Assembly (NCBI RefSeq): GCF_017355365.1
Contig: NZ_JADIJR010000002.1
Coordinates: forward strand, 124,001 to 188,000
DNA from: Microbacterium sp. SD291
GTDB lineage: Bacteria; Actinomycetota; Actinomycetes; Actinomycetales; Microbacteriaceae
Reading direction: 5' to 3'
Length of the DNA: 64,000 nucleotides
The position numbers and the translations under genes were made by a program. This document shows, piece after piece, positions 1 to 64,000 of this stretch. Position 1 is the stretch's first letter. Each line of letters opens with the position of its first letter. The notes beneath the pieces were generated by a model. That model saw only the letters and a list, made by a program, of their open reading frames with translations, searched no databases and was not told the origin of the DNA.

Positions 1-420
1 GAAGTACAGGGTGACGTCGTGGCCGCCGTCGACCGGCTCGAAGACGAGCACCGAATCCGGCTCGGAATCCGATGCCCAGCCGGTGAGGTGCGCGAACGCG
101 GAGTGCGGGCGGAACACGTAGTCCGTGTCGTTGCTGCGCTGCTTGAGGGAGCCGGCGGGAATCACGAGGCGCCTGCCGGGGAATGCGGCTGACACGGCGG
201 TGCGGCGCACAGCGGCATACGGCGCCTGTGCGCGGGCGACCGGCATCGACTCTGTCCGCTCCGCCCAGCCCGTGGAGATGGTCTCGAGGAAGCCGCGGGG
301 GAACGGATCCTTGCGGTTCTTCGTTCCTGTCTGCGCTGCGCGGTCGGACGGTTCTGCGGGGATCTCGACGGCGTCGTCGACGGGGGGCTCAGCGATCGTG
401 TCGCGCTCTGCGGTGTTCAT
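1..420 (-). CDS. Xaa-Pro aminopeptidase (aminopeptidase P), N-terminal part, truncated by the window edge
   Basis: Only the first 140 codons lie here; the gene runs off the left edge. After an acidic leader of about 35 residues come RSNDTDYVFR and SAFAHLTGW, which match the 'R.ND..Y.FR..S.F.YLTG' signature of the creatinase/aminopeptidase-P N-terminal domain of M24B metallopeptidases. These cytosolic enzymes remove N-terminal residues preceding proline. The C-terminal pita-bread domain with its two-metal site is outside the window, so catalytic competence cannot be judged. The ATG lies six bases below a CAGACT box and no Shine-Dalgarno sequence is seen, so translation is probably leaderless. 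The family call is firm; the substrate is inferred from the family. Confidence 0.85.
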   Translation of the reverse strand, partial: MNTAERDTIAEPPVDDAVEIPAEPSDRAAQTGTKNRKDPFPRGFLETISTGWAERTESMPVARAQAPYAAVRRTAVSAAFPGRRLVIPAGSLKQRSNDTDYVFRPHSAFAHLTGWASDSEPDSVLVFEPVDGGHDVTLYF

Positions 421-426
421 CCCACC

Positions 427-432
427 AGTCTG
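427..432 (-). promoter_or_regulatory. -10 box, leaderless promoter of the Xaa-Pro aminopeptidase gene
   Basis: CAGACT on the minus strand, six bases before the ATG ending at 420. It follows the CANNNT-N6-start pattern that recurs throughout the window. Confidence 0.45.
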
Positions 433-478
433 TCACCTGGCGTGCCGGGGCGCGGGCGTTTCGTCTCGCTGCGCTCGC

Positions 479-1507
479 TCAACGACCGGGGGCGGGCTCG
501 AGCTGCACGACCAGCGCACGGTGGTCGCTGCCGCCCGCGTCTTCGAGCACGACAGAGCCGGTCGGGGTCCAGTCTGCGGACGCCATCACATGGTCGATCG
601 GCGCGCTCAGGAGCGCGGGCAGCGAACTCGGCCAGGTTCCGCTGAAGCCGTTGCCGGTGCGGGAGGCCGCGTCACGGCAGTTGCCCATGTCGCCGCCGTC
701 GACGCCGAGGTGCGCCATGTGGTCGACGGTGGCGTTGAAGTCGCCGGCGAGGATGAAGTCCCCGGCCGGGCACTGATCCGCGATCCACTGCAGATCGCTG
801 CGCCACTGGTCCATCTCCTCCTCGCGGGGAGCCACCGCGTGCACCGCGACGACCGTCGGGCCCTCGCCGGTCACCGGCATCAGCACCGCACTCGGCACCG
901 AGCCCGTGTTGCTCGACCCGTCCTGCGACGACGCGATGACCGAGTACTCGCCGAGGTCGGGGGAGACCAGCACGGTGGTCTGCCAGGACTTCGGCCCGTC
1001 GACCACATCGGGTCTGAACTGCACGTGGTGCACCCACATCGGGTGGCCCTGCTCCCGCAGCATCACGGCGATCTGCTCTCCGACCGCCTCGGTGGTCTCC
1101 GGAAGGGCCACGATGTCGGCGCCCTGATCGAGGATCTGCCCCGCGATCTCCTCCGCGGTGACCGCCTCGCCCGCGGTGTTCCAGGTCAGCACCCTGAGGC
1201 TGGCCTCGGTCTCGGCCGGCAGGGTGTTCGCGCCGAATCCCCGCGAGAGCCCGACGACCCCCGTGGCACCGGCGCCGAGCAGGGCGACGATCAGGACGGA
1301 TGCCGCGAACCCGCGCAGCGGTCGGGCCAGGAGCAGCAGCAGTGCGATCGCCGCGACCACCAGGAATCCGCCGAGCACCACGCCGCGAGCTGCGACGATC
1401 TGCGCGAACGGATACGTCCGCTCGAGGTCGAAGAACTGCGGCCACACCAGCACCGCCGTCACTATGGCGAGCAGGACGGTGAACAGGATCCCGAGGAGTC
1501 GAAGCAT
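479..1507 (-). CDS. Membrane-anchored endonuclease/exonuclease/phosphatase (EEP) family protein
   Basis: The 342-residue protein has three hydrophobic segments within its first ~90 residues, then an EEP (DNase I-like) domain. Family landmarks in order are LTWNTAGE, ALPETTEAVG (metal-binding Glu), LAGDFNATVDH (D-x-N) and, near the C-terminus, SDHRALVVQL (catalytic Asp-His). The domain should therefore be a metal-dependent phosphodiesterase or phosphatase held at the membrane, probably facing outward. The substrate could be nucleic acid, a phospholipid or an inositol phosphate; the sequence does not decide. I chose the ATG at 1507 rather than the upstream GTG at 1513 because a TAGGCT box lies exactly seven bases before the ATG. 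The gene is divergent from the PHP gene. Confidence 0.8.
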   Translation of the reverse strand: MLRLLGILFTVLLAIVTAVLVWPQFFDLERTYPFAQIVAARGVVLGGFLVVAAIALLLLLARPLRGFAASVLIVALLGAGATGVVGLSRGFGANTLPAETEASLRVLTWNTAGEAVTAEEIAGQILDQGADIVALPETTEAVGEQIAVMLREQGHPMWVHHVQFRPDVVDGPKSWQTTVLVSPDLGEYSVIASSQDGSSNTGSVPSAVLMPVTGEGPTVVAVHAVAPREEEMDQWRSDLQWIADQCPAGDFILAGDFNATVDHMAHLGVDGGDMGNCRDAASRTGNGFSGTWPSSLPALLSAPIDHVMASADWTPTGSVVLEDAGGSDHRALVVQLEPAPGR

Positions 1508-1514
1508 CCCCACA

Positions 1515-1520
1515 AGCCTA
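1515..1520 (-). promoter_or_regulatory. -10 box, leaderless promoter of the EEP gene
   Basis: TAGGCT on the minus strand, seven bases before the ATG ending at 1507. It decides that start over the GTG at 1513, which lies only one base from the box. Confidence 0.5.
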
Positions 1521-1577
1521 GGAGCGCCGGCTGTGAAGTGCCTGCCGCGAGGCGCGCGAGTCCCGCGCCGGCGTCGG

Positions 1578-1583
1578 TACGCT
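1578..1583 (+). promoter_or_regulatory. -10 box, leaderless promoter of the PHP gene
   Basis: TACGCT followed by six bases and the ATG at 1590. Confidence 0.5.
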
Positions 1584-1589
1584 CAGAGG

Positions 1590-2465
1590 ATGGCCTCAGC
1601 TCCCACCCCTCGCATCGCGGGTCCCGTCGACCTGCACATGCACTCCAACCATTCCGATGGCACGGAGTCGCCCGCGGAGGTCATGCGCCAGGCGCACGCG
1701 CACGGCGTGCGCACCGCGGCCCTCACCGACCACGACCGGACCACGGGATGGGATGAGGCCGCCGGTGCAGCAGCAGCCCTCGGCATGACCCTCATCCCGG
1801 GGATGGAGCTCTCCGCGAAGCACGAGTGGCGCAGTGTCCACGTGCTCGGCTACCTCTTCGACCCGCTCGACGCGGCGCTGCGCGCCGAGACCGACCGCAT
1901 CCGCGGCGATCGCATCGGACGGGCTGAGCGGATCGTGCGCAACATCGGCCGCGATTACGACCTCCTCTGGGAGCACGTGGTCGAGCAGACGACGCTGGAC
2001 GCGACGGTCGGCCGTCCCCACATCGCCGACGCCCTGATCGCGCGCGGCATCGTCCGCGACAGGACCGAGGCCTTCGACGGCATCCTGCACCCTCGTGAGG
2101 GGTACTACGAGCCGCACTACGCGCCGGATCCGCTGACCGCGGTCCGGCTGATCACGCGGGCCGGGGGAGTCGCGATCATCGCGCACCCGGTGACGTCCGG
2201 CCGCGACCGGATGATGCCCGTCGCCTTCATCGAGCGGCTGATCGCCGCAGGCCTCGGCGGGTTCGAGATCGACCACCGCGAGAACACCGCGGGCGGCAAG
2301 CGGATGCTGCGCGAGATCGCCGCCGCGCACGACCTCATCGTCACCGGCTCCAGCGACTACCACGGCAGCGGCAAGCCCAACCTCCCCGGCGAGAACACCA
2401 CCTCGGAGGAGATGGCGGCGAGGCTCGTCGACCGGGCGACGGGCACGGCGCCGCGCTTCCCCTGA
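1590..2465 (+). CDS. PHP-domain metal-dependent phosphoesterase
   Basis: A 291-residue protein that is a PHP domain nearly end to end. The metal-ligand motifs are all present: DLHMHSNHSDGTESP near the N-terminus, LTDHDRTTGW about 30 residues on, a central PHYAPDPLT, AIIAHPVTSG, and GSSDYHGSGK near the C-terminus. It resembles the TrpH/YciV group, whose characterised members hydrolyse 3',5'-nucleoside bisphosphates or trim RNA 5' ends. A cytosolic nucleotide or RNA phosphoesterase role is therefore likely but not proven. The start is set by the TACGCT box six bases upstream; the reading frame stays open well before it, so longer predictions would be wrong. Confidence 0.88.
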   Translation: MASAPTPRIAGPVDLHMHSNHSDGTESPAEVMRQAHAHGVRTAALTDHDRTTGWDEAAGAAAALGMTLIPGMELSAKHEWRSVHVLGYLFDPLDAALRAETDRIRGDRIGRAERIVRNIGRDYDLLWEHVVEQTTLDATVGRPHIADALIARGIVRDRTEAFDGILHPREGYYEPHYAPDPLTAVRLITRAGGVAIIAHPVTSGRDRMMPVAFIERLIAAGLGGFEIDHRENTAGGKRMLREIAAAHDLIVTGSSDYHGSGKPNLPGENTTSEEMAARLVDRATGTAPRFP

Positions 2466-2515
2466 CGCTCGGCGTTCTGTCGGGATACTCCCTGCCGGCT
2501 GTCGAGCTGGGCGGA

Positions 2516-2521
2516 TACTGT
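2516..2521 (+). promoter_or_regulatory. -10 box, leaderless promoter of the DUF817 gene
   Basis: TACTGT followed by seven bases and the ATG at 2529. Confidence 0.45.
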
Positions 2522-2528
2522 TCCGGGC

Positions 2529-3527
2529 ATGCAACGAGCGACGTCACTCGAGCAGCGCATCGATGCGGCCGCTCACCGCGTACTCCAGGAAGCCCCGGCG
2601 AACGGCATCCGCTCGGGCCTCGTCGAGGTGACCGTGTTCATTCTCAAGCAGGCATGGGCCTGTATCTTCGGGGCGACGCTCCTGGTCGTGATCGTCGCGG
2701 CCCGGCTCTGGTACCCGGACGATGCGACGATCGCGCGCAACGACGCGCTCACGATCACCGCGGTGCTGATCCAGATCGCGATGCTGGCCTTCCGCCTCGA
2801 GACCGGGCGTGAGCTGTGGGTGATCGTGCTGTTCCATCTCACCGGGACGGCCATGGAGCTGTTCAAGACCGATGCCGGCTCCTGGGCGTATGCGGCGGAG
2901 GGAATCCTCCGCATCGGCGGAGTGCCGCTGTTCAGCGGCTTCATGTACGCCGCGGTCGGCTCGTACATGGTGCGGGTGCACCGGCTGTTCGATCTCGGAT
3001 TCACCCGCTATCCGCGTCGCTGGGTGACGACGGTCCTCGCAGCCGCGATCTACCTGAACTTCTTCGTCCACCACTTCTGGTGGGACGCGCGGTGGATCCT
3101 GCTGGCGCTGGTCGTGCTGCTGTGGCTGCCGACGATCATGCATGCGCGGCTCTGGCGTCGCACGCTGCGCCTGCCGCTGCTCGCGGTGTTCGCGGGCGTC
3201 GCGGTGTTCATCTATCTCGCCGAGAACATCGGCACCTGGGCCGGCGCCTGGGCGTACCCGGATCAGGTCGAGGCCTGGCAGCCGGTCTCGCCGAGCAAGC
3301 TCAGCTCCTGGTTCCTGCTGATGATCATCTCCGTCGTGATGGTCACCTGGATCCACCCGCCACGGGCGCCGCTGTCAGCGCGTGCGCAGACGGAAGAGGG
3401 TGCGGATGCCGCAGCATCCGCACCCTCGGAGTCCGTTCAGGCCCCGACGACGGGAGCCGCTCCGGCAGCGCCGGAACCGCCGCGGCGGCGACGACGACGG
3501 CGAGCCGGAGCCGGCTTGCCGTCGTGA
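2529..3527 (+). CDS. DUF817 family integral membrane protein
   Basis: The 332-residue protein has about eight hydrophobic segments between residues ~30 and ~280. Aromatic and charged loop motifs are typical of DUF817: FKTDAGSW, FMYAAVGSYM, NFFVHHFWWDARW, ENIGTWAGAWAYP and SWFLLMIISVVMVTW. No catalytic or transport function is established for this family. The C-terminal ~50 residues form a hydrophilic tail rich in Ala, Pro and Ser that ends in a run of seven arginines. The last 91 bases overlap, tail to tail, the convergent helicase gene, whose own C-terminus is also arginine-rich. Gene and family are confident; function is unknown. Confidence 0.85.
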   Translation: MQRATSLEQRIDAAAHRVLQEAPANGIRSGLVEVTVFILKQAWACIFGATLLVVIVAARLWYPDDATIARNDALTITAVLIQIAMLAFRLETGRELWVIVLFHLTGTAMELFKTDAGSWAYAAEGILRIGGVPLFSGFMYAAVGSYMVRVHRLFDLGFTRYPRRWVTTVLAAAIYLNFFVHHFWWDARWILLALVVLLWLPTIMHARLWRRTLRLPLLAVFAGVAVFIYLAENIGTWAGAWAYPDQVEAWQPVSPSKLSSWFLLMIISVVMVTWIHPPRAPLSARAQTEEGADAAASAPSESVQAPTTGAAPAAPEPPRRRRRRRAGAGLPS

Positions 3528-4951
3528 TGCTCCTTGCCCGCGCCGTCGTGCGTGCCGGCGCCCTCGGCGCTGCGGTCCGCGGCGGGCGCGGCGGGCGCAT
3601 CGTCCGTCGACGTCTCTGCGCCCTCGACGAACGTGGACCCGACCGGCGTCGAGCCGCCGCGACGCCGGCGGCGACGACGGGTGCCGCCCTCCTCGGTGCC
3701 CTCGGCCGCGGCATCCGCTGCCCGCTCAGGGCGCGGCGTGCGCGGGGGCCTCTCGGCCTTCGGCGCCGTCACCAGGCGGCCCTTCGTCCCCTCCGGGATG
3801 TCGAGGTCGGTGTGCAGGTGCGGACTCGACGAGTAGGTCTCGACGGGCTCGGGCTGACCGAACTCGAGGGCGCGGTTGATCAGGGCCCACTTGTGCAGGT
3901 CCTCCCAGTCGACGAAGGTCACCGCGATGCCGGTCTTGCCGGCGCGGCCGGTGCGGCCGGCGCGGTGCAGGTACGTCTTGTCCTCATCCGGGATGGTGTG
4001 GTTGATGACGTGCGTGACGTCGTCGACGTCGATGCCGCGCGCGGCGACGTCTGTGGCGACGAGGACGTCGCGCTTGCCGGCCTTGAACGCGGCCATCGAG
4101 CGCTCGCGCTGGTCCTGCCCCATGTCGCCGTGCACGCCGCCGACATTGAAGCCGCGGTCGCCGAGCTCGTCGACCAGGCGCTGCGCCGCGCGCTTCGTGC
4201 GCGTGAAGATCACGGTCTTGCCGCGGCCCTCGGCCTGCAGGATCCGGGCGATGATCTCGTCCTTGTCGAGCGAGTGCGCGCGGTAGACGAGGTGCTTGAT
4301 GTTCGCCTGCGTGAGGCCCTCGTCCGGGTCGTTCGCGCGGATGTGGATCGGGTTCGTCATGAACCGGCGGGCGAGCGCCACGATCGGCCCCGGCATGGTC
4401 GCCGAGAACAGCTGGGTGTGCCGCACCGAGGGGATCTTCTGGAAGATCTTCTCGATGTCGGCGAGGAAGCCGAGGTCGAGCATCTTGTCGGCCTCATCGA
4501 GCACGACCTCCGCCGCGTTCGACAGGTCCAGCAGACGCTGACCCGCGAGGTCGATGAGGCGGCCGGGCGTGCCGACGACGATCTGCGCGCCGGCCTTCAG
4601 CTGGTCGATCTGACCCTCGTAGGCCTTGCCGCCGTAGATCGCGACGACGCTGGTCGAGCGGTTGCTGGTGAGCAGGTCGATGTCCTCGTACACCTGCACC
4701 GCGAGCTCGCGGGTCGGGACGACGATCAGGGCCTTGACGCCCGGCGCGGGGTCGAGGCCCAGGCGCTGCACGACCGGGATGCCGAAGCCGAAGGTCTTGC
4801 CGGTTCCGGTCTTCGCCTGGCCGATGATGTCCTGGCCGGGCAGCCCGAGCGGGATGGTCTGCTCCTGGATGGGGAATGCGTCGATGATGCCTTTGGCGGC
4901 GAGCGCGTCGACGATGTCCTGATCGATGCCGAGATCAGAGAAAGTTGTCAC
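3437..4951 (-). CDS. DEAD-box ATP-dependent RNA helicase
   Basis: All superfamily 2 helicase motifs are present in order: Q motif FPIQEQTIP, Walker A AKTGTGKT, PTRELAVQ, TPGRLIDL, DEAD box VVLDEADKMLD, FSATMP, the strand-capture region VIFTRTKRAAQ, ATDVAARGIDV and motif VI HRAGRTGRAG. The C-terminal ~140 residues are a low-complexity tail with two runs of seven arginines, probably an RNA-binding extension. It would unwind RNA in ribosome assembly, turnover or cold response, as CsdA/RhlE relatives do. I chose the GTG at 4951 (protein VTTFSDLGID...) because it gives the usual family N-terminus. An in-frame GTG at 4999 would add 16 residues. Its 3' end overlaps the DUF817 gene. Confidence 0.9.
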   Translation of the reverse strand: MTTFSDLGIDQDIVDALAAKGIIDAFPIQEQTIPLGLPGQDIIGQAKTGTGKTFGFGIPVVQRLGLDPAPGVKALIVVPTRELAVQVYEDIDLLTSNRSTSVVAIYGGKAYEGQIDQLKAGAQIVVGTPGRLIDLAGQRLLDLSNAAEVVLDEADKMLDLGFLADIEKIFQKIPSVRHTQLFSATMPGPIVALARRFMTNPIHIRANDPDEGLTQANIKHLVYRAHSLDKDEIIARILQAEGRGKTVIFTRTKRAAQRLVDELGDRGFNVGGVHGDMGQDQRERSMAAFKAGKRDVLVATDVAARGIDVDDVTHVINHTIPDEDKTYLHRAGRTGRAGKTGIAVTFVDWEDLHKWALINRALEFGQPEPVETYSSSPHLHTDLDIPEGTKGRLVTAPKAERPPRTPRPERAADAAAEGTEEGGTRRRRRRRGGSTPVGSTFVEGAETSTDDAPAAPAADRSAEGAGTHDGAGKEHHDGKPAPARRRRRRRGGSGAAGAAPVVGA

Positions 4952-5060
4952 TGTATTCAGATGCCTGTCCGGCGACCTCAGGAGGATCGCCACGTTCACG
5001 GATCCACGCCGTCTCTTGTGCCACAGGCGCGGGCCCCGCTCCGACGGCGGGGACAGCCCC

Positions 5061-5066
5061 AGCCTA
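5061..5066 (-). promoter_or_regulatory. Possible -10 box of the DEAD-box helicase gene
   Basis: TAGGCT on the minus strand. It would start transcription near 5054, giving a 5' leader of about 55 to 100 bases depending on which GTG is used. Unlike most genes here, the helicase would then have a leader, in which regulation is possible. Confidence 0.3.
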
Positions 5067-5108
5067 CCCGAGGGGTCGTGTGCGCCTGGAAGAGGGACCT
5101 TGCGCGAG

Positions 5109-5114
5109 TATTGT
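5109..5114 (+). promoter_or_regulatory. -10 box, leaderless promoter of the ferritin-like gene
   Basis: TATTGT followed by seven bases and the GTG at 5122. Confidence 0.4.
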
Positions 5115-5121
5115 GAACCCC

Positions 5122-5838
5122 GTGGTGAACTGGTTCTGGAATCGCGGGAAGTCTCCCAGGCGGACTCTGACGCTGCGCAGCCGCGGTGATCAGGGCGGCG
5201 CGACCAGGGTCGACTTCGCCGAAATGGCCCCGGAGCTGAACCGCTTCCTCGGTCAGGCCGCGTACCTGCAGCTCGGCTACTTCGAGACGCTCACCCGGCT
5301 CATCCGGGCGACGCCGGAGCTGGTCGAGAAGGAGGCGCTGTCGCGTGCGGCGGGCGCGGCGCTGACCAAGCACCGCGAGATCGTCGACCTGATCGCGCAG
5401 CGCGGCGACGACCCGACCACGATCATGCTCCCGTTCCGGGAGAACCTCGATGCGTTCCGCCGCAAGACCATCGGCGCGCGCCCGCGGGAGACGCTCCTGG
5501 CGGTGTACATCACGGCCGGGATGCTGGACGACTTCTACCTCGCGCTGGCGTCGAGCTACGGCGACACCGGTGCGCGCGTGGCAGAGATCCTCAGCGAGGA
5601 CGACGACCGGCACGAGATCGTCGCGATCATCCAGGAGACGATCGAGAGCGACGAGGAGTGGCGCTCGCTGCTGTCGATGTGGGCCAGGCGCCTGGTCGGC
5701 GACACGATCCTGGTCTGCCGTTCGGCATTGCGACCCGAGCACCTCGCGGTGGTGGACGACGAGCGCATCGAGCCGGTGTACACCGAGCTGATGGGCGCCC
5801 ACGCGCGGCGGATGGACGCGATGGGGCTCGCCTCCTAG
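5122..5838 (+). CDS. Ferritin-like fold protein (MiaE-type four-helix bundle)
   Basis: A roughly 238-residue, largely helical protein of the 'ferritin-like fold-containing' family of actinobacteria. Acidic/histidine helix motifs fit a di-iron or related four-helix bundle: YFETLTRLIRA, LTKHREIVDLI, ITAGMLDDFYLALA, EDDDRHEIVAII and MGAHARRMDAMG. The fold relates it to the tRNA hydroxylase MiaE, but I cannot assign the substrate. Three GTG codons (5113, 5122, 5125) could start it. The TATTGT box at 5109 favours 5122 or 5125 on a leaderless message. It stands alone, divergent from the helicase gene. Confidence 0.75.
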   Translation: MVNWFWNRGKSPRRTLTLRSRGDQGGATRVDFAEMAPELNRFLGQAAYLQLGYFETLTRLIRATPELVEKEALSRAAGAALTKHREIVDLIAQRGDDPTTIMLPFRENLDAFRRKTIGARPRETLLAVYITAGMLDDFYLALASSYGDTGARVAEILSEDDDRHEIVAIIQETIESDEEWRSLLSMWARRLVGDTILVCRSALRPEHLAVVDDERIEPVYTELMGAHARRMDAMGLAS

Positions 5839-5856
5839 CCGTCTGGCGGCGGGCGC

Positions 5857-6144
5857 TCAGATGCCGAGCGCTGCCCTCTTGTCGGCATCCGACCTGCGCC
5901 GGAGGACGACGATCGCCACCGTTGCGACGGCGGCCACGGCGACTCCGCCGAGGATGCTCGCGAGCCACAGCCAGATGCTGTCCTGACCGACCCCGGCCCA
6001 CTGCAGCGCGGCGTACACGGCGCCGGCGACGGCGGTGGCGATCGCGGGCGTCACGACGACGCCGCGCAGCTCACGACCGCCGATCAGGAAGTGGGCGCCG
6101 ATGCCGAGAGCGCACGCTCCGATGAGTGCGAGGAGGATGTACAT
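5857..6144 (-). CDS. Small three-segment membrane protein, unknown function
   Basis: A 95-residue protein that is almost entirely membrane-embedded. Hydrophobic segments lie at about residues 1-22, 28-50 and 55-82, and it ends in a short basic cytoplasmic tail (RRRSDADKRAALGI). I see no catalytic motif. It starts seven bases after the stop of the DUF3107 gene and must be co-transcribed with it. Small actinobacterial membrane proteins in this position are usually annotated as hypothetical. No function is claimed. Confidence 0.7.
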   Translation of the reverse strand: MYILLALIGACALGIGAHFLIGGRELRGVVVTPAIATAVAGAVYAALQWAGVGQDSIWLWLASILGGVAVAAVATVAIVVLRRRSDADKRAALGI

Positions 6145-6151
6145 CCCGGGC

Positions 6152-6376
6152 TCAGGCGACGAAGCCGACTCGCCGCGACTCCTCGGTGCCGAGCTCGATG
6201 TACGCGAGGTTCGCGGTCGGCACGACGTAGGAGTTGCCCTTGACGTCGGCGAAGCTCACGTGCGCCGTGCCCTGTTCCAGAGCCGCGGTCACCTGGCTGC
6301 GGACGTCGTCTGCGCTCGCTGCGGTCTCGAAGCTCAGCTCGCGGCCGGTGTTGATGATGCCGATGCGGATTTCCAC
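6152..6376 (-). CDS. DUF3107 domain protein
   Basis: A 74-residue soluble protein that consists entirely of the DUF3107 domain, a short actinobacterial family. It begins EIRIGIINTGRELSFET and contains a central VTAALEQGTAHVSFADVKG and a TANLAYIELG strand. Its length is normal for the family. The function is unknown; in many actinobacteria the gene sits beside RNA-helicase or DNA-repair genes, as it does here. The GTG start at 6376 has a good Shine-Dalgarno sequence (AGGGAG) seven bases upstream, so unlike its neighbours it is not leaderless. It leads a two-gene operon with the small membrane protein. Confidence 0.88.
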   Translation of the reverse strand: MEIRIGIINTGRELSFETAASADDVRSQVTAALEQGTAHVSFADVKGNSYVVPTANLAYIELGTEESRRVGFVA

Positions 6377-6427
6377 GCGTTGCTCCCTGCGGTTTGATGC
6401 GACGTCGGACGTCGAGGACTGCGCCCA

Positions 6428-6433
6428 ACTCTA
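6428..6433 (-). promoter_or_regulatory. Possible -10 box of the DUF3107 operon
   Basis: TAGAGT on the minus strand, about 50 bases upstream of the GTG at 6376. It would give a leader containing the AGGGAG ribosome binding site. Confidence 0.3.
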
Positions 6434-6533
6434 CCGTGGGGGAGCGGGGAGGGATCGGTCGCAGCCGGCTGTTTCGCCGTGAGCGCACAGCCGCGGACGC
6501 GCCCGGCGGGCGGCCGATGTCGGCATGCCCCAG

Positions 6534-6539
6534 TAGCGT
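6534..6539 (+). promoter_or_regulatory. -10 box, leaderless promoter of the adnA-adnB operon
   Basis: TAGCGT followed by seven bases and the ATG at 6547. It favours this start over the in-frame ATG at 6517. Confidence 0.5.
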
Positions 6540-6546
6540 GGGTGAC

Positions 6547-9500
6547 ATGACACAGGACGCCGCTCAGGACGCCGTGGTCGGCGCCGCGGTGGCGGCGTCA
6601 GGGGTGATCATCGGGGCGCCGGGAACAGGCAAGACCCGCACGCTCATCGACCGCGTCGTGCACCTTCTCGGCGCGGAGTCGATGCGTCCTGAGGAGCTCC
6701 TGGTGCTGACGCCCAGCCGGCAGGCGGCGACCTCGCTGCGCGATCGCATCGGCGTGCGGATCGCCCAGGCGACGCCAGGGCCGCTCGCCCGCTCTCTCGG
6801 CTCTTTCGCGTTCCAGCTCGTCCGGGGGGCGATGGTGCGCAGGGGAGAGGAGCCGCCGGCGCTGCTCACCGGAGCCGATCAGGACCGGCTGGTCGCCGAA
6901 CTGCTCGCCGGCGACGCCGACGACCGGCTGATCGCCTGGCCCGAGGCGCTGAGCCCATCCGTCCGCGCCTCCCGAGGATTCCGCTCGGAGCTGCGCGCGT
7001 TCGTCGCGGAGTGCGCCGAGCTCGGCGCGCATCCGGCCGAGCTGCGGGCCACGGGGGACGAGACGTGGGCCGCTGTCGCCGAGTTCCTCGTCGAGTACCG
7101 GACGGTGCTCGACTCCGCCCGCTCGGCCCACCGCGACGCCGCCGATCTGCTCGCGGAGGCCTGCACGATCCTGCAGACGGCGGATGCCGTCGATCTCGGC
7201 CCCCTCGCCGGCCTCCGGGTCGTGCTCATCGACGACGCCCAGGAGCTCACCCGAGGGGGAGTCGCGGTGGTCCAGGCGCTGCGGGCGCGGGGCGTCGCCG
7301 TGCTGGCGTTCGGCGATCCGGACATCTCGTCCGGGACGTTCCGCGGCGCGAGCCCCGAGCTCTTCGCCCAGCTGGCCGGAGCCCTGGGGGATGTGCACGT
7401 GCTGGATTCATCGCATCGCCAGGCCCCTGCGCTCACGCACCTCACCCGCACGGTCACACAGGCGATCGGCGTGGCGGGGCGCGTCGAGCATCGGCGTCCG
7501 CCGATGCCGGTCCCCGCGGAGGAGACGGATGCCGTGCTCGCCACGTTCATCGCCGCGTCCCCGTACGAAGAGCTCGACCGCGTCGCCGGCGTCATGCGCG
7601 ACTGGCATCTCGGCGGCGGCGTCCCGTGGGACCGGATGGCCGTGATCGCGCACGACACCAGGCAGGTCACGCAGCTCGAGGCGGAGCTCGCCGCACGCGA
7701 GGTGCCGACGAGAGCGGCCGGTGTGCAGCGTCCGCTCGGCAGCGAGACCGCCGTCCGCGATATCGTCGGCATCGTGCGGCTCGCGCTCACGCCGGTCGGC
7801 GAGCGCACGCCGCAGGCGCTCGAGGAGGCGCTGCGCACGCCCTTCGGCGGCATGGATGCGATCGGGCTGCGCCGGCTGCGCGCCCGGCTGCGGCACATCG
7901 AGCTGGAGCAGGGCGGCTCCACCCCGGCGCGGGAGCTGCTCCGCCAGGCGTTCGCCGCTCCCGATCACTTCACACTGATCGACTCCGCCGAATCCCGCAC
8001 GGCCGCGCGCTTCGCGCAGGCGATCGCCGAGGTCGCCGAGGGGGCAGCGCGGGGAGAGACGATCCACGACCTGCTCTGGCGGGTGTGGGACCAGGCGCGT
8101 GCGGTCGACGGGCGCCGCCTTCACGTCGCATGGCGCGAGATGTCGTTGCAGGCGGCCGGTGCCGAGACGGCCAGGGCTCTCGATGCCCTGGTCGCGCTGT
8201 TCGACGCGGCCAAGCGGTTCGTCGAGCGCCGGCCGAACGAGAACCCCGAGATCTTCGTCCGCGACATCCTCGACAGCGAGGTGCCTGAGGACTCCCTCTC
8301 CAGCCCCGAGCGCCCCGGCAGGGTCACGCTGCTCACTCCGGCCACGGCGCTCGGAACCGAGTTCGACGCGGTCGTGGTCGCCGGCGTGCAGGACGGTGTG
8401 TGGCCGAACGTCCGGCTGCGCGGAGGGATGCTGCAGACCTGGCGCCTCGCCGATGCGCTCCACGCCTCGCGCACCGGGGCCGCGAGCGAGCCGCCAGGGG
8501 CGCTGGACCGGCGTCGCGCGGCGCTCCACGACGAACTGCGGCTGTTCGTGCGCGCCGTGTCACGCGCCCGTCGTCGCCTGCTGATCACCGCTGTCGACGA
8601 CGACGACATGACCCCGAGTCCGTTCTTCGCGTTCCTGCCGCAGCCGGATCCGCCGGAGCTGCACGTCTCGGCCGATCATCCGCTCACGCTGCGGGGACTC
8701 GTCGCCAGGCACCGGCGGACGCTGACGACGTCCGCGTCCGACCGCGCGCGGGCGGAGGCGGCGGCCCAGCTCGCCGTGCTCTCCCGCGAGGCGGTCCCCG
8801 GCGCCGACCCGGCTGACTGGTACGGAGTGACCCCGCCGTCGACGCTGGCGCCGCTGCGCGACCTCACGGTCGACGCGGCGCGCGTGTCGCCGTCCAAGAT
8901 GGAGTCCTACGAGGAATGCGGCCTGAACTGGGCGGTGTCGGCACTCGGCGGCGACACCGTGATGCCGCCGACTGCCGGGATCGGCACGATCGTGCACGAG
9001 GCGATGGAGCGGGTGCCGGACGGCGACCTCGAGCGGATGCGCGCGATCGTCGCGGAGCACTGGCCTGAGCTCGACTTCGAGACCGAGTGGATCGGGCGCA
9101 AGGAGCGGCGCCGCGCCGACATGTTCGTCGACCGGCTGCACACCTATCTCGGTGACGTGCAGCGTGACGGCGGACGCGCGCTCGCGAGCGAGGTGGAGTT
9201 CCGCTTCGCGGTGGACCTCGCCGGGGAGACCGGCGACGCGGATGCTGTCGACGGGGAACGCGTCCCTGCGGTGCATCCGGTCGGCGAGGAGCGCGGGAAC
9301 CAGGCCCTCATCCACGGCTATATCGACCGTGTCGAGATCTACCCGCCCGGCGCGGGCGATCACGGCCACGCCCGCGGGCAGAAGTGGCAGTCGATCGGTG
9401 CGGATGCCGGAGGACGCGAGCGCGTGGTCGTGGTCGACCTCAAGACCGGGAAGTCGGACCCGGAGTCGGATTCCGGCGTGATCGAGCACGCGCAGCTCGC

Positions 9501-9792
9501 GGCATATCAGATCGCCGTGCAGCAGGGGCTGATCGAGGGCGCGGCCCCCGACGCCCTCGCGGGTGCGCGCCTCGTGATCGTGTCGAAGACCCTCGCGAAG
9601 AGCGACTATCGGATCGCTCATCAGCACACCCTCGACGACGAGGGGCGCAGCGCCTTCCTCCGGCGGGTGGCGGAGGCCGCGCGCGGGATGTCGGCGTCGA
9701 GCTTCACCGCCCAGGTCGAATCGCACTGCGCCGACACCCAGCGGCGGGTGAACCCGTGCCGCATCCACACGGTGCCGGCGGTGAGCGCATGA
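6547..9792 (+). CDS. adnA: AdnA-like UvrD-family helicase with C-terminal PD-(D/E)XK nuclease
   Basis: The 1081-residue protein has a superfamily 1A helicase core, with Walker A IIGAPGTGKTR at residues ~20-30 and Walker B VVLIDDAQELT near 230. A C-terminal PD-(D/E)XK nuclease shows GYIDRVEIYP, then VVVVDLKTGKSDP and HAQLAAYQIAV. This architecture and its place just upstream of a second helicase-nuclease match AdnA of the mycobacterial AdnAB complex, which resects DNA double-strand ends and stands in for RecBCD/AddAB. The Walker B sequence is DDAQ rather than the DExQ of active UvrD motors, which may mean a weakened motor, as known for one AdnAB subunit. It overlaps adnB by four bases (ATGA). 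Confidence 0.85.
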   Translation: MTQDAAQDAVVGAAVAASGVIIGAPGTGKTRTLIDRVVHLLGAESMRPEELLVLTPSRQAATSLRDRIGVRIAQATPGPLARSLGSFAFQLVRGAMVRRGEEPPALLTGADQDRLVAELLAGDADDRLIAWPEALSPSVRASRGFRSELRAFVAECAELGAHPAELRATGDETWAAVAEFLVEYRTVLDSARSAHRDAADLLAEACTILQTADAVDLGPLAGLRVVLIDDAQELTRGGVAVVQALRARGVAVLAFGDPDISSGTFRGASPELFAQLAGALGDVHVLDSSHRQAPALTHLTRTVTQAIGVAGRVEHRRPPMPVPAEETDAVLATFIAASPYEELDRVAGVMRDWHLGGGVPWDRMAVIAHDTRQVTQLEAELAAREVPTRAAGVQRPLGSETAVRDIVGIVRLALTPVGERTPQALEEALRTPFGGMDAIGLRRLRARLRHIELEQGGSTPARELLRQAFAAPDHFTLIDSAESRTAARFAQAIAEVAEGAARGETIHDLLWRVWDQARAVDGRRLHVAWREMSLQAAGAETARALDALVALFDAAKRFVERRPNENPEIFVRDILDSEVPEDSLSSPERPGRVTLLTPATALGTEFDAVVVAGVQDGVWPNVRLRGGMLQTWRLADALHASRTGAASEPPGALDRRRAALHDELRLFVRAVSRARRRLLITAVDDDDMTPSPFFAFLPQPDPPELHVSADHPLTLRGLVARHRRTLTTSASDRARAEAAAQLAVLSREAVPGADPADWYGVTPPSTLAPLRDLTVDAARVSPSKMESYEECGLNWAVSALGGDTVMPPTAGIGTIVHEAMERVPDGDLERMRAIVAEHWPELDFETEWIGRKERRRADMFVDRLHTYLGDVQRDGGRALASEVEFRFAVDLAGETGDADAVDGERVPAVHPVGEERGNQALIHGYIDRVEIYPPGAGDHGHARGQKWQSIGADAGGRERVVVVDLKTGKSDPESDSGVIEHAQLAAYQIAVQQGLIEGAAPDALAGARLVIVSKTLAKSDYRIAHQHTLDDEGRSAFLRRVAEAARGMSASSFTAQVESHCADTQRRVNPCRIHTVPAVSA

Positions 9793-12700
9793 GCATGACG
9801 ACGGATACCAGCGTGGTCGCGGAGGGCGCCTGGGCTGGCGTACTGGAGATCAGCGCCACCGACGTCGCGGCGGCGCTCGGCCAGCCGATGCCGACCCCGG
9901 CGCAGCAGCGCGTGATCGAGGCTCCTCCCGCCCCAGCGCTGGTCGTCGCCGGCGCCGGCAGCGGCAAGACCGAGACGATGTCCGGGCGCGTCGTGTGGCT
10001 CGTCGCGAACGGCCACGTCAGACGCGATGAGATCCTCGGGCTCACGTTCACGCGCAAGGCTGCCGGTGAGCTCGCCGAGCGGATCGGCGCGCGCCTCGCC
10101 CTGATCGACGAGTACGGCCGCCGTGGCCTGCTGCCGCACCTGCCGGGGATCGTCGCCTCCGGTGCGCTTCAGCGCATCGACGACGCTGCCCCGGGGCGTC
10201 AGCGCGAGGTCGTGCGCAGGCACGTCCTCGACGAGCTCGCACAGCGCCACGCGACGGGCTGGGATCCGGCTGCTCCCCGGGCGGCTGAGGACCTGATGAT
10301 CCGGCCGCGCGTGTCGACCTACAACGCGTTCGCCGACGGGATCGTGCGAGAGCACGCCGCCCGGATCGGCCGCGACGCCGATGTCGCGATGCTCAGCCAG
10401 GCGGCGTCATGGATGCTCGCCCGCGAGGTCGTGCTCCGGTCCGACCTTCCGGACCTCGAGGGGATCGACTACGCGCTCGGCACCGTGATCGACGCGGTCC
10501 AGCGGCTCGCGGGCGATGTCCTCGATCACCGGGTCGACCTCGACCTGGCAGTGCGGATCGCGCGCGATCAGGCGCGCGAGTTCGAGCCGTACCGCAGCAA
10601 CGGCGACGTCGACAAGGCTGCGACGAACCTGCTCAGCCTGCCGGTGCTGACACAGCTGGTGCGCGATTACACCGCCGAGAAGGAGCGCCGCGGGGTCCTC
10701 GACTTCGCCGACCAGGTCGGCGGGGCCTACGACATCATCGAGACGGCGCCGGACGTGCGCGCCGAACTCCGAGAGCAGCATAGGGTCGTGCTCCTCGACG
10801 AGTATCAGGACACCTCGGTCATCCAGACGCGCTTCCTCGCCGAGCTGTTCCGGGATTCGGCCGTGATGGCCGTCGGCGACCCGCACCAGTCGATCTACGG
10901 CTGGCGCGGCGCGAGCGCAGACAACCTGTATGCGTTCTCGAGCGCCTTCGCGAGCAGCGCGGACGCGCAGACGTACAGCCTGATGACCAGCTGGCGCAAC
11001 GACCGCAGCATCCTCGACATCGCCAATCGCGTGCTCGTGCCGCTGCGGCGGCCGGGGCTCGACGTCCCGCCGCTCGAGCCCCGCCCCGGGGCCGCACCGG
11101 GCGCGGTCGACGTGCGCTTCCCGTTCACGGTCGACGACGAGGCCGACGAGGTCGCGGCGTGGTTCGCCGAGCGCCGCGCCGCCCACGGCGATGCGGCCGA
11201 CGGCGCGCATGATGTCTCCTCCCACGATGCGACGGCCCACACCGGCGCGATCCTGTTCCGCTCGAAGAAGCACATGCAGACGTTCGCGGCCGCCCTCGCG
11301 GCGCGCGGCATCCCGCATCGCATCCTGGGTCTGGGCGGGCTGCTCACCACGCCGGAGGTCGTCGACGTCGTCTCCACGCTCCGGGTCGTGCACGACCCGA
11401 CCGCGGGGTCGGCGCTGATCAGGCTGCTCACCGGCCCCCGGTTCGGCGTGGGAGTGGCCGACATGGCGGCGCTCTACGACCTCGGCCGCACGCTGTCCGA
11501 GCGCGACACCTCGATGATGCCCCTGCCGGAGGAGGTGCGGCTGCGGCTTCGCTCCTCGCGCGGCGCCGACGAGGCCGTGTCGATCATCGACGCGGTCGAC
11601 GTGGTGCGCGCCGTGCGGGACGACTACCGGATGCTGGAGGCCATCAGCCCGGAAGGGAGAGCACGGATCCGCGCGGCAGGCGAGATGCTCGAGCGCCTGC
11701 GCCGCGCGTCCTCGCAGCCGATCCCCGAGCTCATCCGCCTGATCGAGCTCGAGCTCCGGCTGGACATCGAACTCGCGGCGAACGAGACCCGCGGCCCGGC
11801 GAGAATCGCAGCGACCCAGCTCCGGGCATTCTCGGACGAGGTGCGCGCGTTCCTCACCGCCGACGAGCGGGGCACGATCGGCAGTCTCCTCGCCTGGCTG
11901 GACAAGGCCGAGAGCACCGACGAGCTGATGCCGCGCCCCGAGCCGCCGGAACGGGGCGTCGTCCAGCTGCTGACGATCCACGGGTCCAAGGGCCTGGAAT
12001 GGGATGCCGTGGCCGTCGTGCGGCTCGTCGCCGACGAGCTGCCCAGCCGCGTGTCCGACACCTCGGGATGGTTCGGGTTCGGCGTCGTGCCGTTCGCGCT
12101 CCGCGGAGACCGCGACGCTCTTCCTCGCTTCGAGTGGGATCCCGCCGACGCGATCGCCGGTGAGACCGATCCGAGGAAGCGGCAGGCGCTCGCGCAGTCG
12201 TCGCTGTCCGGCGGCGTCTCGAAGGCGAACCCGCAGGGAGGCGCACTCCGGCGGTTCAAGGACTCCTACCGGGCGTACCAGCAGCAGGAGGAGCGCCGGC
12301 TCGCCTACGTGGCGGTCACTCGCGCCCGCACCGACCTGCTGCTCACCGGGGCGCACTGGGCCGGGCAGAAGTCCCCACGGGTGCCCAGCCCGTATCTCGC
12401 CGAGGCCATGGAGGTGCTCGGGGTCGAGCCGGTCGAACAGGTCGACGCCGATCAGAACCCCTACGACGGGCCCGGGGCCACACTGGCCTGGCCTCTCGAT
12501 CCACTCGGCGCCCGCCGCGGGGCCGTCGAATCGGCGGCGCACGCGGTCCGCGAGGCCGCCACGGCCGACCCTGCACCGACCGCAGAGCTGGCACGGCTCC
12601 TCGCCGAGCGCGCGGCCCGGCTGCGGGTGACGGATGCCGCGCCCCCCACTCGCGTCCCCGCCTCGCGTTTCAAGGACTACGTGACCGATTTCGGCGGAAC

Positions 12701-13304
12701 GCTGTCGTCGATCGTGCGGCCGATGCCCGAGCGGCCGTACCGGCAGACCAGGCTGGGCACGCTGTTCCACGCCTGGGTGGAGCGGCGCAGCGAGATCGTC
12801 GGCGTGGGGACACGCATCGACGAGGCGCTCTGGGAGCTCGACGAGGATGAGCCCGTCGCCGACGTGTCATCCGCCGACGCAGCGGACCTCGCGACGCTCC
12901 AGGAGACCTTCGAGCGCAGCGAATGGGGTGCGCTGCGGCCCATCGCCGTCGAGATCGAGATCGACTTCGCGCTCGGCGGCACCGACGGCGGCACTGACAA
13001 CCGCGAGGCGCACATCGTGATCTGCAAGCTCGATGCCGTGTTCCGGCGCGCTGACAGGGGCGGTCGCATCGAGATCGTCGACTGGAAGACCGGCAAGGCG
13101 CCGCGCACGCAGGCGGAGCGCGAGGAGCGGATGCTGCAGCTCGCCCTCTACCGGCTCGCCTACAACCGGCGGTTCGACGTGCCGCTGGATGAGATCGACG
13201 TCGCGCTCTACTACGTCGCGGACGACCTGGTGATCAGGGGCGACCGCGTCTACTCGGAGTCGGAGCTCTTCCAGCGCTGGAGCGCCGCCCGGGCCGCGCG
13301 CTGA
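9789..13304 (+). CDS. adnB: AdnB-like UvrD-family helicase with C-terminal PD-(D/E)XK nuclease
   Basis: A 1171-residue partner of the preceding protein. It has the complete set of UvrD motifs: TPAQQRVIEA, Walker A VAGAGSGKTE, LTFTRKAAGEL, Walker B VVLLDEYQDTS, GDPHQSIYGWRGA, SWRND, TIHGSKGLEWD and LAYVAVTRAR. The C-terminal nuclease shows KLDAVFRR, IEIVDWKTGKAPR and LQLALYRLAY. By homology to AdnAB it is the lead ATP-driven motor and second nuclease of a heterodimer that processes DNA breaks for recombination. Translational coupling through the ATGA overlap at 9789 fits equimolar synthesis. Its last 55 bases overlap the convergent phosphotransferase-fold gene. Confidence 0.88.
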   Translation: MSMTTDTSVVAEGAWAGVLEISATDVAAALGQPMPTPAQQRVIEAPPAPALVVAGAGSGKTETMSGRVVWLVANGHVRRDEILGLTFTRKAAGELAERIGARLALIDEYGRRGLLPHLPGIVASGALQRIDDAAPGRQREVVRRHVLDELAQRHATGWDPAAPRAAEDLMIRPRVSTYNAFADGIVREHAARIGRDADVAMLSQAASWMLAREVVLRSDLPDLEGIDYALGTVIDAVQRLAGDVLDHRVDLDLAVRIARDQAREFEPYRSNGDVDKAATNLLSLPVLTQLVRDYTAEKERRGVLDFADQVGGAYDIIETAPDVRAELREQHRVVLLDEYQDTSVIQTRFLAELFRDSAVMAVGDPHQSIYGWRGASADNLYAFSSAFASSADAQTYSLMTSWRNDRSILDIANRVLVPLRRPGLDVPPLEPRPGAAPGAVDVRFPFTVDDEADEVAAWFAERRAAHGDAADGAHDVSSHDATAHTGAILFRSKKHMQTFAAALAARGIPHRILGLGGLLTTPEVVDVVSTLRVVHDPTAGSALIRLLTGPRFGVGVADMAALYDLGRTLSERDTSMMPLPEEVRLRLRSSRGADEAVSIIDAVDVVRAVRDDYRMLEAISPEGRARIRAAGEMLERLRRASSQPIPELIRLIELELRLDIELAANETRGPARIAATQLRAFSDEVRAFLTADERGTIGSLLAWLDKAESTDELMPRPEPPERGVVQLLTIHGSKGLEWDAVAVVRLVADELPSRVSDTSGWFGFGVVPFALRGDRDALPRFEWDPADAIAGETDPRKRQALAQSSLSGGVSKANPQGGALRRFKDSYRAYQQQEERRLAYVAVTRARTDLLLTGAHWAGQKSPRVPSPYLAEAMEVLGVEPVEQVDADQNPYDGPGATLAWPLDPLGARRGAVESAAHAVREAATADPAPTAELARLLAERAARLRVTDAAPPTRVPASRFKDYVTDFGGTLSSIVRPMPERPYRQTRLGTLFHAWVERRSEIVGVGTRIDEALWELDEDEPVADVSSADAADLATLQETFERSEWGALRPIAVEIEIDFALGGTDGGTDNREAHIVICKLDAVFRRADRGGRIEIVDWKTGKAPRTQAEREERMLQLALYRLAYNRRFDVPLDEIDVALYYVADDLVIRGDRVYSESELFQRWSAARAAR

Positions 13305-14575
13305 GCTTCGTCTTCGGGCGAGTCCTCGTGATCCCGGTCGGCCGGCGGCGGCTCCCGGTGGATCGCGCGGCCCGCGTCGCCACGCCCGGCCACCCCGGCA
13401 TCCCGCGGCGAATCCGGGGACTGCGCGTCGCGGATGGCAGACAGGTCCTCGGTCTCCAGCCGGCTCACCTCGGCACGGTAGGAATCCTCCGAGGACTGCT
13501 CGTCGGGCTCATCGTCGCGCCACAGCTCGTTCGGGTTGTAGGCGTCCGTCTGCATCGAGGTGTCCGCGCCGGACGCGGCACCGGCGGGCACGCGGTCGAG
13601 GGCCTCCAACGCGGAGTCGACGCCTTCGCTGCGGGCCGTGATCACGGTGAGGTCGTCGTTGCGCAGCCCGTCGGCGAGCGACTCGAGAAGGGCGGCCGCA
13701 TCGTCGACGATGTCGGTTCGGCGCAGCGAGTCGCCGTGCACCAGCCACCGCGCGAACTCGAGCTCGGCGAGCAGGCGCGCCCGCACCTCGAGCGCGGGGT
13801 CCGGGACGCGGTCCGCCGTGCGGGCGTACGCGGTGTGCACGTCGCTCGCGGCATCCGGAGCAGCCGACAGCCACGCCATGTCGACGGCCGGATCGCCGAC
13901 CGAGAGCGAATGCCAGCCGACCAGGCCGGTGACCTCGGGCCCCCGGTCCGGGTCGTCGTGGAAGATGAAAGAGGTCGCCTGGACGCCGCCGAGCACGACG
14001 GTCGACTCGAAACGCCACAGGTCGTCATCCGCGACGGCGTCGCGCCAGCGGACGGTCAGCCGGGCCGGAACCCGTCCGGTCGCGGCGGCTGCGTCGACGA
14101 GACGGTTCACCTCGTCGCGACTCTCCTGGGCGGAGCGAGTGAGGAGCCCTGCTCCGCGCACCACGGAGGTCGGCAGCGCGTGCACCGCGGCGATCGCGGC
14201 ACCCATCGACTGGGCGGCGCCGGGGCCTGGCGGCACGAGCGCCGGTTCGATCTGGAATCCGGGGAGCAGCTCGGTGACCAGCGCCCTGGCATCGGCGAGA
14301 CGCGTCTCTCCGATGTACTCGGGGGCACGGAAGGGCAGCATCGCCCGGGCGCCGGCCGTCAGGGCGCGCAGCGCGAGCGCCTCGGCTGACAGCTCCCTGG
14401 CCGCCTCGTCGTCGTCTGCCACGCGGATCGCCAGCTCACGACCGTCGGCGAGCGTGGCGACGGCGGAGTCGAAGCGCGCGTCGCCGGCGGCGGTCAGGGC
14501 GCGCGCACCCGTCACCTCGGCCCCGGGCAGTGCGGCTGTCACCGCCGCGGCTAGAGTGAAAGCAGAGCGTCCCAT
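13250..14575 (-). CDS. Phosphotransferase-fold (APH-like) protein with degenerate active site
   Basis: The 441-residue protein has the outline of the aminoglycoside/macrolide phosphotransferase (APH) kinase fold over residues ~1-310. WHSLSVGDPAVDMAWLSAAP matches the APH 'D-W-x(5)-GDPAxDLA' block, and EFARWLVHGDS follows. The catalytic sites look lost, however. The HGDxxxxN loop is replaced around residues 190-205 by VVLGGVQATSFIF, and the metal-binding Asp before Trp is Gly (LVGWH). The C-terminal ~130 residues are acidic and probably disordered. It may be a pseudokinase rather than a resistance enzyme, although close relatives are often labelled macrolide 2'-phosphotransferase. The start is fixed by TACCCT six bases upstream. 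It is convergent with adnB. Confidence 0.75.
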   Translation of the reverse strand: MGRSAFTLAAAVTAALPGAEVTGARALTAAGDARFDSAVATLADGRELAIRVADDDEAARELSAEALALRALTAGARAMLPFRAPEYIGETRLADARALVTELLPGFQIEPALVPPGPGAAQSMGAAIAAVHALPTSVVRGAGLLTRSAQESRDEVNRLVDAAAATGRVPARLTVRWRDAVADDDLWRFESTVVLGGVQATSFIFHDDPDRGPEVTGLVGWHSLSVGDPAVDMAWLSAAPDAASDVHTAYARTADRVPDPALEVRARLLAELEFARWLVHGDSLRRTDIVDDAAALLESLADGLRNDDLTVITARSEGVDSALEALDRVPAGAASGADTSMQTDAYNPNELWRDDEPDEQSSEDSYRAEVSRLETEDLSAIRDAQSPDSPRDAGVAGRGDAGRAIHREPPPADRDHEDSPEDEAQRAARAALQRWKSSDSE

Positions 14576-14581
14576 ACCCCC

Positions 14582-14587
14582 AGGGTA
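14582..14587 (-). promoter_or_regulatory. -10 box, leaderless promoter of the APH-like gene
   Basis: TACCCT on the minus strand, six bases before the ATG ending at 14575. Confidence 0.5.
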
Positions 14588-14639
14588 GGCGGGCGCAGGG
14601 GCGGTCCCGCCTCCGCCACGCCCGTGAGAGAGCGAGTCG

Positions 14640-15521
14640 ATGACCATTCCGCGCACGTCCCTCGACCGCGCCGCCGACCTGCGTGCGGAGACGGGTGTCC
14701 TCGACCGGCTCCGGGCCGATCCGAGCACCCGGGTCATCGCGGTCCGCGACGGCCGAGTGCGGGTCGCGGGCGATTCGCTGCTCAGAGTGCCGGCATCCGA
14801 CGTCGAACAGGCGACCTGGGCGCTCCTCGGCCGAGCGGCCGACGGGGGCGCGATTCTGCTCGCGGTCCTGCCGCCGGAGACAGACAGCATCGACGCGGCT
14901 CCGGAGGAGACCTGGTTCGGACTGCGCGACGTGGGCGCGCGGCTGGATGCCGGCGATGCCGAGCTGCTGATCGCGGCGCTCGCACTCGGCGGCTGGCTCC
15001 GCGACGCCCCGTTCTGCCCGGCGTGCGGTGGCGGCACCGAGCTGCGCCAGGCCGGATGGTCGAGGCGCTGCCTGGTCTGCGGGCGGGAGCACTTTCCCCG
15101 GACAGACCCCGCGGTGATCGTGGCAGTCGAGAGCGCTGACGGCGACCGGCTGCTCCTCGGTGCGAACGCGAACTGGGGAGGACGGATGTACTCGTGCTTC
15201 GCCGGGTTCGCCGAGGCGGGCGAGTCGCTCGAGCAGACGGCGCACCGGGAGATCGAGGAGGAGGCCGGAGTCGTCCTCGGCTCGCTGCGCTATGTCTCCT
15301 CGCAGGCCTGGCCGTTCCCCCGCTCGCTGATGATCGGGTTCCGGGCCGTCGCCGTCGACGAGCGCGACGCCCGCGCGGACGGCGAGGAGATCATCGACGT
15401 CCGCTGGTTCTCGCGTGAGGAGATCGGCTCCGCGCTCGCGGGTGACGGGCCGGTCGGACTGCCGGGCCCCGCCTCGATCGCCCGCGCCCTGATCGTCGAG
15501 TGGCACGAGGAGCGCGCGTGA
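14640..15521 (+). CDS. nudC: NAD(+) diphosphatase NudC (Nudix hydrolase)
   Basis: The 293-residue enzyme has the full NudC layout. An N-terminal domain is followed by a zinc ribbon with Cys126/Cys129 and Cys144/Cys147, the Nudix box from about residue 189 (GFAEAGESLEQTAHREIEEE), and the NADH-specific motif SSQAWPFPRSLM (SQPWPFPxS in the family). NudC cleaves NAD(H) to NMN(H) and AMP and removes NAD caps from RNA 5' ends. All diagnostic residues are present. It is the first gene of a pair with uvrD2, with which it overlaps by four bases (GTGA). The same pairing is known in mycobacteria. Confidence 0.93.
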   Translation: MTIPRTSLDRAADLRAETGVLDRLRADPSTRVIAVRDGRVRVAGDSLLRVPASDVEQATWALLGRAADGGAILLAVLPPETDSIDAAPEETWFGLRDVGARLDAGDAELLIAALALGGWLRDAPFCPACGGGTELRQAGWSRRCLVCGREHFPRTDPAVIVAVESADGDRLLLGANANWGGRMYSCFAGFAEAGESLEQTAHREIEEEAGVVLGSLRYVSSQAWPFPRSLMIGFRAVAVDERDARADGEEIIDVRWFSREEIGSALAGDGPVGLPGPASIARALIVEWHEERA

Positions 15522-17239
15522 GCGCGCTGGAAGCGCTCGACGAACGGCAGCGGGAGGCGGCATCCGTGCTGCGCGGCCCTGTCGCCGTCCTCGCCGGGGC
15601 CGGCACAGGGAAGACCCGCGTGATCACGCACCGCATCGCACACGGAGTCGACACCGGCGCCTACTCGCCGTCACGGGTGATGGCCGTCACGTTCACTGCG
15701 AAGGCGGCCGGCGAGCTCCGCGGGCGGCTGCGGGCGCTCGGGGTGGAAGGCGTCGCGGCGCGCACGTTCCACGCGGCGGCGCTCGCACAGCTGAACTTCT
15801 TCTGGCCGACGCTCGCAGGTTCCCCCGCGCCGTCGATCATCGACAACAAGGTGAGGATGCTGGGGCAGGCCGCCGACGCGATGCGGCTGCGTCCGAGCAC
15901 CGCGACGCTGCGCGACATCGCCTCCGAGATCGAATGGCGCAAGGTCTCGATGCTTTCGGTCGACCAGCACGCGGCGCTCGGGCGCACCGTGAGCGGCATC
16001 GACTCCACCGCGCTCGTCGAGCTGCAGCAGCGGTACGAGGCGCTGAAGGACGAGCGGCACCAGCTCGACTTCGAAGACGTGCTCCTCGCCTGCGCGGGGA
16101 TGCTCGAGGCCGAGCCGCGGGTCGCGGCGTCGGTGCACGAGCAGTACCGCCACTTCACCGTCGACGAGTTCCAGGACGTGTCGCCGCTGCAGAACCGCCT
16201 CTTGGAGCTGTGGCTCGGCGACCGCAGGGACATCTGCGTGGTCGGCGACGCGAGTCAGACGATCTACTCGTTCGCCGGCGCGGAGCAGCGGTTCCTGCTC
16301 GAGTTCGGGCGGCGCCACCCCGATGCGACCGTCGTGCGCCTGGAGACGAACTACCGTTCGCAGGCGCCCATCCTCGCCGCGGCCAACGCGCTGATGCGCG
16401 GGCGCCCCGGTGCGCTCGAGCTCGTCCCCGCGCGGGACTCGTTCTCGGCCGACGCCCCGACCGTCACCGCGTACGACACCGAGCGCGAAGAGGCCGAGGG
16501 CGTCGCCAGGTCGATCGCCGCGCGCATCGAGGCCGGCGCCTCACCCGCCGACATCGCGGTGCTGTACCGTGCACACGCCCAATCGGCCGCGCTGCAGCAG
16601 GCGCTCGCCGCCGAAGGGATCCCCACGACGGTGCTGGGCGGCACGCGGTTCTTCGCCATGCCCGAGGTGCGCCAGGCGATCCTCGCGCTGCGGGCGGCCG
16701 CCGTGTCGCCGACCGAGCACGGCTTCCTTCCCGGCGTCCAGCGCGTGCTGCGCGAGCTCGGCCTGACCGAGGAGCCGCCGGCGGCCGGCGGCGCCCAGCG
16801 CGACGGCTGGGAGGCGCGCCGTGCGATCCTCCGCCTGGCGGAGGACGCAGGACCGCAGGAGACCCTTCGGACCTTCAGCGATGCGCTGATGGCGCGGGCG
16901 AAGGACCAGCACGAGCCGACCATGCGCACGGTGACGCTGTCGACGCTGCACGCCGCGAAGGGTCTGGAATGGCCGCATGTGCACCTCGCCGGCTGGGCCG
17001 AGGGTGCGCTGCCGATCTCCTACGCGACCGGCTTCGAGGCGATCGACGAGGAGCGCCGGCTCGCCTACGTCGGCGTCACGCGGGCCGCGCGTACGCTCTC
17101 GCTGTCGTGGTCGCGCTCGGCTGGGAGAGGGGAGCGGGCTCCTTCCCGTTTCCTCGCAGAGATGGGGACCACAGCTCGCGGCACCGGCATTCTTCGTGAA
17201 ACGTCACCGAACGCCACACGCGCTCGCCGTCCGCAGTGA
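15518..17239 (+). CDS. uvrD2: UvrD2-like ATP-dependent DNA helicase (short form)
   Basis: A 573-residue superfamily 1A helicase with LDERQREAA, Walker A AGAGTGKTR, VTFTAKAAGEL, ARTFHAAALAQL, Walker B VDEFQDVSPLQ, GDASQTIYSFAGA, LETNYRSQ, STLHAAKGLEW and LAYVGVTRAA. Position next to nudC and overall similarity point to UvrD2. Mycobacterial UvrD2 carries an extra C-terminal HRDC domain and cysteine cluster; this protein stops about 30 residues after the last helicase motif and lacks them. The GTG at 15518 overlaps the nudC stop. The last 164 bases are shared with the convergent gene on the other strand, an unusually long overlap in which both frames carry conserved motifs. Confidence 0.88.
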   Translation: MSALEALDERQREAASVLRGPVAVLAGAGTGKTRVITHRIAHGVDTGAYSPSRVMAVTFTAKAAGELRGRLRALGVEGVAARTFHAAALAQLNFFWPTLAGSPAPSIIDNKVRMLGQAADAMRLRPSTATLRDIASEIEWRKVSMLSVDQHAALGRTVSGIDSTALVELQQRYEALKDERHQLDFEDVLLACAGMLEAEPRVAASVHEQYRHFTVDEFQDVSPLQNRLLELWLGDRRDICVVGDASQTIYSFAGAEQRFLLEFGRRHPDATVVRLETNYRSQAPILAAANALMRGRPGALELVPARDSFSADAPTVTAYDTEREEAEGVARSIAARIEAGASPADIAVLYRAHAQSAALQQALAAEGIPTTVLGGTRFFAMPEVRQAILALRAAAVSPTEHGFLPGVQRVLRELGLTEEPPAAGGAQRDGWEARRAILRLAEDAGPQETLRTFSDALMARAKDQHEPTMRTVTLSTLHAAKGLEWPHVHLAGWAEGALPISYATGFEAIDEERRLAYVGVTRAARTLSLSWSRSAGRGERAPSRFLAEMGTTARGTGILRETSPNATRARRPQ

Positions 17240-17942
17240 TCTCGACGCAGGACCCGTCTGCGTCGGGCCTGGCGAGGATCCTCGCGGCCAGCGTCGCGGC
17301 CTCGGCGATCCGCGCGGCACTGACCCTGGCATCGCCCCGGCCGATGAGCTGCGCGTGCATGCGCGGCCAGGCCGCATCGCGATCGCGCTCATGGCAGTCG
17401 CGGCAGGTGAGGCAGGGTGAGGCTCCCGGGACGACCAGCGGGCCGATGCTCGTCCGGCCGCGCTCGATCGCGACCGGCAGGTGCGGCGTGTCCTCGCGGA
17501 GATAGCGAGCCAGCTGCAGTGCGGCGGCGGCGCCCTGAACGAGGATCACGCCGACGTGATGCCGGTCGGAGCGGTCGCCCGCGGGAACGCCCTCGTCGGC
17601 CAGCGCCTCGCGCATGCGGTACTCGCTTCTCCCGTCCGAGAGGTCGATGCTCTCCACCCAGGCCGCCCGCGCAGCGGCGGGATCGTCGACGAGCAGCGGC
17701 TGAAGGCGTGCGAGCAGCATGCGCGCCTCCTGCCGCGGCGCACCCGCGGCGTGGGCGAGCACATCGAAGGAGCCGCGTCGGAATCCGGCCGCCATCCGCG
17801 TCAGCAGCGGCTCGACCCACGGGGCCGCGACGCTCACGCGGAGATCGCCGTCCACGCCGAACTGCAGCGTGTCGCCATCCCGCCAGAGCAGCGGCACAGC
17901 AGGGTCGAGGCGGGTGATCGTCTTCGGCGTCAGCGGCGGCAT
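17076..17942 (-). CDS. Orphan TOMM-type ThiF/cyclodehydratase-like protein
   Basis: The 288-residue protein resembles the E1/ThiF-like 'leader peptide-binding' proteins of thiazole/oxazole-modified microcin (TOMM) pathways and the Rv3196-type proteins of actinobacteria. Its signature is the segment VVPGASPCLTCRDCHERDRD at about residues 173-192, plus a C-terminal EECRCREL. Together these give the two cysteine pairs of a structural zinc site. No precursor peptide, YcaO or dehydrogenase gene is nearby, so it probably does not belong to a bacteriocin pathway; its actual role is unknown. A CAGAAT box six bases before the ATG marks leaderless initiation. The 3' 164 bases, including CRC, overlap uvrD2. 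Confidence 0.72.
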   Translation of the reverse strand: MPPLTPKTITRLDPAVPLLWRDGDTLQFGVDGDLRVSVAAPWVEPLLTRMAAGFRRGSFDVLAHAAGAPRQEARMLLARLQPLLVDDPAAARAAWVESIDLSDGRSEYRMREALADEGVPAGDRSDRHHVGVILVQGAAAALQLARYLREDTPHLPVAIERGRTSIGPLVVPGASPCLTCRDCHERDRDAAWPRMHAQLIGRGDARVSAARIAEAATLAARILARPDADGSCVEITADGERVWRSVTFHEECRCRELWSPSLRGNGKEPAPLSQPSATTTARAYARPA

Positions 17943-17948
17943 TCCCCG

Positions 17949-17954
17949 ATTCTG
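17949..17954 (-). promoter_or_regulatory. -10 box, leaderless promoter of the TOMM-like gene
   Basis: CAGAAT on the minus strand, six bases before the ATG ending at 17942. Confidence 0.45.
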
Positions 17955-17988
17955 GGCACTCAGGGGTCGTCGTGGGGGCCGAAACAGG

Positions 17989-18023
17989 CATCCGTGGACA
18001 AGATCACGTCCTGTCCACGGATG
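17989..18023 (-). terminator. Hairpin between the DUF2342 and TOMM-like genes
   Basis: A perfect 12-base inverted repeat (17989-18000 and 18012-18023; arm TGTCCACGGATG) with an 11-base loop, 15 bases past the stop of the minus-strand DUF2342 gene. It fits a terminator for that gene, but the run of T after it is weak. An operator for the TOMM-like gene 35 bases downstream is the alternative. Confidence 0.5.
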
Positions 18024-18038
18024 TGCAGAGGGAGTGGC

Positions 18039-19463
18039 TCAGACCGGGCGGTCGCCGCCCGGTCCCGATTCGCCACGATCCTCATCGGCGTCATCACCAT
18101 CCGCTTCGGCACCGGTGCCGTCCGCGCTCTCCTCGGCGAAGTCGTCGCCGTCGAGCAGGCGCGCCAGCGCCTCGTCGAACTCGTCGGCGGCGGGCTGCTC
18201 TCCGCGCGCGACCGCCTGCAGGCGCGCGACCAGAGCGGACGGATCGTCGATGTCCTCGGGTGTCGGCATCAGGTCGGGGTAGTCCCACAGCGCGTCACGA
18301 CCTGCTGCGCCGACGGCATCCGTCACCGCCTGCCACATCGCCGACGCCTCGCGCAGGCGGCGCGGGCGCAGCTTCAGCCCGACCAACGCGCCGAGTGCGT
18401 CCTCTGCCGGTCCGCCGACAGCGCGCCGACGGCGGGCGGCCTCTGCGATCCTGGCGCCGTCGGGGAGCCGGGAGGTCGCCTGTGCGGTGACGACGTCGAC
18501 CCAGCCGTCGATCGTGGCGACGAGGTTCTCCAGCCGCGCGAGCGCCTCACGCTGCGCCTCCGTCTGCGCGGGGAGGAGGGCGCCGCCCTCTATCGCCGCA
18601 CGCAGTTCTTCCGGATCGGAGGGGTCGAGCCTGCTGGCGACGTCCTCCAGCGCGTCCACATCGACCGTGACGCCGCGGGCGAAGTCGGTGATCTGCGCCA
18701 TCACGTGCAGGTGCAGCCACTTCGCGTGACGGTACAGGCGCGCGTACGCGAGTTCGCGCGTCGCCAGGTACAGCGCGATCTGGTCCTCGGGGATCTCCAG
18801 GCCCTCGCCGAAGGCGGTGAGGTTCTGCGGGATCACCGCAGCGGTGCCGGCGGGGAGCACCGGGATGCCCACGTCGCCGCCCGACACGACCTCGAGGGAG
18901 AGGTTGCCGAGCACCTGGCCGAACTGCGCGGCGAACACGGAGCCGCCGAGCCCGCGCATCAGCTTGCCCGCACCCTCGACGACGCCGCGCATCTCCTCGG
19001 GCACCTGGGTGCCGAGCGCGGTCGTGAGCGCATCAGCGATGCTCGTCGACACCGGGCCCGCGATCTCCTTCCACACCGGGAGGGTCGCCTCGACCCATTC
19101 GCCGCGGGTCATCGCCCTGGGGCTCTCCGAGAGCTCCGAGATCGTGGTGGCCTCGCCGAGCCAGAGGTTCGCCAGCGCGAACGAGTCGGCGAGCGACGTG
19201 CGCGCGCCGTCGGAGATGCCGAGACCGTCGCGATTGGAGATGTGCAGCGCGTGCTTGAGCGCGTTCTCCCACGGGTCGGCGCCGAAGGCCCCCTGCAACT
19301 GGGACATGATCGTCTGCATCATCGCCGGGTCGAGCTGGAGGCCCTCCATTCCGGAGAACGCGTTCCTGAGTGCCTCCGGGTCGATGTCACCGGCGCCCTG
19401 GCCGGACATCATGCGTCGGAGGAACTCCTGGAAGTCCTCGGGGTTCGGGTCGTTGTCTGCCAT
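18039..19463 (-). CDS. Zinc-dependent metalloprotease-like protein, DUF2342/Zincin_2 family
   Basis: The 474-residue protein matches the actinobacterial DUF2342 'putative hydrolase' family (Rv3195-like). The N-terminal ~60 residues are Met/Gln-rich. The conserved core includes LGNLSLEVVSGGDVGIPVLP, VPEEMRGVVEGAGKLMRG, DQIALYLATRELAYARLY (~230) and HLHVMAQITDFARG. The C-terminal ~60 residues are very acidic. Family members are annotated as zincin-like peptidases, but this sequence has no HExxH; the only candidate helix reads RELAYARLYRH. Peptidase activity is therefore uncertain. It is divergent from the PDZ-Lon protease gene, the same neighbour as in mycobacteria, which suggests a shared role in envelope protein quality control. 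Confidence 0.78.
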   Translation of the reverse strand: MADNDPNPEDFQEFLRRMMSGQGAGDIDPEALRNAFSGMEGLQLDPAMMQTIMSQLQGAFGADPWENALKHALHISNRDGLGISDGARTSLADSFALANLWLGEATTISELSESPRAMTRGEWVEATLPVWKEIAGPVSTSIADALTTALGTQVPEEMRGVVEGAGKLMRGLGGSVFAAQFGQVLGNLSLEVVSGGDVGIPVLPAGTAAVIPQNLTAFGEGLEIPEDQIALYLATRELAYARLYRHAKWLHLHVMAQITDFARGVTVDVDALEDVASRLDPSDPEELRAAIEGGALLPAQTEAQREALARLENLVATIDGWVDVVTAQATSRLPDGARIAEAARRRRAVGGPAEDALGALVGLKLRPRRLREASAMWQAVTDAVGAAGRDALWDYPDLMPTPEDIDDPSALVARLQAVARGEQPAADEFDEALARLLDGDDFAEESADGTGAEADGDDADEDRGESGPGGDRPV

Positions 19464-19581
19464 CTCGATCGCCCTCTCAGCACGCCTATAGCCGTGGCAT
19501 CTACGCTAGTCACCGGGACAGGTGTGCGACCCAGAAGCGAGCAGATCGCTGTACGCCGCCCGCGAACGACGGAGGACTGCT

Positions 19582-20673
19582 GTGGATCGGACCCGGCCTG
19601 TGAAGCTCGGACTCGGAGTCTGGGCGCTGGTCGTCGCGCTGATCGCGCTCGCCGTGCTGACCTTCCTGCCCACGCCCTACGTGATCCAGCGACCTGGGCC
19701 CGTGTACGACACGCTCGGCACCGCGGCGGGCACCGACGGCGAGCAGGTGCCGCTCATCAAGGTCGAGGGCGCGGAGACCTTCGAGACGGAGGGTTCCCTC
19801 GACCTCACGACGGTGCAGGTCATCGGCAACAGGGAGCGGACGCCGAGCTGGTTCGAGCTGGCTCTGGCCTGGACCGACTCGTCGCGCGCGGTCGTCCCCC
19901 TCGACTCCGTGTTCCCCGCGGGTGTCACCAGCGAGCAGCGCGATGAGCGCAACGCCACCCTGATGGTCGACTCGCAGCACGAGGCGACAGCCGCCGCACT
20001 GAACGAGCTCGGCTACGACACGGGCGCGCAGGTCGTCGTGGTCGAGACGGTCGAGGACATGCCGGCCGACGGCATCCTCGAGGCGGATGACGTCGTCACC
20101 GCGGTCGACGGCACGGAGGTGACCTCGGCCAAGCAGCTCAGGCAGGCGATCCAGGATGCCGAGGGGCAGCCGGTCGAGCTCACCGTGCTCCGCGCCGGCG
20201 AGGAGCAGACCGTCGAGGTCGCACCCGAGAAGCACACCGAGGGCGGTGAGACGACGTGGCTGGTCGGCATCACGCTGCGCACCGACTACGACTTCGAGAT
20301 CGACGTCACGATCCAGCTCGACAACGTCGGCGGACCCAGTGCCGGCATGATGTTCGCGCTCGGGATCATCGACACTCTCACGGAGGGTCCGCTCAACGGG
20401 GGAGAGGACATCGCCGGCACCGGCACGATCGAGGCCGACGGCACGGTCGGCCCGATCGGCGGCATCCGCCAGAAGCTCTACGGGGCAAGCGGTGCCGGAG
20501 CCGAGTACTTCCTCGCGCCGGAGGCGAACTGCGACGAGGTCGCGGGTCACATCCCGGACGGGCTGACCGTGATCAGCACCGCGACGCTCGACGACGCCCT
20601 CGCCGCGCTCGCGGCGATCGCGGACGGCGGCGACGTCGACGCGCTGCCGACCTGCGAGGCCGCCGCGAGCTGA
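19582..20673 (+). CDS. PDZ and Lon (S16) domain membrane-anchored serine protease
   Basis: A 363-residue protein with one N-terminal membrane anchor (residues ~12-32). A PDZ domain follows (~170-240; ADGILEADDVVTAVDGTEVT) and then a C-terminal Lon-type S16 peptidase domain. The catalytic dyad is visible: Ser253 in GGPSAGMMFALG and Lys298 in GIRQKLYGA. It should degrade or process exported proteins outside the membrane; YlbL and Rv3194c are the relatives. The GTG at 19582 has a strong ribosome binding site (GGAGGA, five bases upstream). The UPF0182 gene follows in the same direction with its own promoter, the same order as in mycobacteria. Confidence 0.9.
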   Translation: MDRTRPVKLGLGVWALVVALIALAVLTFLPTPYVIQRPGPVYDTLGTAAGTDGEQVPLIKVEGAETFETEGSLDLTTVQVIGNRERTPSWFELALAWTDSSRAVVPLDSVFPAGVTSEQRDERNATLMVDSQHEATAAALNELGYDTGAQVVVVETVEDMPADGILEADDVVTAVDGTEVTSAKQLRQAIQDAEGQPVELTVLRAGEEQTVEVAPEKHTEGGETTWLVGITLRTDYDFEIDVTIQLDNVGGPSAGMMFALGIIDTLTEGPLNGGEDIAGTGTIEADGTVGPIGGIRQKLYGASGAGAEYFLAPEANCDEVAGHIPDGLTVISTATLDDALAALAAIADGGDVDALPTCEAAAS

Positions 20674-20744
20674 GGCGCTCAACCCCGCCGACCACCGTGA
20701 CCTCCCCGTGATCGGTATGGAAGCCGCCGCATAGCAGGCGTGCC

Positions 20745-20750
20745 TAGGAT
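20745..20750 (+). promoter_or_regulatory. -10 box, leaderless promoter of the UPF0182 gene
   Basis: TAGGAT followed by six bases and the GTG at 20757. Confidence 0.55.
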
Positions 20751-20756
20751 GGGACC

Positions 20757-23666
20757 GTGACTTCGACCTCCGCTCCGAATCCGGCCACGCCTCGAACCTC
20801 ACGAAGAATATTCGGCATCTCGCTGGCGCTCATCGCCGCGCTGATCGCGGCGTTCTTCGTCTTCTCGTCGCTCTACACCGAGTTCCTCTGGTACGACCAG
20901 GTGGGCTTCACCGGTGTGCTCACCACCCAGTGGATCGCCACGGCGGTGATGTTCGCCGTGGGCTTCCTCGGCATGGCCGTGCCCCTGTTCGTCGCGATCC
21001 AGCTGGCGTACCGGCTCCGCCCTGTGTACGTCCGCCTCAGCTCGCAGCTGGACCGCTACCAGGAGGTCATCGAGCCGCTGCGCCGGCTCTCGATGTGGGG
21101 CATGCCGATCTTCTTCGGCCTGTTCGCCGGCTTCTCCGCCGCGGCGCAGTGGAAGACCGTGTGGCTGTGGGCCAACGGCGTGGCGACCGACGCGGTGGAC
21201 CCGCAGTTCGGCCTCGACACCGGGTTCTACATGTTCGCGATGCCGTTCTACTCGGCTCTGCTCGCCTTCGTGTCGGCGGTGCTGCTGCTCAGCCTCCTGG
21301 TCACCGCGCTGGTGTCGTACCTGTACGGCTCCGTGCGGGTCGGGCAGGGCGAGCTGCGGATCTCGAAGCCGGCACGCATCCAGCTCGCTGTGATCGCCGG
21401 GCTCTACCTGCTGGTGCAGGCCGCCAGCCTCTGGCTCGATCGCTACAAGACGCTCGTCGCTGAGGACGACCGCATCACCGGTGCCGCGTACACCGGCGCG
21501 AACGCGACGATCCCCGGCCTCGCGATCCTGGCGATCATCGCCGCGCTCGTCGCGATCCTGTTCTTCGTCACCGCGGTGATCGGGCGCTGGCGGTTCCCGC
21601 TCGCGGCGACCGCGCTGCTCATCGTCGCCTCCCTGGTCGTCGGCGTCGGCTACCCCTGGGCGGTCGACACTTTCCAGGTGGGCCCGAACCAGAACGCGCT
21701 GCAGGCGGAGTACTACCAGCGGAACATCGACGGCACCAAGGAGGCGTACGACGTCGCCGACCTCGAGACCACGCCGTTCACGGCCGAGACGAACGCCGAG
21801 GCGGGGCAGCTCCGCGAGGACGCGGCGACCACGGCATCCATCCGCATCGTCGATCCGAAGGTGATCAGCCCGACCGTGCGGCAGCTGGAGCAGTACCGCG
21901 GCTACTACCAGTTCCAGCAGACGCTCGACGTCGACCGCTACGAGATCGACGGCGTGATGCAGGACACCGTGGTGTCGGTGCGCGACCTCGACATGAACGG
22001 CGTCGACGTCGGCAACTGGAACAACCGGGCGGCCGTGTACACGCACGGCTACGGACTGGTCGCCGCAGCCGGCAACCAGCGCACTGGCAACGGCGAGCCG
22101 GTGTTCCTCGAGCGCGGCATCCCGTCGTCCGGCTTCCTGACGGAGACCGAGAAGTTCGAGCCGCGGGTGTACTTCGGCGAGACCTCTCCCGAGTACTCCA
22201 TCGTGGGCGCCCCGGAGGGCGTGGACCCGGTCGAGATCGACTACCCGCGCGGCAAGGACGGCTCCAACGAGACGAAGACGACGTTCGAGGGCGACGGCGG
22301 TCCCCGCATCGGCGACACGTTCACCAAGCTCCTCTACGCCCTGAAGTTCCAGTCCGAGCAGATCCTGTTCTCGAACCTCGTGAACGGGGACTCGCAGATC
22401 CTGTACGACCGCGACCCGAAGACGCGCGTGCAGAAGGTCGCGCCGTACCTCGAGCTCGACAGCGACCCGTACCCGAGCGTCGTGGACGGCCGCATCGTCT
22501 GGATCATCGACGGCTACACCACGAGCTCGACGTACCCGTACTCGACGAGCGTGAGCCTCTCGGATGCGATCGCCGACTCGAACATCCCGACTCCGACGCT
22601 CGCGATCGACGAGATCAACTACATCCGCAACTCCGTCAAGGCCACCGTCGACGCGTACGACGGCTCGGTCACGCTGTACGCGTGGGACGACGAGGACCCG
22701 GTCCTCGAGGCCTGGCAGAAGATCTACCCGACGACTGTCGAGCCGATCAGCGAGATGTCGGGCGATCTGATGAGCCACGTGCGCTACCCGACCGACCTGT
22801 TCAAGGTGCAGCGGGAGATCCTCGGGACCTATCACATCGACAAGGCGGGCTCCTTCGCTCAGCAGGACAACCGCTGGCAGACGCCGGACGACCCTCGCGA
22901 GGAGTCGCAGCTGCAGCCGCCGTACTACCTGACCATGCAGATGCCGGGCCAGGATTCGCCGCGGTTCTCGATGTTCTCGACGTTCATCCCGTCGTCGCAG
23001 GGCGGGAACAACCGCGACGTTCTGATGGGCTACCTCGCGGTGGACTCGGATGCCGGGGCGGACGCGGGCAAGAAGGCCGAGGGCTACGGGCAGCTGCGGA
23101 TGCTCGAGATCGACACCGACACGACGGTCCCGGGACCAGGGCAGGTGCAGAACACCTACAACTCGGACACCGCGGTGGTGCCGCAGCTGAACCTTCTGCA
23201 GCAGGGCGAGTCGCAGGTTCTCTACGGCAACCTGCTGACACTGCCGGTCGGCGGCGGCCTGCTCTACGTGCAGCCGGTCTACGTCCAGTCGTCCGAGGGC
23301 ACCAAGCTGCCTCGGCTGCAGAAGGTCCTGGTCGCCTTCGGCGACAAGGTGGCCTTCGAGGACACGCTCACCGCGGCGCTGGACAAGCTGTTCGGCGGCG
23401 ATGCGGGAGCGACCGGCGGTGACGACGAGGTCGAGCCGACCGAGCCGGATCCGGACGGCGGCGAGACCCCGGATCCCGACGAGGGCGCGACCCCGACGGA
23501 GCCGACGGATGCCATGGCCGAAGCCCTCGCAGCGGCCCAGCAGGCGCTGACCGATCGCGAGGCGGCTCTCCGGGAGGGCGACCTGACGAAGTTCGCCGAG
23601 GCCGACAAGCGGCTCACGGACGCGGTCGAGACGCTGCTCGAGCTGGAAGCGGCCGCAGGGGAGTAG
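20757..23666 (+). CDS. UPF0182 family large membrane protein
   Basis: The 969-residue protein has seven predicted membrane segments in its first ~310 residues. They are followed by a large extracytoplasmic domain (~310-880) and an acidic, Pro/Thr-rich tail with a final charged coiled-coil-like helix. Diagnostic UPF0182 stretches include EFLWYDQVGFTGVL, FQVGPNQNALQAEYYQRNI, WIIDGYTTSSTYPYS and SFAQQDNRWQTPDDP. The family is widespread in actinobacteria and some cyanobacteria; its biochemical function is not established. A strong hairpin at 23701 ends the unit. The leaderless GTG is set by the TAGGAT box. Confidence 0.93.
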   Translation: MTSTSAPNPATPRTSRRIFGISLALIAALIAAFFVFSSLYTEFLWYDQVGFTGVLTTQWIATAVMFAVGFLGMAVPLFVAIQLAYRLRPVYVRLSSQLDRYQEVIEPLRRLSMWGMPIFFGLFAGFSAAAQWKTVWLWANGVATDAVDPQFGLDTGFYMFAMPFYSALLAFVSAVLLLSLLVTALVSYLYGSVRVGQGELRISKPARIQLAVIAGLYLLVQAASLWLDRYKTLVAEDDRITGAAYTGANATIPGLAILAIIAALVAILFFVTAVIGRWRFPLAATALLIVASLVVGVGYPWAVDTFQVGPNQNALQAEYYQRNIDGTKEAYDVADLETTPFTAETNAEAGQLREDAATTASIRIVDPKVISPTVRQLEQYRGYYQFQQTLDVDRYEIDGVMQDTVVSVRDLDMNGVDVGNWNNRAAVYTHGYGLVAAAGNQRTGNGEPVFLERGIPSSGFLTETEKFEPRVYFGETSPEYSIVGAPEGVDPVEIDYPRGKDGSNETKTTFEGDGGPRIGDTFTKLLYALKFQSEQILFSNLVNGDSQILYDRDPKTRVQKVAPYLELDSDPYPSVVDGRIVWIIDGYTTSSTYPYSTSVSLSDAIADSNIPTPTLAIDEINYIRNSVKATVDAYDGSVTLYAWDDEDPVLEAWQKIYPTTVEPISEMSGDLMSHVRYPTDLFKVQREILGTYHIDKAGSFAQQDNRWQTPDDPREESQLQPPYYLTMQMPGQDSPRFSMFSTFIPSSQGGNNRDVLMGYLAVDSDAGADAGKKAEGYGQLRMLEIDTDTTVPGPGQVQNTYNSDTAVVPQLNLLQQGESQVLYGNLLTLPVGGGLLYVQPVYVQSSEGTKLPRLQKVLVAFGDKVAFEDTLTAALDKLFGGDAGATGGDDEVEPTEPDPDGGETPDPDEGATPTEPTDAMAEALAAAQQALTDREAALREGDLTKFAEADKRLTDAVETLLELEAAAGE

Positions 23667-23700
23667 CGGAACGGCCGGCTGCACCGGCGGTGTGATCACG

Positions 23701-23738
23701 GAAGAAGGCGGATGCTCTGCGGAGCATCCGCCTTCTTC
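23701..23738 (+). terminator. Terminator of the UPF0182 gene
   Basis: A perfect 17-base stem (23701-23717 paired with 23722-23738) with a TGCG tetraloop, 34 bases past the stop. There is no T run, so it is an L-shaped type common in actinobacteria. Confidence 0.8.
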
Positions 23739-23770
23739 GCGTCATGCGGGACCGTGCCGGGGCCGCGAAT

Positions 23771-23824
23771 CGATCTGCCTGACGACACCGATCTGCCTGA
23801 CGACATCGATCTGCCTGACGAAGG
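23771..23824 (+). repeat. Three tandem 18-base repeats
   Basis: Three consecutive 18-base units with the core CGATCTGCCTGACGA (from 23771, 23789 and 23807); they differ only in their last three bases. They lie between two hairpins in an otherwise gene-free stretch (23667-23874). The function is unknown; there are too few and too short units for CRISPR. Confidence 0.85.
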
Positions 23825-23827
23825 CGA

Positions 23828-23867
23828 AAGGCCCGCTGATCCGGATTTCTCCAGACCAGCGGGCCTT
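23828..23867 (-). terminator. Terminator of initiator tRNA copy 1
   Basis: An 11-base perfect stem (arm AAGGCCCGCTG at 23828-23838, partner at 23857-23867), eight bases beyond the 3' end of the minus-strand tRNA gene. A short TTT follows on the minus strand. Confidence 0.65.
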
Positions 23868-23874
23868 CCTCTTG

Positions 23875-23948
23875 TTGCGGGGACAGGATTTGAACCTGCG
23901 ACCTCCGGGTTATGAGCCCGGCGAGCTACCGAACTGCTCCACCCCGCG
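23875..23948 (-). tRNA. Initiator tRNA-fMet (CAT anticodon), copy 1
   Basis: The 74-base gene on the minus strand folds as a tRNA with anticodon loop CTCATAA. The initiator hallmarks are present: an unpaired C1-A72 at the end of the acceptor stem (CGCGGGG...CCCCGCA) and three consecutive G:C pairs at the base of the anticodon stem (GGG/CCC). The T arm is GGTTCAAATCC. CCA is not encoded. It is identical to the second copy at 24527. Confidence 0.95.
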
Positions 23949-23959
23949 GCACGTAGAAA

Positions 23960-23965
23960 AGCTTA
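23960..23965 (-). promoter_or_regulatory. -10 box of initiator tRNA copy 1
   Basis: TAAGCT on the minus strand, 11 bases before the mature tRNA 5' end. It occupies the same position as TAAGTT before copy 2. Confidence 0.45.
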
Positions 23966-24050
23966 CGTGCCGTTCAGGGTCAAATCCAATCGGCTCCAGG
24001 TGGGCGTGTTGACGAGCTTCTATCGACTCGAACGAGGAATCCTGAGAATC

Positions 24051-24467
24051 ATGACCGAAGGTGAACGCACGATCCAGGTGAGTCGCGAGGGGATCGTGCG
24101 CGATGCCACGGTCGCGTGGCGGTTCGACCGAACGAGTTGGATTGTGGAGATCGTCTCCGCGGGCTTCGGCACAGCGCAGGCCCGAGCAGATGACGCATTC
24201 GAGGCGCTGTGCCTCATCCGAGAAGAACTCGAGCCGTTCGGGTGGCGTATCGGCGTCGCAGGGGCACAGGCAGACGTATGGCCCAGCGGCATGGCGCGCG
24301 ACCAGGGCGGCGGGCAGCGCGCATATCGGATGACGACTGAGCAGGTGGGGGATCTGGTGGATACGTTCGAACCCGTCGACCCGGAGACGGTGACCACGGT
24401 CGCGCTGCAGCGCGCCGAGTCCGACCGACTGTACGAAGCGATCCGACGCTCCGCACGCGTGGGATGA
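24051..24467 (+). CDS. Hypothetical protein between the two initiator tRNA genes
   Basis: A 138-residue soluble protein I do not recognise. It begins TEGERTIQVSREGIVRDA and alternates predicted strands and helices (TSWIVEIVSAGFGTAQ, DDAFEALCLIREELEPFGW, EQVGDLVDTFEPVDP); it has no membrane segment, metal motif or nucleotide-binding loop. The size and balanced composition look like a real folded protein. The start is uncertain: the ATG at 24051 gives the compact form, while the open frame reaches back to 23967, close to tRNA copy 1. It runs opposite to both flanking tRNA genes and is followed by the copy-2 terminator, which may serve both directions. Confidence 0.6.
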   Translation: MTEGERTIQVSREGIVRDATVAWRFDRTSWIVEIVSAGFGTAQARADDAFEALCLIREELEPFGWRIGVAGAQADVWPSGMARDQGGGQRAYRMTTEQVGDLVDTFEPVDPETVTTVALQRAESDRLYEAIRRSARVG

Positions 24468-24479
24468 GCTCACGTAGGC

Positions 24480-24521
24480 AAAAGGCTCCTGATCGGGTTT
24501 TCACCTGATCAGGAGCCTTTT
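24480..24521 (-). terminator. Rho-independent terminator of initiator tRNA copy 2
   Basis: A perfect 15-base stem (24480-24494 with 24507-24521; arm AAAAGGCTCCTGATC), six bases beyond the tRNA. It ends in TTTT on the minus strand and is near-symmetrical, so it could also stop the plus-strand gene ending at 24467. Confidence 0.85.
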
Positions 24522-24526
24522 CTCTG

Positions 24527-24600
24527 TTGCGGGGACAGGATTTGAACCTGCGACCTCCGGGTTATGAGCCCGGCGAGCTACCGAACTGCTCCACCCCGCG
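24527..24600 (-). tRNA. Initiator tRNA-fMet (CAT anticodon), copy 2
   Basis: Identical base for base to the gene at 23875-23948, with the C1-A72 mismatch, the three G:C pairs of the anticodon stem and the CAT anticodon. Identity extends slightly beyond both ends, giving 80-base direct repeats 652 bases apart. It has its own promoter and its own, different terminator. Confidence 0.95.
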
Positions 24601-24611
24601 GCACAAGAAGT

Positions 24612-24617
24612 AACTTA
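24612..24617 (-). promoter_or_regulatory. -10 box of initiator tRNA copy 2
   Basis: TAAGTT on the minus strand, 11 bases before the mature 5' end. It has the same spacing as in copy 1. Confidence 0.45.
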
Positions 24618-24679
24618 TCACGGAATCAGAGGGTCCACGAATCGAGACGGTGCCGTCGCGGATGGGGGAGGATGAGGGC

Positions 24680-25489
24680 ATGTCCGAGACCGCCGCGGTT
24701 CCAGTCGCCGTCTGCCAGTTCGCCCCGGTCGCTGACCGTGCGGACAACCTCGAGCGGATCGCGCGGCTCACCGCCGATGCCGCGGGGCGCGGGGCGAAGG
24801 TCATCGTGTTCCCCGAGTACTCCAGCTACTTCGTCGATCCGATGGACGCGACTCTGGCCGAGAACGCGGAGGGCCTCGACGGCGATTTCGTGACCACTCT
24901 CACAGCCGTGGCTGCCGAGTACGGCGTCGTGCTGGTCGCCGGGCTCGCGGAGCGGGCGAGCGACGGAGAGCGCGTGCGCAACACCGTCGTCGCGGTGCGC
25001 GGCGACGGCATCCTGGCGACCTACCGCAAGCAGCACCTGTACGACGCTTTCGGCCAGACCGAGTCCGACTGGGTCGAACCGGGGGATCTGGGCGACGCCG
25101 CCGCGTTCGACGTCGGAGGCCTGCGGTTCGGGCTGATGACCTGCTACGACCTGCGGTTCCCCGAGGTGTCGCGCACCCTCGTCGACGCGGGTGCCGACGT
25201 GCTCGTCGTGCCGGCCGAATGGGTCAGGGGACCGCTCAAGGAGCACCAGTGGACGACGCTTCTGGCCGCTCGCGCGATCGAGAACACGGCGTACGTGGTC
25301 GCGGCCGACCACCCGGCGCCGATCGGTGTGGGCCACTCGCAGATCATCGATCCGCAGGGCGTCGTGATCGCCGGGGTCGGCACGGCGGAGGGGATCGCGG
25401 TCTCCGCGGTCGAACGCGCCGCGATCGAGCGCGTCCGCGCGGTCAATCCGTCGCTCCGGGTGCGTCGCTACGCCGTCGTCCCTCGCTGA
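24680..25489 (+). CDS. Carbon-nitrogen hydrolase (nitrilase/omega-amidase-type amidohydrolase)
   Basis: A 269-residue nitrilase-superfamily enzyme with the full catalytic triad: Glu46 in IVFPEYSSY, Lys117 in YRKQHLYDAFG and Cys155 in MTCYDLRFPE. It hydrolyses amide or nitrile bonds. The DLRFPE context places it with the Nit/omega-amidase and deaminated-glutathione amidase group rather than with true nitrilases. The ATG at 24680 is preceded by a purine-rich GGGGGAGG. The convergent neighbour encodes an aminotransferase of the kind that often works with omega-amidase, transaminating methionine or glutamine so that the amidase can clear the resulting keto-acid amide. A joint role is plausible but inferred. 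Confidence 0.87.
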   Translation: MSETAAVPVAVCQFAPVADRADNLERIARLTADAAGRGAKVIVFPEYSSYFVDPMDATLAENAEGLDGDFVTTLTAVAAEYGVVLVAGLAERASDGERVRNTVVAVRGDGILATYRKQHLYDAFGQTESDWVEPGDLGDAAAFDVGGLRFGLMTCYDLRFPEVSRTLVDAGADVLVVPAEWVRGPLKEHQWTTLLAARAIENTAYVVAADHPAPIGVGHSQIIDPQGVVIAGVGTAEGIAVSAVERAAIERVRAVNPSLRVRRYAVVPR

Positions 25490-25496
25490 GCGCGGA

Positions 25497-26699
25497 TCAG
25501 CGGCCGAACGCCGCCAGCCGGGCCGCGGCCTCCTCGAGCACTTCGACGCGCTTGCAGGCGGCGAAGCGCACGAGCCCCGTGTACGCGTCGCGGTGCGCCT
25601 CCGACACGAAGGCGCTGAGCGGGATCGCGACGACGCCGGCCGCTTCCGGCAGCGCCCGGCAGAACGCCGCCGAATCCGCGCCGCCGATGTCCGTCGCGTC
25701 CGCGACCGTGAAGTAGCCGCCCTGCGGAGGCAGCACAGTGAAGCCGGCTGCCCGCAGACCTGCGCCGAGGATCTCGTGCTTGCGCGACAGCGCTGCCGCG
25801 GCATCCGCGAAGTACGCGTCCGGCAGGCGCAGTCCCGCAGCGATCGCCGGCTGGAACGGCGAGCCGTTCACGTAGGTGAGGTACTGCTTGACCGTCAGGA
25901 CCGCCGTGATGAGCGCCGCGGGCCCGTGGATCCAGCCGATCTTCCAGCCCGTCGTCGAGAAGGTCTTGCCGGCTGACGAGATCGTCAGCGTGCGCTCGGC
26001 AGCACCGGGCAGGGTCGCGATCGGCATGTGCGGGGCGTGGAATGCGAGGTGCTCGTACACCTCGTCGGTGATGATGACGGCGTCGTGCCGCTGGGCGAGC
26101 CGGACGACCTCCGTCAGCACCTCCGCCCCGAACACCGCGCCGGTGGGGTTGTGCGGGTCGTTGACGAGGATGATCCTGGTGCGGTCGGAGACGGATGCCG
26201 CGAAGCGGTCGAGATCGGGCTGGAAGCCGGGCGCGCGAAGCGGCACGGTGACGAGCTTCGCGCCGGCGAGTGCCACCGCTGCGGCATAGGAGTCGTAGTA
26301 AGGCTCGAACACCACCACCTCGTCGTCCGGGCCGTCGATCAGTGCGAGGAGAGCGGCGGTCAGCGCCTCGGTCGCACCGGCCGTCACGATCACCTCGCGG
26401 TCCGGATCGATGTCCAGCCCGTAGAAGCGCCGCTGATGCTCGCTGATCGCGGCCAGCAGGTCGGGCACTCCGCGGCCCGGCGGGTACTGGTTCGCGCCGC
26501 CGGCGATCGCCGCGCGCGCGGCCTCGAGGACCTCGACCGGGCCGTCCTCGTCAGGGAAGCCCTGACCGAGATTGATCGCGCCGGTGCGGGCCGCGGCCGC
26601 CGACATCTCTGCGAAGATGGTTGGCGCAACAGTTCCGTCAGCAGCGAGGAGTCCTGCGCCTGCCGCCGTGCGCCGCCATGCGCCGGGAATGACACTCAT
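25497..26699 (-). CDS. PLP-dependent class I/II aminotransferase (methionine/kynurenine/glutamine type)
   Basis: A 400-residue fold-type I aminotransferase. Landmarks are INLGQGFPDEDGP at the N-terminus, NQYPPGRGVPDLL, VNDPHNPTGAVF, IITDEVYEHLAF, and the PLP-binding lysine Lys245 in ISSAGKTFSTTGWKIGW; a C-terminal Arg region binds the carboxylate. The NLGQGFPDxxGP opening is typical of the YbdL/CCBL group, which uses methionine, glutamine or kynurenine. It would transfer amino groups to keto acids in the cytosol. TAGCCT seven bases before the ATG supports this start over the longer open frame. It is convergent with the nitrilase-family gene, with only seven bases between the stops. Confidence 0.87.
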   Translation of the reverse strand: MSVIPGAWRRTAAGAGLLAADGTVAPTIFAEMSAAAARTGAINLGQGFPDEDGPVEVLEAARAAIAGGANQYPPGRGVPDLLAAISEHQRRFYGLDIDPDREVIVTAGATEALTAALLALIDGPDDEVVVFEPYYDSYAAAVALAGAKLVTVPLRAPGFQPDLDRFAASVSDRTRIILVNDPHNPTGAVFGAEVLTEVVRLAQRHDAVIITDEVYEHLAFHAPHMPIATLPGAAERTLTISSAGKTFSTTGWKIGWIHGPAALITAVLTVKQYLTYVNGSPFQPAIAAGLRLPDAYFADAAAALSRKHEILGAGLRAAGFTVLPPQGGYFTVADATDIGGADSAAFCRALPEAAGVVAIPLSAFVSEAHRDAYTGLVRFAACKRVEVLEEAAARLAAFGR

Positions 26700-26706
26700 G
26701 AAGAAC

Positions 26707-26712
26707 AGGCTA
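26707..26712 (-). promoter_or_regulatory. -10 box, leaderless promoter of the aminotransferase gene
   Basis: TAGCCT on the minus strand, seven bases before the ATG ending at 26699. Confidence 0.5.
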
Positions 26713-26797
26713 AGGCCATAGCGGAAACTCACCTTCGCCATAAGAAACGCACAGACACGGGCGTCAGTCTGTAAGAGCGTTGATGAAGGAGCACACC

Positions 26798-28279
26798 GTG
26801 AACGAAGACAGCAACCAGGACCACCCGGGACAGGCGTCGAACGACGCCGCCTGGCCCACCGAGGAAGCCTCCACCGCCGACCGCTCGACGACGGATGCCT
26901 CCGCTGACACGACCCGCAGCATCCCGACCGCACCGCACGGCCATCACATCCCGCCGACGTTCACGTCGGCGCCGGCGGCCACGCACCCGTACGGTGCTCC
27001 GGCCGCTCTGCAGCCCCAGCCGGGTGCGGCATCCGCCGGAGCGGCATTCGGGATCCACACCGACGTGCCGGCGGCGGTGAAGGAAAGCAAGCCCCGCACC
27101 GGCGTGAAGTTCGCGGCGATCGTCGTCGCCGCAGCCCTCGTCGGCGGCGTCGCCGGATTCGGCGGAGGGGCGCTCCTGAACGCCGTCACGAACCAGACCT
27201 CGACCGGCGTGGCCGAAGGACCCGAGACCGTCACCGTCAACAATCCGGGCTCCGTGAACGAGACGACCGCGGTCGCGACCGCGGCCCTCCCCTCAGTCGT
27301 CACGATCGAGGTCGCCGGCTCCGATGAGGCCGGCAGCGGATCCGGAGTCGTCATCAGCGACGACGGCTACGTGCTCACGAACACGCACGTCGTCACCCTC
27401 GGCGGCGCGGCCGCCGATCCGGCGATCCGCGTGACGACCTCGGACGGCCGCATCTACGACGCGACGATCGTGGGCACCGATCCGATCTACGACCTCGCAG
27501 TGATCAAGCTCGAGGATGCCGAGGACCTCACGCCGATCGAGTTCGCGAACTCCTCGAAGCTCAACGTCGGCGATACCGCCGTCGCACTCGGCGCGCCGCT
27601 CGGACTCTCGAACTCGGTCACCACCGGCATCGTGAGCGCCCTGAACCGCAGCATCCAGATCGCCTCCTCGGCGCTGCCCGATTCGTCGGCGGAGGACGCC
27701 CCGGAGGAGCAGGCCCCCGAAGAGGGCGAGGGCCCGTTCCAGTTCGACCTCCCGGGCAACACGGCACCCGGTTCCGCCACGATCTCGATCGCCGTCATCC
27801 AGACGGATGCCGCGATCAACCACGGCAACTCCGGCGGCGCGCTCGTCAACAGCAAGGGCGAGCTGATCGGCATCAACGTGGCGATCGCGAGCTCCGGCGG
27901 ATCGGAGGACTCCGGCTCGATCGGCATCGGCTTCGCTATCCCGTCGAACATCGCCGAGCGCATCTCGAAGGAGATCATCGCCGACGGCGCCGCGACGCAC
28001 GGGCTGCTCGGAGCATCCGTGCGCGACGCATCCGGCGTCGAGGACGCCGAGGTCGCGGGCGCGTACATCGCAGAGGTGACCGGCGGGGGGGCCGCGCAGG
28101 AGAGCGGCCTCAAGGCGGAGGACATCGTCACCGCCTTCAACGGCGTGCCGATCACCAGCGCGAGCGATCTCACCGCCCAGGTGCGCGCGGCGGCGGCGGG
28201 CAGCGATGCCACCGTCACCTACGTCCGCGGCGGCAAGGAGTTCGAGATCGACGTCACCCTGGGAGAGCTCGCCGGCTGA
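26798..28279 (+). CDS. HtrA/DegP-type S1C serine protease with PDZ domain
   Basis: The 493-residue protein has a long cytoplasmic Thr/Pro/Ala-rich N-terminus, one membrane segment (~104-127) and a trypsin-like protease domain. The triad is His197 (TNTHVV), Asp232 (YDLAVIK) and Ser345 (NHGNSGGAL). A C-terminal PDZ domain follows (~400-490; GLKAEDIVTAFNGVPI). It should degrade or regulate misfolded envelope proteins under stress. An acidic insertion (residues ~295-325, rich in Glu, Asp and Pro) sits in the protease domain before the catalytic Ser, where HtrA regulatory loops lie. The GTG at 26798 has a strong AAGGAG six bases upstream, unlike its leaderless neighbours. Confidence 0.92.
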   Translation: MNEDSNQDHPGQASNDAAWPTEEASTADRSTTDASADTTRSIPTAPHGHHIPPTFTSAPAATHPYGAPAALQPQPGAASAGAAFGIHTDVPAAVKESKPRTGVKFAAIVVAAALVGGVAGFGGGALLNAVTNQTSTGVAEGPETVTVNNPGSVNETTAVATAALPSVVTIEVAGSDEAGSGSGVVISDDGYVLTNTHVVTLGGAAADPAIRVTTSDGRIYDATIVGTDPIYDLAVIKLEDAEDLTPIEFANSSKLNVGDTAVALGAPLGLSNSVTTGIVSALNRSIQIASSALPDSSAEDAPEEQAPEEGEGPFQFDLPGNTAPGSATISIAVIQTDAAINHGNSGGALVNSKGELIGINVAIASSGGSEDSGSIGIGFAIPSNIAERISKEIIADGAATHGLLGASVRDASGVEDAEVAGAYIAEVTGGGAAQESGLKAEDIVTAFNGVPITSASDLTAQVRAAAAGSDATVTYVRGGKEFEIDVTLGELAG

Positions 28280-28340
28280 CCCTCGTCCCTCGCCGGCATC
28301 CCTGTCCGGGACGCACGGCGACCACGGCTCCGACCTCGCA

Positions 28341-28388
28341 GAGAAGGACGCCACCCGCGCGATAGGCTCGCGTGGTGGCGTCCTTCTC
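28341..28388 (+). promoter_or_regulatory. Inverted repeat spanning the promoter and start codon of the first TagF-like gene
   Basis: Perfect 15-base arms (28341-28355 and 28374-28388; arm GAGAAGGACGCCACC) are separated by 18 bases that contain the TAGGCT box. The right arm covers the GTG start. It may terminate the upstream protease transcript, hide the start in read-through RNA, or bind a repressor. Confidence 0.6.
28363..28368 (+). promoter_or_regulatory. -10 box, leaderless promoter of the first TagF-like gene
   Basis: TAGGCT followed by six bases and the GTG at 28375, inside the loop of the surrounding inverted repeat. Confidence 0.5.
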
Positions 28389-29628
28389 TTTCGGCTCCGG
28401 CAACGTGGCGAAGCTGCTCCGGATCCCGCTGTACGTCGCAGGCCGGCTGGGCACGCTCGTCGTTCCGCGCGGCACCCGCTGGGTGTTCGGCTGCGGCGCC
28501 GGGATCGGCGACGGAGCGCTCGCACTGCACCGGCTCGTCACCGCGGAAGGGCACGAGACCGTCTGGCTGACCTCCTCGGATCGTCAGGCGCGCGACGCCG
28601 CGGCCCTCGGCATCCGCACTATCCCGAGGGACGGACTGCGCGGCTGGTGGGCGACCGCCAGGGCCGGCGTGCTCGTCGTCACCCACGGACTCGGCGACGT
28701 GAACCGCTACGCGAACTCCGGCGCCTTCCTCGTGCAGCTGTGGCACGGCATCCCGCTCAAGCGGATCGGCCTGGATTCCCCTGCCACGACGCAGGTGCCC
28801 GATGTCCCGGGGGCGTCTCTGCTCCGGCGCGTCATCGGCGCCCTCTATCGTGCCGCCGCCCAGCGCATCCGGGTGTTGCCTGCGTCGTCGCACCGTGCCA
28901 GGGGCCGGCTGGAGTCCGCATTCGGCCTCGGCGGCGATCGCGTCGTCGTCACCGGCGAACCCCGGGTCGACGTGCTCTCGGAGGGTCCCGTCGAGCAGCG
29001 GCGCGCCGCGGCATCCGCTGTACTCAGCCGGGCAGTCGGCGACCTGCCTGCCGGGGTCAGGACGATCCTCTACGCGCCCACGTGGCGTGACGGCGCGGCC
29101 GACCCCGCGGTGCCGACCGCCGCGCAGTGGATGCGGATCATCAGCGTCCTCGAGGAGGCGGATGCCGTCCTGCTGATCCGCTCGCACCCGCTGGGCGAGG
29201 GCGGCTACGCGCCGCCGCTGCCCAGCCGTCGGGTGCGCATGCTGGGTGCTGCGACGCTCCCCGACGTCACGCCCGCGCTCGCCGCGGTCGACGTGCTCGT
29301 CACCGACTACTCGTCCCTCGCCTACGACGTGGGACTGCTGCGGATGCCGGTGCTGTTCCTCGCCCCGGACACGCAGGAGTATGCCCGCACGCGCGGGTTC
29401 TACGGCCGCTTCGAGGACGTCGCGGGTGCCGACGCGGCCGGGACCTGGGAAGAGTTGCTGGAGCAGCTGTCGCTGCTGCTGCACGACGGCACCGCGTTCA
29501 CCGCGCGGGCCGAGCGGTCCGCTACGCTCAGCGCGGAGATGCACGCGTATCGTGACGGCGGCAACACCCGCCGCGTGTACGCGGCGATCCGCGCGCGGGG
29601 GATCCCCGCACCGAAGGGAGCAGTATGA
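28375..29628 (+). CDS. CDP-glycerol glycerophosphotransferase family protein (TagF-like) 1
   Basis: The 417-residue protein is built like the catalytic part of TagF teichoic-acid polymerases. It has a weakly hydrophobic N-terminus, then LVQLWHGIPLKRIG (the HGxPLK active-site motif), TILYAPTWRDG, LIRSHPLGEGG (second active-site His) and VLVTDYSSLAYD. It should transfer glycerol-phosphate or a similar polyol-phosphate from a CDP donor to a membrane-linked acceptor. Four such proteins occur within 6.5 kb, so it probably makes one linkage of a wall polymer. Two adjacent GTGs are possible starts; the TAGGCT box favours 28375. It overlaps the next gene by four bases. Confidence 0.82.
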   Translation: MASFSFGSGNVAKLLRIPLYVAGRLGTLVVPRGTRWVFGCGAGIGDGALALHRLVTAEGHETVWLTSSDRQARDAAALGIRTIPRDGLRGWWATARAGVLVVTHGLGDVNRYANSGAFLVQLWHGIPLKRIGLDSPATTQVPDVPGASLLRRVIGALYRAAAQRIRVLPASSHRARGRLESAFGLGGDRVVVTGEPRVDVLSEGPVEQRRAAASAVLSRAVGDLPAGVRTILYAPTWRDGAADPAVPTAAQWMRIISVLEEADAVLLIRSHPLGEGGYAPPLPSRRVRMLGAATLPDVTPALAAVDVLVTDYSSLAYDVGLLRMPVLFLAPDTQEYARTRGFYGRFEDVAGADAAGTWEELLEQLSLLLHDGTAFTARAERSATLSAEMHAYRDGGNTRRVYAAIRARGIPAPKGAV

Positions 29629-31061
29629 CGACGGCCCGGATCGATGAGACGGCAGAGACGCTGATCATCGCAGGGGCAGGTGCCCGTCCGTCGGGCGCCG
29701 AGCTGATCGGACCGCGGGCGCGGGTCACCGCGCGGATGTCGGGCGGTGGCACGACCTGGAAGGCGGTGTTCCCCCTGCGGGCGTCGCGCTGGGGCGGGGC
29801 GGAGCTCCCGCTTCCGGCGGGCGACTACGAGCTGCGGATCCCGGATGCGGACCTGGACGATCTGACGATCGCCCCGAAGCTGCTGGCCGGTCTGCGCGTG
29901 GCCGTCGACGACGGCATCGTGCGGATCGCCGCGCCGGTCGACCCCGTCTACGAGACGGCGGAGGGGCAGTCGACGCTCGAGGAACGCTACGTCGCGCAGG
30001 CGGGCGGCACTGAGAACGCGGTGTTCTTCGAGAGCTTCTACGGACGCAGCGTCGGCTGCAACCCGCGCGCCATCGATCGGGCGCTCGCCGCGCAGGCGCC
30101 GGGAGTGCGGCGCTACTGGAGCGTCGTCGACCTCTCGGTCGCGGTGCCGGAGGGCGCCGTCGCGGTGGTCGAGGGCAGCCCGGAGTGGTGGCGAGCGCGG
30201 GCTTCGGCCCGGCTGCTCGTCGTCAACGACTGGCTGCGCCGCAGGTTCGCCCGAAAGCCCGGTCAGAGGGTGCTGCAGACGTGGCACGGCACGCCGCTCA
30301 AACGACTCGCCCTGCACCGGCCGGGGTTCGACCCGCGGCGCATGGCGGCGGTCGTGAAGGAGTCGCGCCGCTGGGACGTGCTGCTCGCACAGAACACCTA
30401 CTCCGAGCGCATCCTGAAGAAGGCGTACGCGTTCCTCGGGCGTCCGATCTGGGTGGAGGGCTACCCGCGCAACGACGCTCTCGTGACGGGCGACGCCGCG
30501 GCGATCAGGGCAGCCCTGGGAATCGCCGCGGGCGAGCGCGTGCTGCTTTACGCGCCCACCTGGCGCGATGACCGCAGCGAGATGGTCGACTTCGTCGACC
30601 CGGAGGCGCTCGCGCGGCAGGCGGATGCCGTGGTGCTCGTGCGTGGGCACTCACGCACGATCGAGACGGACCGCGATCGGGCCGGCGCTCGGGTCATCGA
30701 CGTGACCGGCTACCCCGAGACCGCGCAGTTGCTGCTCGCAGCCGACGCCCTCATCACCGACTACTCGTCCGTGATGTTCGACTTCAGCGTCACCGGCAAG
30801 CCGATGTACTTCCTGGTGCCGGACCTCGATCACTACCGCGGCCAGCTCCGAGGCTTCTACTTCGACCTCGCGACCAGGGCTCCCGGACCACTGGTGCGCA
30901 CGCAGGAGGAGCTGGTGGCGGCGCTGTCGGATGCCGGGCACGAGCAGGCGTTCGCGTCGCGCTACGCGGCGTGGCGCGCGCAGTTCAACTCCCGGGACGA
31001 CGGTCGCGCCGCCGAGCGCGTGGTGGCGCGGATCCTCGATCAGGGGTTCGTCAGCCGCTGA
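29625..31061 (+). CDS. CDP-glycerol glycerophosphotransferase family protein (TagF-like) 2
   Basis: A 478-residue protein with an extra ~130-residue N-terminal beta-rich domain (ARVTARMSGGGTTWKAVFPL and similar), then the catalytic core: VFFESFYGRSVGCNPRAI, TWHGTPLKRLALHRP, LLYAPTWRDDRSE, VLVRGHSRT and ALITDYSSVMFDF. The complete HGTPLK and TDYSS motifs mark it as the most canonical TagF/TarF-type enzyme in the window. It would act at the cytoplasmic membrane face on polyol-phosphate polymer synthesis. It is translationally coupled to gene 1 (ATGA overlap, GAAGGGAG upstream). No CDP-glycerol synthetase gene (TagD/TarD) is in the window, so the donor nucleotide must come from elsewhere. Confidence 0.88.
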   Translation: MTTARIDETAETLIIAGAGARPSGAELIGPRARVTARMSGGGTTWKAVFPLRASRWGGAELPLPAGDYELRIPDADLDDLTIAPKLLAGLRVAVDDGIVRIAAPVDPVYETAEGQSTLEERYVAQAGGTENAVFFESFYGRSVGCNPRAIDRALAAQAPGVRRYWSVVDLSVAVPEGAVAVVEGSPEWWRARASARLLVVNDWLRRRFARKPGQRVLQTWHGTPLKRLALHRPGFDPRRMAAVVKESRRWDVLLAQNTYSERILKKAYAFLGRPIWVEGYPRNDALVTGDAAAIRAALGIAAGERVLLYAPTWRDDRSEMVDFVDPEALARQADAVVLVRGHSRTIETDRDRAGARVIDVTGYPETAQLLLAADALITDYSSVMFDFSVTGKPMYFLVPDLDHYRGQLRGFYFDLATRAPGPLVRTQEELVAALSDAGHEQAFASRYAAWRAQFNSRDDGRAAERVVARILDQGFVSR

Positions 31062-31083
31062 GCCGTGACGTCGCGTCGCCTGA

Positions 31084-32154
31084 CTACGGCAGCGGCGTGT
31101 TGCGGGTGCCGAGTCGAGAGGCGTCGACCGTGTCTCCCGCGCCCTTGAGCACGCCTCCGAGGAAGCCGACGCCCCACGCGACATGCATCGTGGGGAGCAC
31201 CAGCAGGGTCCACAGCCGCTGTCGGATGCCGCCGCCGCCCGGTGCGAGCGCGACCGCGAGCACCAGCAGCAGGTAGGCGGCAAGCGGCAGGTACACCGCG
31301 GACGCGATCAGAGACGCGACACCGCTCAGCGCCCCGGTGAGCTGCAGCACGCTGACGATCACTGCGAGGGTGAGCAGGAGCACGAGCGCGGGTGGGGCGA
31401 AGTAGCGGATGCCGTTGCGCCTCCCGAAGCGCCGCACGAGCTCACCGCGCCAGGCGCCGGTCGCCCGGAACTGCCGTGCCAGCCGCAGCCAGCTCTCGCG
31501 CGGCCAGTACGTGACCGACAGGCCCGGATCGAACCACACGCGGTGCCCTGCCTGGCGAATGCGGAGGTTCAGCTCCCAGTCCTCGCCGCGCCTGACCGTC
31601 TCGTCGAAGAGGCCGACCTCATCGAGCACTGATCGGCGCATCACGCCCAGGTAGGCGGACTCGGCCTCGCCCTCGTGCGCACCGCCGTGATAGGCGCCGC
31701 CGCCGAGGCCGACGGGGGAGTTGTACAGGCGGGCGACGGCCTTCTGGAACGGTGTGCGCCCCTCGGCGTGCATGACGCCGCCGACGTTCGCCGAGCCGGT
31801 CCGCTCGAGCGTCGCGAGCGCCCGCGCCGCGTAACCGGGCGCGAGCTCGGAGTGCGCGTCGACGCGGATGACGGTGGGGTGGCGGCTGGCCCGGATCGCC
31901 GCGTTCAGGCCCACCGGGATGTGCGCAGCCGGGTTGTCGACCAGGCGGATCCGGCGGTCGTCGCGGGCCAGAGCCTCCGCGAGCTCCGTGGTGCCGTCGG
32001 TGGACGGTCCGAGGGCGAGGACCAGCTCCGCGGGAACGTCGAGGTCCTGTGCGAGCACGGACTCGACGGCGTGCCGCAGATACGCCCGTTCGTTCAGCAC
32101 GGGCATGACGAACGACACCCCGTTCTCGGGCACGGTCGTTCCGGCGTCATCCAC
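31084..32154 (-). CDS. Glycosyltransferase family 2 with C-terminal membrane segments
   Basis: The 356-residue protein has an N-terminal GT2 (GT-A fold) domain: VSFVMPVLNERAYLRHAVES, a DAHSE metal-binding motif (VIRVDAHSELAPGY), and an acceptor region with RRGEDWELNLRIR (the ED motif). Three to four hydrophobic segments follow at ~250-335. This layout resembles enzymes that add sugars to lipid-linked intermediates, such as succinoglycan or ExoA-type proteins. It lies on the opposite strand in the middle of the TagF-like cluster, suggesting it decorates or starts the same polymer. CATGAT six bases before the GTG suggests a leaderless start. Confidence 0.85.
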   Translation of the reverse strand: MDDAGTTVPENGVSFVMPVLNERAYLRHAVESVLAQDLDVPAELVLALGPSTDGTTELAEALARDDRRIRLVDNPAAHIPVGLNAAIRASRHPTVIRVDAHSELAPGYAARALATLERTGSANVGGVMHAEGRTPFQKAVARLYNSPVGLGGGAYHGGAHEGEAESAYLGVMRRSVLDEVGLFDETVRRGEDWELNLRIRQAGHRVWFDPGLSVTYWPRESWLRLARQFRATGAWRGELVRRFGRRNGIRYFAPPALVLLLTLAVIVSVLQLTGALSGVASLIASAVYLPLAAYLLLVLAVALAPGGGGIRQRLWTLLVLPTMHVAWGVGFLGGVLKGAGDTVDASRLGTRNTPLP

Positions 32155-32160
32155 CCGTCG

Positions 32161-32166
32161 ATCATG
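32161..32166 (-). promoter_or_regulatory. -10 box, leaderless promoter of the GT2 gene
   Basis: CATGAT on the minus strand, six bases before the GTG ending at 32154. It is divergent from the next box at 32194. Confidence 0.4.
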
Positions 32167-32193
32167 TCACGGGCACCTCGGAGGTTCGCTGAT

Positions 32194-32199
32194 TAGCGT
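32194..32199 (+). promoter_or_regulatory. -10 box, leaderless promoter of TagF-like gene 3
   Basis: TAGCGT followed by six bases and the ATG at 32206. Confidence 0.5.
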
Positions 32200-32205
32200 C
32201 GTGGG

Positions 32206-33447
32206 ATGGACGTGATCTCAGATTCGAAGAAGGCCTATCGACTGATCCGCCGCGCCGTTGCGTCCCGTGCGGCCGCGCGGCGGGTGCATCGCCGGGTCGA
32301 CGAGCAGGCGTCCGGGGCGTTCCGGATCGCGGTGTACTTCGCCGACTCTGCGGTGAACATGTACCAGATCCGGCAGTGGTACCGGCCGCTGCACCAGCTC
32401 GCCGAGCAGTGGCCGGTCGTGGTGATCTCACGCTCCGCCGTCGGAGCGGAGGCGCTCCTCGACGACGCGGCTCTGCCCGTGGTCTACGCGCCCAAGATCC
32501 GCGACATCGAGGGCTTCCTCGCGGATCAGGACATCCGGATCGTGCTGTACGTGAATCAGAACACCCGGAACTTCCAGATGTTCCGCTACGGACGCCGCTG
32601 GCACGTCTTCATCAACCACGGCGAGTCCGACAAGGTCTATATGAGCAGCAACCAGTACAAGGCGTACGACTATGCGCTCATCGCGGGGCAGGCCGCCCGC
32701 GATCGCCTGTCGCAGGCGCTGTGGGACTACGACGTCGACCGCCGCGCGATCGAGATCGGCAGACCGCAGGCCGATCACTTCCGGGCGGCGACTCCGTATC
32801 CCGCCGATGATCGGATCGTGCTGCTCTACGCACCGACCTGGGAAGGCGACCGGGCGTCGATGAGCTACGGCTCGGTGCTCTCGCACGGTGAGAAGCTGGT
32901 GCAGGCGCTGCTCGCGACCGGTCGGCATCGAGTCATCTACCGCGCGCACCCTCGCAGCGGCGTGAACGACGACCGCTACGGCGCGGCGAGCCGGCGCATC
33001 ATCGCGGCGATCGCCGCCGCGAACGCCGCTGATCCGTCGGCGCATCATGTGCATGACGACGGGCCGGACGTCGGATGGCAGATCGCAGCGGCCGACGTCG
33101 CCGTGCTCGATGTCTCGGCCATGGTCTACGACCGGCTGGCGGTGGGCAGGCCGCTGCTGGTCACGCGGCCCGCGGACCCCGAGGCGGTGCTCGACACCGA
33201 CGGCTACCTGTCCGACTGCGAGTGGCTCACTGTGGCGGACGCAGGGAAGGTGGTCGCCGAGATCGACCGGGTCCGAGACGACGCCACCGCCATGGCACGG
33301 CTCGACCGCTGGGCTCGGCACTACTTCGGGGACACCGCGCCAGGGGCTGCCACCGCGCGATTCCATGCGGCGATCGAGCAGCTCATGGGGCGGTGGGAGC
33401 AGTTCCGTGCAGCCGACCGCCGCGGCGACGCAGCGGCGAAGGACTGA
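32206..33447 (+). CDS. CDP-glycerol glycerophosphotransferase-like protein 3 (paralogue pair)
   Basis: A 413-residue member of a divergent TagF-like subgroup. The core carries FINHGESDKVYM where canonical enzymes have HGxPLK, then LLYAPTWEGDRAS, VIYRAHPRSG (second His) and VAVLDVSAMVYDRLAVGRPL. It begins VISDSKKAYRLIRRAV, with no signal or membrane anchor. It is clearly a duplicate of the next gene: over 32521-32640 versus 33841-33960, 110 of 120 bases agree. The changed HGES motif may mean a different donor or acceptor, or simply a subfamily difference. A role in polyol-phosphate polymer synthesis is inferred from family and context. Confidence 0.8.
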   Translation: MDVISDSKKAYRLIRRAVASRAAARRVHRRVDEQASGAFRIAVYFADSAVNMYQIRQWYRPLHQLAEQWPVVVISRSAVGAEALLDDAALPVVYAPKIRDIEGFLADQDIRIVLYVNQNTRNFQMFRYGRRWHVFINHGESDKVYMSSNQYKAYDYALIAGQAARDRLSQALWDYDVDRRAIEIGRPQADHFRAATPYPADDRIVLLYAPTWEGDRASMSYGSVLSHGEKLVQALLATGRHRVIYRAHPRSGVNDDRYGAASRRIIAAIAAANAADPSAHHVHDDGPDVGWQIAAADVAVLDVSAMVYDRLAVGRPLLVTRPADPEAVLDTDGYLSDCEWLTVADAGKVVAEIDRVRDDATAMARLDRWARHYFGDTAPGAATARFHAAIEQLMGRWEQFRAADRRGDAAAKD

Positions 33448-33468
33448 CGTATCCCTTTCGTATCGTTC

Positions 33469-33502
33469 GAGTCTCCCGGGCGGGGCCGGGAACGGGAGAC
33501 TC
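33469..33502 (+). promoter_or_regulatory. Inverted repeat just upstream of the TagF-like gene 4 promoter
   Basis: Perfect 10-base arms (33469-33478 and 33493-33502; GAGTCTCCCG/CGGGAGACTC) lie immediately before the TATTCT box, over the -35 region. It is either a terminator of gene 3 or an operator for gene 4. Confidence 0.5.
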
Positions 33503-33504
33503 AG

Positions 33505-33510
33505 TATTCT
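33505..33510 (+). promoter_or_regulatory. -10 box of TagF-like gene 4
   Basis: TATTCT followed by GGAGGG and the ATG at 33517. The six bases can be either a leaderless spacer or a ribosome binding site. Confidence 0.45.
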
Positions 33511-33516
33511 GGAGGG

Positions 33517-34800
33517 ATGGGTGCAGTTTCCGACGCGAAGAAGGCGTACCGTCTGCTGAGGCACGCGCTCGCGTCGCGCAGCGCCGTGCAGCGGGTCAGG
33601 CGGCGGATGGCCGCGCAGCAGCCTCATCCGCGCGACCACTATCAGATCGCCGTGTACTTCGCGGACGGCGCCGTGAACATGTACCAGATGCGGCAGTGGT
33701 ACCGGCCGCTCGCCGAGCTCTCGAAGCGCTGGCCGGTCGTCGTGCTGTCACGCCAGGCCACCGGTGCGGAGAAGCTCCTCGACGAGGACGCCCCGCCGGT
33801 CGCGTTCGTGCCCACGGTGCGGAATCTGGAGAAGTTCGTCGCGAAGCAGGACATCCGCATCGTGCTCTACGTGAACCAGAACACCCGGAACTTCCAGATG
33901 TTCCGCTACGGGCGCCGCTGGCACGTGTTCATCAACCACGGCGAGTCCGACAAGATGTACATGACCACGAATCAGTACAAGGCCTACGACTATGCGCTGG
34001 TCGCGGGTCAGGCTGCACGTGATCGCCTGTCGCGCACGCTCTGGGACTACGACGTCGACCGCCGCACGATCGAGATCGGCAGGCCGCAGGCCGACCACTA
34101 CTCGGGGACCCTGCCGTACACCCCCGACGAGCGGATCGTCGTCCTCTACGCCCCGACCTGGGAGGGCGATCGGCCGAGCGCCCACTACGGCTCGATCGCC
34201 ACGCACGGAGAGTCCCTCGTCACAGCCCTCCTCGCGAGCGGCCGCCACCGCGTCATCTACCGTCCGCACCCGCGCAGCGGCGTCGTCGATGCCGCGTACG
34301 GTGCCGCGCACCGGCGGATCATCGCGGCGATCGGCGCGGCGAACGCGGCGGACAGGGCGGCGCAGCACGTGTACGACGACGGCGCGGATCTCGGCTGGCA
34401 GCTCGCCGCCGCCGACGTCGCGATCGTCGACATCTCGGCGATGGTCTACGACCGGCTCGCCGTCGGCAAGCCGCTGATGATCACCCGCCCGGCGGACGAG
34501 CGGGCCTCCATCGACACGAACGGCTACCTGTCCGATTGCGAGTGGCTCACGGTCGACGGGGCGCGAGGAATCGTCGCCGAGGTCGAGCGGGTCCGCGCGG
34601 ACGAGGCGGCGATCGCGCGTCTGCGGATGTGGGTGCAGCACTACTTCGGCGACACGACCCCCGGCGTCGCGACCGAGAAGTTCCACGGCGCGATCGAGCA
34701 GCTGATGCAGGAGTGGGACGAGTGGCTCGCCCACGAGGTCGGCTTCGTCCGCAGCGACGAGGACGACGACGATGACGACAGCGACGACGAGGAGGACTGA
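33517..34800 (+). CDS. CDP-glycerol glycerophosphotransferase-like protein 4 (paralogue pair) with acidic tail
   Basis: A 427-residue tandem paralogue of gene 3, with the same motifs: NHGESDKMYM, LYAPTWEGDRPS, VIYRPHPRSG, IVDISAMVYDRLAVGKPL and HYFGDTTPG. The two proteins align without large gaps through the core. They differ at the C-terminus, where this one ends in a highly acidic stretch (DEDDDDDDSDDEED), perhaps a flexible or metal/cation-binding tail. It starts 69 bases after gene 3 and has its own promoter. It probably makes a related but distinct polymer linkage, or is a spare copy. The biochemical role is inferred from the family. Confidence 0.8.
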   Translation: MGAVSDAKKAYRLLRHALASRSAVQRVRRRMAAQQPHPRDHYQIAVYFADGAVNMYQMRQWYRPLAELSKRWPVVVLSRQATGAEKLLDEDAPPVAFVPTVRNLEKFVAKQDIRIVLYVNQNTRNFQMFRYGRRWHVFINHGESDKMYMTTNQYKAYDYALVAGQAARDRLSRTLWDYDVDRRTIEIGRPQADHYSGTLPYTPDERIVVLYAPTWEGDRPSAHYGSIATHGESLVTALLASGRHRVIYRPHPRSGVVDAAYGAAHRRIIAAIGAANAADRAAQHVYDDGADLGWQLAAADVAIVDISAMVYDRLAVGKPLMITRPADERASIDTNGYLSDCEWLTVDGARGIVAEVERVRADEAAIARLRMWVQHYFGDTTPGVATEKFHGAIEQLMQEWDEWLAHEVGFVRSDEDDDDDDSDDEED

Positions 34801-34802
34801 TC

Positions 34803-35573
34803 GTGGAGCTGTCCCGAACCCGCGCCGTCGTCGCGCGGCTGGAGATGCTTCCTGAGATCGGGTCGACCAACGCGGAGCTGCGGACGCACGTGGCGGATGC
34901 GGTCGCCTGGCCGCACCTGTCCGTCCTCGTCACGGAGAATCAGACCGCGGGCAGGGGGCGACTGGATCGCTCGTGGATCGCGCCTCCCGGAGCGTCGCTC
35001 GCGGTCTCGGTGCTGCTCCGCCGGCTGCCGGATGCGGGGGAGGCGCGGGGGTGGATCCCGCTGGCGGCCGGCCTGGCGATGGCGGATGCCGTCGCGGCGC
35101 AGCTGCCCGAGCATGACGTCGCCGTGAAGTGGCCGAACGACGTGCTCGTCGACGGGCGCAAGATCTGCGGGATCCTGGCGGAGGCGGCGGCGGACGCCGT
35201 GATCGTCGGCGCCGGCGTGAACACCGCGATGACGGCATCCGAGCTCCCTGTGCCCACCGCGACGTCGTTCGCCTCGCTCGGTGCGACCGCCGATGCGGAT
35301 CGCCTTCTCGCGGACTACCTCGGTGGGCTGGACGCGCGGCTCTCGGCGCTCGCCGCATCGGGCGATGCGGTGTCCAGCGGGCTGCATGAGGCGGTGAGCG
35401 CGCGCTGCGCGACCCTCGGCCTCGATGTCACGGTCGCTCTCCCGGGTGAGCGGATGCTCGAGGGAACCGCGACGGCGCTGGATGCGGAGGGGCGGCTGGT
35501 GGTGCTCTCCGCGGGCTCGGAGCACCCGGTGTCGGCGGGCGACGTCGTGCACGTGCGCCCAGTACGACGCTGA
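34803..35573 (+). CDS. birA: Biotin--[acetyl-CoA-carboxylase] ligase
   Basis: The 256-residue protein carries the biotin protein ligase catalytic domain. It shows STNAELR, the biotinyl-AMP loop QTAGRGRLDRSW (GRGR motif), [36 protein letters not shown] (the KWPNDV and KxxGIL signatures), GAGVNT and a short C-terminal SH3-like domain. It activates biotin with ATP and attaches it to the acyl-CoA carboxylase carrier lysine. It lacks the N-terminal helix-turn-helix of E. coli BirA, so it is a monofunctional ligase and not a repressor. The gene starts two bases after the preceding stop. The birA - PH protein - purK - purE order is conserved in actinobacteria. Confidence 0.92.
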   Translation: MELSRTRAVVARLEMLPEIGSTNAELRTHVADAVAWPHLSVLVTENQTAGRGRLDRSWIAPPGASLAVSVLLRRLPDAGEARGWIPLAAGLAMADAVAAQLPEHDVAVKWPNDVLVDGRKICGILAEAAADAVIVGAGVNTAMTASELPVPTATSFASLGATADADRLLADYLGGLDARLSALAASGDAVSSGLHEAVSARCATLGLDVTVALPGERMLEGTATALDAEGRLVVLSAGSEHPVSAGDVVHVRPVRR

Positions 35574-35612
35574 CACGCCCGGGACGCACGGCCGGTTGTC
35601 GGCGGCAGGGGG

Positions 35613-35618
35613 CACAAT
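35613..35618 (+). promoter_or_regulatory. -10 box, leaderless promoter of the PH-domain gene
   Basis: CACAAT followed by six bases (GGAGGC) and the GTG at 35625. A TTGTCG lies at -35 distance. Confidence 0.45.
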
Positions 35619-35624
35619 GGAGGC

Positions 35625-36179
35625 GTGACCCAGCCAGTGACTCTCGGCGGACGGCCGACCATGCCGCCGGCTGGTGTGCCGGCGGAGGAGCTTCTCATCG
35701 CTCGCTTCCGGGGCCACGCCCGCAGGCTCTTCTGGTCGGCTCTCGTGCTGATCGGCGTGTGCGGCGCCGCCGCATACTTCTACGGGAACCTCCCGGCGGG
35801 TCTCGAGGACTGGATGCTGCTCGCCGCAGCCGGAGCGCTCGTGGTGGCTCTCGTCGTCGTGCCTTTCGTGATCTGGTACTCGCGCACCGTCACCGTGACG
35901 ACGCGTCGTGTGATCACGAGCCACGGGATCGGCGCGCGCAGCCGCGATGAGATGTCGCACGCCCGCGGCTACACGATCGGAGTGCGCCGAGGCATCCTGC
36001 AGAGGATGTGGGGCGTCGGCACGATCACGCTGTCGAACGGCGTCGATGCGCCGATGCGACTCCTCAACGTGCCGAACGTGACGCTCGTGCACGAGACGCT
36101 CGCCGACCAGATCGAGGTCAGCCAGATCCTCGCGCACCGTGACGCCCAGTCCGGGCAGGACGGCACGGCCCCGCTCTGA
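35625..36179 (+). CDS. PH-domain (bPH2/YdbS-like) membrane protein
   Basis: The 184-residue protein has two adjacent membrane segments (~38-57 and ~64-85) followed by a bacterial PH domain: VTVTTRRVITSHGIGAR, EMSHARGYTIGVRRGILQRMW and GTITLSNGVDAPMRLLNVPN. It is the Rv3278c-like protein that typically lies between birA and purK in actinobacteria. Its function is not established; such domains probably bind lipids or proteins at the cytoplasmic membrane face. A CACAAT box and GGAGGC both lie just upstream of the GTG. Confidence 0.87.
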   Translation: MTQPVTLGGRPTMPPAGVPAEELLIARFRGHARRLFWSALVLIGVCGAAAYFYGNLPAGLEDWMLLAAAGALVVALVVVPFVIWYSRTVTVTTRRVITSHGIGARSRDEMSHARGYTIGVRRGILQRMWGVGTITLSNGVDAPMRLLNVPNVTLVHETLADQIEVSQILAHRDAQSGQDGTAPL

Positions 36180-36285
36180 CGCCTTGCATCGAGCGATGCG
36201 GTGCACCGCGGGCGCAGCCGATGCGGAACGGTGTTCGATGCTCGTGTCCGTGCGCGAGAATGGTCATGACGAATGGAGGCGGCAC

Positions 36286-37410
36286 ATGGCGCTGCGTGTT
36301 GGCGTGATCGGTGGAGGCCAGCTGGCCAGGATGATGATCGCCCCGGCGGTCGAACTGGGTCTCGAGCTGCGGGTCCTCGCTGAAGGCGAGGGCATGTCGG
36401 CGCAGCTGGCGGCCACGGCGGTGGGGGACTACCGCGATCTTGAGGCGGTGCGGGCCTTCGTCGCCGACGTCGACGTCGTCACGTTCGACCACGAGCATGT
36501 GCCGCAGGAGGTGCTGCGCGCGCTCGTCGCCGACGGGGTCGCTGTGCACCCGGGGCCCGATGCGCTGCAGTTCGCGCAGGACAAGCTCGTCATGCGCGCC
36601 CGCCTCGCCGAGCTCGGCATCCCGCAGCCGGACTGGGCCGCCGTGCGCAGCGCCGGCGAGCTGCAGGCGTTCCTGGACGCTCACGACGGCAGGGGAGTGG
36701 TGAAGACCCCGCGCGGCGGATACGACGGCAAGGGCGTGCGCGTGGTGCGCTCCGCAGGCGATGCGCAGGAGTGGCTGGACGCGCTCGCCGAGGACGAGGC
36801 GCTGCTGGTCGAAGAGCTCGTCGGATTCGTCCGTGAGCTCGCCCAGCAGGTGGCGCGGCGTCCGAGCGGACAGATGGTCGCGTACCCGGTCGTGGAGACC
36901 GTTCAGCGCGACGGTGTCTGCGCCGAGGTCATCGCGCCGGCCCCCGCTGCGCCGGAGCGTCTCGCCCGCGTCGCCGAGGGCATCGGCAGGTCGATCGCGG
37001 AAGGGCTCGGCGTCACCGGGATGCTCGCGGTCGAGCTGTTCGAGACAGACGACGAGCGGATCCTCGTGAACGAGCTCGCGATGCGACCGCACAACAGCGG
37101 CCACTGGAGCCAGGACGGCGCCGTCACCGGGCAGTTCGAGCAGCACCTCAGGGCGGTCGCGGATCTTCCGCTGGGCGACCCGTCGCCTCGTGCCGCGTGG
37201 TCGGTCATGGTGAACATCCTCGGCGGGCCTGCGGAGGGGACGCTCGAGGAGCGCTTCACGGCCGCGATGACCGAGCATCCGGCCGCCAAGGTCCACACCT
37301 ACGGCAAGGCGCCGCGCCCCGGTCGCAAGGTGGGCCACGTGAACGTCTCCGGCGACGACCTCGACGACGCGGTGTACGAGGCCCGCGCCGCCGCCGCCCA
37401 CTTCGCCTGA
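36286..37410 (+). CDS. purK: 5-(carboxyamino)imidazole ribonucleotide synthase PurK
   Basis: A 374-residue ATP-grasp enzyme of de novo purine synthesis. It makes N5-CAIR from AIR, bicarbonate and ATP, and PurE then rearranges the product. The N-terminal [12 protein letters not shown] is diagnostic for PurK, followed by TFDHEHVP, the ATP-grasp segments [12 protein letters not shown] and [25 protein letters not shown] and the C-terminal [17 protein letters not shown]. The ATG at 36286 has GGAGG six bases upstream, so a normal ribosome binding site is used. The upstream gap of about 100 bases contains a 12-base palindrome (GCGGTGCACCGC at 36198). Confidence 0.95.
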
Positions 37411-37474
37411 GCCGATTCTGCGTCACACTGCGCGCAGAGGCGTGCCGTTGGGGGTTTCTCCCAGCGCCAGACCA

Positions 37475-37480
37475 TACCCT
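37475..37480 (+). promoter_or_regulatory. -10 box, leaderless promoter of purE
   Basis: TACCCT followed by six bases and the GTG at 37487. Confidence 0.5.
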
Positions 37481-37486
37481 GTTCAG

Positions 37487-38023
37487 GTGACTGAGCCACT
37501 GCACTCCACCGACGCCCCGCTGCACTCTTCGGCTGCTCCGCTGGTCGGCGTCGTGATGGGGTCCGACTCCGACTGGCGCGTGATGAGCGACGCCTCTCAG
37601 GCGCTCACCGACTTCGGCATCGCCCACGAGGTCGAGGTGGTGTCCGCGCACCGCACCCCTGACAAGCTCATGTCCTACGCGCGCGAGGCGCGTGGTCGCG
37701 GCATCCGCGTGATCATCGCCGGAGCAGGGGGAGCCGCGCACCTGCCGGGGATGCTCGCGTCGATGACGGCGCTTCCCGTGATCGGCGTGCCGGTGCCGCT
37801 GGCGTATCTCGACGGCATGGACTCGCTGCTCTCGATCGTGCAGATGCCGGGCGGGATCCCCGTCGCGACCGTATCGATCGGCGGAGCGAAGAACGCCGGC
37901 ATCCTCGCCGCGCGGATACTCGGGACCTCCGACGATGCGCTCGCCGACCGTGTCGAGGCCTACGCGCGCGACCTGGAGGCCCAGGTCGAGGAGAAGAACG
38001 ATCGGCTGAAGGAGTCGCTGTGA
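37487..38023 (+). CDS. purE: N5-carboxyaminoimidazole ribonucleotide mutase PurE
   Basis: The 178-residue class I PurE converts N5-CAIR to CAIR in purine synthesis. Hallmarks are [11 protein letters not shown] (substrate phosphate loop), [12 protein letters not shown] (the catalytic SAHRTP His), [13 protein letters not shown] and [20 protein letters not shown]. The GTG start follows TACCCT by six bases. This gives a ~17-residue N-terminal extension before the core and rules out the longer open frame. The stop overlaps the LCP gene by four bases (GTGA), so the two are translationally coupled although functionally unrelated. The same neighbourhood occurs in other actinobacteria. Confidence 0.95.
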
Positions 38024-39465
38024 CCCTCGCCGCGCCGCGCTTCGCGGCGCGCCCGGTGATCGAGACCAAGCCGCTGCGGCATCCCGATGTCGCGGATGCG
38101 GGGGTCATGGCCAAGCGCGGCTGGTGGCTGGTGGTGCTCAACGTCCTCGTGCCGGGTTCGGCGCAGGTGCTCGCCGGCAGCCGGAGGCTCGGCCGGTTCG
38201 GACTCGGGGCGACCCTGCTGGGCTGGTTCCTCGTGATCGTGGCGGGTGGCCTGGCGCTGTTCGCGCAGCCCGTGTTCCTGTGGATGACGGTCGGGGCCGG
38301 ATGGTTCTCATCTGTGGTGCTCACGGTCGTGCAGGCTCTGCTGATCGGCTATCTGGTGCTCTGGGCGGTGCTCACGTTCGACGCGCTGCGGCTCGTCCGC
38401 CTCGTGAAGGTCGGAGGCCTGTCGAAGCTCGCGATCCCGGTCGTCGCCCTGCTCCTGCTCGGCCTGATCGGCAGCGGCACCGCGTACGCGGCGACCTCCG
38501 TCGGCACCGCGCGCAGCACGATCAGCACGATCTTCGGCCAGAGCGGCCCGAGCGTCGAGCCGAGCGAGGGCTACTACAACATCCTCCTCCTCGGTGCCGA
38601 CAGCGGCGAAGGCCGTGACTCCATGCGGTTCGACAGCATCTCCGTCGTGTCCGTGAACGCCACAACGGGCGCCGTGACGATCACCGGGATCCCGCGCGAG
38701 CTGCCGAACGCGCCGTTCAGCGAAGGCAGCCCGATGCAGGAGCTGTATCCGAACGGATTCGAGGGGCAGAGCTCCGACACGTGCGGCTGGAACGCCTGGA
38801 TGAATCACGTCCGCAACGCGGCCGAGAGCTGCCGGGAGGATGCGGGATCGGCGCTGTACCCGGACGCGGCGGCGCACGGCTCCGAACCGGGAATCGAGGC
38901 GACCAAGGATGCCGCGGAGGGCGTGCTCGGCATCAAGATCCCGTACTACGTGTTCGTCGACATGCACGGCTTCGCGGCGCTCGTCGACGCCCTCGGCGGG
39001 GTGGACATCAACGTCACCGAGCGCCTGCCGAAGGGCGGGGGGCCTGCGTACGACGGGCAGCCCGTCGACGACTGGGCGTTCGGCTGGATCGAGCCGGGCC
39101 AGCAGACCATGGACGGCGAGACCGCACAGTGGTACGCCCGCTCGCGGTACACCACGAGCGACTGGGATCGCATGAAGCGCCAGCGCGAGCTGCAGGAGGC
39201 GATCCTGGCGCAGTTCACGCCGCAGACCGTGCTCACCCGCTTCAACGAGGTCGCATCGGCCGGGACGGCGCTGATCAGTACCGACCTCCCGCAGGACAAG
39301 CTGCCGGAGTTCTTCGACCTGATGACGAAGGCGAAGAAGCAGACGGTCGCGACCATCGAGCTGACGCCCGAGTTCGGAGTCGACGAGCACGAGCCCGGCT
39401 ACGCGCACATCCACGACCTGATCGAGCAGACGCTGCACCCGCCGACCGAGACGCCGGCGCCGTGA
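38020..39465 (+). CDS. LytR-CpsA-Psr (LCP) family glycopolymer ligase
   Basis: The 481-residue protein has four N-terminal hydrophobic segments (about 31-50, 60-85, 90-118 and 131-156) instead of the usual one, then an extracytoplasmic LCP domain from ~184. Key motifs are [19 protein letters not shown] (Arg/Asp pyrophosphate-binding site), [28 protein letters not shown] and [23 protein letters not shown] enzymes transfer lipid-linked glycopolymers such as teichoic acids or arabinogalactan onto peptidoglycan. Its place between the TagF-like genes and the glycan export locus makes it the likely ligase for one of these polymers. Confidence 0.9.
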
Positions 39466-39522
39466 CGCTGCGGTTATGGTCCGCTCCCGGGTGGGTTCCC
39501 AGCCTGGGCCGGTGGCGCCGAT

Positions 39523-39528
39523 TACCCT
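39523..39528 (+). promoter_or_regulatory. -10 box, leaderless promoter of the GT4 gene
   Basis: TACCCT followed by six bases and the ATG at 39535. Confidence 0.5.
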
Positions 39529-39534
39529 GAGATC

Positions 39535-40608
39535 ATGAGTGCTCGGCTGCGTGTTGTCCTGGATCAGCTGATGCACGTCGTCGACGCGGATCAGGCCTCT
39601 GCGGCGCTCGATCTGGCCGCGGGGCTTGTCGCGACGGCGCCATCACGGTGCGAGGTCGAGGCGATCGTGCCTGCGGGTGCGTCGCCTTCGATGCCGGGTC
39701 TCGCAGACGTGCGCAGGCTGTCGCTGGCGCGGCGAGAGCTGGCCGCCGCCTGGCAGCTGGGCCTCGTCTCGGGTGTCGGCGGCGGCATGATCCACTCGGC
39801 GACGCTGATGGCGCCACTCGTGCGCCACGACAAGGTCCACGATCACGACCAGACGACGGTCACGCTGTGGACCCTGCGGCACTGGGAGGCGCCGGACGGG
39901 CTGTCCAAGTCCGCCGTGGCCTGGCACCGGGGGATGCTGCGCCGCGCCGTGAAGCATGCGGACGCGGTCGTCGTCCCCTCGCACGCCATGGCGGAGCGGC
40001 TGGCAGAGCTCACGAAGCTGGGGGAGCGCATCCGGGTGATCGCCGGGGCGGCGCCCGAGGGATTCGCCGTGCCGCTGGACGCTGTGGCCAGGCGACGGGC
40101 GCTCTCGCTCCCTGCGCGTTATGTCGTGCTGACCGGTGATGCGGGGGAGCTCGAAGCGGGATTCCGCGGCGCGCTCGCGGCCGGGGCGGATGCCGTGGTC
40201 CTCGACGCCCCGGAGGGCACGGAGCCGGGTCTCGCGGAGATCGCCTCCGCCGCGGGGCTGCCGGAGTCTCGCGCGCACGTGAGGGGCGTGCTGTCTGCGC
40301 AGGACAGGGCGGCCGTGCTGTCCGGCGCCGCCGTCTTCGTGGCGACGAGCGCTCTCCACGAGTGGCCGTGGCGTGCGGTCGAGGCGATGACGCTGGGTGT
40401 CCCGGTGGTGGCGGTCGACGGCGGTGTGCACCGCGATGTGATCGCCGACGGCGGGATGCTGGCGGCCGCGGAAGACATCCCGGATGCCGTCGCCGAGGCG
40501 GCGGGCGCGGGGGCGCGGCGGCTCAGCGTGCTCGGAGCCGACCGCTCGAGGGCGTTCTCGTGGACGGGTTCGGCCGAGCGCGTGTGGGGGCTGCACGCCG
40601 ACCTGTGA
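39535..40608 (+). CDS. Glycosyltransferase family 4-like protein
   Basis: A 357-residue GT-B type glycosyltransferase. The N-terminal half has GVGGGMIHSATLMAP and VTLWTLRHWEAPDGLS, with DAVVVPSHAMAERL at the domain boundary. The C-terminal nucleotide-binding half shows RYVVLTGDAGELEAG, ALHEWPWRAVEAMTLGVPVVAVDGGVH and IADGGMLAAAEDIPDAV, the 'E-x7-E'-like GT4 donor-binding region. It would add a hexose from a nucleotide donor to a cytoplasmic, probably lipid-linked, glycan. The donor cannot be read from the sequence. TACCCT six bases before the ATG gives the start. It lies between the LCP ligase and the secreted FG-GAP protein. Confidence 0.82.
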   Translation: MSARLRVVLDQLMHVVDADQASAALDLAAGLVATAPSRCEVEAIVPAGASPSMPGLADVRRLSLARRELAAAWQLGLVSGVGGGMIHSATLMAPLVRHDKVHDHDQTTVTLWTLRHWEAPDGLSKSAVAWHRGMLRRAVKHADAVVVPSHAMAERLAELTKLGERIRVIAGAAPEGFAVPLDAVARRRALSLPARYVVLTGDAGELEAGFRGALAAGADAVVLDAPEGTEPGLAEIASAAGLPESRAHVRGVLSAQDRAAVLSGAAVFVATSALHEWPWRAVEAMTLGVPVVAVDGGVHRDVIADGGMLAAAEDIPDAVAEAAGAGARRLSVLGADRSRAFSWTGSAERVWGLHADL

Positions 40609-40697
40609 GCCGCTGAGCAGTGGCTGTGTCTTTGCGCGACACGCCGTTTCTGTGCGGGCGATATTCAGCAACAGTGGCATCATCCTGCAACTTCAGT

Positions 40698-40703
40698 CAC
40701 ACT
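40698..40703 (+). promoter_or_regulatory. -10 box before the FG-GAP gene, aimed at an out-of-frame ATG
   Basis: CACACT followed by six bases and an ATG at 40710. That ATG is in a different frame from the long open frame, which begins at the GTG at 40720. The seven-C run at 40722-40728 separates the two frames. Confidence 0.45.
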
Positions 40704-40719
40704 GGTCACATGTCTCGTC

Positions 40720-43164
40720 GTGCCCCCCCGCTCTCGAAACGCCCAGAGGCTGGCCCGTCTCCTCCTGACCTACGCCGCCGTCGCGGCGCTCGTGGTCGGT
40801 GTCTTCGCGCCGATTCCTGGCGCATCGGCCTCTGCTTCTGTCGCCGGTGGTGCCCGCATCGCGGCCGATCCCGCGGCCTCCGGGATCGTGAAGACGACGC
40901 TCGCCGGCTTCAGCGCGGGCAACATCATCAGCGACGCGGTGTTCACGAACAAGAGCACGATGACCGAGGCGCAGATCCAGACCTTCTTCAACAGCAAGGT
41001 CCCGAAGTGCCTGGGCGGCTCCGACAAGTACGGCCCCATCGTCTGTCTCAAGGACTTCAAGACCACTTCGGTCAACCGGCCGGCTGACGCCTACTGCAGC
41101 GGCTACACGGGCGCTGCCGACGAGTCGGCGGCGCGGATCATCCACCGGGTGGCGCAGGCCTGCAACATCAACCCGCAGGTGCTGATCGTCATGCTGCAGA
41201 AGGAGCAGGGCCTGGTCACCCACACGTGGCCGAGCGCCCCTCGGTACAGCGCCGCCCTCGGACAAGGATGTCCCGATGGCGGAGTCCCGTGCGATCCGAA
41301 CTACGTCGGCTTCTTCCATCAGATCTACGGCGCCGCTCGCCAGATGCAGATCTACATGGAAGGCAGGTGGTTCACCTATTACGCACCGGGCAAGACCTGG
41401 AACATCAGGTACAACCCCGAGATCAGCTGCGGCTCCGCCCCCGTGTACGTGGCCAACAAGGCGACTGCCGCGCTGTTCTACTACACCCCCTACCAGCCGA
41501 ATGCAGCCGCTCTCAGAGCGGGTTACGGTGAGGGCGACGCCTGCTCGGCGTACGGCAACCGGAACTTCTACAACTACTTCACTGATTGGTTCGGGTCTAC
41601 GCAGGCTGTCGCGTCCGCTGCGCCTTCCCTGACATCTGTCAACACCTCTTCGTTCGTCGCCGGAGTGGACGCGGCGGGCAAGATCTGGGGCTATCCGTTC
41701 AACAAGGGAACGTGGGGTGCTCGTACGCAGATCGGCGCGACCGAAGTCGGCCTGAAGGCACTGCATGGGCTCGGAGACCTCGATGGGGACGGCAACCGCG
41801 ACTTCGTAGCGGTGGGTCCGACCAATCGAATCTCGATCCTGAACGGGACAGGCACGACGAACCTCAGCGCGGGCGCCGAGGTGTCGCCTGCCGGTGGAGA
41901 CGTTGTGCTCACAGCCGCCGCCGGTGACTTCTCCGGTGACGGTGTTCCGGATCTCTTCAGCACTAACGCCGCAGGCCAGCTCCTGCTCTGGCGTGGCGAT
42001 GACCGCGGCGGATTCCGCGCACCGCTGATCATCGGCACCGGCTGGAGCGGGATGAACATGCTCATCGGCGGGACTGACTTCAACGGCGACGGTGCCACAG
42101 ACCTCGTCGCCCGTGACCGTGCCGGATACCTTCGGCTCTACCTGGGAACGGGCCTCGGGAAATGGAAGGGCACCCAGCAGATCGGGATCGGATGGTCCCA
42201 GTTCGCCAAGGTCTTCACCCCGGGTGACTTCAACGGCGACGGTCGCGCCGATCTGCTCGCGGAGACCTCCACAGGAGTCCTGTCGCTCTATCCGGGTGCA
42301 GGAGACGGCTATCTGCGCTCCGGCACGAAGGTCGGTGTCGGCTGGAACATCCTCGCCGGCACCGGTGCAGCGGGGGCTGCCGCGGCGAAGCCACGTGCGT
42401 TCCTGCCCGGCGTGGGGGATCTCGACCGGTCGCAGGGCCGTGATGTCGTGGCCGTGACCGGGGCGGGCGCCCTCATGGCCTATGGCGGCAACGGAAGCGG
42501 CGGCTGGGCGGCCGCACGTACCGTCGGGCAGGGGTGGGCGTCCGGTGACGTGCTGCTGTCTCTCGGCGACTTCAGCGGCGACGGGAATGCCGACCTCGGA
42601 CGGGTCAACGGTGCGGGTGATCTCCTCATGCTCCCCGGAAACGGAGCGGGCGGTTATGTCCAGCCGGTCGTCATCGGCCGGCAATGGGGTGACTTCGCCT
42701 GGCTCGTCGGCGGCATCGACTTCGATGGCGACCGCAGGGTCGACGTGTTGGCGCGAGCCTCCGACGGCAGGCTTCTGCTGTACCGCGGTGACGGCGAAGG
42801 CGGCTGGTCGGAGACCGGCATTCAGATTGGCAAGGGATGGGGTTCGTTCGTCTCGGCCACGAACGGCGGTGACTTCGACGGCGACGGCCGGGCGGATCTC
42901 GTCGCCCGGCACGGAGACGGGACCCTCTGGCTGTACGCTTCATCGGGCGACGGCGCATGGCTGAGCTCTCACGTGATCGGTTGGGGCTGGAGCGGCATGC
43001 GGGACATCTTCAGCCCGGGGGACTTCGACGGTGACGGCAGGATCGACGTGCTGGCGCGCGATCAGTCCGGTGTGATCTGGCTGTATCGCGGCGACGGCAA
43101 GGGCTCGTGGCGTGCGGTCTCGGCCATCGGACGCGGGTGGGCCAGCATGCTCAGCATTGGCTGA
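40720..43164 (+). CDS. Secreted FG-GAP/VCBS repeat protein with lysozyme-like N-terminal domain
   Basis: The 814-residue exported protein starts with a basic n-region and a hydrophobic signal segment (LLLTYAAVAALVVGVFAPIP). A Cys-containing domain follows (~45-290) of a type common in actinobacterial surface proteins. Its helix AARIIHRVAQACNINP and VLIVMLQKEQGLV place a Glu (residue 162) as in soluble lytic transglycosylases. Nine FG-GAP/VCBS blades follow (~353-814), most carrying a calcium-binding D-x-(D/N)-G-D-G motif, such as DFNGDGRADLL and DFDGDGRIDVL; together they probably form a beta-propeller. It may bind or cut wall glycan. The GTG start is uncertain because the promoter-linked ATG at 40710 is out of frame. 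Confidence 0.85.
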   Translation: MPPRSRNAQRLARLLLTYAAVAALVVGVFAPIPGASASASVAGGARIAADPAASGIVKTTLAGFSAGNIISDAVFTNKSTMTEAQIQTFFNSKVPKCLGGSDKYGPIVCLKDFKTTSVNRPADAYCSGYTGAADESAARIIHRVAQACNINPQVLIVMLQKEQGLVTHTWPSAPRYSAALGQGCPDGGVPCDPNYVGFFHQIYGAARQMQIYMEGRWFTYYAPGKTWNIRYNPEISCGSAPVYVANKATAALFYYTPYQPNAAALRAGYGEGDACSAYGNRNFYNYFTDWFGSTQAVASAAPSLTSVNTSSFVAGVDAAGKIWGYPFNKGTWGARTQIGATEVGLKALHGLGDLDGDGNRDFVAVGPTNRISILNGTGTTNLSAGAEVSPAGGDVVLTAAAGDFSGDGVPDLFSTNAAGQLLLWRGDDRGGFRAPLIIGTGWSGMNMLIGGTDFNGDGATDLVARDRAGYLRLYLGTGLGKWKGTQQIGIGWSQFAKVFTPGDFNGDGRADLLAETSTGVLSLYPGAGDGYLRSGTKVGVGWNILAGTGAAGAAAAKPRAFLPGVGDLDRSQGRDVVAVTGAGALMAYGGNGSGGWAAARTVGQGWASGDVLLSLGDFSGDGNADLGRVNGAGDLLMLPGNGAGGYVQPVVIGRQWGDFAWLVGGIDFDGDRRVDVLARASDGRLLLYRGDGEGGWSETGIQIGKGWGSFVSATNGGDFDGDGRADLVARHGDGTLWLYASSGDGAWLSSHVIGWGWSGMRDIFSPGDFDGDGRIDVLARDQSGVIWLYRGDGKGSWRAVSAIGRGWASMLSIG

Positions 43165-43224
43165 TCGCCGACCGCGACGCTCCGAGCGGTGGGTGTCACT
43201 CAGGTCGTGAGGTGACTGGGGCCG

Positions 43225-43230
43225 TAAGAT
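43225..43230 (+). promoter_or_regulatory. Possible -10 box of the first polysaccharide ABC exporter operon
   Basis: TAAGAT, predicting transcription from about 43237 and a leader of roughly 30 bases before the ATG at 43266. Confidence 0.3.
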
Positions 43231-43265
43231 ATCCGAGTACGCGATGGATCCGTCGTCGCGAATGA

Positions 43266-44180
43266 ATGAGTGGGCCCGTGACAGACACCCGTGAGCTTTT
43301 CGCCGGCGTCCCGCGCTCGGAGTTCGACACCCCCGGCACGAGTCGGGGACTGATCGACGTCGTGCGCTGGCGCTATCTCCTGTACCTCCTCGTGAAGACC
43401 GGGGTCACCACTCGGTACCGGAATTCGGTTCTTGGCTGGACCTGGTCCTACGTGAGACCGGGAGCTCAGTTTCTCGTCTTCTGGATCGTGCTCGGACTCT
43501 TCCTGAGCCTGAACCGCGACATTCAGAACTATCCGGTCTACCTGTTCTCCGGCATCGTGGTGATCAACCTCTTCTCGGAGGCGTTCAAGAACGCGACGAC
43601 GTCGATCGTGAACAACGCGGCACTGGTCAGGAAGGTCTTCCTTCCCCGTCAGCTGTTCGCGGTGTCCGCGGTGCTCGTCGCCTTCATTCATTTCCTCCCG
43701 CAGCTCGCGCTGCTGCTCATCGTCTGTCTCTTCATGGGATGGCTCACGAGCATCACGATCCTTTCGATTCTCGCGGTGCTCGCGGGTATCGTCATCGTCT
43801 CGCTGTTCGCGCTCGGGATCGGGCTCTTCTTCGGTGCTCTCAACGTGCGGTTCCGTGACGCCGAGAACATCGTCGAGCTTCTTCTCCTGCTCGCGACGTG
43901 GGCGTCGCCGGTGCTCTACGCGTGGACGATGGTGCAGGACGCGATGGTCAAGCTCGGCTGGCCCGAGTGGCTGACCAATCTCTATCTCCTGAACCCGATC
44001 ACCCAGGGCGTCGAGCTGTTCCATTACGCGTTCTGGCGGCCGATCACGTCCACGACGATGGCGTTGCCGCCGGAACTCGCGTGGAACACCCTGTGGACCT
44101 TCGCGATCGCGGTCGGCACGCTCCTGCTCGGGCAGCTCGTGTTCCGGCGCCTCGAGGGAAGGTTCGCGCAAGACCTATGA
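43266..44180 (+). CDS. Polysaccharide/teichoic-acid ABC exporter, permease (TagG/Wzm-type), system 1
   Basis: A 304-residue ABC-2 permease with six predicted membrane helices. The typical amphipathic N-terminal lead is LLYLLVKTGVTTRYRNSVLGWTWSYVRPG, the helix that lies on the membrane in TagG/Wzm proteins. ASPVLYAWTMVQ and YLLNPITQGVELFHYAFW follow near the C-terminus. With the ATPase encoded next, it would flip a lipid-linked glycan or teichoic acid across the membrane. The two genes overlap by four bases. A GTG at 43278 is an alternative start, but I see no better signal there. The gene directly follows the secreted FG-GAP protein. Confidence 0.88.
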   Translation: MSGPVTDTRELFAGVPRSEFDTPGTSRGLIDVVRWRYLLYLLVKTGVTTRYRNSVLGWTWSYVRPGAQFLVFWIVLGLFLSLNRDIQNYPVYLFSGIVVINLFSEAFKNATTSIVNNAALVRKVFLPRQLFAVSAVLVAFIHFLPQLALLLIVCLFMGWLTSITILSILAVLAGIVIVSLFALGIGLFFGALNVRFRDAENIVELLLLLATWASPVLYAWTMVQDAMVKLGWPEWLTNLYLLNPITQGVELFHYAFWRPITSTTMALPPELAWNTLWTFAIAVGTLLLGQLVFRRLEGRFAQDL

Positions 44181-44914
44181 GCACTGCAACCCAGATGCGT
44201 CCGAGCATCATCGTCGAGGGTGTCCGCAAGATGTTCACGCTCAACCACGCACTGTCCTTCAAGGACACCGTGGTCGCCTGGATCCGGCGGCGGAAAACCT
44301 CAAGCACTTTCGAGGCTCTCAAGGGGCTCGACCTCGTGATCAACGAGGGTGAATCCGTGGCGATCCTCGGGCTCAACGGCTCAGGGAAGTCGACCCTCCT
44401 CAAGCTCATCTCGGGAGTGATGGAGCCCGATGACGGGCGCGTCCTGACCCGCGGCAGGGTCGCCGGTCTCATCGAGGTCGGTGCGGGCTTCCACCCTGAG
44501 CTCTCCGGACGGGAAAACGTCTTCCTGAACGCCGCGATCCTCGGCATGCAGCGCAGGGAAATCGAGGAGCGCTACGACGAGATCGTCGCCTTCAGTGAGA
44601 TCGAGCCCTTCATCGACCAGGAGGTGAAGCATTACTCCTCTGGCATGTTCATGCGGCTCGCCTTCTCGGTCGCGATCCACGTCGAGCTCGACGTGCTCCT
44701 CGTCGATGAGATCCTCTCGGTCGGTGACGCTCCGTTCCGTGAGAAGTGCCGGCTCAAGTTCGAAGAGCTCATTGCGCACAAGAAAACCCTGGTCGTGGTC
44801 AGCCATGACATGGAAATGGTGCGCGGGCTCTGCACGCGAGGCGTGGTGATCAACAAGGGCGAGCTCGTCTACGACGGCGAGATCGAAGGCGCGATCGCGC
44901 TGGTCGACGAATGA
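44177..44914 (+). CDS. Polysaccharide/teichoic-acid ABC exporter, ATPase (TagH/Wzt-type), system 1
   Basis: A 245-residue ATPase of the TagH/Wzt (ABCH-like) group. The N-terminal FEALKGLDLVINEGESVAIL leads to Walker A GLNGSGKSTLL, then GLIEVGAGFHPELSGRENVF (the characteristic Q-loop region of this family), signature HYSSGMFMRLAFSVA, Walker B DVLLVDEILSVGD and switch His VVSHDM. It ends straight after the ATPase core, so it lacks the C-terminal carbohydrate-binding domain of O-antigen Wzt. This fits an exporter that does not read a chain-terminal modification. It is coupled to the permease before it and the membrane protein after it (ATGA overlaps). Confidence 0.9.
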   Translation: MSTATQMRPSIIVEGVRKMFTLNHALSFKDTVVAWIRRRKTSSTFEALKGLDLVINEGESVAILGLNGSGKSTLLKLISGVMEPDDGRVLTRGRVAGLIEVGAGFHPELSGRENVFLNAAILGMQRREIEERYDEIVAFSEIEPFIDQEVKHYSSGMFMRLAFSVAIHVELDVLLVDEILSVGDAPFREKCRLKFEELIAHKKTLVVVSHDMEMVRGLCTRGVVINKGELVYDGEIEGAIALVDE

Positions 44915-46845
44915 TCTCGGAGTGGATCGCACACTCCGGCTCACTCGTGATCGCCTTGCTGGTGGTCTTCGGCCCGGGCATGCTGATCGGCGCCGCGATC
45001 CGGCTGCGCGGGCTCGCGCTCTGGGCGTTCGCCCCGGTGTCCGGTGTCGCAGTGGCCGGTTCGCTCGCCTTGGTCTATCCACTACTCGGCATCCGCTGGA
45101 ATGCGGCGACCTTCGGAGCTGGCGTCGCAGTCCTCGCCGTCCTCGCACTCGCGCTCGCGAGTTGGACTTTCCCTGCTGTCTCCCGCCGCACCTGGCGTGG
45201 CGCAGCGATGCTGGGGGTCGCGCTGGTCGGCGGTGGGCTTCTCATCGCGTTGCGTCTGGTCTTCTACATCGGCCTGCCCGACGCGATCTCGCAGACCAAC
45301 GACGCGGTGTTCCACCTGAACGCGCTGCGGTATATCGAGGAGACAGGTTCGGCGTCATCGCTGACACTCACCGGCGTGCTCGGCTCCCGCACCTTCTACC
45401 CCGGCGGCTGGCACGCACTGGTCTCCGTGATCGCGAATGCCAACGGGGGTGATGTCCCCCTCGCCGTGAACATGACGTCAGTCGTCATCGCGGCTGTCGT
45501 GTGGCCGGCCGGTCTGGCCTGGTTCGCCCGTGCGATATCCGGCGACCCCGCCCTCGCAGCCGTGACCGCTGCCCTCTCCGGAGCGATGCTCCACTTCCCG
45601 ATGCTCATGCTGGAGTGGGGCGTGCTCTACCCGAACGCGCTGGCGCTGGCATTGCTTCCGGCGTCCCTCGCCGTCGTATGGAACGGTACAGCGGGATCCG
45701 GAGAACCCGGCAGATGGAAGGGGATCATCCGGATCTCTGCGTTCGTCTTCCTGATACTCGCCGCACTCGGCATGGCGCAGCCTGTTGTGCTCCTCACTTG
45801 GATCCTGCTGATCGGCGTGCGGATCGTCCTCCTCGTCGTCGACGAATCGGCCCAGCCGCGAGGTCGCAGACTCATCGCCATCGTCATCGTAGTCGCCGCC
45901 GTGGCTGTCGCCTGGGTCGCGATGGCGAAGGTCGCCGGCGCTGCGCACTGGGAGCCGTACGGAAATTGGATGGAGGCGGTCAAGGAGCTCCTGCTGACCT
46001 CCCAGGTGGATCTTCCGCTGTCTCCCGCGATAACGGTCCTCGCCCTTCTCGGTGCGATCGTCGCCTGGCGGCGGGGCGGCTCTTTGCGGCAGATCACGAT
46101 CGCCTGGGCGGCCCTGGCACTCCTCATGTTCGCGGCGACCTCCGTGGCGAACCCGCTGGTGCGCCGGTGGCTGCTCGGCCCCTGGTACGCCGACCCCTAT
46201 CGCATCGCTGCGACGCTTCCGCTCGTGATGCTCCCGCTCGCCGCTCTGGGGCTCGTCTGGAGCGTGCGTCGGCTCGTCGCGATCTCGCGTCGCGGCGCCC
46301 GGCCCCGCGTCGAGGGCACTCTTGCGACGGCTGTCGCCCTGACTGCCGGGGCGGCGGCACTCGCTCTCTGGCCGGTACTGATGATGCCGTTGGCACCCGA
46401 TCACGAGGTCGACGTCCAGTCGCGATATACGTCGAACCACGATTCCTATCTGTCCCCCGACGAGCGGCACCTTCTGCGCAGACTCGACGAGCTGGTGGAG
46501 CCGGGAGCGCTCATCATCGGCAACCCCTCGACCGGCACGGGCTTCGGATACGCACTGAGCGGGGCGAATGTGTATCCCAGGAACTGGTCGCACCCTCGTG
46601 GCGACGCATGGGAGATCCTCGGCGAGCATCTCAGGGACGTGTCGAGGCAACCGCTCGTGTGCGAGGCGCTGGAACAGCTCGGCAGCCCGGAGTACGTGCT
46701 GGACTTCGGGCGTGGCGAGATGACGGCGGGACGGTTCGTCCTGCTCGGGATGACAGACTTTGACGCTGCCGACGGGTTCGTGCTCGTTGCCGAGGAGGGC
46801 GACGCGAAGCTCTGGCGGATCACAGCTTGCGACGCTGGAAGTTGA
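44911..46845 (+). CDS. DUF6541-type polytopic membrane protein (GT-C-like)
   Basis: The 644-residue protein has a dozen or more predicted membrane helices and a C-terminal extracytoplasmic domain (~500-644). The loop after the third or fourth helix reads NQTNDAVFHLNALRYI, followed by FYPGGWHALVSVIA, the conserved DUF6541 region. Acidic residues in the first outer loop are typical of GT-C glycosyltransferases, which use polyprenyl-phosphate sugars outside the membrane. It overlaps the exporter ATPase gene by four bases, so it is in that operon. With the convergent DUF2304 and GT2 genes it would form a three-part glycan-modification system. GT-C activity is inference. Confidence 0.75.
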   Translation: MISEWIAHSGSLVIALLVVFGPGMLIGAAIRLRGLALWAFAPVSGVAVAGSLALVYPLLGIRWNAATFGAGVAVLAVLALALASWTFPAVSRRTWRGAAMLGVALVGGGLLIALRLVFYIGLPDAISQTNDAVFHLNALRYIEETGSASSLTLTGVLGSRTFYPGGWHALVSVIANANGGDVPLAVNMTSVVIAAVVWPAGLAWFARAISGDPALAAVTAALSGAMLHFPMLMLEWGVLYPNALALALLPASLAVVWNGTAGSGEPGRWKGIIRISAFVFLILAALGMAQPVVLLTWILLIGVRIVLLVVDESAQPRGRRLIAIVIVVAAVAVAWVAMAKVAGAAHWEPYGNWMEAVKELLLTSQVDLPLSPAITVLALLGAIVAWRRGGSLRQITIAWAALALLMFAATSVANPLVRRWLLGPWYADPYRIAATLPLVMLPLAALGLVWSVRRLVAISRRGARPRVEGTLATAVALTAGAAALALWPVLMMPLAPDHEVDVQSRYTSNHDSYLSPDERHLLRRLDELVEPGALIIGNPSTGTGFGYALSGANVYPRNWSHPRGDAWEILGEHLRDVSRQPLVCEALEQLGSPEYVLDFGRGEMTAGRFVLLGMTDFDAADGFVLVAEEGDAKLWRITACDAGS

Positions 46846-46863
46846 GCGCAGGCGTGACCGCGA

Positions 46864-47229
46864 TCAGGCGCGGTTGCTCGTCGAGTCGTCCTCGTGCTGC
46901 TCGGCCTCGAGCAATGCCAGCTTTCGAGCGAGCTGTGTCAGCTTCCGCTGCTGAGTGACGTTGCGGCGGTACTGGGTGTAAACGAAGGCCAGGAACATCA
47001 CGACGAGGGCGTAGAGCAGCAGATCGGTGCCGCGTCCGACGCCGATGAGGTTCGCGAGCCACGTCAACCACTGCGGGAAGAGGATCGAGAGCACGGCCAC
47101 CACGACGAAGACACCGTAGAGCAGGCGGCGGATCGCGAGGTGGCTGTCGGCTCCTGTTCGGCGCATGAAGACGGCGCCGATCGCGACGATCGCGACGATG
47201 AGGACGATCTGGATCCACACGGGGTTCAC
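46864..47229 (-). CDS. DUF2304 membrane protein
   Basis: A 121-residue protein with three membrane helices (~5-22, 33-55 and 66-88) and a short charged, coiled-coil-like C-terminal tail (QYRRNVTQQRKLTQLARK...). Family-typical residues include RRLLYGVFVVVAVLSILFP and GVGRGTDLLLYALVVMFL. DUF2304 proteins occur almost always beside a GT2 polyprenyl-phosphate sugar transferase. Here the gene overlaps that gene by four bases. It may flip or present the lipid-linked sugar in the manner proposed for GtrA. The function is inferred from context, since the family is uncharacterised to my knowledge. Confidence 0.87.
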   Translation of the reverse strand: MNPVWIQIVLIVAIVAIGAVFMRRTGADSHLAIRRLLYGVFVVVAVLSILFPQWLTWLANLIGVGRGTDLLLYALVVMFLAFVYTQYRRNVTQQRKLTQLARKLALLEAEQHEDDSTSNRA

Positions 47230-47924
47230 CGCACGATCAGATCGACGAGGATGTTGACCGAGTTGAGCACGGACTGGCCCTTCGCCTTCGAGTAATCGGT
47301 GTAGAGCAGCTCGACAGGATGCTCAACCCATGGCAGCCCTGTGTGACCGAGCTGAAGGACGATCTCCGTGGCGTGCGCCATCCGGTCCTGCTGAAGATGG
47401 ATACGCGAGGCCGCGTCCCGGCGGATGACCCGGAGTCCGTTGTGAGCATCGGTGAGCTTGATGCTTGTCGTGAGGTTCGTGACCCAGACGGCGGTCTTGA
47501 GGATGACTCGCTTCATCCAGCCCGGCTTCGTCCTATCATCCAGGAACCGAGAGCCGAAGACGATCGCTGCTCCCTCGGCGCGCGCCTTGGCGACCATGGA
47601 CCGCGCGTCCTCCACCCGGTGCTGTCCGTCGGCGTCGAAGGTGACGATGTATTCGCAACTCTCGTGCAGGAGCGCGAATTCGATTCCGGTCTGCAGTGCA
47701 GCGCCCTGACCGAGATTCACGGGATGGCGAACGAGCAGTGCTCCGGCGGCGTTGGCCGCCCTCGCGGAGTCGTCGGAAGAACCGTCGTCCACGCACACGA
47801 CGTGCACGAAGGACCTATGGAGGCCGTCTACGACCGTGCCGACGACCGACGCCTCGTTGTACAGGGGTATGACCACCCAGGCTCGTGGATCCGGCCGCAC
47901 GGGCGCTGGGGAAGTCGAGGACAT
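47226..47924 (-). CDS. GT2 polyprenyl-phosphate sugar transferase-like (DPM1/GtrB type)
   Basis: The 232-residue GT2 enzyme lacks membrane helices. Motifs are WVVIPLYNEASVVGTVVDGL, VCVDDGSSDDS, HPVNLGQGAALQTGI, VTFDADGQHRVED (the DxD metal site), FGSRFLDDR and DAHNGLRVIRRDAA. This matches short dolichol-phosphate-mannose-synthase-like proteins that transfer a hexose to polyprenyl-phosphate. The partner DUF2304 gene follows with a four-base overlap. CAGAAT seven bases before the ATG sets the start; the upstream open frame is spurious. The sugar is unknown. It is divergent from the WbpD-like gene. Confidence 0.87.
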   Translation of the reverse strand: MSSTSPAPVRPDPRAWVVIPLYNEASVVGTVVDGLHRSFVHVVCVDDGSSDDSARAANAAGALLVRHPVNLGQGAALQTGIEFALLHESCEYIVTFDADGQHRVEDARSMVAKARAEGAAIVFGSRFLDDRTKPGWMKRVILKTAVWVTNLTTSIKLTDAHNGLRVIRRDAASRIHLQQDRMAHATEIVLQLGHTGLPWVEHPVELLYTDYSKAKGQSVLNSVNILVDLIVR

Positions 47925-47931
47925 GGCTCCT

Positions 47932-47937
47932 ATTCTG
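47932..47937 (-). promoter_or_regulatory. -10 box, leaderless promoter of the GT2-DUF2304 operon
   Basis: CAGAAT on the minus strand, seven bases before the ATG ending at 47924. Confidence 0.45.
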
Positions 47938-48015
47938 TCAGGCGCGGGCGGCACTCCGCGGCAGTCGGCCGGTCGTGCGCCGTGGCGAGTTCCCAGGTCG
48001 CGCGTATGAGCGGCA

Positions 48016-48021
48016 TAGAAT
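48016..48021 (+). promoter_or_regulatory. -10 box of the diacetamido-sugar operon
   Basis: TAGAAT, giving a start near 48028 and a leader of about 35 bases that carries AAGGAG eight bases before the GTG at 48063. Confidence 0.45.
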
Positions 48022-48062
48022 GAGACTCCCGCTTTCTTCCGTCTCGCAAGGAGTACTCGTCT

Positions 48063-48674
48063 GTGAGCAACAACGCCAGCGTGCGGATCGTCGATTCCGC
48101 GGATGTCTCGCCCGATGCGATGATCGGCTCCGGCAGCTCGATCTGGCACCTGGCCCAGGTCCGCGAAGGCGCACGGCTCGGCGAGAACTGCATCATCGGA
48201 CGAGGCGCGTACGTCGGCACGGGTGTGGAGATGGGGGACAACTGCAAGGTGCAGAACTATGCTCTCGTCTACGAACCGGCGAAACTGGCGGACGGCGTCT
48301 TCATCGGCCCAGCGGTCGTGCTGACCAACGACACCTATCCGCGAGCGATCAATGCTGACGGCACGATCAAGAGCGCCCACGACTGGGAGCCCGTCGGGGT
48401 GACCATCGAACGGGGCGCGGCGATCGGCGCGCGATCCACGTGCGTGGCACCCGTCACGATCGGTGCCTGGGCGACGGTCGCCGCCGGCGCCGTCGTCGTC
48501 AAGGACGTGCCCCCGTATGCGCTGGTCGCCGGAGTCCCCGCCCGCCGTATCGGCTGGGTCGGCGAGTCGGGCGTGCCGCTAGTCGCGGGTGAAAACGACA
48601 ACATATGGGTGTGCCCGACGACGGGCGACCGTTACTTCGAGACCGCCGGAACACTGACCAAGGAGACCGTGTGA
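48063..48674 (+). CDS. Sugar N-acetyltransferase, left-handed beta-helix (WbpD-like)
   Basis: A 203-residue hexapeptide-repeat acyltransferase. Imperfect (L/I/V)-G-x4 repeats run through the protein (IGSGSSIWHLAQVREGARLG, TIGAWATVAAGAVV) and end in VPPYALVAGVPARRIGWVG, as in WbpD/WlbB. A final Cys/Thr-rich tail (IWVCPTTGDRYFE) is typical of these enzymes. By analogy it would acetylate the 3-amino group of UDP-GlcNAc(3NH2)A with acetyl-CoA. The following two genes encode the matching aminotransferase and dehydrogenase, which strengthens this reading. The GTG start has a ribosome binding site and overlaps no upstream gene; the stop overlaps the next start. Confidence 0.87.
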   Translation: MSNNASVRIVDSADVSPDAMIGSGSSIWHLAQVREGARLGENCIIGRGAYVGTGVEMGDNCKVQNYALVYEPAKLADGVFIGPAVVLTNDTYPRAINADGTIKSAHDWEPVGVTIERGAAIGARSTCVAPVTIGAWATVAAGAVVVKDVPPYALVAGVPARRIGWVGESGVPLVAGENDNIWVCPTTGDRYFETAGTLTKETV

Positions 48675-49768
48675 GCGAGTTCATTCCCCCCGCCAAGCCC
48701 ATCATCGGCGACGAGGAGCGCGAAGCCGTCGATCGCGTGATGCGCAGCGGGATGATCGCACAGGGGCCGGAGGTCGCGTCGTTCGAGCAGGAGTTCTCAG
48801 CGCACTTCGTGCCCGGGCGGCCGTCCGTCGCGGTGAACTCCGGCACCGCCGGGCTCCACCTGGGCCTTCTCGCGGCCGGCGTGGGTGCGGGCGACGAGGT
48901 CATCGTTCCCTCCTTCACGTTCGCGGCGACCGGGAATTCGGTCGCACTGACCGGCGGCACCCCGGTGTTCGTCGACATCGAGCCGGAGACGTTCACCCTG
49001 GACCCGGAGGCAGTGGCCGCCGCGATCACACCGCGGACCAAGGGGATACTGCCGGTGCACCTGTACGGGCACCCGGCGCGGATGCGCGAGCTGGAAGCTC
49101 TCGCGGCCGAACGCGGCATCGCGCTGTACGAGGACGCGGCCCAGGCACACGGCGCCTCGCTGGACGGACGCCCGGTCGGCTCGTTCGGCGAGTTCGCGAT
49201 GTTCAGCCTGTATCCGACGAAGAACATGACCAGCGGCGAGGGCGGCATGGTCACCACGGCGACCGACGAGATCGCTCGCCGCGTGAAGCTGCTGCGCAAT
49301 CAGGGCATGGAACGTCAGTACGAGAATGAGGTCATCGGATTCAACGCGCGGATGACCGACATCCACGCCGCGATCGGCCGCGTCCAGCTGACCAAGGTCG
49401 ACGCATGGACGACGACCCGCCAGCGGAACGCAGCTTTCCTGGACGCCAACCTGCAGGGCGTCGTCGTGCCACCGGTCGCCGAGGGCGCTGTGCACGTCTA
49501 TCACCAGTACACGATCCGCGTGCCGGAGAACCGCGACGGCTTCGTCGGCGCGCTCAAGGATGAGCACAACGTCGGCGCGGGCGTCTACTACCCGATCCCG
49601 AACCATCGCCTGCCGTCGCTGACGCACTTCGCGCCCGGCCTGGACCTGCCCGAGACCGAGCGCGCCGCGCGCGAGGTCGTCTCGCTGCCTGTGCACCCCT
49701 CGCTGAGCCAGGATGACCTTGAGCGGATCGTCGCCGCAGTCAATACCGTCGCGAAGGCGGGTGCCTGA
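48671..49768 (+). CDS. DegT/DnrJ/EryC1-family sugar aminotransferase (WbpE-like)
   Basis: A 365-residue PLP-dependent sugar aminotransferase. Landmarks are FIPPAKPIIGDEEREAVDRV at the start, AVNSGTAGLHLGLLAAGVG, VIVPSFTFAATGNSV, ALYEDAAQAHGAS, the PLP lysine Lys184 in SLYPTKNMTSGEGG, and IGFNARMTDIHAAIGRVQL. WbpE-type members move an amino group from glutamate to the 3-keto sugar made by the WbpB-type dehydrogenase. The neighbours are exactly these partners. The GTG at 48671 overlaps the acetyltransferase stop, with AAGGAG just upstream. Confidence 0.9.
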   Translation: MSEFIPPAKPIIGDEEREAVDRVMRSGMIAQGPEVASFEQEFSAHFVPGRPSVAVNSGTAGLHLGLLAAGVGAGDEVIVPSFTFAATGNSVALTGGTPVFVDIEPETFTLDPEAVAAAITPRTKGILPVHLYGHPARMRELEALAAERGIALYEDAAQAHGASLDGRPVGSFGEFAMFSLYPTKNMTSGEGGMVTTATDEIARRVKLLRNQGMERQYENEVIGFNARMTDIHAAIGRVQLTKVDAWTTTRQRNAAFLDANLQGVVVPPVAEGAVHVYHQYTIRVPENRDGFVGALKDEHNVGAGVYYPIPNHRLPSLTHFAPGLDLPETERAAREVVSLPVHPSLSQDDLERIVAAVNTVAKAGA

Positions 49769-50763
49769 TGACGCTGCGGGCAGGTCTGCTCGGTGTCGGC
49801 ATGATGGGTCGCCATCATGCCCGCGTCCTGCGCGAGATCGACGGGGTGGATCTCGTCGCGATCGCCGACCCTGGCGGGGACCCGCACGGTGTCGCCGGAG
49901 ACCTGGACGTCCTCCCCGACATCGACTCGCTCATCGAATCGGGCATCGACATCGCGGTCGTCGCTGTGCCGACCCGTTTCCATGAAGACGCCGCGCTGAA
50001 GTTGGCCGCGGCCGGCGTGCATACGCTCGTCGAGAAGCCGATCGCGCACAGCGTCGAAGCAGGACAGCGGATGGTCGATGCCTTTGCCGCAGCGGGCCTC
50101 GTCGGCGCGGTCGGCCACATCGAACGGTTCAATCCCGCGCTCCAGGAGCTGCGGCGGCGGATCGAGGCCGACGAACTGGGGGCCGTCTATCAGGTCGTCA
50201 CCCGCAGGCAGGGACCGTTCCCTTCCCGCATCGCGGACGTCGGTGTCGCGAAGGACCTCGCGTCCCACGACGTGGACCTCACCGCCTGGGTGGTGCAGTC
50301 CGGCTACGAGACCGTGTTCGCGCAAACCGCGTTCAAGAGCGGCCGTGAGCACGAGGACATGATCACGATCACCGGACGCACCGCGTCCGGGGTGATCGTG
50401 AACAACATCGTGAACTGGCTGTCCCCGATGAAGGAGCGCCTCACGGTCGTCACGGGTGAGAAAGGCGCGTTCGTCGCCGACACCTCCACCGGCGACCTCA
50501 CCTTCTATGCCAACGGCACGATCCCGCTCGAATGGGAATCGGTCTCCAGCTTCCGCGGCGTCTCGGAAGGCAACGTCACACGGTATGCATTCGCGAAGCG
50601 AGAGCCGCTTCGCGTCGAGCATGAGGCGTTCCGCGACGCCGTTCTCGGCAAGCGGACCGACCTCGTCACGATGGAACAGGGTCAGCGCACGCTCGTCGTC
50701 GTCGAAGCCGCCCTCGAATCGGCGCGCGAGGGCATCACCCAGCGGCTAGACGCCACGCTGTGA
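49768..50763 (+). CDS. Gfo/Idh/MocA-family sugar 3-dehydrogenase (WbpB-like)
   Basis: A 331-residue NAD(P)-dependent oxidoreductase with the Rossmann motif GLLGVGMMGRHHARVLREI and the dinucleotide/substrate motif LVEKPIAHS (Lys90). A C-terminal alpha/beta domain contains GHIERFNPALQEL and DVGVAKDLASHDVDL, whose His is the family's usual catalytic base. Beside acetyltransferase and aminotransferase genes, WbpB/WlbA is the best match; it oxidises C3 of UDP-GlcNAcA. The start codon shares one base with the previous stop (TGATG). A different nucleotide-sugar substrate cannot be excluded from sequence alone. Confidence 0.87.
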   Translation: MTLRAGLLGVGMMGRHHARVLREIDGVDLVAIADPGGDPHGVAGDLDVLPDIDSLIESGIDIAVVAVPTRFHEDAALKLAAAGVHTLVEKPIAHSVEAGQRMVDAFAAAGLVGAVGHIERFNPALQELRRRIEADELGAVYQVVTRRQGPFPSRIADVGVAKDLASHDVDLTAWVVQSGYETVFAQTAFKSGREHEDMITITGRTASGVIVNNIVNWLSPMKERLTVVTGEKGAFVADTSTGDLTFYANGTIPLEWESVSSFRGVSEGNVTRYAFAKREPLRVEHEAFRDAVLGKRTDLVTMEQGQRTLVVVEAALESAREGITQRLDATL

Positions 50764-50791
50764 GTCGACGTTCGCAGGCGGGGACCACAGC

Positions 50792-52570
50792 ATGAAGGCG
50801 CTGTGGGTCACGCTGAAGGAGCTCCTCGAGCTGCTGCCCGGTGATGCGCGGAGCTTTCTCATCCGCTACTCGCTGTCTTCTTCGGCGTTGGCGTTGCTCG
50901 ACATCCTTGCGCTCGGGCTGCTTGCGCTGATGCTGGCACCGCTGGCGTCGAACCAGCAGGTGCGTCTGCCCCTGCTCGGTGAGATTGCTGCCGAGAACGT
51001 CGTATGGGTGCTGGTGACGGCGTGCGCGCTGATGGTGATCAAGTCGCTCATCGCGCTCGTTCAACAATGGTACGTGACTCGGCGAATGGCCCATTTCGAA
51101 CTCGCGATCGGTGATCGGCTGTTCAGCGCCTACATCCGAGCACCCTGGCTCGAGCGTATGAAGCGGAACTCCGCCGAGCTCGTTCGCATGGCGGATGTCG
51201 GCATCGCGAACACCACGTCAGGCCTGCTGCTGCCGGTCGCCTCGCTGCCCTCTCAGGTCGTCACATTCTGCTCGGTGCTCTTCGTCCTGTTCGCGGCCCA
51301 GCCGCTGATCGCGGTCGCAACGGTGCTCTATCTCGGGGTGGTCGCGGGGCTGCTCTACGGCTGGGTGTCTCGCCGTGCGGTCAAGAACGGAAGGATGAAC
51401 CGGGACTTCTCATTCCGCACCGCGACACTGATGACCGAGATGGTGCAGGCGCTTAAGGAGATCACGCTTCGAGACAAGGCGGGGGAGGTCGCTGCGCTCG
51501 TGAATCAGAACCGCTCCGTCGCTGTGAAGGCTCGAGCCACGATCGGGTTCCTCGGGGCGATCCCGAAGTTCGTGATCGATTCTGCCGTGATCATCGGATT
51601 CCTGATCATCGGCGCCGTCGGCTATGCAACGGGCGGTCTCCCCGGCGCGTTCTCGTCCATCGCGCTGTTCGGAATCGCGAGTTTCCGCATGGTGCCCTCG
51701 ATGCTGCAGTTCCAGGGAGTGATGACCTCCACGGCCTCCACGCTGCCGCACGCACGCGCCGTCATTCGCGACATCAAGGCAGCCGAAGGCTACATCTCCG
51801 CAGCCGAGGTGATCGGAGACGGCGAGCTGAACGAGCATCCCGTGGAACTCGTGCTGGACAACGTCGCATTCACGTATCCCGGTGCTGAGACGCCGGCGCT
51901 CTCCGGCGTGAGTCTCAAGATTCCGCTCGGCACCCATGTCGCCTTCGTCGGTTCTTCCGGTGCCGGGAAGTCGACGATGGTCGATCTGATACTCGGATTG
52001 CTGACTCCGACTGCCGGGGAGATCCGCCTGGACGACACCGATCTCTCAGAGGTGCTCGGCGCATGGCGTCGCCGAGTCGGCTACGTCCCTCAGGACGTGG
52101 CATTGTTCGACGGAACGGTCGGCCAGAACGTGGCGCTGAGCTGGAGCGAGGAGTACTCGCGCGAGGACGCCTGGCGTGCGGTCAAGGGCGCACAGCTGGA
52201 CACGGTCGTACGTGCCCGGCCGGGTGAACTCGACGCGCCGATCGGCGAGCGCGGCCTGGCGCTCTCCGGTGGCCAGCGGCAGCGACTCGGGATCGCACGA
52301 GCCCTGTACACGGACCCGGTGGTCCTGGTCATGGACGAGGCCACGTCGGCGCTCGACACCCAGACCGAGGAAGCTGTGACATCCGCCATCAGCCGGCTGC
52401 GCGGCTCGGTGACGGTGATCACCGTCGCGCATCGACTCTCGACGATCCGGGAGGCGGACATCGTGTGCTTCTTCGCGAACGGGCGGATCGCTGCACAGGG
52501 GACGTTCGACGAGGTCGTGGCGGCAGAGCCGGAGTTCGCCGTTCAGGCACGTCTGGCCGGACTGGCTTGA
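50792..52570 (+). CDS. ABC transporter with fused permease and ATPase (PglK/MsbA-type lipid-linked oligosaccharide flippase)
   Basis: A 592-residue half-transporter. The six-helix membrane domain spans ~1-320, followed by the ATPase domain. Walker A is GSSGAGKST (~387-395), the Q-loop VGYVPQDVALFDGT, the signature LSGGQRQRLGIARAL, Walker B VVLVMDEATSALD and the switch VITVAHRLS. It works as a homodimer. Length, the RIREAD-like short linker and its place after the diacetamido-sugar genes point to a PglK-like flippase for a lipid-linked oligosaccharide rather than to drug efflux. It starts 28 bases after the dehydrogenase gene with GCGGGGA as ribosome binding site, and is probably the last gene of that operon. 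Confidence 0.85.
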   Translation: MKALWVTLKELLELLPGDARSFLIRYSLSSSALALLDILALGLLALMLAPLASNQQVRLPLLGEIAAENVVWVLVTACALMVIKSLIALVQQWYVTRRMAHFELAIGDRLFSAYIRAPWLERMKRNSAELVRMADVGIANTTSGLLLPVASLPSQVVTFCSVLFVLFAAQPLIAVATVLYLGVVAGLLYGWVSRRAVKNGRMNRDFSFRTATLMTEMVQALKEITLRDKAGEVAALVNQNRSVAVKARATIGFLGAIPKFVIDSAVIIGFLIIGAVGYATGGLPGAFSSIALFGIASFRMVPSMLQFQGVMTSTASTLPHARAVIRDIKAAEGYISAAEVIGDGELNEHPVELVLDNVAFTYPGAETPALSGVSLKIPLGTHVAFVGSSGAGKSTMVDLILGLLTPTAGEIRLDDTDLSEVLGAWRRRVGYVPQDVALFDGTVGQNVALSWSEEYSREDAWRAVKGAQLDTVVRARPGELDAPIGERGLALSGGQRQRLGIARALYTDPVVLVMDEATSALDTQTEEAVTSAISRLRGSVTVITVAHRLSTIREADIVCFFANGRIAAQGTFDEVVAAEPEFAVQARLAGLA

Positions 52571-52594
52571 CGCAACTCGCCTCCGGAGGTCGAC

Positions 52595-53569
52595 TCAGCC
52601 GCTGATCCGCCGGTAGGTCTCCTCGAGCCGGCTGATCTGCCCGGGGGCGGTGTGTTGCCGGAGCGCCCACTCACGCGAGCCCAACTGATCCGCGGCTGCT
52701 TCCGGGTCGGCGAAGTCCGACAGGACCGCCGAGACCACGTCGTCGACATCGCCGTTGCGGATGGGGAGCGGTTCCCCGTCGGGCCCCGGGTAATGCCTGC
52801 CCACCGCGGCGAGCGGCGCACCGATCCCCATGGCCTCGAGTTCGGACACGGAGAGTATCCGGGTCGCCTGGCCGACGACCACGGACGCGTTCGCGAGGAA
52901 CTGCAGGAAGTCCTCATGTGGAGCCTTCGGGATCAACTCCACGCCCAGACGAGCGGCCTCCTCTGCGCCCGGACCCCAGTCGAGGCCCCGGACGGGCACT
53001 CCGGCCGCGATCAGCTGCCGGGCCACCTCGAGCATTCCTTCCAGGCCCTTGACCTCTTCCCAACGGGACGAGAACGCGACGTAACCCCCGGGCGTCCACG
53101 CGGGGAGGGCGCTCGGATCGAAAACGACGGGCAGATACTCGGCGTCGGGACGCGCCGTGGTGGCGTCCTCGGCGTTGTCGGGGGTCGAATAGTAGACGTG
53201 CGCAGCCCCGTCGATGTAGCGCTGGAGGGTCGCGTGACGCGCTGCCTGATGCCAGAGCGTGCGGATGTCCGTTCCGTGCAGATGCAGGACGTACGGGCGA
53301 TCGGGGATGTAGCGCGGTGCGATGCGGGCGACCGTCGTGGCGTAGTGCACGTGGATCACGTCCGAGCGCGCCGCCGCGAGCCCGATGCGGGCGAGCGTCC
53401 GATACGCGGCAGCGCGAGTCGGACGTGATCTGCCGGCACGCAACGGCGGCCAGGTGAGCTGGGGCGGAAGGATGCGCCAGGGCAGTCCCTGGGCTGTCGC
53501 GGCCTCGACGAGGTTGGCGCCGACGAAGGCGCAGTCGTTGAGATGCAGTACGCGTGGGGTGGTCGCCAT
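52595..53569 (-). CDS. Glycosyltransferase family 1/4-like protein
   Basis: A 324-residue GT-B type protein. The N-terminal domain has VLHLNDCAFVGANLVEAA and DVIHVHYATTVARIAP with YVLHLHGTDIRTLW. The C-terminal half shows VAFSSRWEEVKGLEGML, VPVRGLDWGPGAEEA, ATRILSVSELEAMGIGAPLAAV and the final RISRLEETYRRISG-type helix. It should act in the cytoplasm on a lipid-linked glycan. The donor-binding region is shorter than in classical GT4 enzymes, so donor and acceptor are unknown. A TAACAT box, six bases (GGAGGA) before the ATG, serves either as leaderless promoter spacing or as a ribosome binding site. It is convergent with the flippase gene. Confidence 0.78.
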   Translation of the reverse strand: MATTPRVLHLNDCAFVGANLVEAATAQGLPWRILPPQLTWPPLRAGRSRPTRAAAYRTLARIGLAAARSDVIHVHYATTVARIAPRYIPDRPYVLHLHGTDIRTLWHQAARHATLQRYIDGAAHVYYSTPDNAEDATTARPDAEYLPVVFDPSALPAWTPGGYVAFSSRWEEVKGLEGMLEVARQLIAAGVPVRGLDWGPGAEEAARLGVELIPKAPHEDFLQFLANASVVVGQATRILSVSELEAMGIGAPLAAVGRHYPGPDGEPLPIRNGDVDDVVSAVLSDFADPEAAADQLGSREWALRQHTAPGQISRLEETYRRISG

Positions 53570-53575
53570 TCCTCC

Positions 53576-53581
53576 ATGTTA
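53576..53581 (-). promoter_or_regulatory. -10 box of the GT1/4-like gene at 52595
   Basis: TAACAT on the minus strand, six bases before the ATG ending at 53569. It is divergent from the box at 53616. Confidence 0.45.
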
Positions 53582-53615
53582 GGTCCGCGTCGATGGGCGG
53601 GCCGCGACACGGCGC

Positions 53616-53621
53616 TAAGCT
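53616..53621 (+). promoter_or_regulatory. -10 box, leaderless promoter of the GT4-GT2 operon
   Basis: TAAGCT followed by six bases and the GTG at 53628. Confidence 0.5.
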
Positions 53622-53627
53622 GGATCG

Positions 53628-54707
53628 GTGCAGATCGCCGTGTTGACCACCTGGTTTCCCACGACGCGCAACCCCGGAGCCGGCTCTTTCATCGCCCGCG
53701 ACGTCAAGGCCCTGGCTGAAGACCACGATGTGCACGTGATCCATCTCGTCCCTCCCGAGCTCGACGACGGTGCGCGCTCACGCAGGCACGGCGACGTGCG
53801 GGTCGCGGCCTTCCCCCTCGACGTGCGCACACCCCGCGGACTCCTGGCGGCGACGCGGCAGGTCCCTGATCTCCTCGGCGACGCCGGGATCGTGCACACC
53901 ATGGCCGCCCCGGCACTGCTGCCGTTCCTCCTGCGGCGTCCTGATCGCGCGTGGGTCCATACCGAGCATTGGAGCGGGGTTCGCAACCTCAGCGCGTCTC
54001 CGAAGGCGCGTCTTGCGCTTCCGCTCAGTCGGCGCGCGTTCGCCGGGCCTGACCGCGTGATCGCGGTCAGCGAGTTCCTGGCCGATGCCGTCCGCCGAGT
54101 GAGGAGGGGGCCTGTCGACGTGATCGGCAACATCGTCGACCTGCCGGATGCGGATGCCCGAGCAGGGGAGACGCTGTTCCGCGGCGCGAAGGTGAAGGTG
54201 CTCGGCGTGGGCACCGTGAAGGAACCGAAGGGCTGGCGGCTCGCGGTCGACGCCGTGCAGCGACTCACGGACGACGGCCTCGACGCAGAACTGCTCTGGC
54301 TCGGCGACGGTCCGGAGTTCGCTGAGCTGGCCGCGTCTGCCGATGGTCGCGTGATCATCGCCCCCGGTCACGTCTCCGCCACTGCCGTAGGCGCGGCGAT
54401 GTCCGAGGCCGATGTCTTCGTGCTGCCCACGCGCTCGGAGACGTTCTCGCTCGCCACGGTCGAGGCCCTGATGGCGGGACTGCCGGTCGTCGCCACCGGA
54501 ACGGGAGCGCACTCCGGTTTCATCGCGCCGGGAACCGGCTTCGTCGTGCCGCGCGAGGGCGAGCAGATCGCGCGGGGTGTCCTTGGTGCTCTCCAGTTGG
54601 ATCGGGCTGGGATCGCGTCGCACGGGCGAGCGCTGGCGGAGCGATTCGGCGAGGGGGAGTTCCGTCGCAGGTATACGCAGATCTATGAAGAGGTGAATCG
54701 CGGATGA
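53628..54707 (+). CDS. Glycosyltransferase family 4
   Basis: A 359-residue GT4 enzyme with the usual N-terminal opening (VLTTWFPTTRNPGAGSFIARD), RVIAVSEFLADAVRR at the hinge and PVDVIGNIVD. The C-terminal donor domain has VKVLGVGTVKEPKGWRLAVD, ELLWLGDGPEFAEL and VLPTRSETFSLATVEALMAGLPVVATG, the 'E-x7-E' motif. It transfers a sugar from a nucleotide donor, retaining configuration, probably onto the glycan exported by the nearby flippase. It is translationally coupled to the following GT2 gene (ATGA overlap). The sugar is unknown. Confidence 0.88.
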   Translation: MQIAVLTTWFPTTRNPGAGSFIARDVKALAEDHDVHVIHLVPPELDDGARSRRHGDVRVAAFPLDVRTPRGLLAATRQVPDLLGDAGIVHTMAAPALLPFLLRRPDRAWVHTEHWSGVRNLSASPKARLALPLSRRAFAGPDRVIAVSEFLADAVRRVRRGPVDVIGNIVDLPDADARAGETLFRGAKVKVLGVGTVKEPKGWRLAVDAVQRLTDDGLDAELLWLGDGPEFAELAASADGRVIIAPGHVSATAVGAAMSEADVFVLPTRSETFSLATVEALMAGLPVVATGTGAHSGFIAPGTGFVVPREGEQIARGVLGALQLDRAGIASHGRALAERFGEGEFRRRYTQIYEEVNRG

Positions 54708-55906
54708 AGGCACGCCGGGAAGACGAGGAGCCCCGCACTGTCGACATGATCGTCGCCGTGCACGACACGCGGCGCGACATTCGCCGGGCGATCAGATCGA
54801 TCCTCGCCGACGGAGATCCGTCGGTGAGGGCGTTCGTCGTATGCCACAATCTCACGCGCGCGGACGTGGAACTCGAACTGGCCGATCTCATCGCCGCGCA
54901 CCCCGGACGAATCCGCATCGAGGAGTGCGCCGACGGAATCCCGAGCCCATCCGGCCCCTTCAACTTCGGCCTGGACGCCTCTGACGCCGATTATGTCGGC
55001 ATCATGGGCTCGGATGATGAGCTCGATCGGGACGCGATCTCGCAGTGGCGGGAGCGAGCCGAGCGGTTCGGTGCCGACGCAGTGCTGGCGAAGGTCGTCC
55101 GTGGCACACAGCGGACTCTGGTGCGCTCCCCGCCGAAGAGGCTGATGCGCACAGGCGTGCTCGACTTCGCCCGTGACCGTCTCTCGTATCGGAGCGCTCC
55201 CCTCGGACTCATGCGAAAGGAAGCGATCCAAAGGCTCGAACTCCGTCTCCTGGACGGGGCGCGCAACGGCGGCGACCTCCCGTTCGTCACGCGCCTCTGG
55301 CTCAGAGGGCGGGTCGTCGCGGCCGTCGGACTCGCGGCGTACGTCGAGCATGCCGACGCCCCGGTCCGTGTCACGCATCTGGCGAAGCCGGTGCGCGAGG
55401 AGCTCGGCGCGGTCGTCGCCACGCTCCGCGACGACGTCGTACAGCGCATGTCCGCGAGCCAGAGGACTGCCCTTGCGACGAAGCTGCTCCGTCGCAACCT
55501 CATCGATTCCGTGCGCAAGCGGGACGGCGGCAGGGCGTTCACGGATGACGACTGCGCGGCGATGGCGGAGATGATCGGACTCATCGACGATTTCGCGCCA
55601 GATGCCCGCAAGCTGCTCTCGCGCGCACACGGGCGGCTGTTCGACGAGCTGACCCGTCCCCGCCCGGATCTTGCCGCAGTGGCGGCCGCGGATGCCTCAT
55701 CCGCGCGCTACCGCACGGTGGACGCACTCGCGCCGAACAGCCTCCGCTTCCTCCTGCATCCGCAGGCCCAGCCACGGTTCATGCTCGCGACCGCGTCGAT
55801 AAAGATCGGAGCCTCGCGCTACTTCCCGTGGCTGCGCGCGGTGCTCCTAGTGCTGACGTCGGCGGTCTTGGCGGCCGCATTGCTCATCGCGCTCCTGCCT
55901 CGCTGA
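54704..55906 (+). CDS. Glycosyltransferase family 2-like protein with C-terminal membrane anchor
   Basis: A 400-residue protein with an N-terminal GT-A domain (TVDMIVAVHDTRRDIRRAIRS, FNFGLDASDADYVGIMGSDDELD). In the usual GT2 fold the GSDDE segment holds the metal-binding Asp residues. A mid-section of charged helices and a final hydrophobic segment (~375-397) follow, so it is probably held on the inner membrane face. It extends the glycan made with the coupled GT4 gene. The stop codon is directly adjacent to the stop of the convergent GT4 gene, with no base between them. Confidence 0.82.
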   Translation: MKARREDEEPRTVDMIVAVHDTRRDIRRAIRSILADGDPSVRAFVVCHNLTRADVELELADLIAAHPGRIRIEECADGIPSPSGPFNFGLDASDADYVGIMGSDDELDRDAISQWRERAERFGADAVLAKVVRGTQRTLVRSPPKRLMRTGVLDFARDRLSYRSAPLGLMRKEAIQRLELRLLDGARNGGDLPFVTRLWLRGRVVAAVGLAAYVEHADAPVRVTHLAKPVREELGAVVATLRDDVVQRMSASQRTALATKLLRRNLIDSVRKRDGGRAFTDDDCAAMAEMIGLIDDFAPDARKLLSRAHGRLFDELTRPRPDLAAVAAADASSARYRTVDALAPNSLRFLLHPQAQPRFMLATASIKIGASRYFPWLRAVLLVLTSAVLAAALLIALLPR

Positions 55907-57079
55907 TCAGCGGCGGGCGTTTCGGATGACGTCCTGGACGAGCCCGGTGACGCGGCTCATCACGACACCCAGCGAATGCTCCCCGCTTGCCCAGGTCGAC
56001 AGTCGGCGGCGCTCCCCGTCGGATCCCGCTTCCCGCAGAGCGGATATCATCGCCTCCGCGACCTCGTCCTTCGTATACTCCGCAGTCCAGCCGACACCGG
56101 GGGTCCGCGCGAATGAGAGCCCCGGCTCGGGGCCGGTGTACACCACGCGGGTTCCGCATCCCACGGACGCGAGCATCTTGGTGGGGAACGCCACGTAGGC
56201 ATTCGGGAGCACACTCGCAAGCGTGGCCGCGGCGCCTCTGATCCATCCCGCGACCTCACGGCCCGACATCCGCGGCAGGAACTCCACCGCGCCGGGGACC
56301 GTCGCGGTGGCGCGCGCTTGCATGGCGTCGCGCTCGGCACCCTGGCCGATGAAGACCAGGCGAGCGTCGGGCATCAAGCTCAGAACACGCGGCATCGCGT
56401 CGATGAAGATCATCGCACCGTGAACCTCCGACGCGGTTCCGGGGTACAGCAGGTAAGGAGCGTCCGCTCGGTGCGACGGCCCATCAGGGCGGAAGATCGT
56501 CTCGTCGTACCCGTTTCCGACGACTTCGACCAGCGCCTTGGGAGCGATCTCCCGCAACCGCTGCGCCACGCTCTCAGACACGGCGGCGACACCGGCCGCA
56601 CCGCTGAGCGCGAACTTCTCGAGCGCTCTGACGACATTCGTCACCAGTGCCGGCGATCCGGCGACCGACGCGGCCTCCGACCACACGTCGGCGGCGTAGT
56701 ACACATACGGGATCCGCCTGAACCAGCAGACGGCGCGCACGACAGCCCCTGTGGTCGGGGGAGGCTCCACGATCACGGCGTGCGGCTTTCGCGATGACAG
56801 CAATCGGAACGCGAGAGGGACGTCGAAGCTCATGTACTGCGCGTATCCGCGCACGTACCCGTCTCGATCCCGCAGGACCGGGGCGCGACGGACTGTCGCG
56901 CCGGCGACATCGCCGGCGACACGCATTCCTGCCGGAGCGGTGCTGGTGAGAACGTCGACTTCGGCACCGCACTCGAGGAGCGCTCGGGTGAGGGCCGCGA
57001 GACGAAAAGACGCGGCGCCCGGCTCAGGAGAAAAGATTCGCGAGACGACGGTCACGCGGCTTCGGCTCAACGAGGTCAT
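55907..57079 (-). CDS. Glycosyltransferase family 4 (WcaI/WbuB-like)
   Basis: The 390-residue GT4 enzyme starts VTVVSRIFSPEPGAASFRLAALT, the N-terminal pattern of WcaI/WbuB-type transferases. Further motifs are RIPYVYYAADVWSEAA, GVAAVSESVAQRL, EVVGNGYDETIF, LLYPGTASEVHGAMIFIDAM and FPTKMLASVGCGTRVVYTG. It probably transfers a deoxy or N-acetyl sugar to a lipid-linked intermediate. CAGAAT six bases before the ATG at 57079 supports that start over an in-frame upstream codon. It is divergent from the nucleotide-sugar dehydrogenase gene, which may supply its donor. Confidence 0.85.
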   Translation of the reverse strand: MTSLSRSRVTVVSRIFSPEPGAASFRLAALTRALLECGAEVDVLTSTAPAGMRVAGDVAGATVRRAPVLRDRDGYVRGYAQYMSFDVPLAFRLLSSRKPHAVIVEPPPTTGAVVRAVCWFRRIPYVYYAADVWSEAASVAGSPALVTNVVRALEKFALSGAAGVAAVSESVAQRLREIAPKALVEVVGNGYDETIFRPDGPSHRADAPYLLYPGTASEVHGAMIFIDAMPRVLSLMPDARLVFIGQGAERDAMQARATATVPGAVEFLPRMSGREVAGWIRGAAATLASVLPNAYVAFPTKMLASVGCGTRVVYTGPEPGLSFARTPGVGWTAEYTKDEVAEAMISALREAGSDGERRRLSTWASGEHSLGVVMSRVTGLVQDVIRNARR

Positions 57080-57085
57080 CACTCG

Positions 57086-57091
57086 ATTCTG
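57086..57091 (-). promoter_or_regulatory. -10 box, leaderless promoter of the WcaI-like GT4 gene
   Basis: CAGAAT on the minus strand, six bases before the ATG ending at 57079. Confidence 0.5.
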
Positions 57092-57128
57092 CCGCACCAC
57101 CGGTGAGCTGCCGCACAGGACGCCCCCC

Positions 57129-57134
57129 TAGACT
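57129..57134 (+). promoter_or_regulatory. -10 box, leaderless promoter of the nucleotide-sugar dehydrogenase gene
   Basis: TAGACT followed by seven bases and the ATG at 57142. Confidence 0.5.
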
Positions 57135-57141
57135 AGAACCC

Positions 57142-58437
57142 ATGCGCATCGCCGTCGTGGCCCTCGGAAAGATCGGGCTCCCTCTCGCCGTCCAGTTCGC
57201 CGCATCCGGTCATGAGGTGATCGGAGTGGACGTGAATCCCACGGCAGTCGAGACGATCAATGCCGGGCGGGAGCCTTTCCCGGGGGAGGCGCACCTCCAG
57301 GCGAAGCTCTCCGAACTCATTCCGTCCGGCCGCCTTCGCGCGACGACCGACTACGCAGAGGCCATTCCCGGCGCTGACGCAGTCGTGCTGGTCGTTCCCG
57401 TGTTCGTCGACGATGTGACGTGGGAGCCGGACTTCAAGTACATGGACTCCGCGACCCGCGCGCTGGCCCAACACCTCACTCCCGGCACTCTTGTCTCCTA
57501 CGAGACCACGCTGCCGGTGGGCACAACTCGGAATCGCTGGAAGCCGATGCTCGAGGAGGGATCCGGGCTCGTCGAAGGCAAGGACTTCCACCTCGCCTAT
57601 TCGCCCGAGCGGGTTCTCACCGGCCGAGTCTTCGCAGACCTCCGGAAATACCCCAAGCTTGTGGGCGCACTCTCGGATGAGGGTAATCGGCGCGCCCGTG
57701 AGTTCTACGAGGCGGTGCTGCAGTTCGACGAGCGCCCCGACCTGCCGCGTCCCAACGGAGTCTGGGACCTGGGCACCACGGAGGCCTCGGAGATGGCCAA
57801 ACTTGCCGAGACCACGTACCGTGATGTGAACATCGGCCTCGCGAACCAGTTCGGACTGTTCGCGGCCGCGCACGGCATCGACGTGTACAAGGTGATCGAG
57901 GCGTGCAACTCGCAGCCGTACAGCCACATCCACCGACCCGGCATCGCGGTCGGCGGACACTGCATCCCGATCTATCCTCGGCTGTACCTGTCTACGGATC
58001 CGGACGCCGATATCGTGCGTGTCGCCCGTCAGCTCAACGCCTCGATGCCCGAGCGTCTCGTCGCGCAAGCGGAGGGACTGCTGGGCGATCTCAGCGGTCT
58101 GCGGGCGGTCGTCCTCGGCGCGGCGTATCGCGGAGGAGTGAAGGAGACGGCGTTCTCCGGCGTCTTCCCTACGGTGAAGGCGCTCCGCGACCGCGGCGCA
58201 GACGTGTTCGTGCACGATCCGCTGTACACGGATGATGAGCTGCGTGCTCTGGGATTCGAGCCCTACGCCATCGGAGGGGAAGCCGATCTGGCGGTCCTGC
58301 AGACGGACCACGCCGCTTATCGTGAGCTCTCGCCTGCCGACATCCCCGGCATCAGGCTGCTCGTCGACGGACGTGCAGCGACGGATGCCGCAGTCTGGGC
58401 CGGGACTCCGCGCATGGTGGTCGGCGCTGCCGCCTGA
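57142..58437 (+). CDS. UDP-N-acetyl-hexosamine 6-dehydrogenase (WbpA/WecC-type)
   Basis: A 431-residue NAD-dependent UDP-sugar dehydrogenase that makes a uronic acid in two oxidation steps. Motifs are IAVVALGKIGLPLAVQFAASG (NAD-binding), FVDDVTWEPDF, YETTLPVGTTR, LAYSPERVLTG, TTEASEMAKLAETTYRDVNI and the catalytic Cys274 in IAVGGHCIPIYPR. A C-terminal nucleotide-binding domain follows (VLGAAYRGGVKETAFS). The PYSH-x-HRPG region before the Cys is typical of enzymes using UDP-N-acetyl-hexosamines rather than UDP-glucose. With the WbpB/E/D-like genes it would give UDP-GlcNAcA for the diacetamido sugar. UDP-ManNAcA (WecC) is the alternative, but no 2-epimerase gene is in the window. Confidence 0.87.
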   Translation: MRIAVVALGKIGLPLAVQFAASGHEVIGVDVNPTAVETINAGREPFPGEAHLQAKLSELIPSGRLRATTDYAEAIPGADAVVLVVPVFVDDVTWEPDFKYMDSATRALAQHLTPGTLVSYETTLPVGTTRNRWKPMLEEGSGLVEGKDFHLAYSPERVLTGRVFADLRKYPKLVGALSDEGNRRAREFYEAVLQFDERPDLPRPNGVWDLGTTEASEMAKLAETTYRDVNIGLANQFGLFAAAHGIDVYKVIEACNSQPYSHIHRPGIAVGGHCIPIYPRLYLSTDPDADIVRVARQLNASMPERLVAQAEGLLGDLSGLRAVVLGAAYRGGVKETAFSGVFPTVKALRDRGADVFVHDPLYTDDELRALGFEPYAIGGEADLAVLQTDHAAYRELSPADIPGIRLLVDGRAATDAAVWAGTPRMVVGAAA

Positions 58438-58456
58438 CTGCTTGAGATATTCACAC

Positions 58457-58493
58457 AGGAAGGGCCGCTCGCCTCGCGCGAGCGGCCCTTCCT
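58457..58493. terminator. Bidirectional terminator between the convergent dehydrogenase and Gtr genes
   Basis: A perfect 16-base stem (58457-58472 with 58478-58493; arm AGGAAGGGCCGCTCGC) with a five-base loop, 19 bases past the plus-strand stop and 13 bases past the minus-strand stop. Confidence 0.85.
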
Positions 58494-58506
58494 GTCAATC
58501 CGATGG

Positions 58507-59670
58507 TCAATCGATGTCGTTCTCGGAGCGTCGATTCGAAACGCTCAGCTGCGCGACCGTGCTGTCGGCCGTCGACTTGACAGCGAGCGCTGCAGCGATC
58601 ACGAAGAAGATGAGCCCGGGAATCGCGTAGCGGAACTGAGTGGGAGTTCCATTGGTGACGTTGTACAAGGCGGTTCCCAGGATTCCTCCGAGAAGCAGGT
58701 GAGCTTCGGGGCGGCGGAAATGAAGGGCTGCGCCAGCGATGGCAAGAAGGATGAGCAGTAGCAGCGGGACATCACTGTGCAGGAATGTATTGACATCCTT
58801 GTTGATGATGTGCATTGTCATGCGCGGAACCGCACGGAGCGCATCGACGAGGTTGTCGGCGCCGGCCTTCATATAGAACTGATCCAGTTGCGAGAAGGAG
58901 GGGAAGATCAGAGCCTGCAGGATCTGACACCCGAGGCTTGTTATTGCCACGACGATCGCGGGAACAGTCCAATCGTTCCAGCGTCGCTGAATCAGGGAGC
59001 CAAGCAAGCACGCAATGACGAACGCGCCTGCGACGATGAAAGTTGCCTGTCGGGTAAAAGCCGCGCCGACGACGGTCAGCGCCAGCAACCCGAGAATCCA
59101 TGGGCGTCGACGTTCCATCCAGTGCCAGGCGACTACTAGCGTGAGTGCGCTCCACAGCGCCGAAAGTGATTCCGTGAGCATTCCGCCGTTGAACATCATC
59201 AAGTAATGACTGCTGTTGATCAGCAGCATGACCGCGGCGGCGACGACATTGCCGTAGCGACGCTGAATGATGAGAGTGAAGACGACGGTCATCACGGCAA
59301 AGATCACAAGAACGGTCGCCGCAAGCCCGAACGGACCGAAGAGCTTCACCGGTATCGCCGCGAGCAAGGGAAGGACGACCCGAGGCTGGACGAGGCCCCA
59401 GCCGAACAGCTGATCGATCTCCGGGATCTGCTGGCCGTAGTGAGCGCCGAAGGCGGCCGTCAGTTCACGTGCCGACTCCTGGCTCTCGCCTCCGAACCAG
59501 AAGGCCATGGCGAGGTAATAGCGAGAGTCCGGATAGAAGAACGGCTGTCGCAGAGTATATGCGGTGTAGCCGATGGCGAAGCTTCCGAACACAATGGCCC
59601 AAAGTGCCAGATTGTGTGTGTTGCGCTTCACCCAATGGCCGGCATGGAGGGCCCGGTTGTGTGAAGTCAT
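58507..59670 (-). CDS. Polytopic membrane protein, probable GT-C-type component of a Gtr module
   Basis: A 387-residue protein with about nine or ten membrane helices. The first outer loop carries FFYPDSRYYLAMAFWFGGESQE, acidic and aromatic residues as in GT-C enzymes that use polyprenyl-phosphate sugars. A middle loop reads TRQATFIVAGAF, and a later outer loop contains VDALRAVPRMTMHIINKDVN. I do not recognise a named family. It overlaps the GtrB-like gene by four bases and is third in a three-gene operon, the place of the specific transferase (GtrC) in serotype-converting gtr operons. The base composition is lower in G+C than its surroundings. Confidence 0.7.
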   Translation of the reverse strand: MTSHNRALHAGHWVKRNTHNLALWAIVFGSFAIGYTAYTLRQPFFYPDSRYYLAMAFWFGGESQESARELTAAFGAHYGQQIPEIDQLFGWGLVQPRVVLPLLAAIPVKLFGPFGLAATVLVIFAVMTVVFTLIIQRRYGNVVAAAVMLLINSSHYLMMFNGGMLTESLSALWSALTLVVAWHWMERRRPWILGLLALTVVGAAFTRQATFIVAGAFVIACLLGSLIQRRWNDWTVPAIVVAITSLGCQILQALIFPSFSQLDQFYMKAGADNLVDALRAVPRMTMHIINKDVNTFLHSDVPLLLLILLAIAGAALHFRRPEAHLLLGGILGTALYNVTNGTPTQFRYAIPGLIFFVIAAALAVKSTADSTVAQLSVSNRRSENDID

Positions 59671-60665
59671 TCGGTGTCTTTCGAAGGCGGTGTCTTTTCC
59701 GGATCGCGAACAGCGAAGCGCTGATAGATGGGCGTACTCGGAGTCGCTTGAATATCGAGCTGGAGTGCGCTGATCAACATCTGCGTTCCGATCATCAACG
59801 GCAAGGCGGCGAGCATCACTGTGGCGGCGGTTGCGACGACCGAACCAGCGATCTGGAATACGACCCAGATGCTGACCCCGACACCGATGAGGAGCAGGCA
59901 GAGCCCCATGAACAGCAACAGGGCGATCGGGGAGAACGACCAGAGGACGTAGCGATACCAGATTCGAGACCAGTATCCGACTGTCAAGCGATTGAGGAGC
60001 TCCGGGATGACCTTCCCAAGCCGGATGCTCGAAACCTCATCACCGTACACCGCCGGAATCGGCACGTCGGTGGCCGGTACCTGAAGGATGTTCAGGTGAA
60101 TCAGGAGGTCGTTCTCGAAACTGTATCTCTTCGCCACACGGTCGAGCGGCACTCTGCGGAGCACCTCGGTGCGGACCGCCGTATAGCCGTTCTGCGGATC
60201 GAACAGATTCCAATACCCGGACGCGAGCTTCGTCAAGAACGAGAGGACGACGTTGCCGAAGACTCGGTATCCAGGCATCCCATGGAACGACTCGGGAGAG
60301 TAGAACCGATTGGCCTTCGCGAACCCGAATCCCTCGTCGGTGACCTTGTCGAGCAGTTCCGGGAGATAGTCGGGATCCATCTGCGCGTCGCCCGCCATCA
60401 CGACGTTCACGTCTGCGCCGAGATCCATGGCGGCTCGGTGCGCCGTGATAATCGCACCTCCGACGCCCTGATTCATCTCGTGCCGGATCAACAGCACGCG
60501 CGGATCAGCGATCTCCCGTACGACTTCGCTCGTTGCGTCAGGGCTGCAATCGTCGACGATCACGATGTGGTCGACGAAGTCCGGCATAGTCTCGATGACC
60601 TTGGCGATCATCTTCTCTTCCTTGTATGCCGGCACTACAGCGGCGATGACCGCGTTTTTATACAT
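59667..60665 (-). CDS. GT2 polyprenyl-phosphate sugar transferase with two membrane helices (GtrB-like)
   Basis: The 332-residue protein has a cytoplasmic GT2 domain: VIAAVVPAYKEEKMIAKVIE, VIVDDCSPDATSE, HEMNQGVGGAIITAHRAA, VVMAGDAQMDPDYLPEL (D-x-Q/D metal site) and NLFDPQNGYTAVRTEVLRRV. Two C-terminal membrane helices follow (~225-290). This is the architecture of GtrB and of bacterial polyprenyl-phosphate hexose synthases. The start ATG at 60665 lies eight bases inside the GtrA gene end, so it is translationally coupled. A TTTTTATAC run around the start is unusually A+T-rich for this DNA. Confidence 0.88.
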   Translation of the reverse strand: MYKNAVIAAVVPAYKEEKMIAKVIETMPDFVDHIVIVDDCSPDATSEVVREIADPRVLLIRHEMNQGVGGAIITAHRAAMDLGADVNVVMAGDAQMDPDYLPELLDKVTDEGFGFAKANRFYSPESFHGMPGYRVFGNVVLSFLTKLASGYWNLFDPQNGYTAVRTEVLRRVPLDRVAKRYSFENDLLIHLNILQVPATDVPIPAVYGDEVSSIRLGKVIPELLNRLTVGYWSRIWYRYVLWSFSPIALLLFMGLCLLLIGVGVSIWVVFQIAGSVVATAATVMLAALPLMIGTQMLISALQLDIQATPSTPIYQRFAVRDPEKTPPSKDTE

Positions 60666-61086
60666 CCGAGCTCCGTGTGTGAGGGCTGGCGAACACCCAG
60701 TGACGATAGGCGAAGTAATTCCAGACAGTCGTGGCCACAACCGCTGCGATCTTCCCGAGAATCCATCCCCCGCCGATCTGGTCGACGACCCAGACGATGC
60801 CGGTCGTGGCCAGCGTGTTGAAGATCACGAGCGCCGTATACCGCGCGACGCTCGGCGCCACCCTGTTGTCGGAGGCGAATGCGACCACTCGTTGCAGTGT
60901 ATACGTCACGACGAAGGAGGCCAGGAACGCGACCGGAGTCGCCACTGGCAGCGGCACGCCCAACAGCTCGTGAGTGAACCATAGGAGTGCGATGTCGACC
61001 AGGAAGCAGAATCCACCTACGGCGAGATAACGGACGGCGCTGCTGCCCCACACGCGCGAAATCGCGCCCCGAAGTGTATTCGCCAT
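60658..61086 (-). CDS. GtrA family membrane protein
   Basis: A 142-residue protein with four membrane helices, typical of GtrA: AVRYLAVGGFCFLVDIALLW, VATPVAFLASFVVTYTLQRVVAF, YTALVIFNTLATTGIVWVV and WNYFAYRHWVF near the end. GtrA proteins are proposed to flip polyprenyl-phosphate-linked sugars outward for use by a GT-C transferase. It is the first gene of the three-gene operon with the GtrB-like and GT-C-like proteins. A CAGACT box six bases before the ATG gives a leaderless start. Confidence 0.92.
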   Translation of the reverse strand: MANTLRGAISRVWGSSAVRYLAVGGFCFLVDIALLWFTHELLGVPLPVATPVAFLASFVVTYTLQRVVAFASDNRVAPSVARYTALVIFNTLATTGIVWVVDQIGGGWILGKIAAVVATTVWNYFAYRHWVFASPHTRSSDV

Positions 61087-61088
61087 GA

Positions 61089-62351
<1,263 letters not shown>

Positions 62352-62361
62352 ACTCGACACC

Positions 62362-63156
62362 GTGAGTCACACTGCTGCCGGTGCGCCCGGGACGCCCCGG
62401 CGCTACCTGCATTCGCTGTGGCTCCTGTCCGCCCGCGACCTCAAGGTCCGCTACTCGACCAGCTTCCTCGGCTACCTCTGGTCGGTGCTCGATCCGCTCG
62501 TGATGAGTGCCATCTACTGGTTCGTCTTCACGCAGGTGTTCAGTCGTGACGTCGGCGAGGACCCGTACATCGTGTTCCTCATCAGCGCGCTGCTGCCGTG
62601 GGTGTGGTTCAACTCCTCCGTGTCGGACTTCACGCGCGCCTTCAAGAAGGACGCACGTCTGGTGCGCTCGACGGCGATCCCGAGGTCCATCTGGGTGAAC
62701 CGGATCGTGCTCAGCAAGGGCATGGAGTACCTGTTCTCGCTGCCGGTGCTCGTGGCGTTCGCCGTCTTCGCGCCGGGCACGCAGTTCGGGTGGGGGGTCC
62801 TCTGGATGCCGGTGGCGATGCTGCTGCAGACGGTGCTGCTCGTCGGGCTCGGCCTGCTGGTCGCTCCGCTGTGCGTCATGTACGTCGACCTCGAGCGGAC
62901 GACGGCTCTGATCCTCCGGGCACTGTTCTATGCCACCCCGATCATCTACAACGTCACCGACCTCCCAGGCGTGTTCCAGACGCTTGGGGCGTTCAACCCG
63001 CTGGCGGGGATCTTCATGCTCTATCGGATGCCGTTCTTCCCTGACCAGTGGAACTCGACGACCGTGCTGATCAGCGTTGTGATGAGCGTCGGCATCCTGG
63101 CTCTCGGCATGTGGGTGTTCCGCATGCTCGAACGCCCCGTGCTTAAGGAGCTGTGA
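62362..63156 (+). CDS. Polysaccharide ABC exporter, permease (Wzm/TagG-type), system 2
   Basis: A 264-residue ABC-2 permease with six membrane helices and the family's N-terminal amphipathic lead (LLSARDLKVRYSTSFLGYLWSVLDPLVMS). LVRSTAIPRSIWVNR, YATPIIYNVTDLPGVFQ and FNPLAGIFMLYRMPFFPDQW follow. It resembles the galactan exporter permease (Rv3783-like) that lies near glf in mycobacteria and corynebacteria. With the next gene it would export a galactofuranose-containing lipid-linked chain. The GTG at 62362 follows a TAGACT box by seven bases. Confidence 0.9.
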   Translation: MSHTAAGAPGTPRRYLHSLWLLSARDLKVRYSTSFLGYLWSVLDPLVMSAIYWFVFTQVFSRDVGEDPYIVFLISALLPWVWFNSSVSDFTRAFKKDARLVRSTAIPRSIWVNRIVLSKGMEYLFSLPVLVAFAVFAPGTQFGWGVLWMPVAMLLQTVLLVGLGLLVAPLCVMYVDLERTTALILRALFYATPIIYNVTDLPGVFQTLGAFNPLAGIFMLYRMPFFPDQWNSTTVLISVVMSVGILALGMWVFRMLERPVLKEL

Positions 63157-63890
63157 TGTCGGCGGCGATTGAAGTACAGGGTCTCGGGGTCCGTTTCCGG
63201 CGCAACCGTCGCGGCAGGCGGAGTTTCAAGGACCTCTTCGCAGGGGCCTCCCGGCGCTCGCGCCCCGGCGAGTTCTGGGCACTCCGCGACGTCTCGTTCA
63301 CGGTGCAGCCCGGCGAGTCGATCGGCGTGGTCGGCCGGAACGGGCAGGGGAAGTCGACGCTGCTGCGCCTGGTCGCCGGGGTACTTCTCTCCGATGAGGG
63401 CACCGTGACCGTCAACGGCGGCGTGGCCCCGCTCATCGAGATCACCGGCGGCTTCGTCGGCGACCTCACGGTGCGTGAGAACGTCAGGCTCACCGCCGGC
63501 CTGCACGGCATGTCACGCGACGAGGTCTCCAGCCGCTACGACGACATCATCGCGTTCGCCGAGCTCGCCGGCTTCGAGGAGACGCCGTACAAGCACCTCT
63601 CCAACGGCATGAAGGTGCGCCTCGCCTTCTCAGTGGTGTCGCAGCTCGACGAGCCGATCCTGCTCGTGGACGAGGTCCTCGCAGTCGGCGACAAGGCCTT
63701 CCGCGACAAGTGTTACAAGCGCATCGATGAGCTGCTCGCCGAAGGCAGGACTCTGTTCTTCGTCAGCCACAACGAGCGCGATCTTCGGCGCTTCTGCAAG
63801 CGTGGCCTGTACCTCGACAAGGGCGCCCTCGTGCTCGACGCGCCGATCGCCGAGGTGCTCGACCGGTACAACGCCGACCACGCCGTCTGA
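63156..63890 (+). CDS. Polysaccharide ABC exporter, ATPase (Wzt/TagH-type), system 2
   Basis: The 244-residue ATPase has Walker A GVVGRNGQGKSTLL, the family-specific APLIEITGGFVGDLTVRENV, signature HLSNGMKVRLAFSVV, Walker B PILLVDEVLAVGD and switch FFVSHNERD. Like the ATPase of system 1 it has no C-terminal carbohydrate-binding domain. It is related to Rv3781-type galactan exporter ATPases. The ATG at 63156 overlaps the permease stop and has AAGGAG five bases upstream; a GTG one codon earlier is possible. It completes the second exporter. Confidence 0.92.
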   Translation: MSAAIEVQGLGVRFRRNRRGRRSFKDLFAGASRRSRPGEFWALRDVSFTVQPGESIGVVGRNGQGKSTLLRLVAGVLLSDEGTVTVNGGVAPLIEITGGFVGDLTVRENVRLTAGLHGMSRDEVSSRYDDIIAFAELAGFEETPYKHLSNGMKVRLAFSVVSQLDEPILLVDEVLAVGDKAFRDKCYKRIDELLAEGRTLFFVSHNERDLRRFCKRGLYLDKGALVLDAPIAEVLDRYNADHAV

Positions 63891-63942
63891 GGGCTGTCAC
63901 GTTCTCCCGCGCCGCGTGGAATCCCTCCGCCGCGACCGGCGT

Positions 63943-64000
63943 TCAGAGCCCGACGAGCGCGCGTAGGTTCGCGGCGGACGCGCGGGCGCCCTCCAGCGCG
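63943..64000 (-). CDS. C-terminal end of an unidentified gene, cut by the window edge
   Basis: The last 58 bases read on the minus strand as an open frame ending ...ALEGARASAANLRALVGL and a TGA stop at 63945-63943. It is 53 bases past the convergent exporter gene stop, a normal gap. Only 18 residues are visible, so neither the family nor its reality can be confirmed. A gene of the glycan locus is likely from position. Confidence 0.4.
   Translation of the reverse strand, partial: ALEGARASAANLRALVGL

Follow-up and report, generated by a model that had tools for sequence, protein, structure and literature searches.

The window analysed here, a 64,000-nucleotide stretch of the Microbacterium sp. 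SD291 genome, contains an open reading frame of 814 amino acids (40720-43164, + strand; start codon GTG) that encodes a wall hydrolase-like protein. Both peptides quoted in an earlier, sequence-only reading of this DNA were found inside this frame, between the ends it had given, and Pfam agrees with the setting it described, the upstream neighbour being a glycosyltransferase and the downstream neighbour an ABC-2 exporter permease (Table 1). The called start may be wrong: a conserved ATG is the in-frame start in 12 of the 12 relatives examined, and in the window this ATG (40710) is shifted one base out of frame at a run of seven Cs. On the upstream side lies a LytR-CpsA-Psr (LCP) protein; proteins of this type ligate glycopolymers to the wall. 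The downstream side carries genes for glycan export and sugar modification.

Table 1 Features of the gene and its surroundings, in window coordinates
Feature	Position	Strand	Basis or remark
LytR-CpsA-Psr protein, constant side	38020..39465	+	Pfam 78.8 bits; present in 63/80 loci
Group-1 glycosyltransferase, constant side	39535..40608	+	Pfam; present in 65/80 loci
Direct repeat GTCAC-N4-GTCAC	40696..40709	+	Immediately 5' of conserved ATG
Conserved ATG (40710) and 7-C run (40723-40729)	40710..40729	+	Frame called from GTG 40720
Wall hydrolase-like protein, 814 aa	40720..43164	+	Open reading frame and Pfam
Putative Sec-type signal peptide, approximate, by eye	40720..40833	+	Hydrophobic stretch, then ASA in translation
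Predicted lysozyme-superfamily domain, residues 55-298 (model 55-300)	40882..41613	+	AlphaFold2 and VIA
Glu162, candidate catalytic acid, helix end	41203..41205	+	Invariant; model; profile alignments
FG-GAP propeller 1 (five-bladed reading)	41653..42369	+	Strand pattern; loops 353, 403, 453, 503
FG-GAP propeller 2 (five-bladed reading)	42400..43161	+	Tachylectin-2; loops 567 (degenerate), 617, 667, 718, 768
ABC-2 glycan exporter permease, variable side	43266..44180	+	Pfam 52.6 bits
ABC exporter ATPase, TagH/Wzt-like	44177..44914	+	Top NCBIfam hits, none reaching cut-off, are export ATPases for teichoic acid and galactan
DUF6541 membrane protein, variable side	44911..46845	+	Pfam 468.6 bits
Hexapeptide-type sugar acetyltransferase, variable side	48063..48674	+	NCBIfam NeuD-like at 82.5 bits, under its cut-off of 160.8
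DegT-type sugar aminotransferase	48605..49768	+	Pfam 406 bits
Gfo/Idh sugar oxidoreductase	49768..50763	+	Pfam; NCBIfam best UDP-GlcNAc 3-dehydrogenase, below cut-off
Nucleotide-sugar dehydrogenase (uronic acid maker)	57103..58437	+	TIGR03026 300.6 bits, cut-off 189.8

The C-terminal tail of the protein matches the Pfam families FG-GAP_3 (PF13517; 145.4 bits, cut-off 26.9) and FG-GAP (PF01839; 64.7 bits, cut-off 22.1). We recovered the nine DxDGDG-type loops reported previously, which start at residues 353, 403, 453, 503, 567, 617, 667, 718, and 768 and of which the fifth is degenerate; the pattern also hit residues 625 and 658, but out of register, and these two were discarded. The loops probably do not form the single nine-bladed propeller proposed from them, as a single long step occurs among the 39 strands modelled for residues 297-814 (pLDDT 91.8), and the five-bladed propeller of tachylectin-2 matches model residues 275-518 alone (Z 17.0). 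The tail is thus probably better read as two five-bladed propellers, with a calcium loop in nine of the ten blades. The nearest PDB sequence to the tail is 8w20_C (8.2e-12 with a single sequence, 1.4e-26 with a profile) and its top Foldseek match is 9oee, UmbA4 in complex with its polymer (1.5e-14), so that sequence and predicted structure both relate the propeller to the UmbA lectins, which belong to the umbrella toxins of Streptomyces. The UmbA4 propeller is described as binding a teichuronic-like polymer of ManNAc3NAcA-GalNAc (PMC13274773, PMC11062931). UmbA is described there as having an N-terminal trypsin-like domain and as targeting other species; the N-terminal domain of the window protein is instead predicted to be lysozyme-like, and its tail probably binds the wall of its own cell.

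AlphaFold2 modelled the N-terminal head (residues 55-300) with a pLDDT of 95.1 and a pTM of 0.92. Comparing this model to known structures with VIA, we found LytB to be the top match (Z 9.5, rmsd 3.1 over 141 residues), with AtlE at Z 8.5; these two glucosaminidases spanned Z 8.2-9.5, three more glucosaminidases (8yxn, 6fxp, and 6fxo) Z 6.3-7.9, and MltE, MltC, MltF, g-type lysozymes, and a chitinase Z 4.1-6.6, on a scale where Z values below 8 possibly reflect a mere common arrangement and 6 of 116 chains reached 8 or more. Enzymes that cleave walls or chitin make up 44 of the 46 VIA matches listed, as judged from their titles and, for Tse3 and EtgA, from general background; the remaining two are a phage tail-tip protein and an unrelated NLR. 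Foldseek searches with the head returned nothing at E ≤ 0.001 from the PDB (best E 1.3) or from viral models (best 0.15), and phmmer and hmmsearch against PDB sequences gave chance matches alone, with E 0.014 for an antibody and 0.25 or higher for phosphatase 2A. The predicted fold of the head is lysozyme-like, as the sequence-only reading had suggested, a result carried by the VIA matches to the lysozyme superfamily and not by Foldseek, which on its own was not significant.

Within the head, Glu162 falls in VLIVMLQKEQGLV and is identical in all 77 aligned homologues, which reach distant groups of the phylum (67 + 10 rows; 4 of the 14 distant loci were removed before the count because their genes duplicate those of L119-L122), in line with the conservation expected of a catalytic residue proposed at this position. 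The same residue is kept in two further loci, L262 and L264, which were inspected by eye outside the 77-row count. The adjacent Lys161 varies in one of the 77 rows. In the model, Glu162 (model residue 108) occupies the last turns of helix 98-109; the same placement is described for Glu585 of LytB, an enzyme in which a single acid is essential (PMC4633669).

We then compared the head to GH73, the family of LytB and AtlE, by aligning profiles with hhalign, using a GH73 set of 28 of the 30 loci from one search (two short-flank loci were dropped) together with phi11 and FlgJ; two IMG/VR sets, one of four loci from a FlgJ query (L140-L143) and one from the phi11 hydrolase (80 kept of 227, L146-L225, 98-100% identical), were not used. 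Similarity was marginal at best across the eight comparisons (P 0.0044 to 0.16, probabilities ≤7.8%), and Glu162 was aligned on the GH73 Glu in all five that extended past the site (best P 0.0044); against the AtlE-like subset alone none was significant (P 0.085-0.16) and the alignment ended before the Glu. PF01832 did not match the window domain and was absent from the 18 weak Pfam families found over 67 members. Visual inspection of 19 of the 67 rows did not show the YATD motif that is described opposite the Glu in GH73 (PMC7170848); the window protein reads N-K-A-T-A. We therefore rejected plain GH73 membership, since the Pfam model does not match and YATD was not seen; the predicted fold, the invariant helix-end Glu, and the modular, exchangeable binding domains are nonetheless features that the two groups have in common. 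As a first guess from the model, the head would cleave in the manner of an N-acetylglucosaminidase.

A related alternative is that the head is a GH23-like lytic transglycosylase or muramidase, the rest of the protein remaining as described, which would be closer to the likeness to soluble lytic transglycosylases noted in the sequence-only reading. The transglycosylase and g-type lysozyme matches speak for it, given that their range touches that of the three lower-scoring glucosaminidases, and GH23-like families likewise need one Glu alone. LytB and AtlE score above this range, however, and the window domain has no Pfam match to SLT (PF01464). The catalytic motif of the SLT family is Glu-Ser, which is absent at Glu162, where the next residue is Gln in 72 of 77 rows. 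The transglycosylase likeness is thus less supported than the glucosaminidase one, and we regard a GH23-like head as somewhat unlikely.

The head domain was present in 139 of 150 Microbacteriaceae genomes, including that of SD291, in 39 of 149 genomes of the order (10 of those 39 from the family itself), and in 14 of 396 genomes across the phylum (6 of those 14 from the family), so that its description as common in actinobacteria holds for the family and partly for the order, and not for the phylum, where it is rare. No Pfam family covers the first 300 residues of the window protein, and none in Pfam, NCBIfam, or PHROGs covers the N-terminal domain, leaving it nameless in the family libraries used. 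The head was unmatched in phages and plasmids by tblastn at 1e-5, and a scan of IMG/VR yielded three distant relatives. The GH73 Pfam model had no match in the SD291 genome or in 39 further genomes searched in the class, and in Microbacteriaceae the head family may stand in for GH73; if it is a peptidoglycan glycosidase, the head would establish a new lysozyme-superfamily family in organisms for which the GH73 model gives no match. We also considered whether the cell has no lysozyme-like enzyme besides the head and rejected this, because SLT matches once in the genome, at 25.8 bits (cut-off 21.3). Judged by titles and the starts of abstracts, in a search that most subscription papers fell outside, we found no literature on the head domain or on the exchange of tail and cassette described below.

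The tails joined to this head are diverse. Across 80 loci, excluding seven with cut tails, the 73 complete tails comprised 18 LGFP, 13 FG-GAP_3, 10 CW_binding_2 (CWB2), 3 SH3_3, and 2 Tachylectin matches, LGFP being among the wall- or sugar-binding types, and one tail matched sugar epimerases. Recognised wall binders are thus not found in all tail classes: those of class 5 matched T7SS EccB (33.8 bits, cut-off 27), and no Pfam family was found in the tails of classes 1 and 3 that were scanned. In one relative (L120) a PcsB coiled coil precedes the head (27.9 bits, cut-off 27), and on an IMG/VR contig NlpC/P60 lies behind it (39.8 bits, cut-off 23). These fusions bear on the idea of a pseudo-enzyme, in which the lysozyme-like fold of the head does no more than bind peptidoglycan and the protein as a whole is a surface adhesin or lectin. 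Such an idea would accommodate the YATD result, and the head's catalysis is itself a prediction from the model; fusion to NlpC/P60 and PcsB partners, the constancy of Glu162 across distant groups of the phylum beside a Lys161 that varies once, and the single essential acid of LytB all argue against it, and we consider it improbable.

To relate tails to their surroundings we analysed one orthologous locus in 50 genomes, where the head tracks the upstream genes and tail type tracks the downstream glycan cassette. Tail and cassette were associated (partial Mantel r 0.343, 0 of 5000 permutations), as were tail and downstream ABC permease, whose subtype tracked tail class within classes 2 and 4 (partial r 0.367, 0/2000); upstream purE, LCP, and glycosyltransferase showed no association with the tail (partial r -0.05 to 0.05). 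A permease was encoded within 600 bp downstream in 20 of the 23 loci with FG-GAP or CWB2 tails, in 4 of 7 class 1 loci (50-56% identical), and in 0 of 20 loci of classes 0, 3, and 5. Among the 23 class 2 and class 4 loci, 20 had DUF6541 within 3 kb, and the acetyltransferase was found in 19 of 22 such loci with about 6 kb downstream compared; each occurred in 0 of 27 others. The DegT gene is weakened as a cassette marker because homologues (31-36% identical) are present in 7 of 7 class 0 loci, and the flanks compared with tail class mostly end short of the oxidoreductase, dehydrogenase, and mutase.

Tails have changed at least 26 times on a quick head tree (50 rows, 18 of 47 inner branches open), and heads are 98.7% identical between a locus with an LGFP tail (L006) and one with a CWB2 tail (L015). 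A tree-based pair test was underpowered (3, 4, and 3 supported pairs), and the three independent pairs on supported branches for tail and cassette are too few for a sign test. Taken at the level of sequence, these patterns indicate that the gene is a switch point between the upstream and downstream sides.

The same patterns could arise if the tail is blind to the adjoining glycan and travels with the cassette through a chance recombination breakpoint at the domain boundary, as hitch-hiking through linkage alone would produce identical co-inheritance. FG-GAP and CWB2 tails have a similar cassette in common, so that tail and cassette are not one-to-one, three loci are exceptions to the rule (L025 and L035 with an FG-GAP tail and L069 with a CWB2 tail, each without the ABC/DUF6541 cassette), and the family matched by class 5 tails is a non-binding one. 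We nevertheless find a blind tail unlikely: most named tails fall into larger classes that bind walls or sugars, even within classes 2 and 4 the permease subtype goes with tail class, and there is a precedent in EpaU of Enterococcus faecalis. This autolysin is described as the product of a variable wall-polysaccharide locus, and its tail, which differs between strains, as binding the polysaccharide of that locus (PMC13343894). By analogy, the window tail probably reads the wall glycan made by its adjoining genes. EpaU is described there as an N-acetylmuramidase with OB-like repeats, in contrast to the unnamed lysozyme-superfamily head and the FG-GAP, LGFP, CWB2, or unnamed tails of the actinomycetotal family.

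The reading that we favour, with a probability of roughly 0.64, is that the gene encodes a secreted autolysin in which a lysozyme-superfamily head is joined to a tail that binds a locally made wall glycan and is exchanged together with its cassette. The fold, the invariant Glu, the modular tails, and the co-inheritance of tail and cassette support this computationally, and extend the earlier idea of a secreted glycan-cleaving or glycan-binding activity. We infer that, once secreted, the head would cut the glycan strands of peptidoglycan with Glu162 as general acid, and that the tail, read as two lectin propellers, would bind an accessory wall glycan made and exported by the downstream cassette, which would retain the enzyme at the wall of its own strain. 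In this reading the gene would join the constant purK-purE-LCP-glycosyltransferase side to the variable cassette, so that when the cassette is exchanged the tail would go with it and the catalytic head would be retained; as the tail is swapped together with the adjoining wall-sugar genes, each strain's enzyme is possibly fitted to its own wall. A broader proposal, tentative and in our view short of even odds, is that the gene acts as a recombination hinge of actinobacterial wall evolution, pairing a constant head of an undescribed glycoside hydrolase family with a tail swapped alongside the cassette so that the autolysin recognises its own teichuronic-like polymer. The switch between head and tail makes testable how wall enzymes stay matched to wall sugars that are exchanged by recombination, and the tails could be used as lectins for typing actinobacterial wall glycans.

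A further observation concerns the GTCAC direct repeat upstream of the gene, which resembles the MtrA box described in PMC4285127; MtrA may accordingly be a candidate regulator. The SD291 genome has 30 exact GTCAC-N4-GTCAC sites, compared to 2 for a reversed-pattern control; of six of these sites that were read, five lie within open frames longer than 300 amino acids, and a regulated wall gene was not found among the six. Across the loci scanned there were 50 sites per 1,456,169 bases (repeats of one gene counted), and an exact copy lies between -29 and +1 relative to the start in 30 of the 50 orthologous loci.

The gene studied here joins a predicted lysozyme-superfamily head to a propeller tail, and its surroundings differ on the two sides. 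Among 80 relatives (loci L002-L081), the constant upstream side carried purK in 55, purE in 60, LCP in 63 and the glycosyltransferase in 65, while on the variable downstream side an ABC permease was found in 40 and DUF6541 in 24. The tails of 81 genes fell into seven classes (23 LGFP, 15, 14 FG-GAP, 13, 10 CWB2, 4, and 2). We defined an orthologous set by a glycosyltransferase at most 1.7 kb upstream (59 loci) and then by at least 2.5 kb downstream (50 loci, the window included). Across these 50 loci, tail class was linked to shared downstream genes after controlling for head identity (partial Mantel r 0.343, 0 of 5000 permutations), and among pairs with head identity of at least 0.8, downstream genes were shared by 70 of 80 with the same tail class versus 82 of 301 with different classes.

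The link is also visible gene by gene. The ABC permease lay directly downstream in most FG-GAP (12 of 14) and CWB2 (8 of 9) loci; class 1 had it in 4 of 7 (where it is only 50-56% identical), and classes 0, 3, and 5 in 0 of 20. DUF6541 followed in 20 of 23 FG-GAP and CWB2 loci versus 0 of 27 others, and the acetyltransferase in 19 of 22 versus 0 of 27 (window left out). Class 3 tails had a different neighbour of their own (9 of 10 loci versus 1 of the remaining 40), and LGFP tails yet another (5 of 7 versus 1 of 43); exceptions to the pairing were L025, L035, and L069. As upstream controls, purE (48 loci), LCP (48), and the glycosyltransferase (50) tracked head identity (r 0.76-0.83) and not tail class (partial r between -0.05 and 0.05). 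Of the downstream genes, compared among the FG-GAP and CWB2 loci, the permease (20 loci) was linked to tail class (partial r 0.367, 0 of 2000 permutations), the ATPase (20) less so (0.218, 20 of 2000), and DUF6541 (19) least (0.196, 49 of 2000). We read the switch point as lying inside the head-tail gene, at the head/tail boundary.

On the head tree, tails changed at least 26 times among the 50 loci, this being a quick tree with 18 of 47 inner branches open; supported branches gave three independent tail-versus-cassette pairs and none to the contrary, too few for significance. In the simplest functional account, the downstream genes make a glycan to which the tail would have to be fitted. Such matching has a working precedent in EpaU of E. 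faecalis, described in PMC13343894 as an autolysin encoded in a variable wall-polysaccharide locus, with a tail that binds that polysaccharide. A possible alternative is that tail and cassette are linked without function.

In the window protein, Pfam recognised FG-GAP repeats towards the C terminus; the sole NCBIfam match of the tail was the BP39L lectin, far under its cut-off (33.3 bits versus 400). Nine calcium loops are spaced 50 or 51 residues apart, except for one step of 64. In the model (pLDDT 91.8, pTM 0.88, 39 strands), we take the final strand to complete a second ring and the one that precedes the long step to complete the first; on this reading, the tail is predicted to form two five-bladed propellers. 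The second half aligned with the five-bladed proteins tachylectin-2 (model residues 275-518, Z 17.0) and 5c2m (277-518, Z 17.3); the first half aligned with 9ya3_K (2-277, Z 14.0) and with several seven-bladed PLL-type lectins (Z ~12). UmbA4 aligned to 112-518, covering parts of both halves. The top Foldseek match was 9oee, polymer-bound UmbA4 (1.5e-14); 811 chains reached E 0.001, many of them other propellers. The nearest PDB sequence was 8w20_C (profile search, 1.4e-26), from an umbrella particle in which, according to a section of PMC11062931, its authors modelled UmbA1; twelve five-bladed families of UmbA proteins are counted in a passage of PMC13274773.

The same source describes the UmbA4 ligand polymer as containing ManNAc3NAcA, whose synthesis takes a dehydrogenase, an aminotransferase paired with an oxidase, an N-acetyltransferase, and a 2-epimerase (PMC13274773). 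From this set, the window has a dehydrogenase, an aminotransferase plus oxidoreductase pair (the DegT gene adjoins the Gfo/Idh gene), and an acetyltransferase; the cluster resembles the genes for a diacetamido uronic acid polymer. That it makes a ManNAc3NAcA-like sugar is a guess, because only the nucleotide-sugar dehydrogenase among these four gene types passed its NCBIfam cut-off. The mutase and permease further downstream perhaps serve a galactofuranose-containing glycan.

Features of the window and of related loci
Feature	Position	Strand	Remarks
GTCAC-N4-GTCAC direct repeat	40696-40709		immediately 5' of conserved ATG
Conserved ATG and 7-C run	40710-40729		frame offset of one base at C run
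Head-tail protein gene	40720-43164	+	open frame, 814 residues
Acetyltransferase, DegT aminotransferase, Gfo/Idh oxidoreductase, nucleotide-sugar dehydrogenase	48063-58437		window cluster
UDP-galactopyranose mutase, then second ABC permease	61215-63156		mutase over NCBIfam cut-off; permease weakly galactan-exporter-like
Class 3 GWAIDPDT tail	L009:8889-10505		repeats of ~105 residues; no Pfam family
Class 3 GWAIDPDT tail	L033:8751-10031		repeats of ~105 residues; no Pfam family
PcsB-type coiled coil, then head domain	L120:655-1902		distant actinobacterial group; 27.9 bits versus cut-off 27
Head domain (cut at contig end), then NlpC/P60	L262:2-970		IMG/VR contig; 39.8 bits versus cut-off 23
Single-domain distant relative, 260 aa	L264:3674-4456		150-kb IMG/VR contig; LQKEQSL kept

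For the head, no Pfam family was found in the first 300 residues, and there was no meaningful NCBIfam match and no match in PHROGs or in PDB sequence searches. Its model is confident (pLDDT 95.1, pTM 0.92); Foldseek gave no significant match (best E 1.3). When the 116 chains of Foldseek's own short list were re-aligned (VIA), LytB came first (Z 9.5, rmsd 3.1, 141 residues), followed by AtlE (8.5) and the tail-tip protein of a phage (8.0). Other glucosaminidases scored 6.3-7.9 and a phage lysin 7.1; lytic transglycosylases ranged from 4.1 to 6.6 and goose-type lysozymes from 5.8 to 6.0. One of the 46 rows listed was unrelated. Profile comparison with 30 GH73 sequences was weak (eight comparisons, P 0.0044-0.16, probability at most 7.8%), and Glu162 fell on the GH73 catalytic Glu in all five alignments extending beyond that site. 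An alignment of 67 head domains, the four most distant 32-33% identical to the window, had 15 invariant columns, including Lys161 and Glu162; with ten further distant domains, all 77 kept Glu162 and 76 kept Lys161. Passages of PMC4633669 describe a common Glu near a helix end in GH73 and related families, the only acid needed in LytB, and a portion of PMC7170848 reports that its exchange abolishes GH73 activity and describes a YATD motif, which was not seen by eye in 19 of the 67 rows.

Pfam matches C-terminal of the head in 73 relatives were LGFP (18), FG-GAP_3 (13), CW_binding_2 (10), SH3_3 (3), and Tachylectin (2), with weaker or odd matches to EccB (2) and sugar epimerase families (1); the class 5 tail of L003 matched EccB over the cut-off. 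Seven class 1 and 3 tails searched singly (L044, L011, L050, L068, L028, L009, L033) gave nothing in Pfam, and the class 3 tail is a repeat with GWAIDPDT; by eye, a similar repeat occurs in L257, from a distant group. Such combinations, those with the PcsB-type coiled coil and NlpC/P60 among them, are peptidoglycan hydrolase architectures, and the L262 fusion is a predicted two-enzyme lysin. By eye, L119 and L122 resemble L120 in arrangement. The head domain was present in 139 of 150 Microbacteriaceae genomes (own genome counted), in 39 of 149 sampled across the order (own family, 10), and, by profile search, in 14 of 396 of the phylum (6 own family, 8 distant) and 9 of 249 from the class of one distant genome. 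None was found in phages or plasmids by tblastn; distant relatives lie on three IMG/VR contigs. The own genome has one SLT enzyme, and neither it nor 39 other genomes searched from its class had PF01832 (Glucosaminidase), found in 48 of 198 genomes of the phylum (39 above cut-off; one in the own order, below it).

The head-tail gene is single-copy in its genome. All 12 relatives examined start at an ATG that in the window is out of frame by one base; the GTG start may be natural, or the assembly may be in error here. This ATG is preceded by GTCACACTGGTCAC, in which the direct repeat looks like a candidate MtrA box (a motif described in PMC4285127) overlapping the gene start. Among the 50 orthologous loci, 30 have the exact repeat within -29 to +1 relative to the start; the scanned loci contain 50 such sites in 1,456,169 bases (both strands; repeats of one gene counted). 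MtrA regulation of the gene is a lead; the genome encodes one MtrA over the cut-off (380.3 bits versus 300) and contains 30 exact repeats, five of the six places read falling within open frames.
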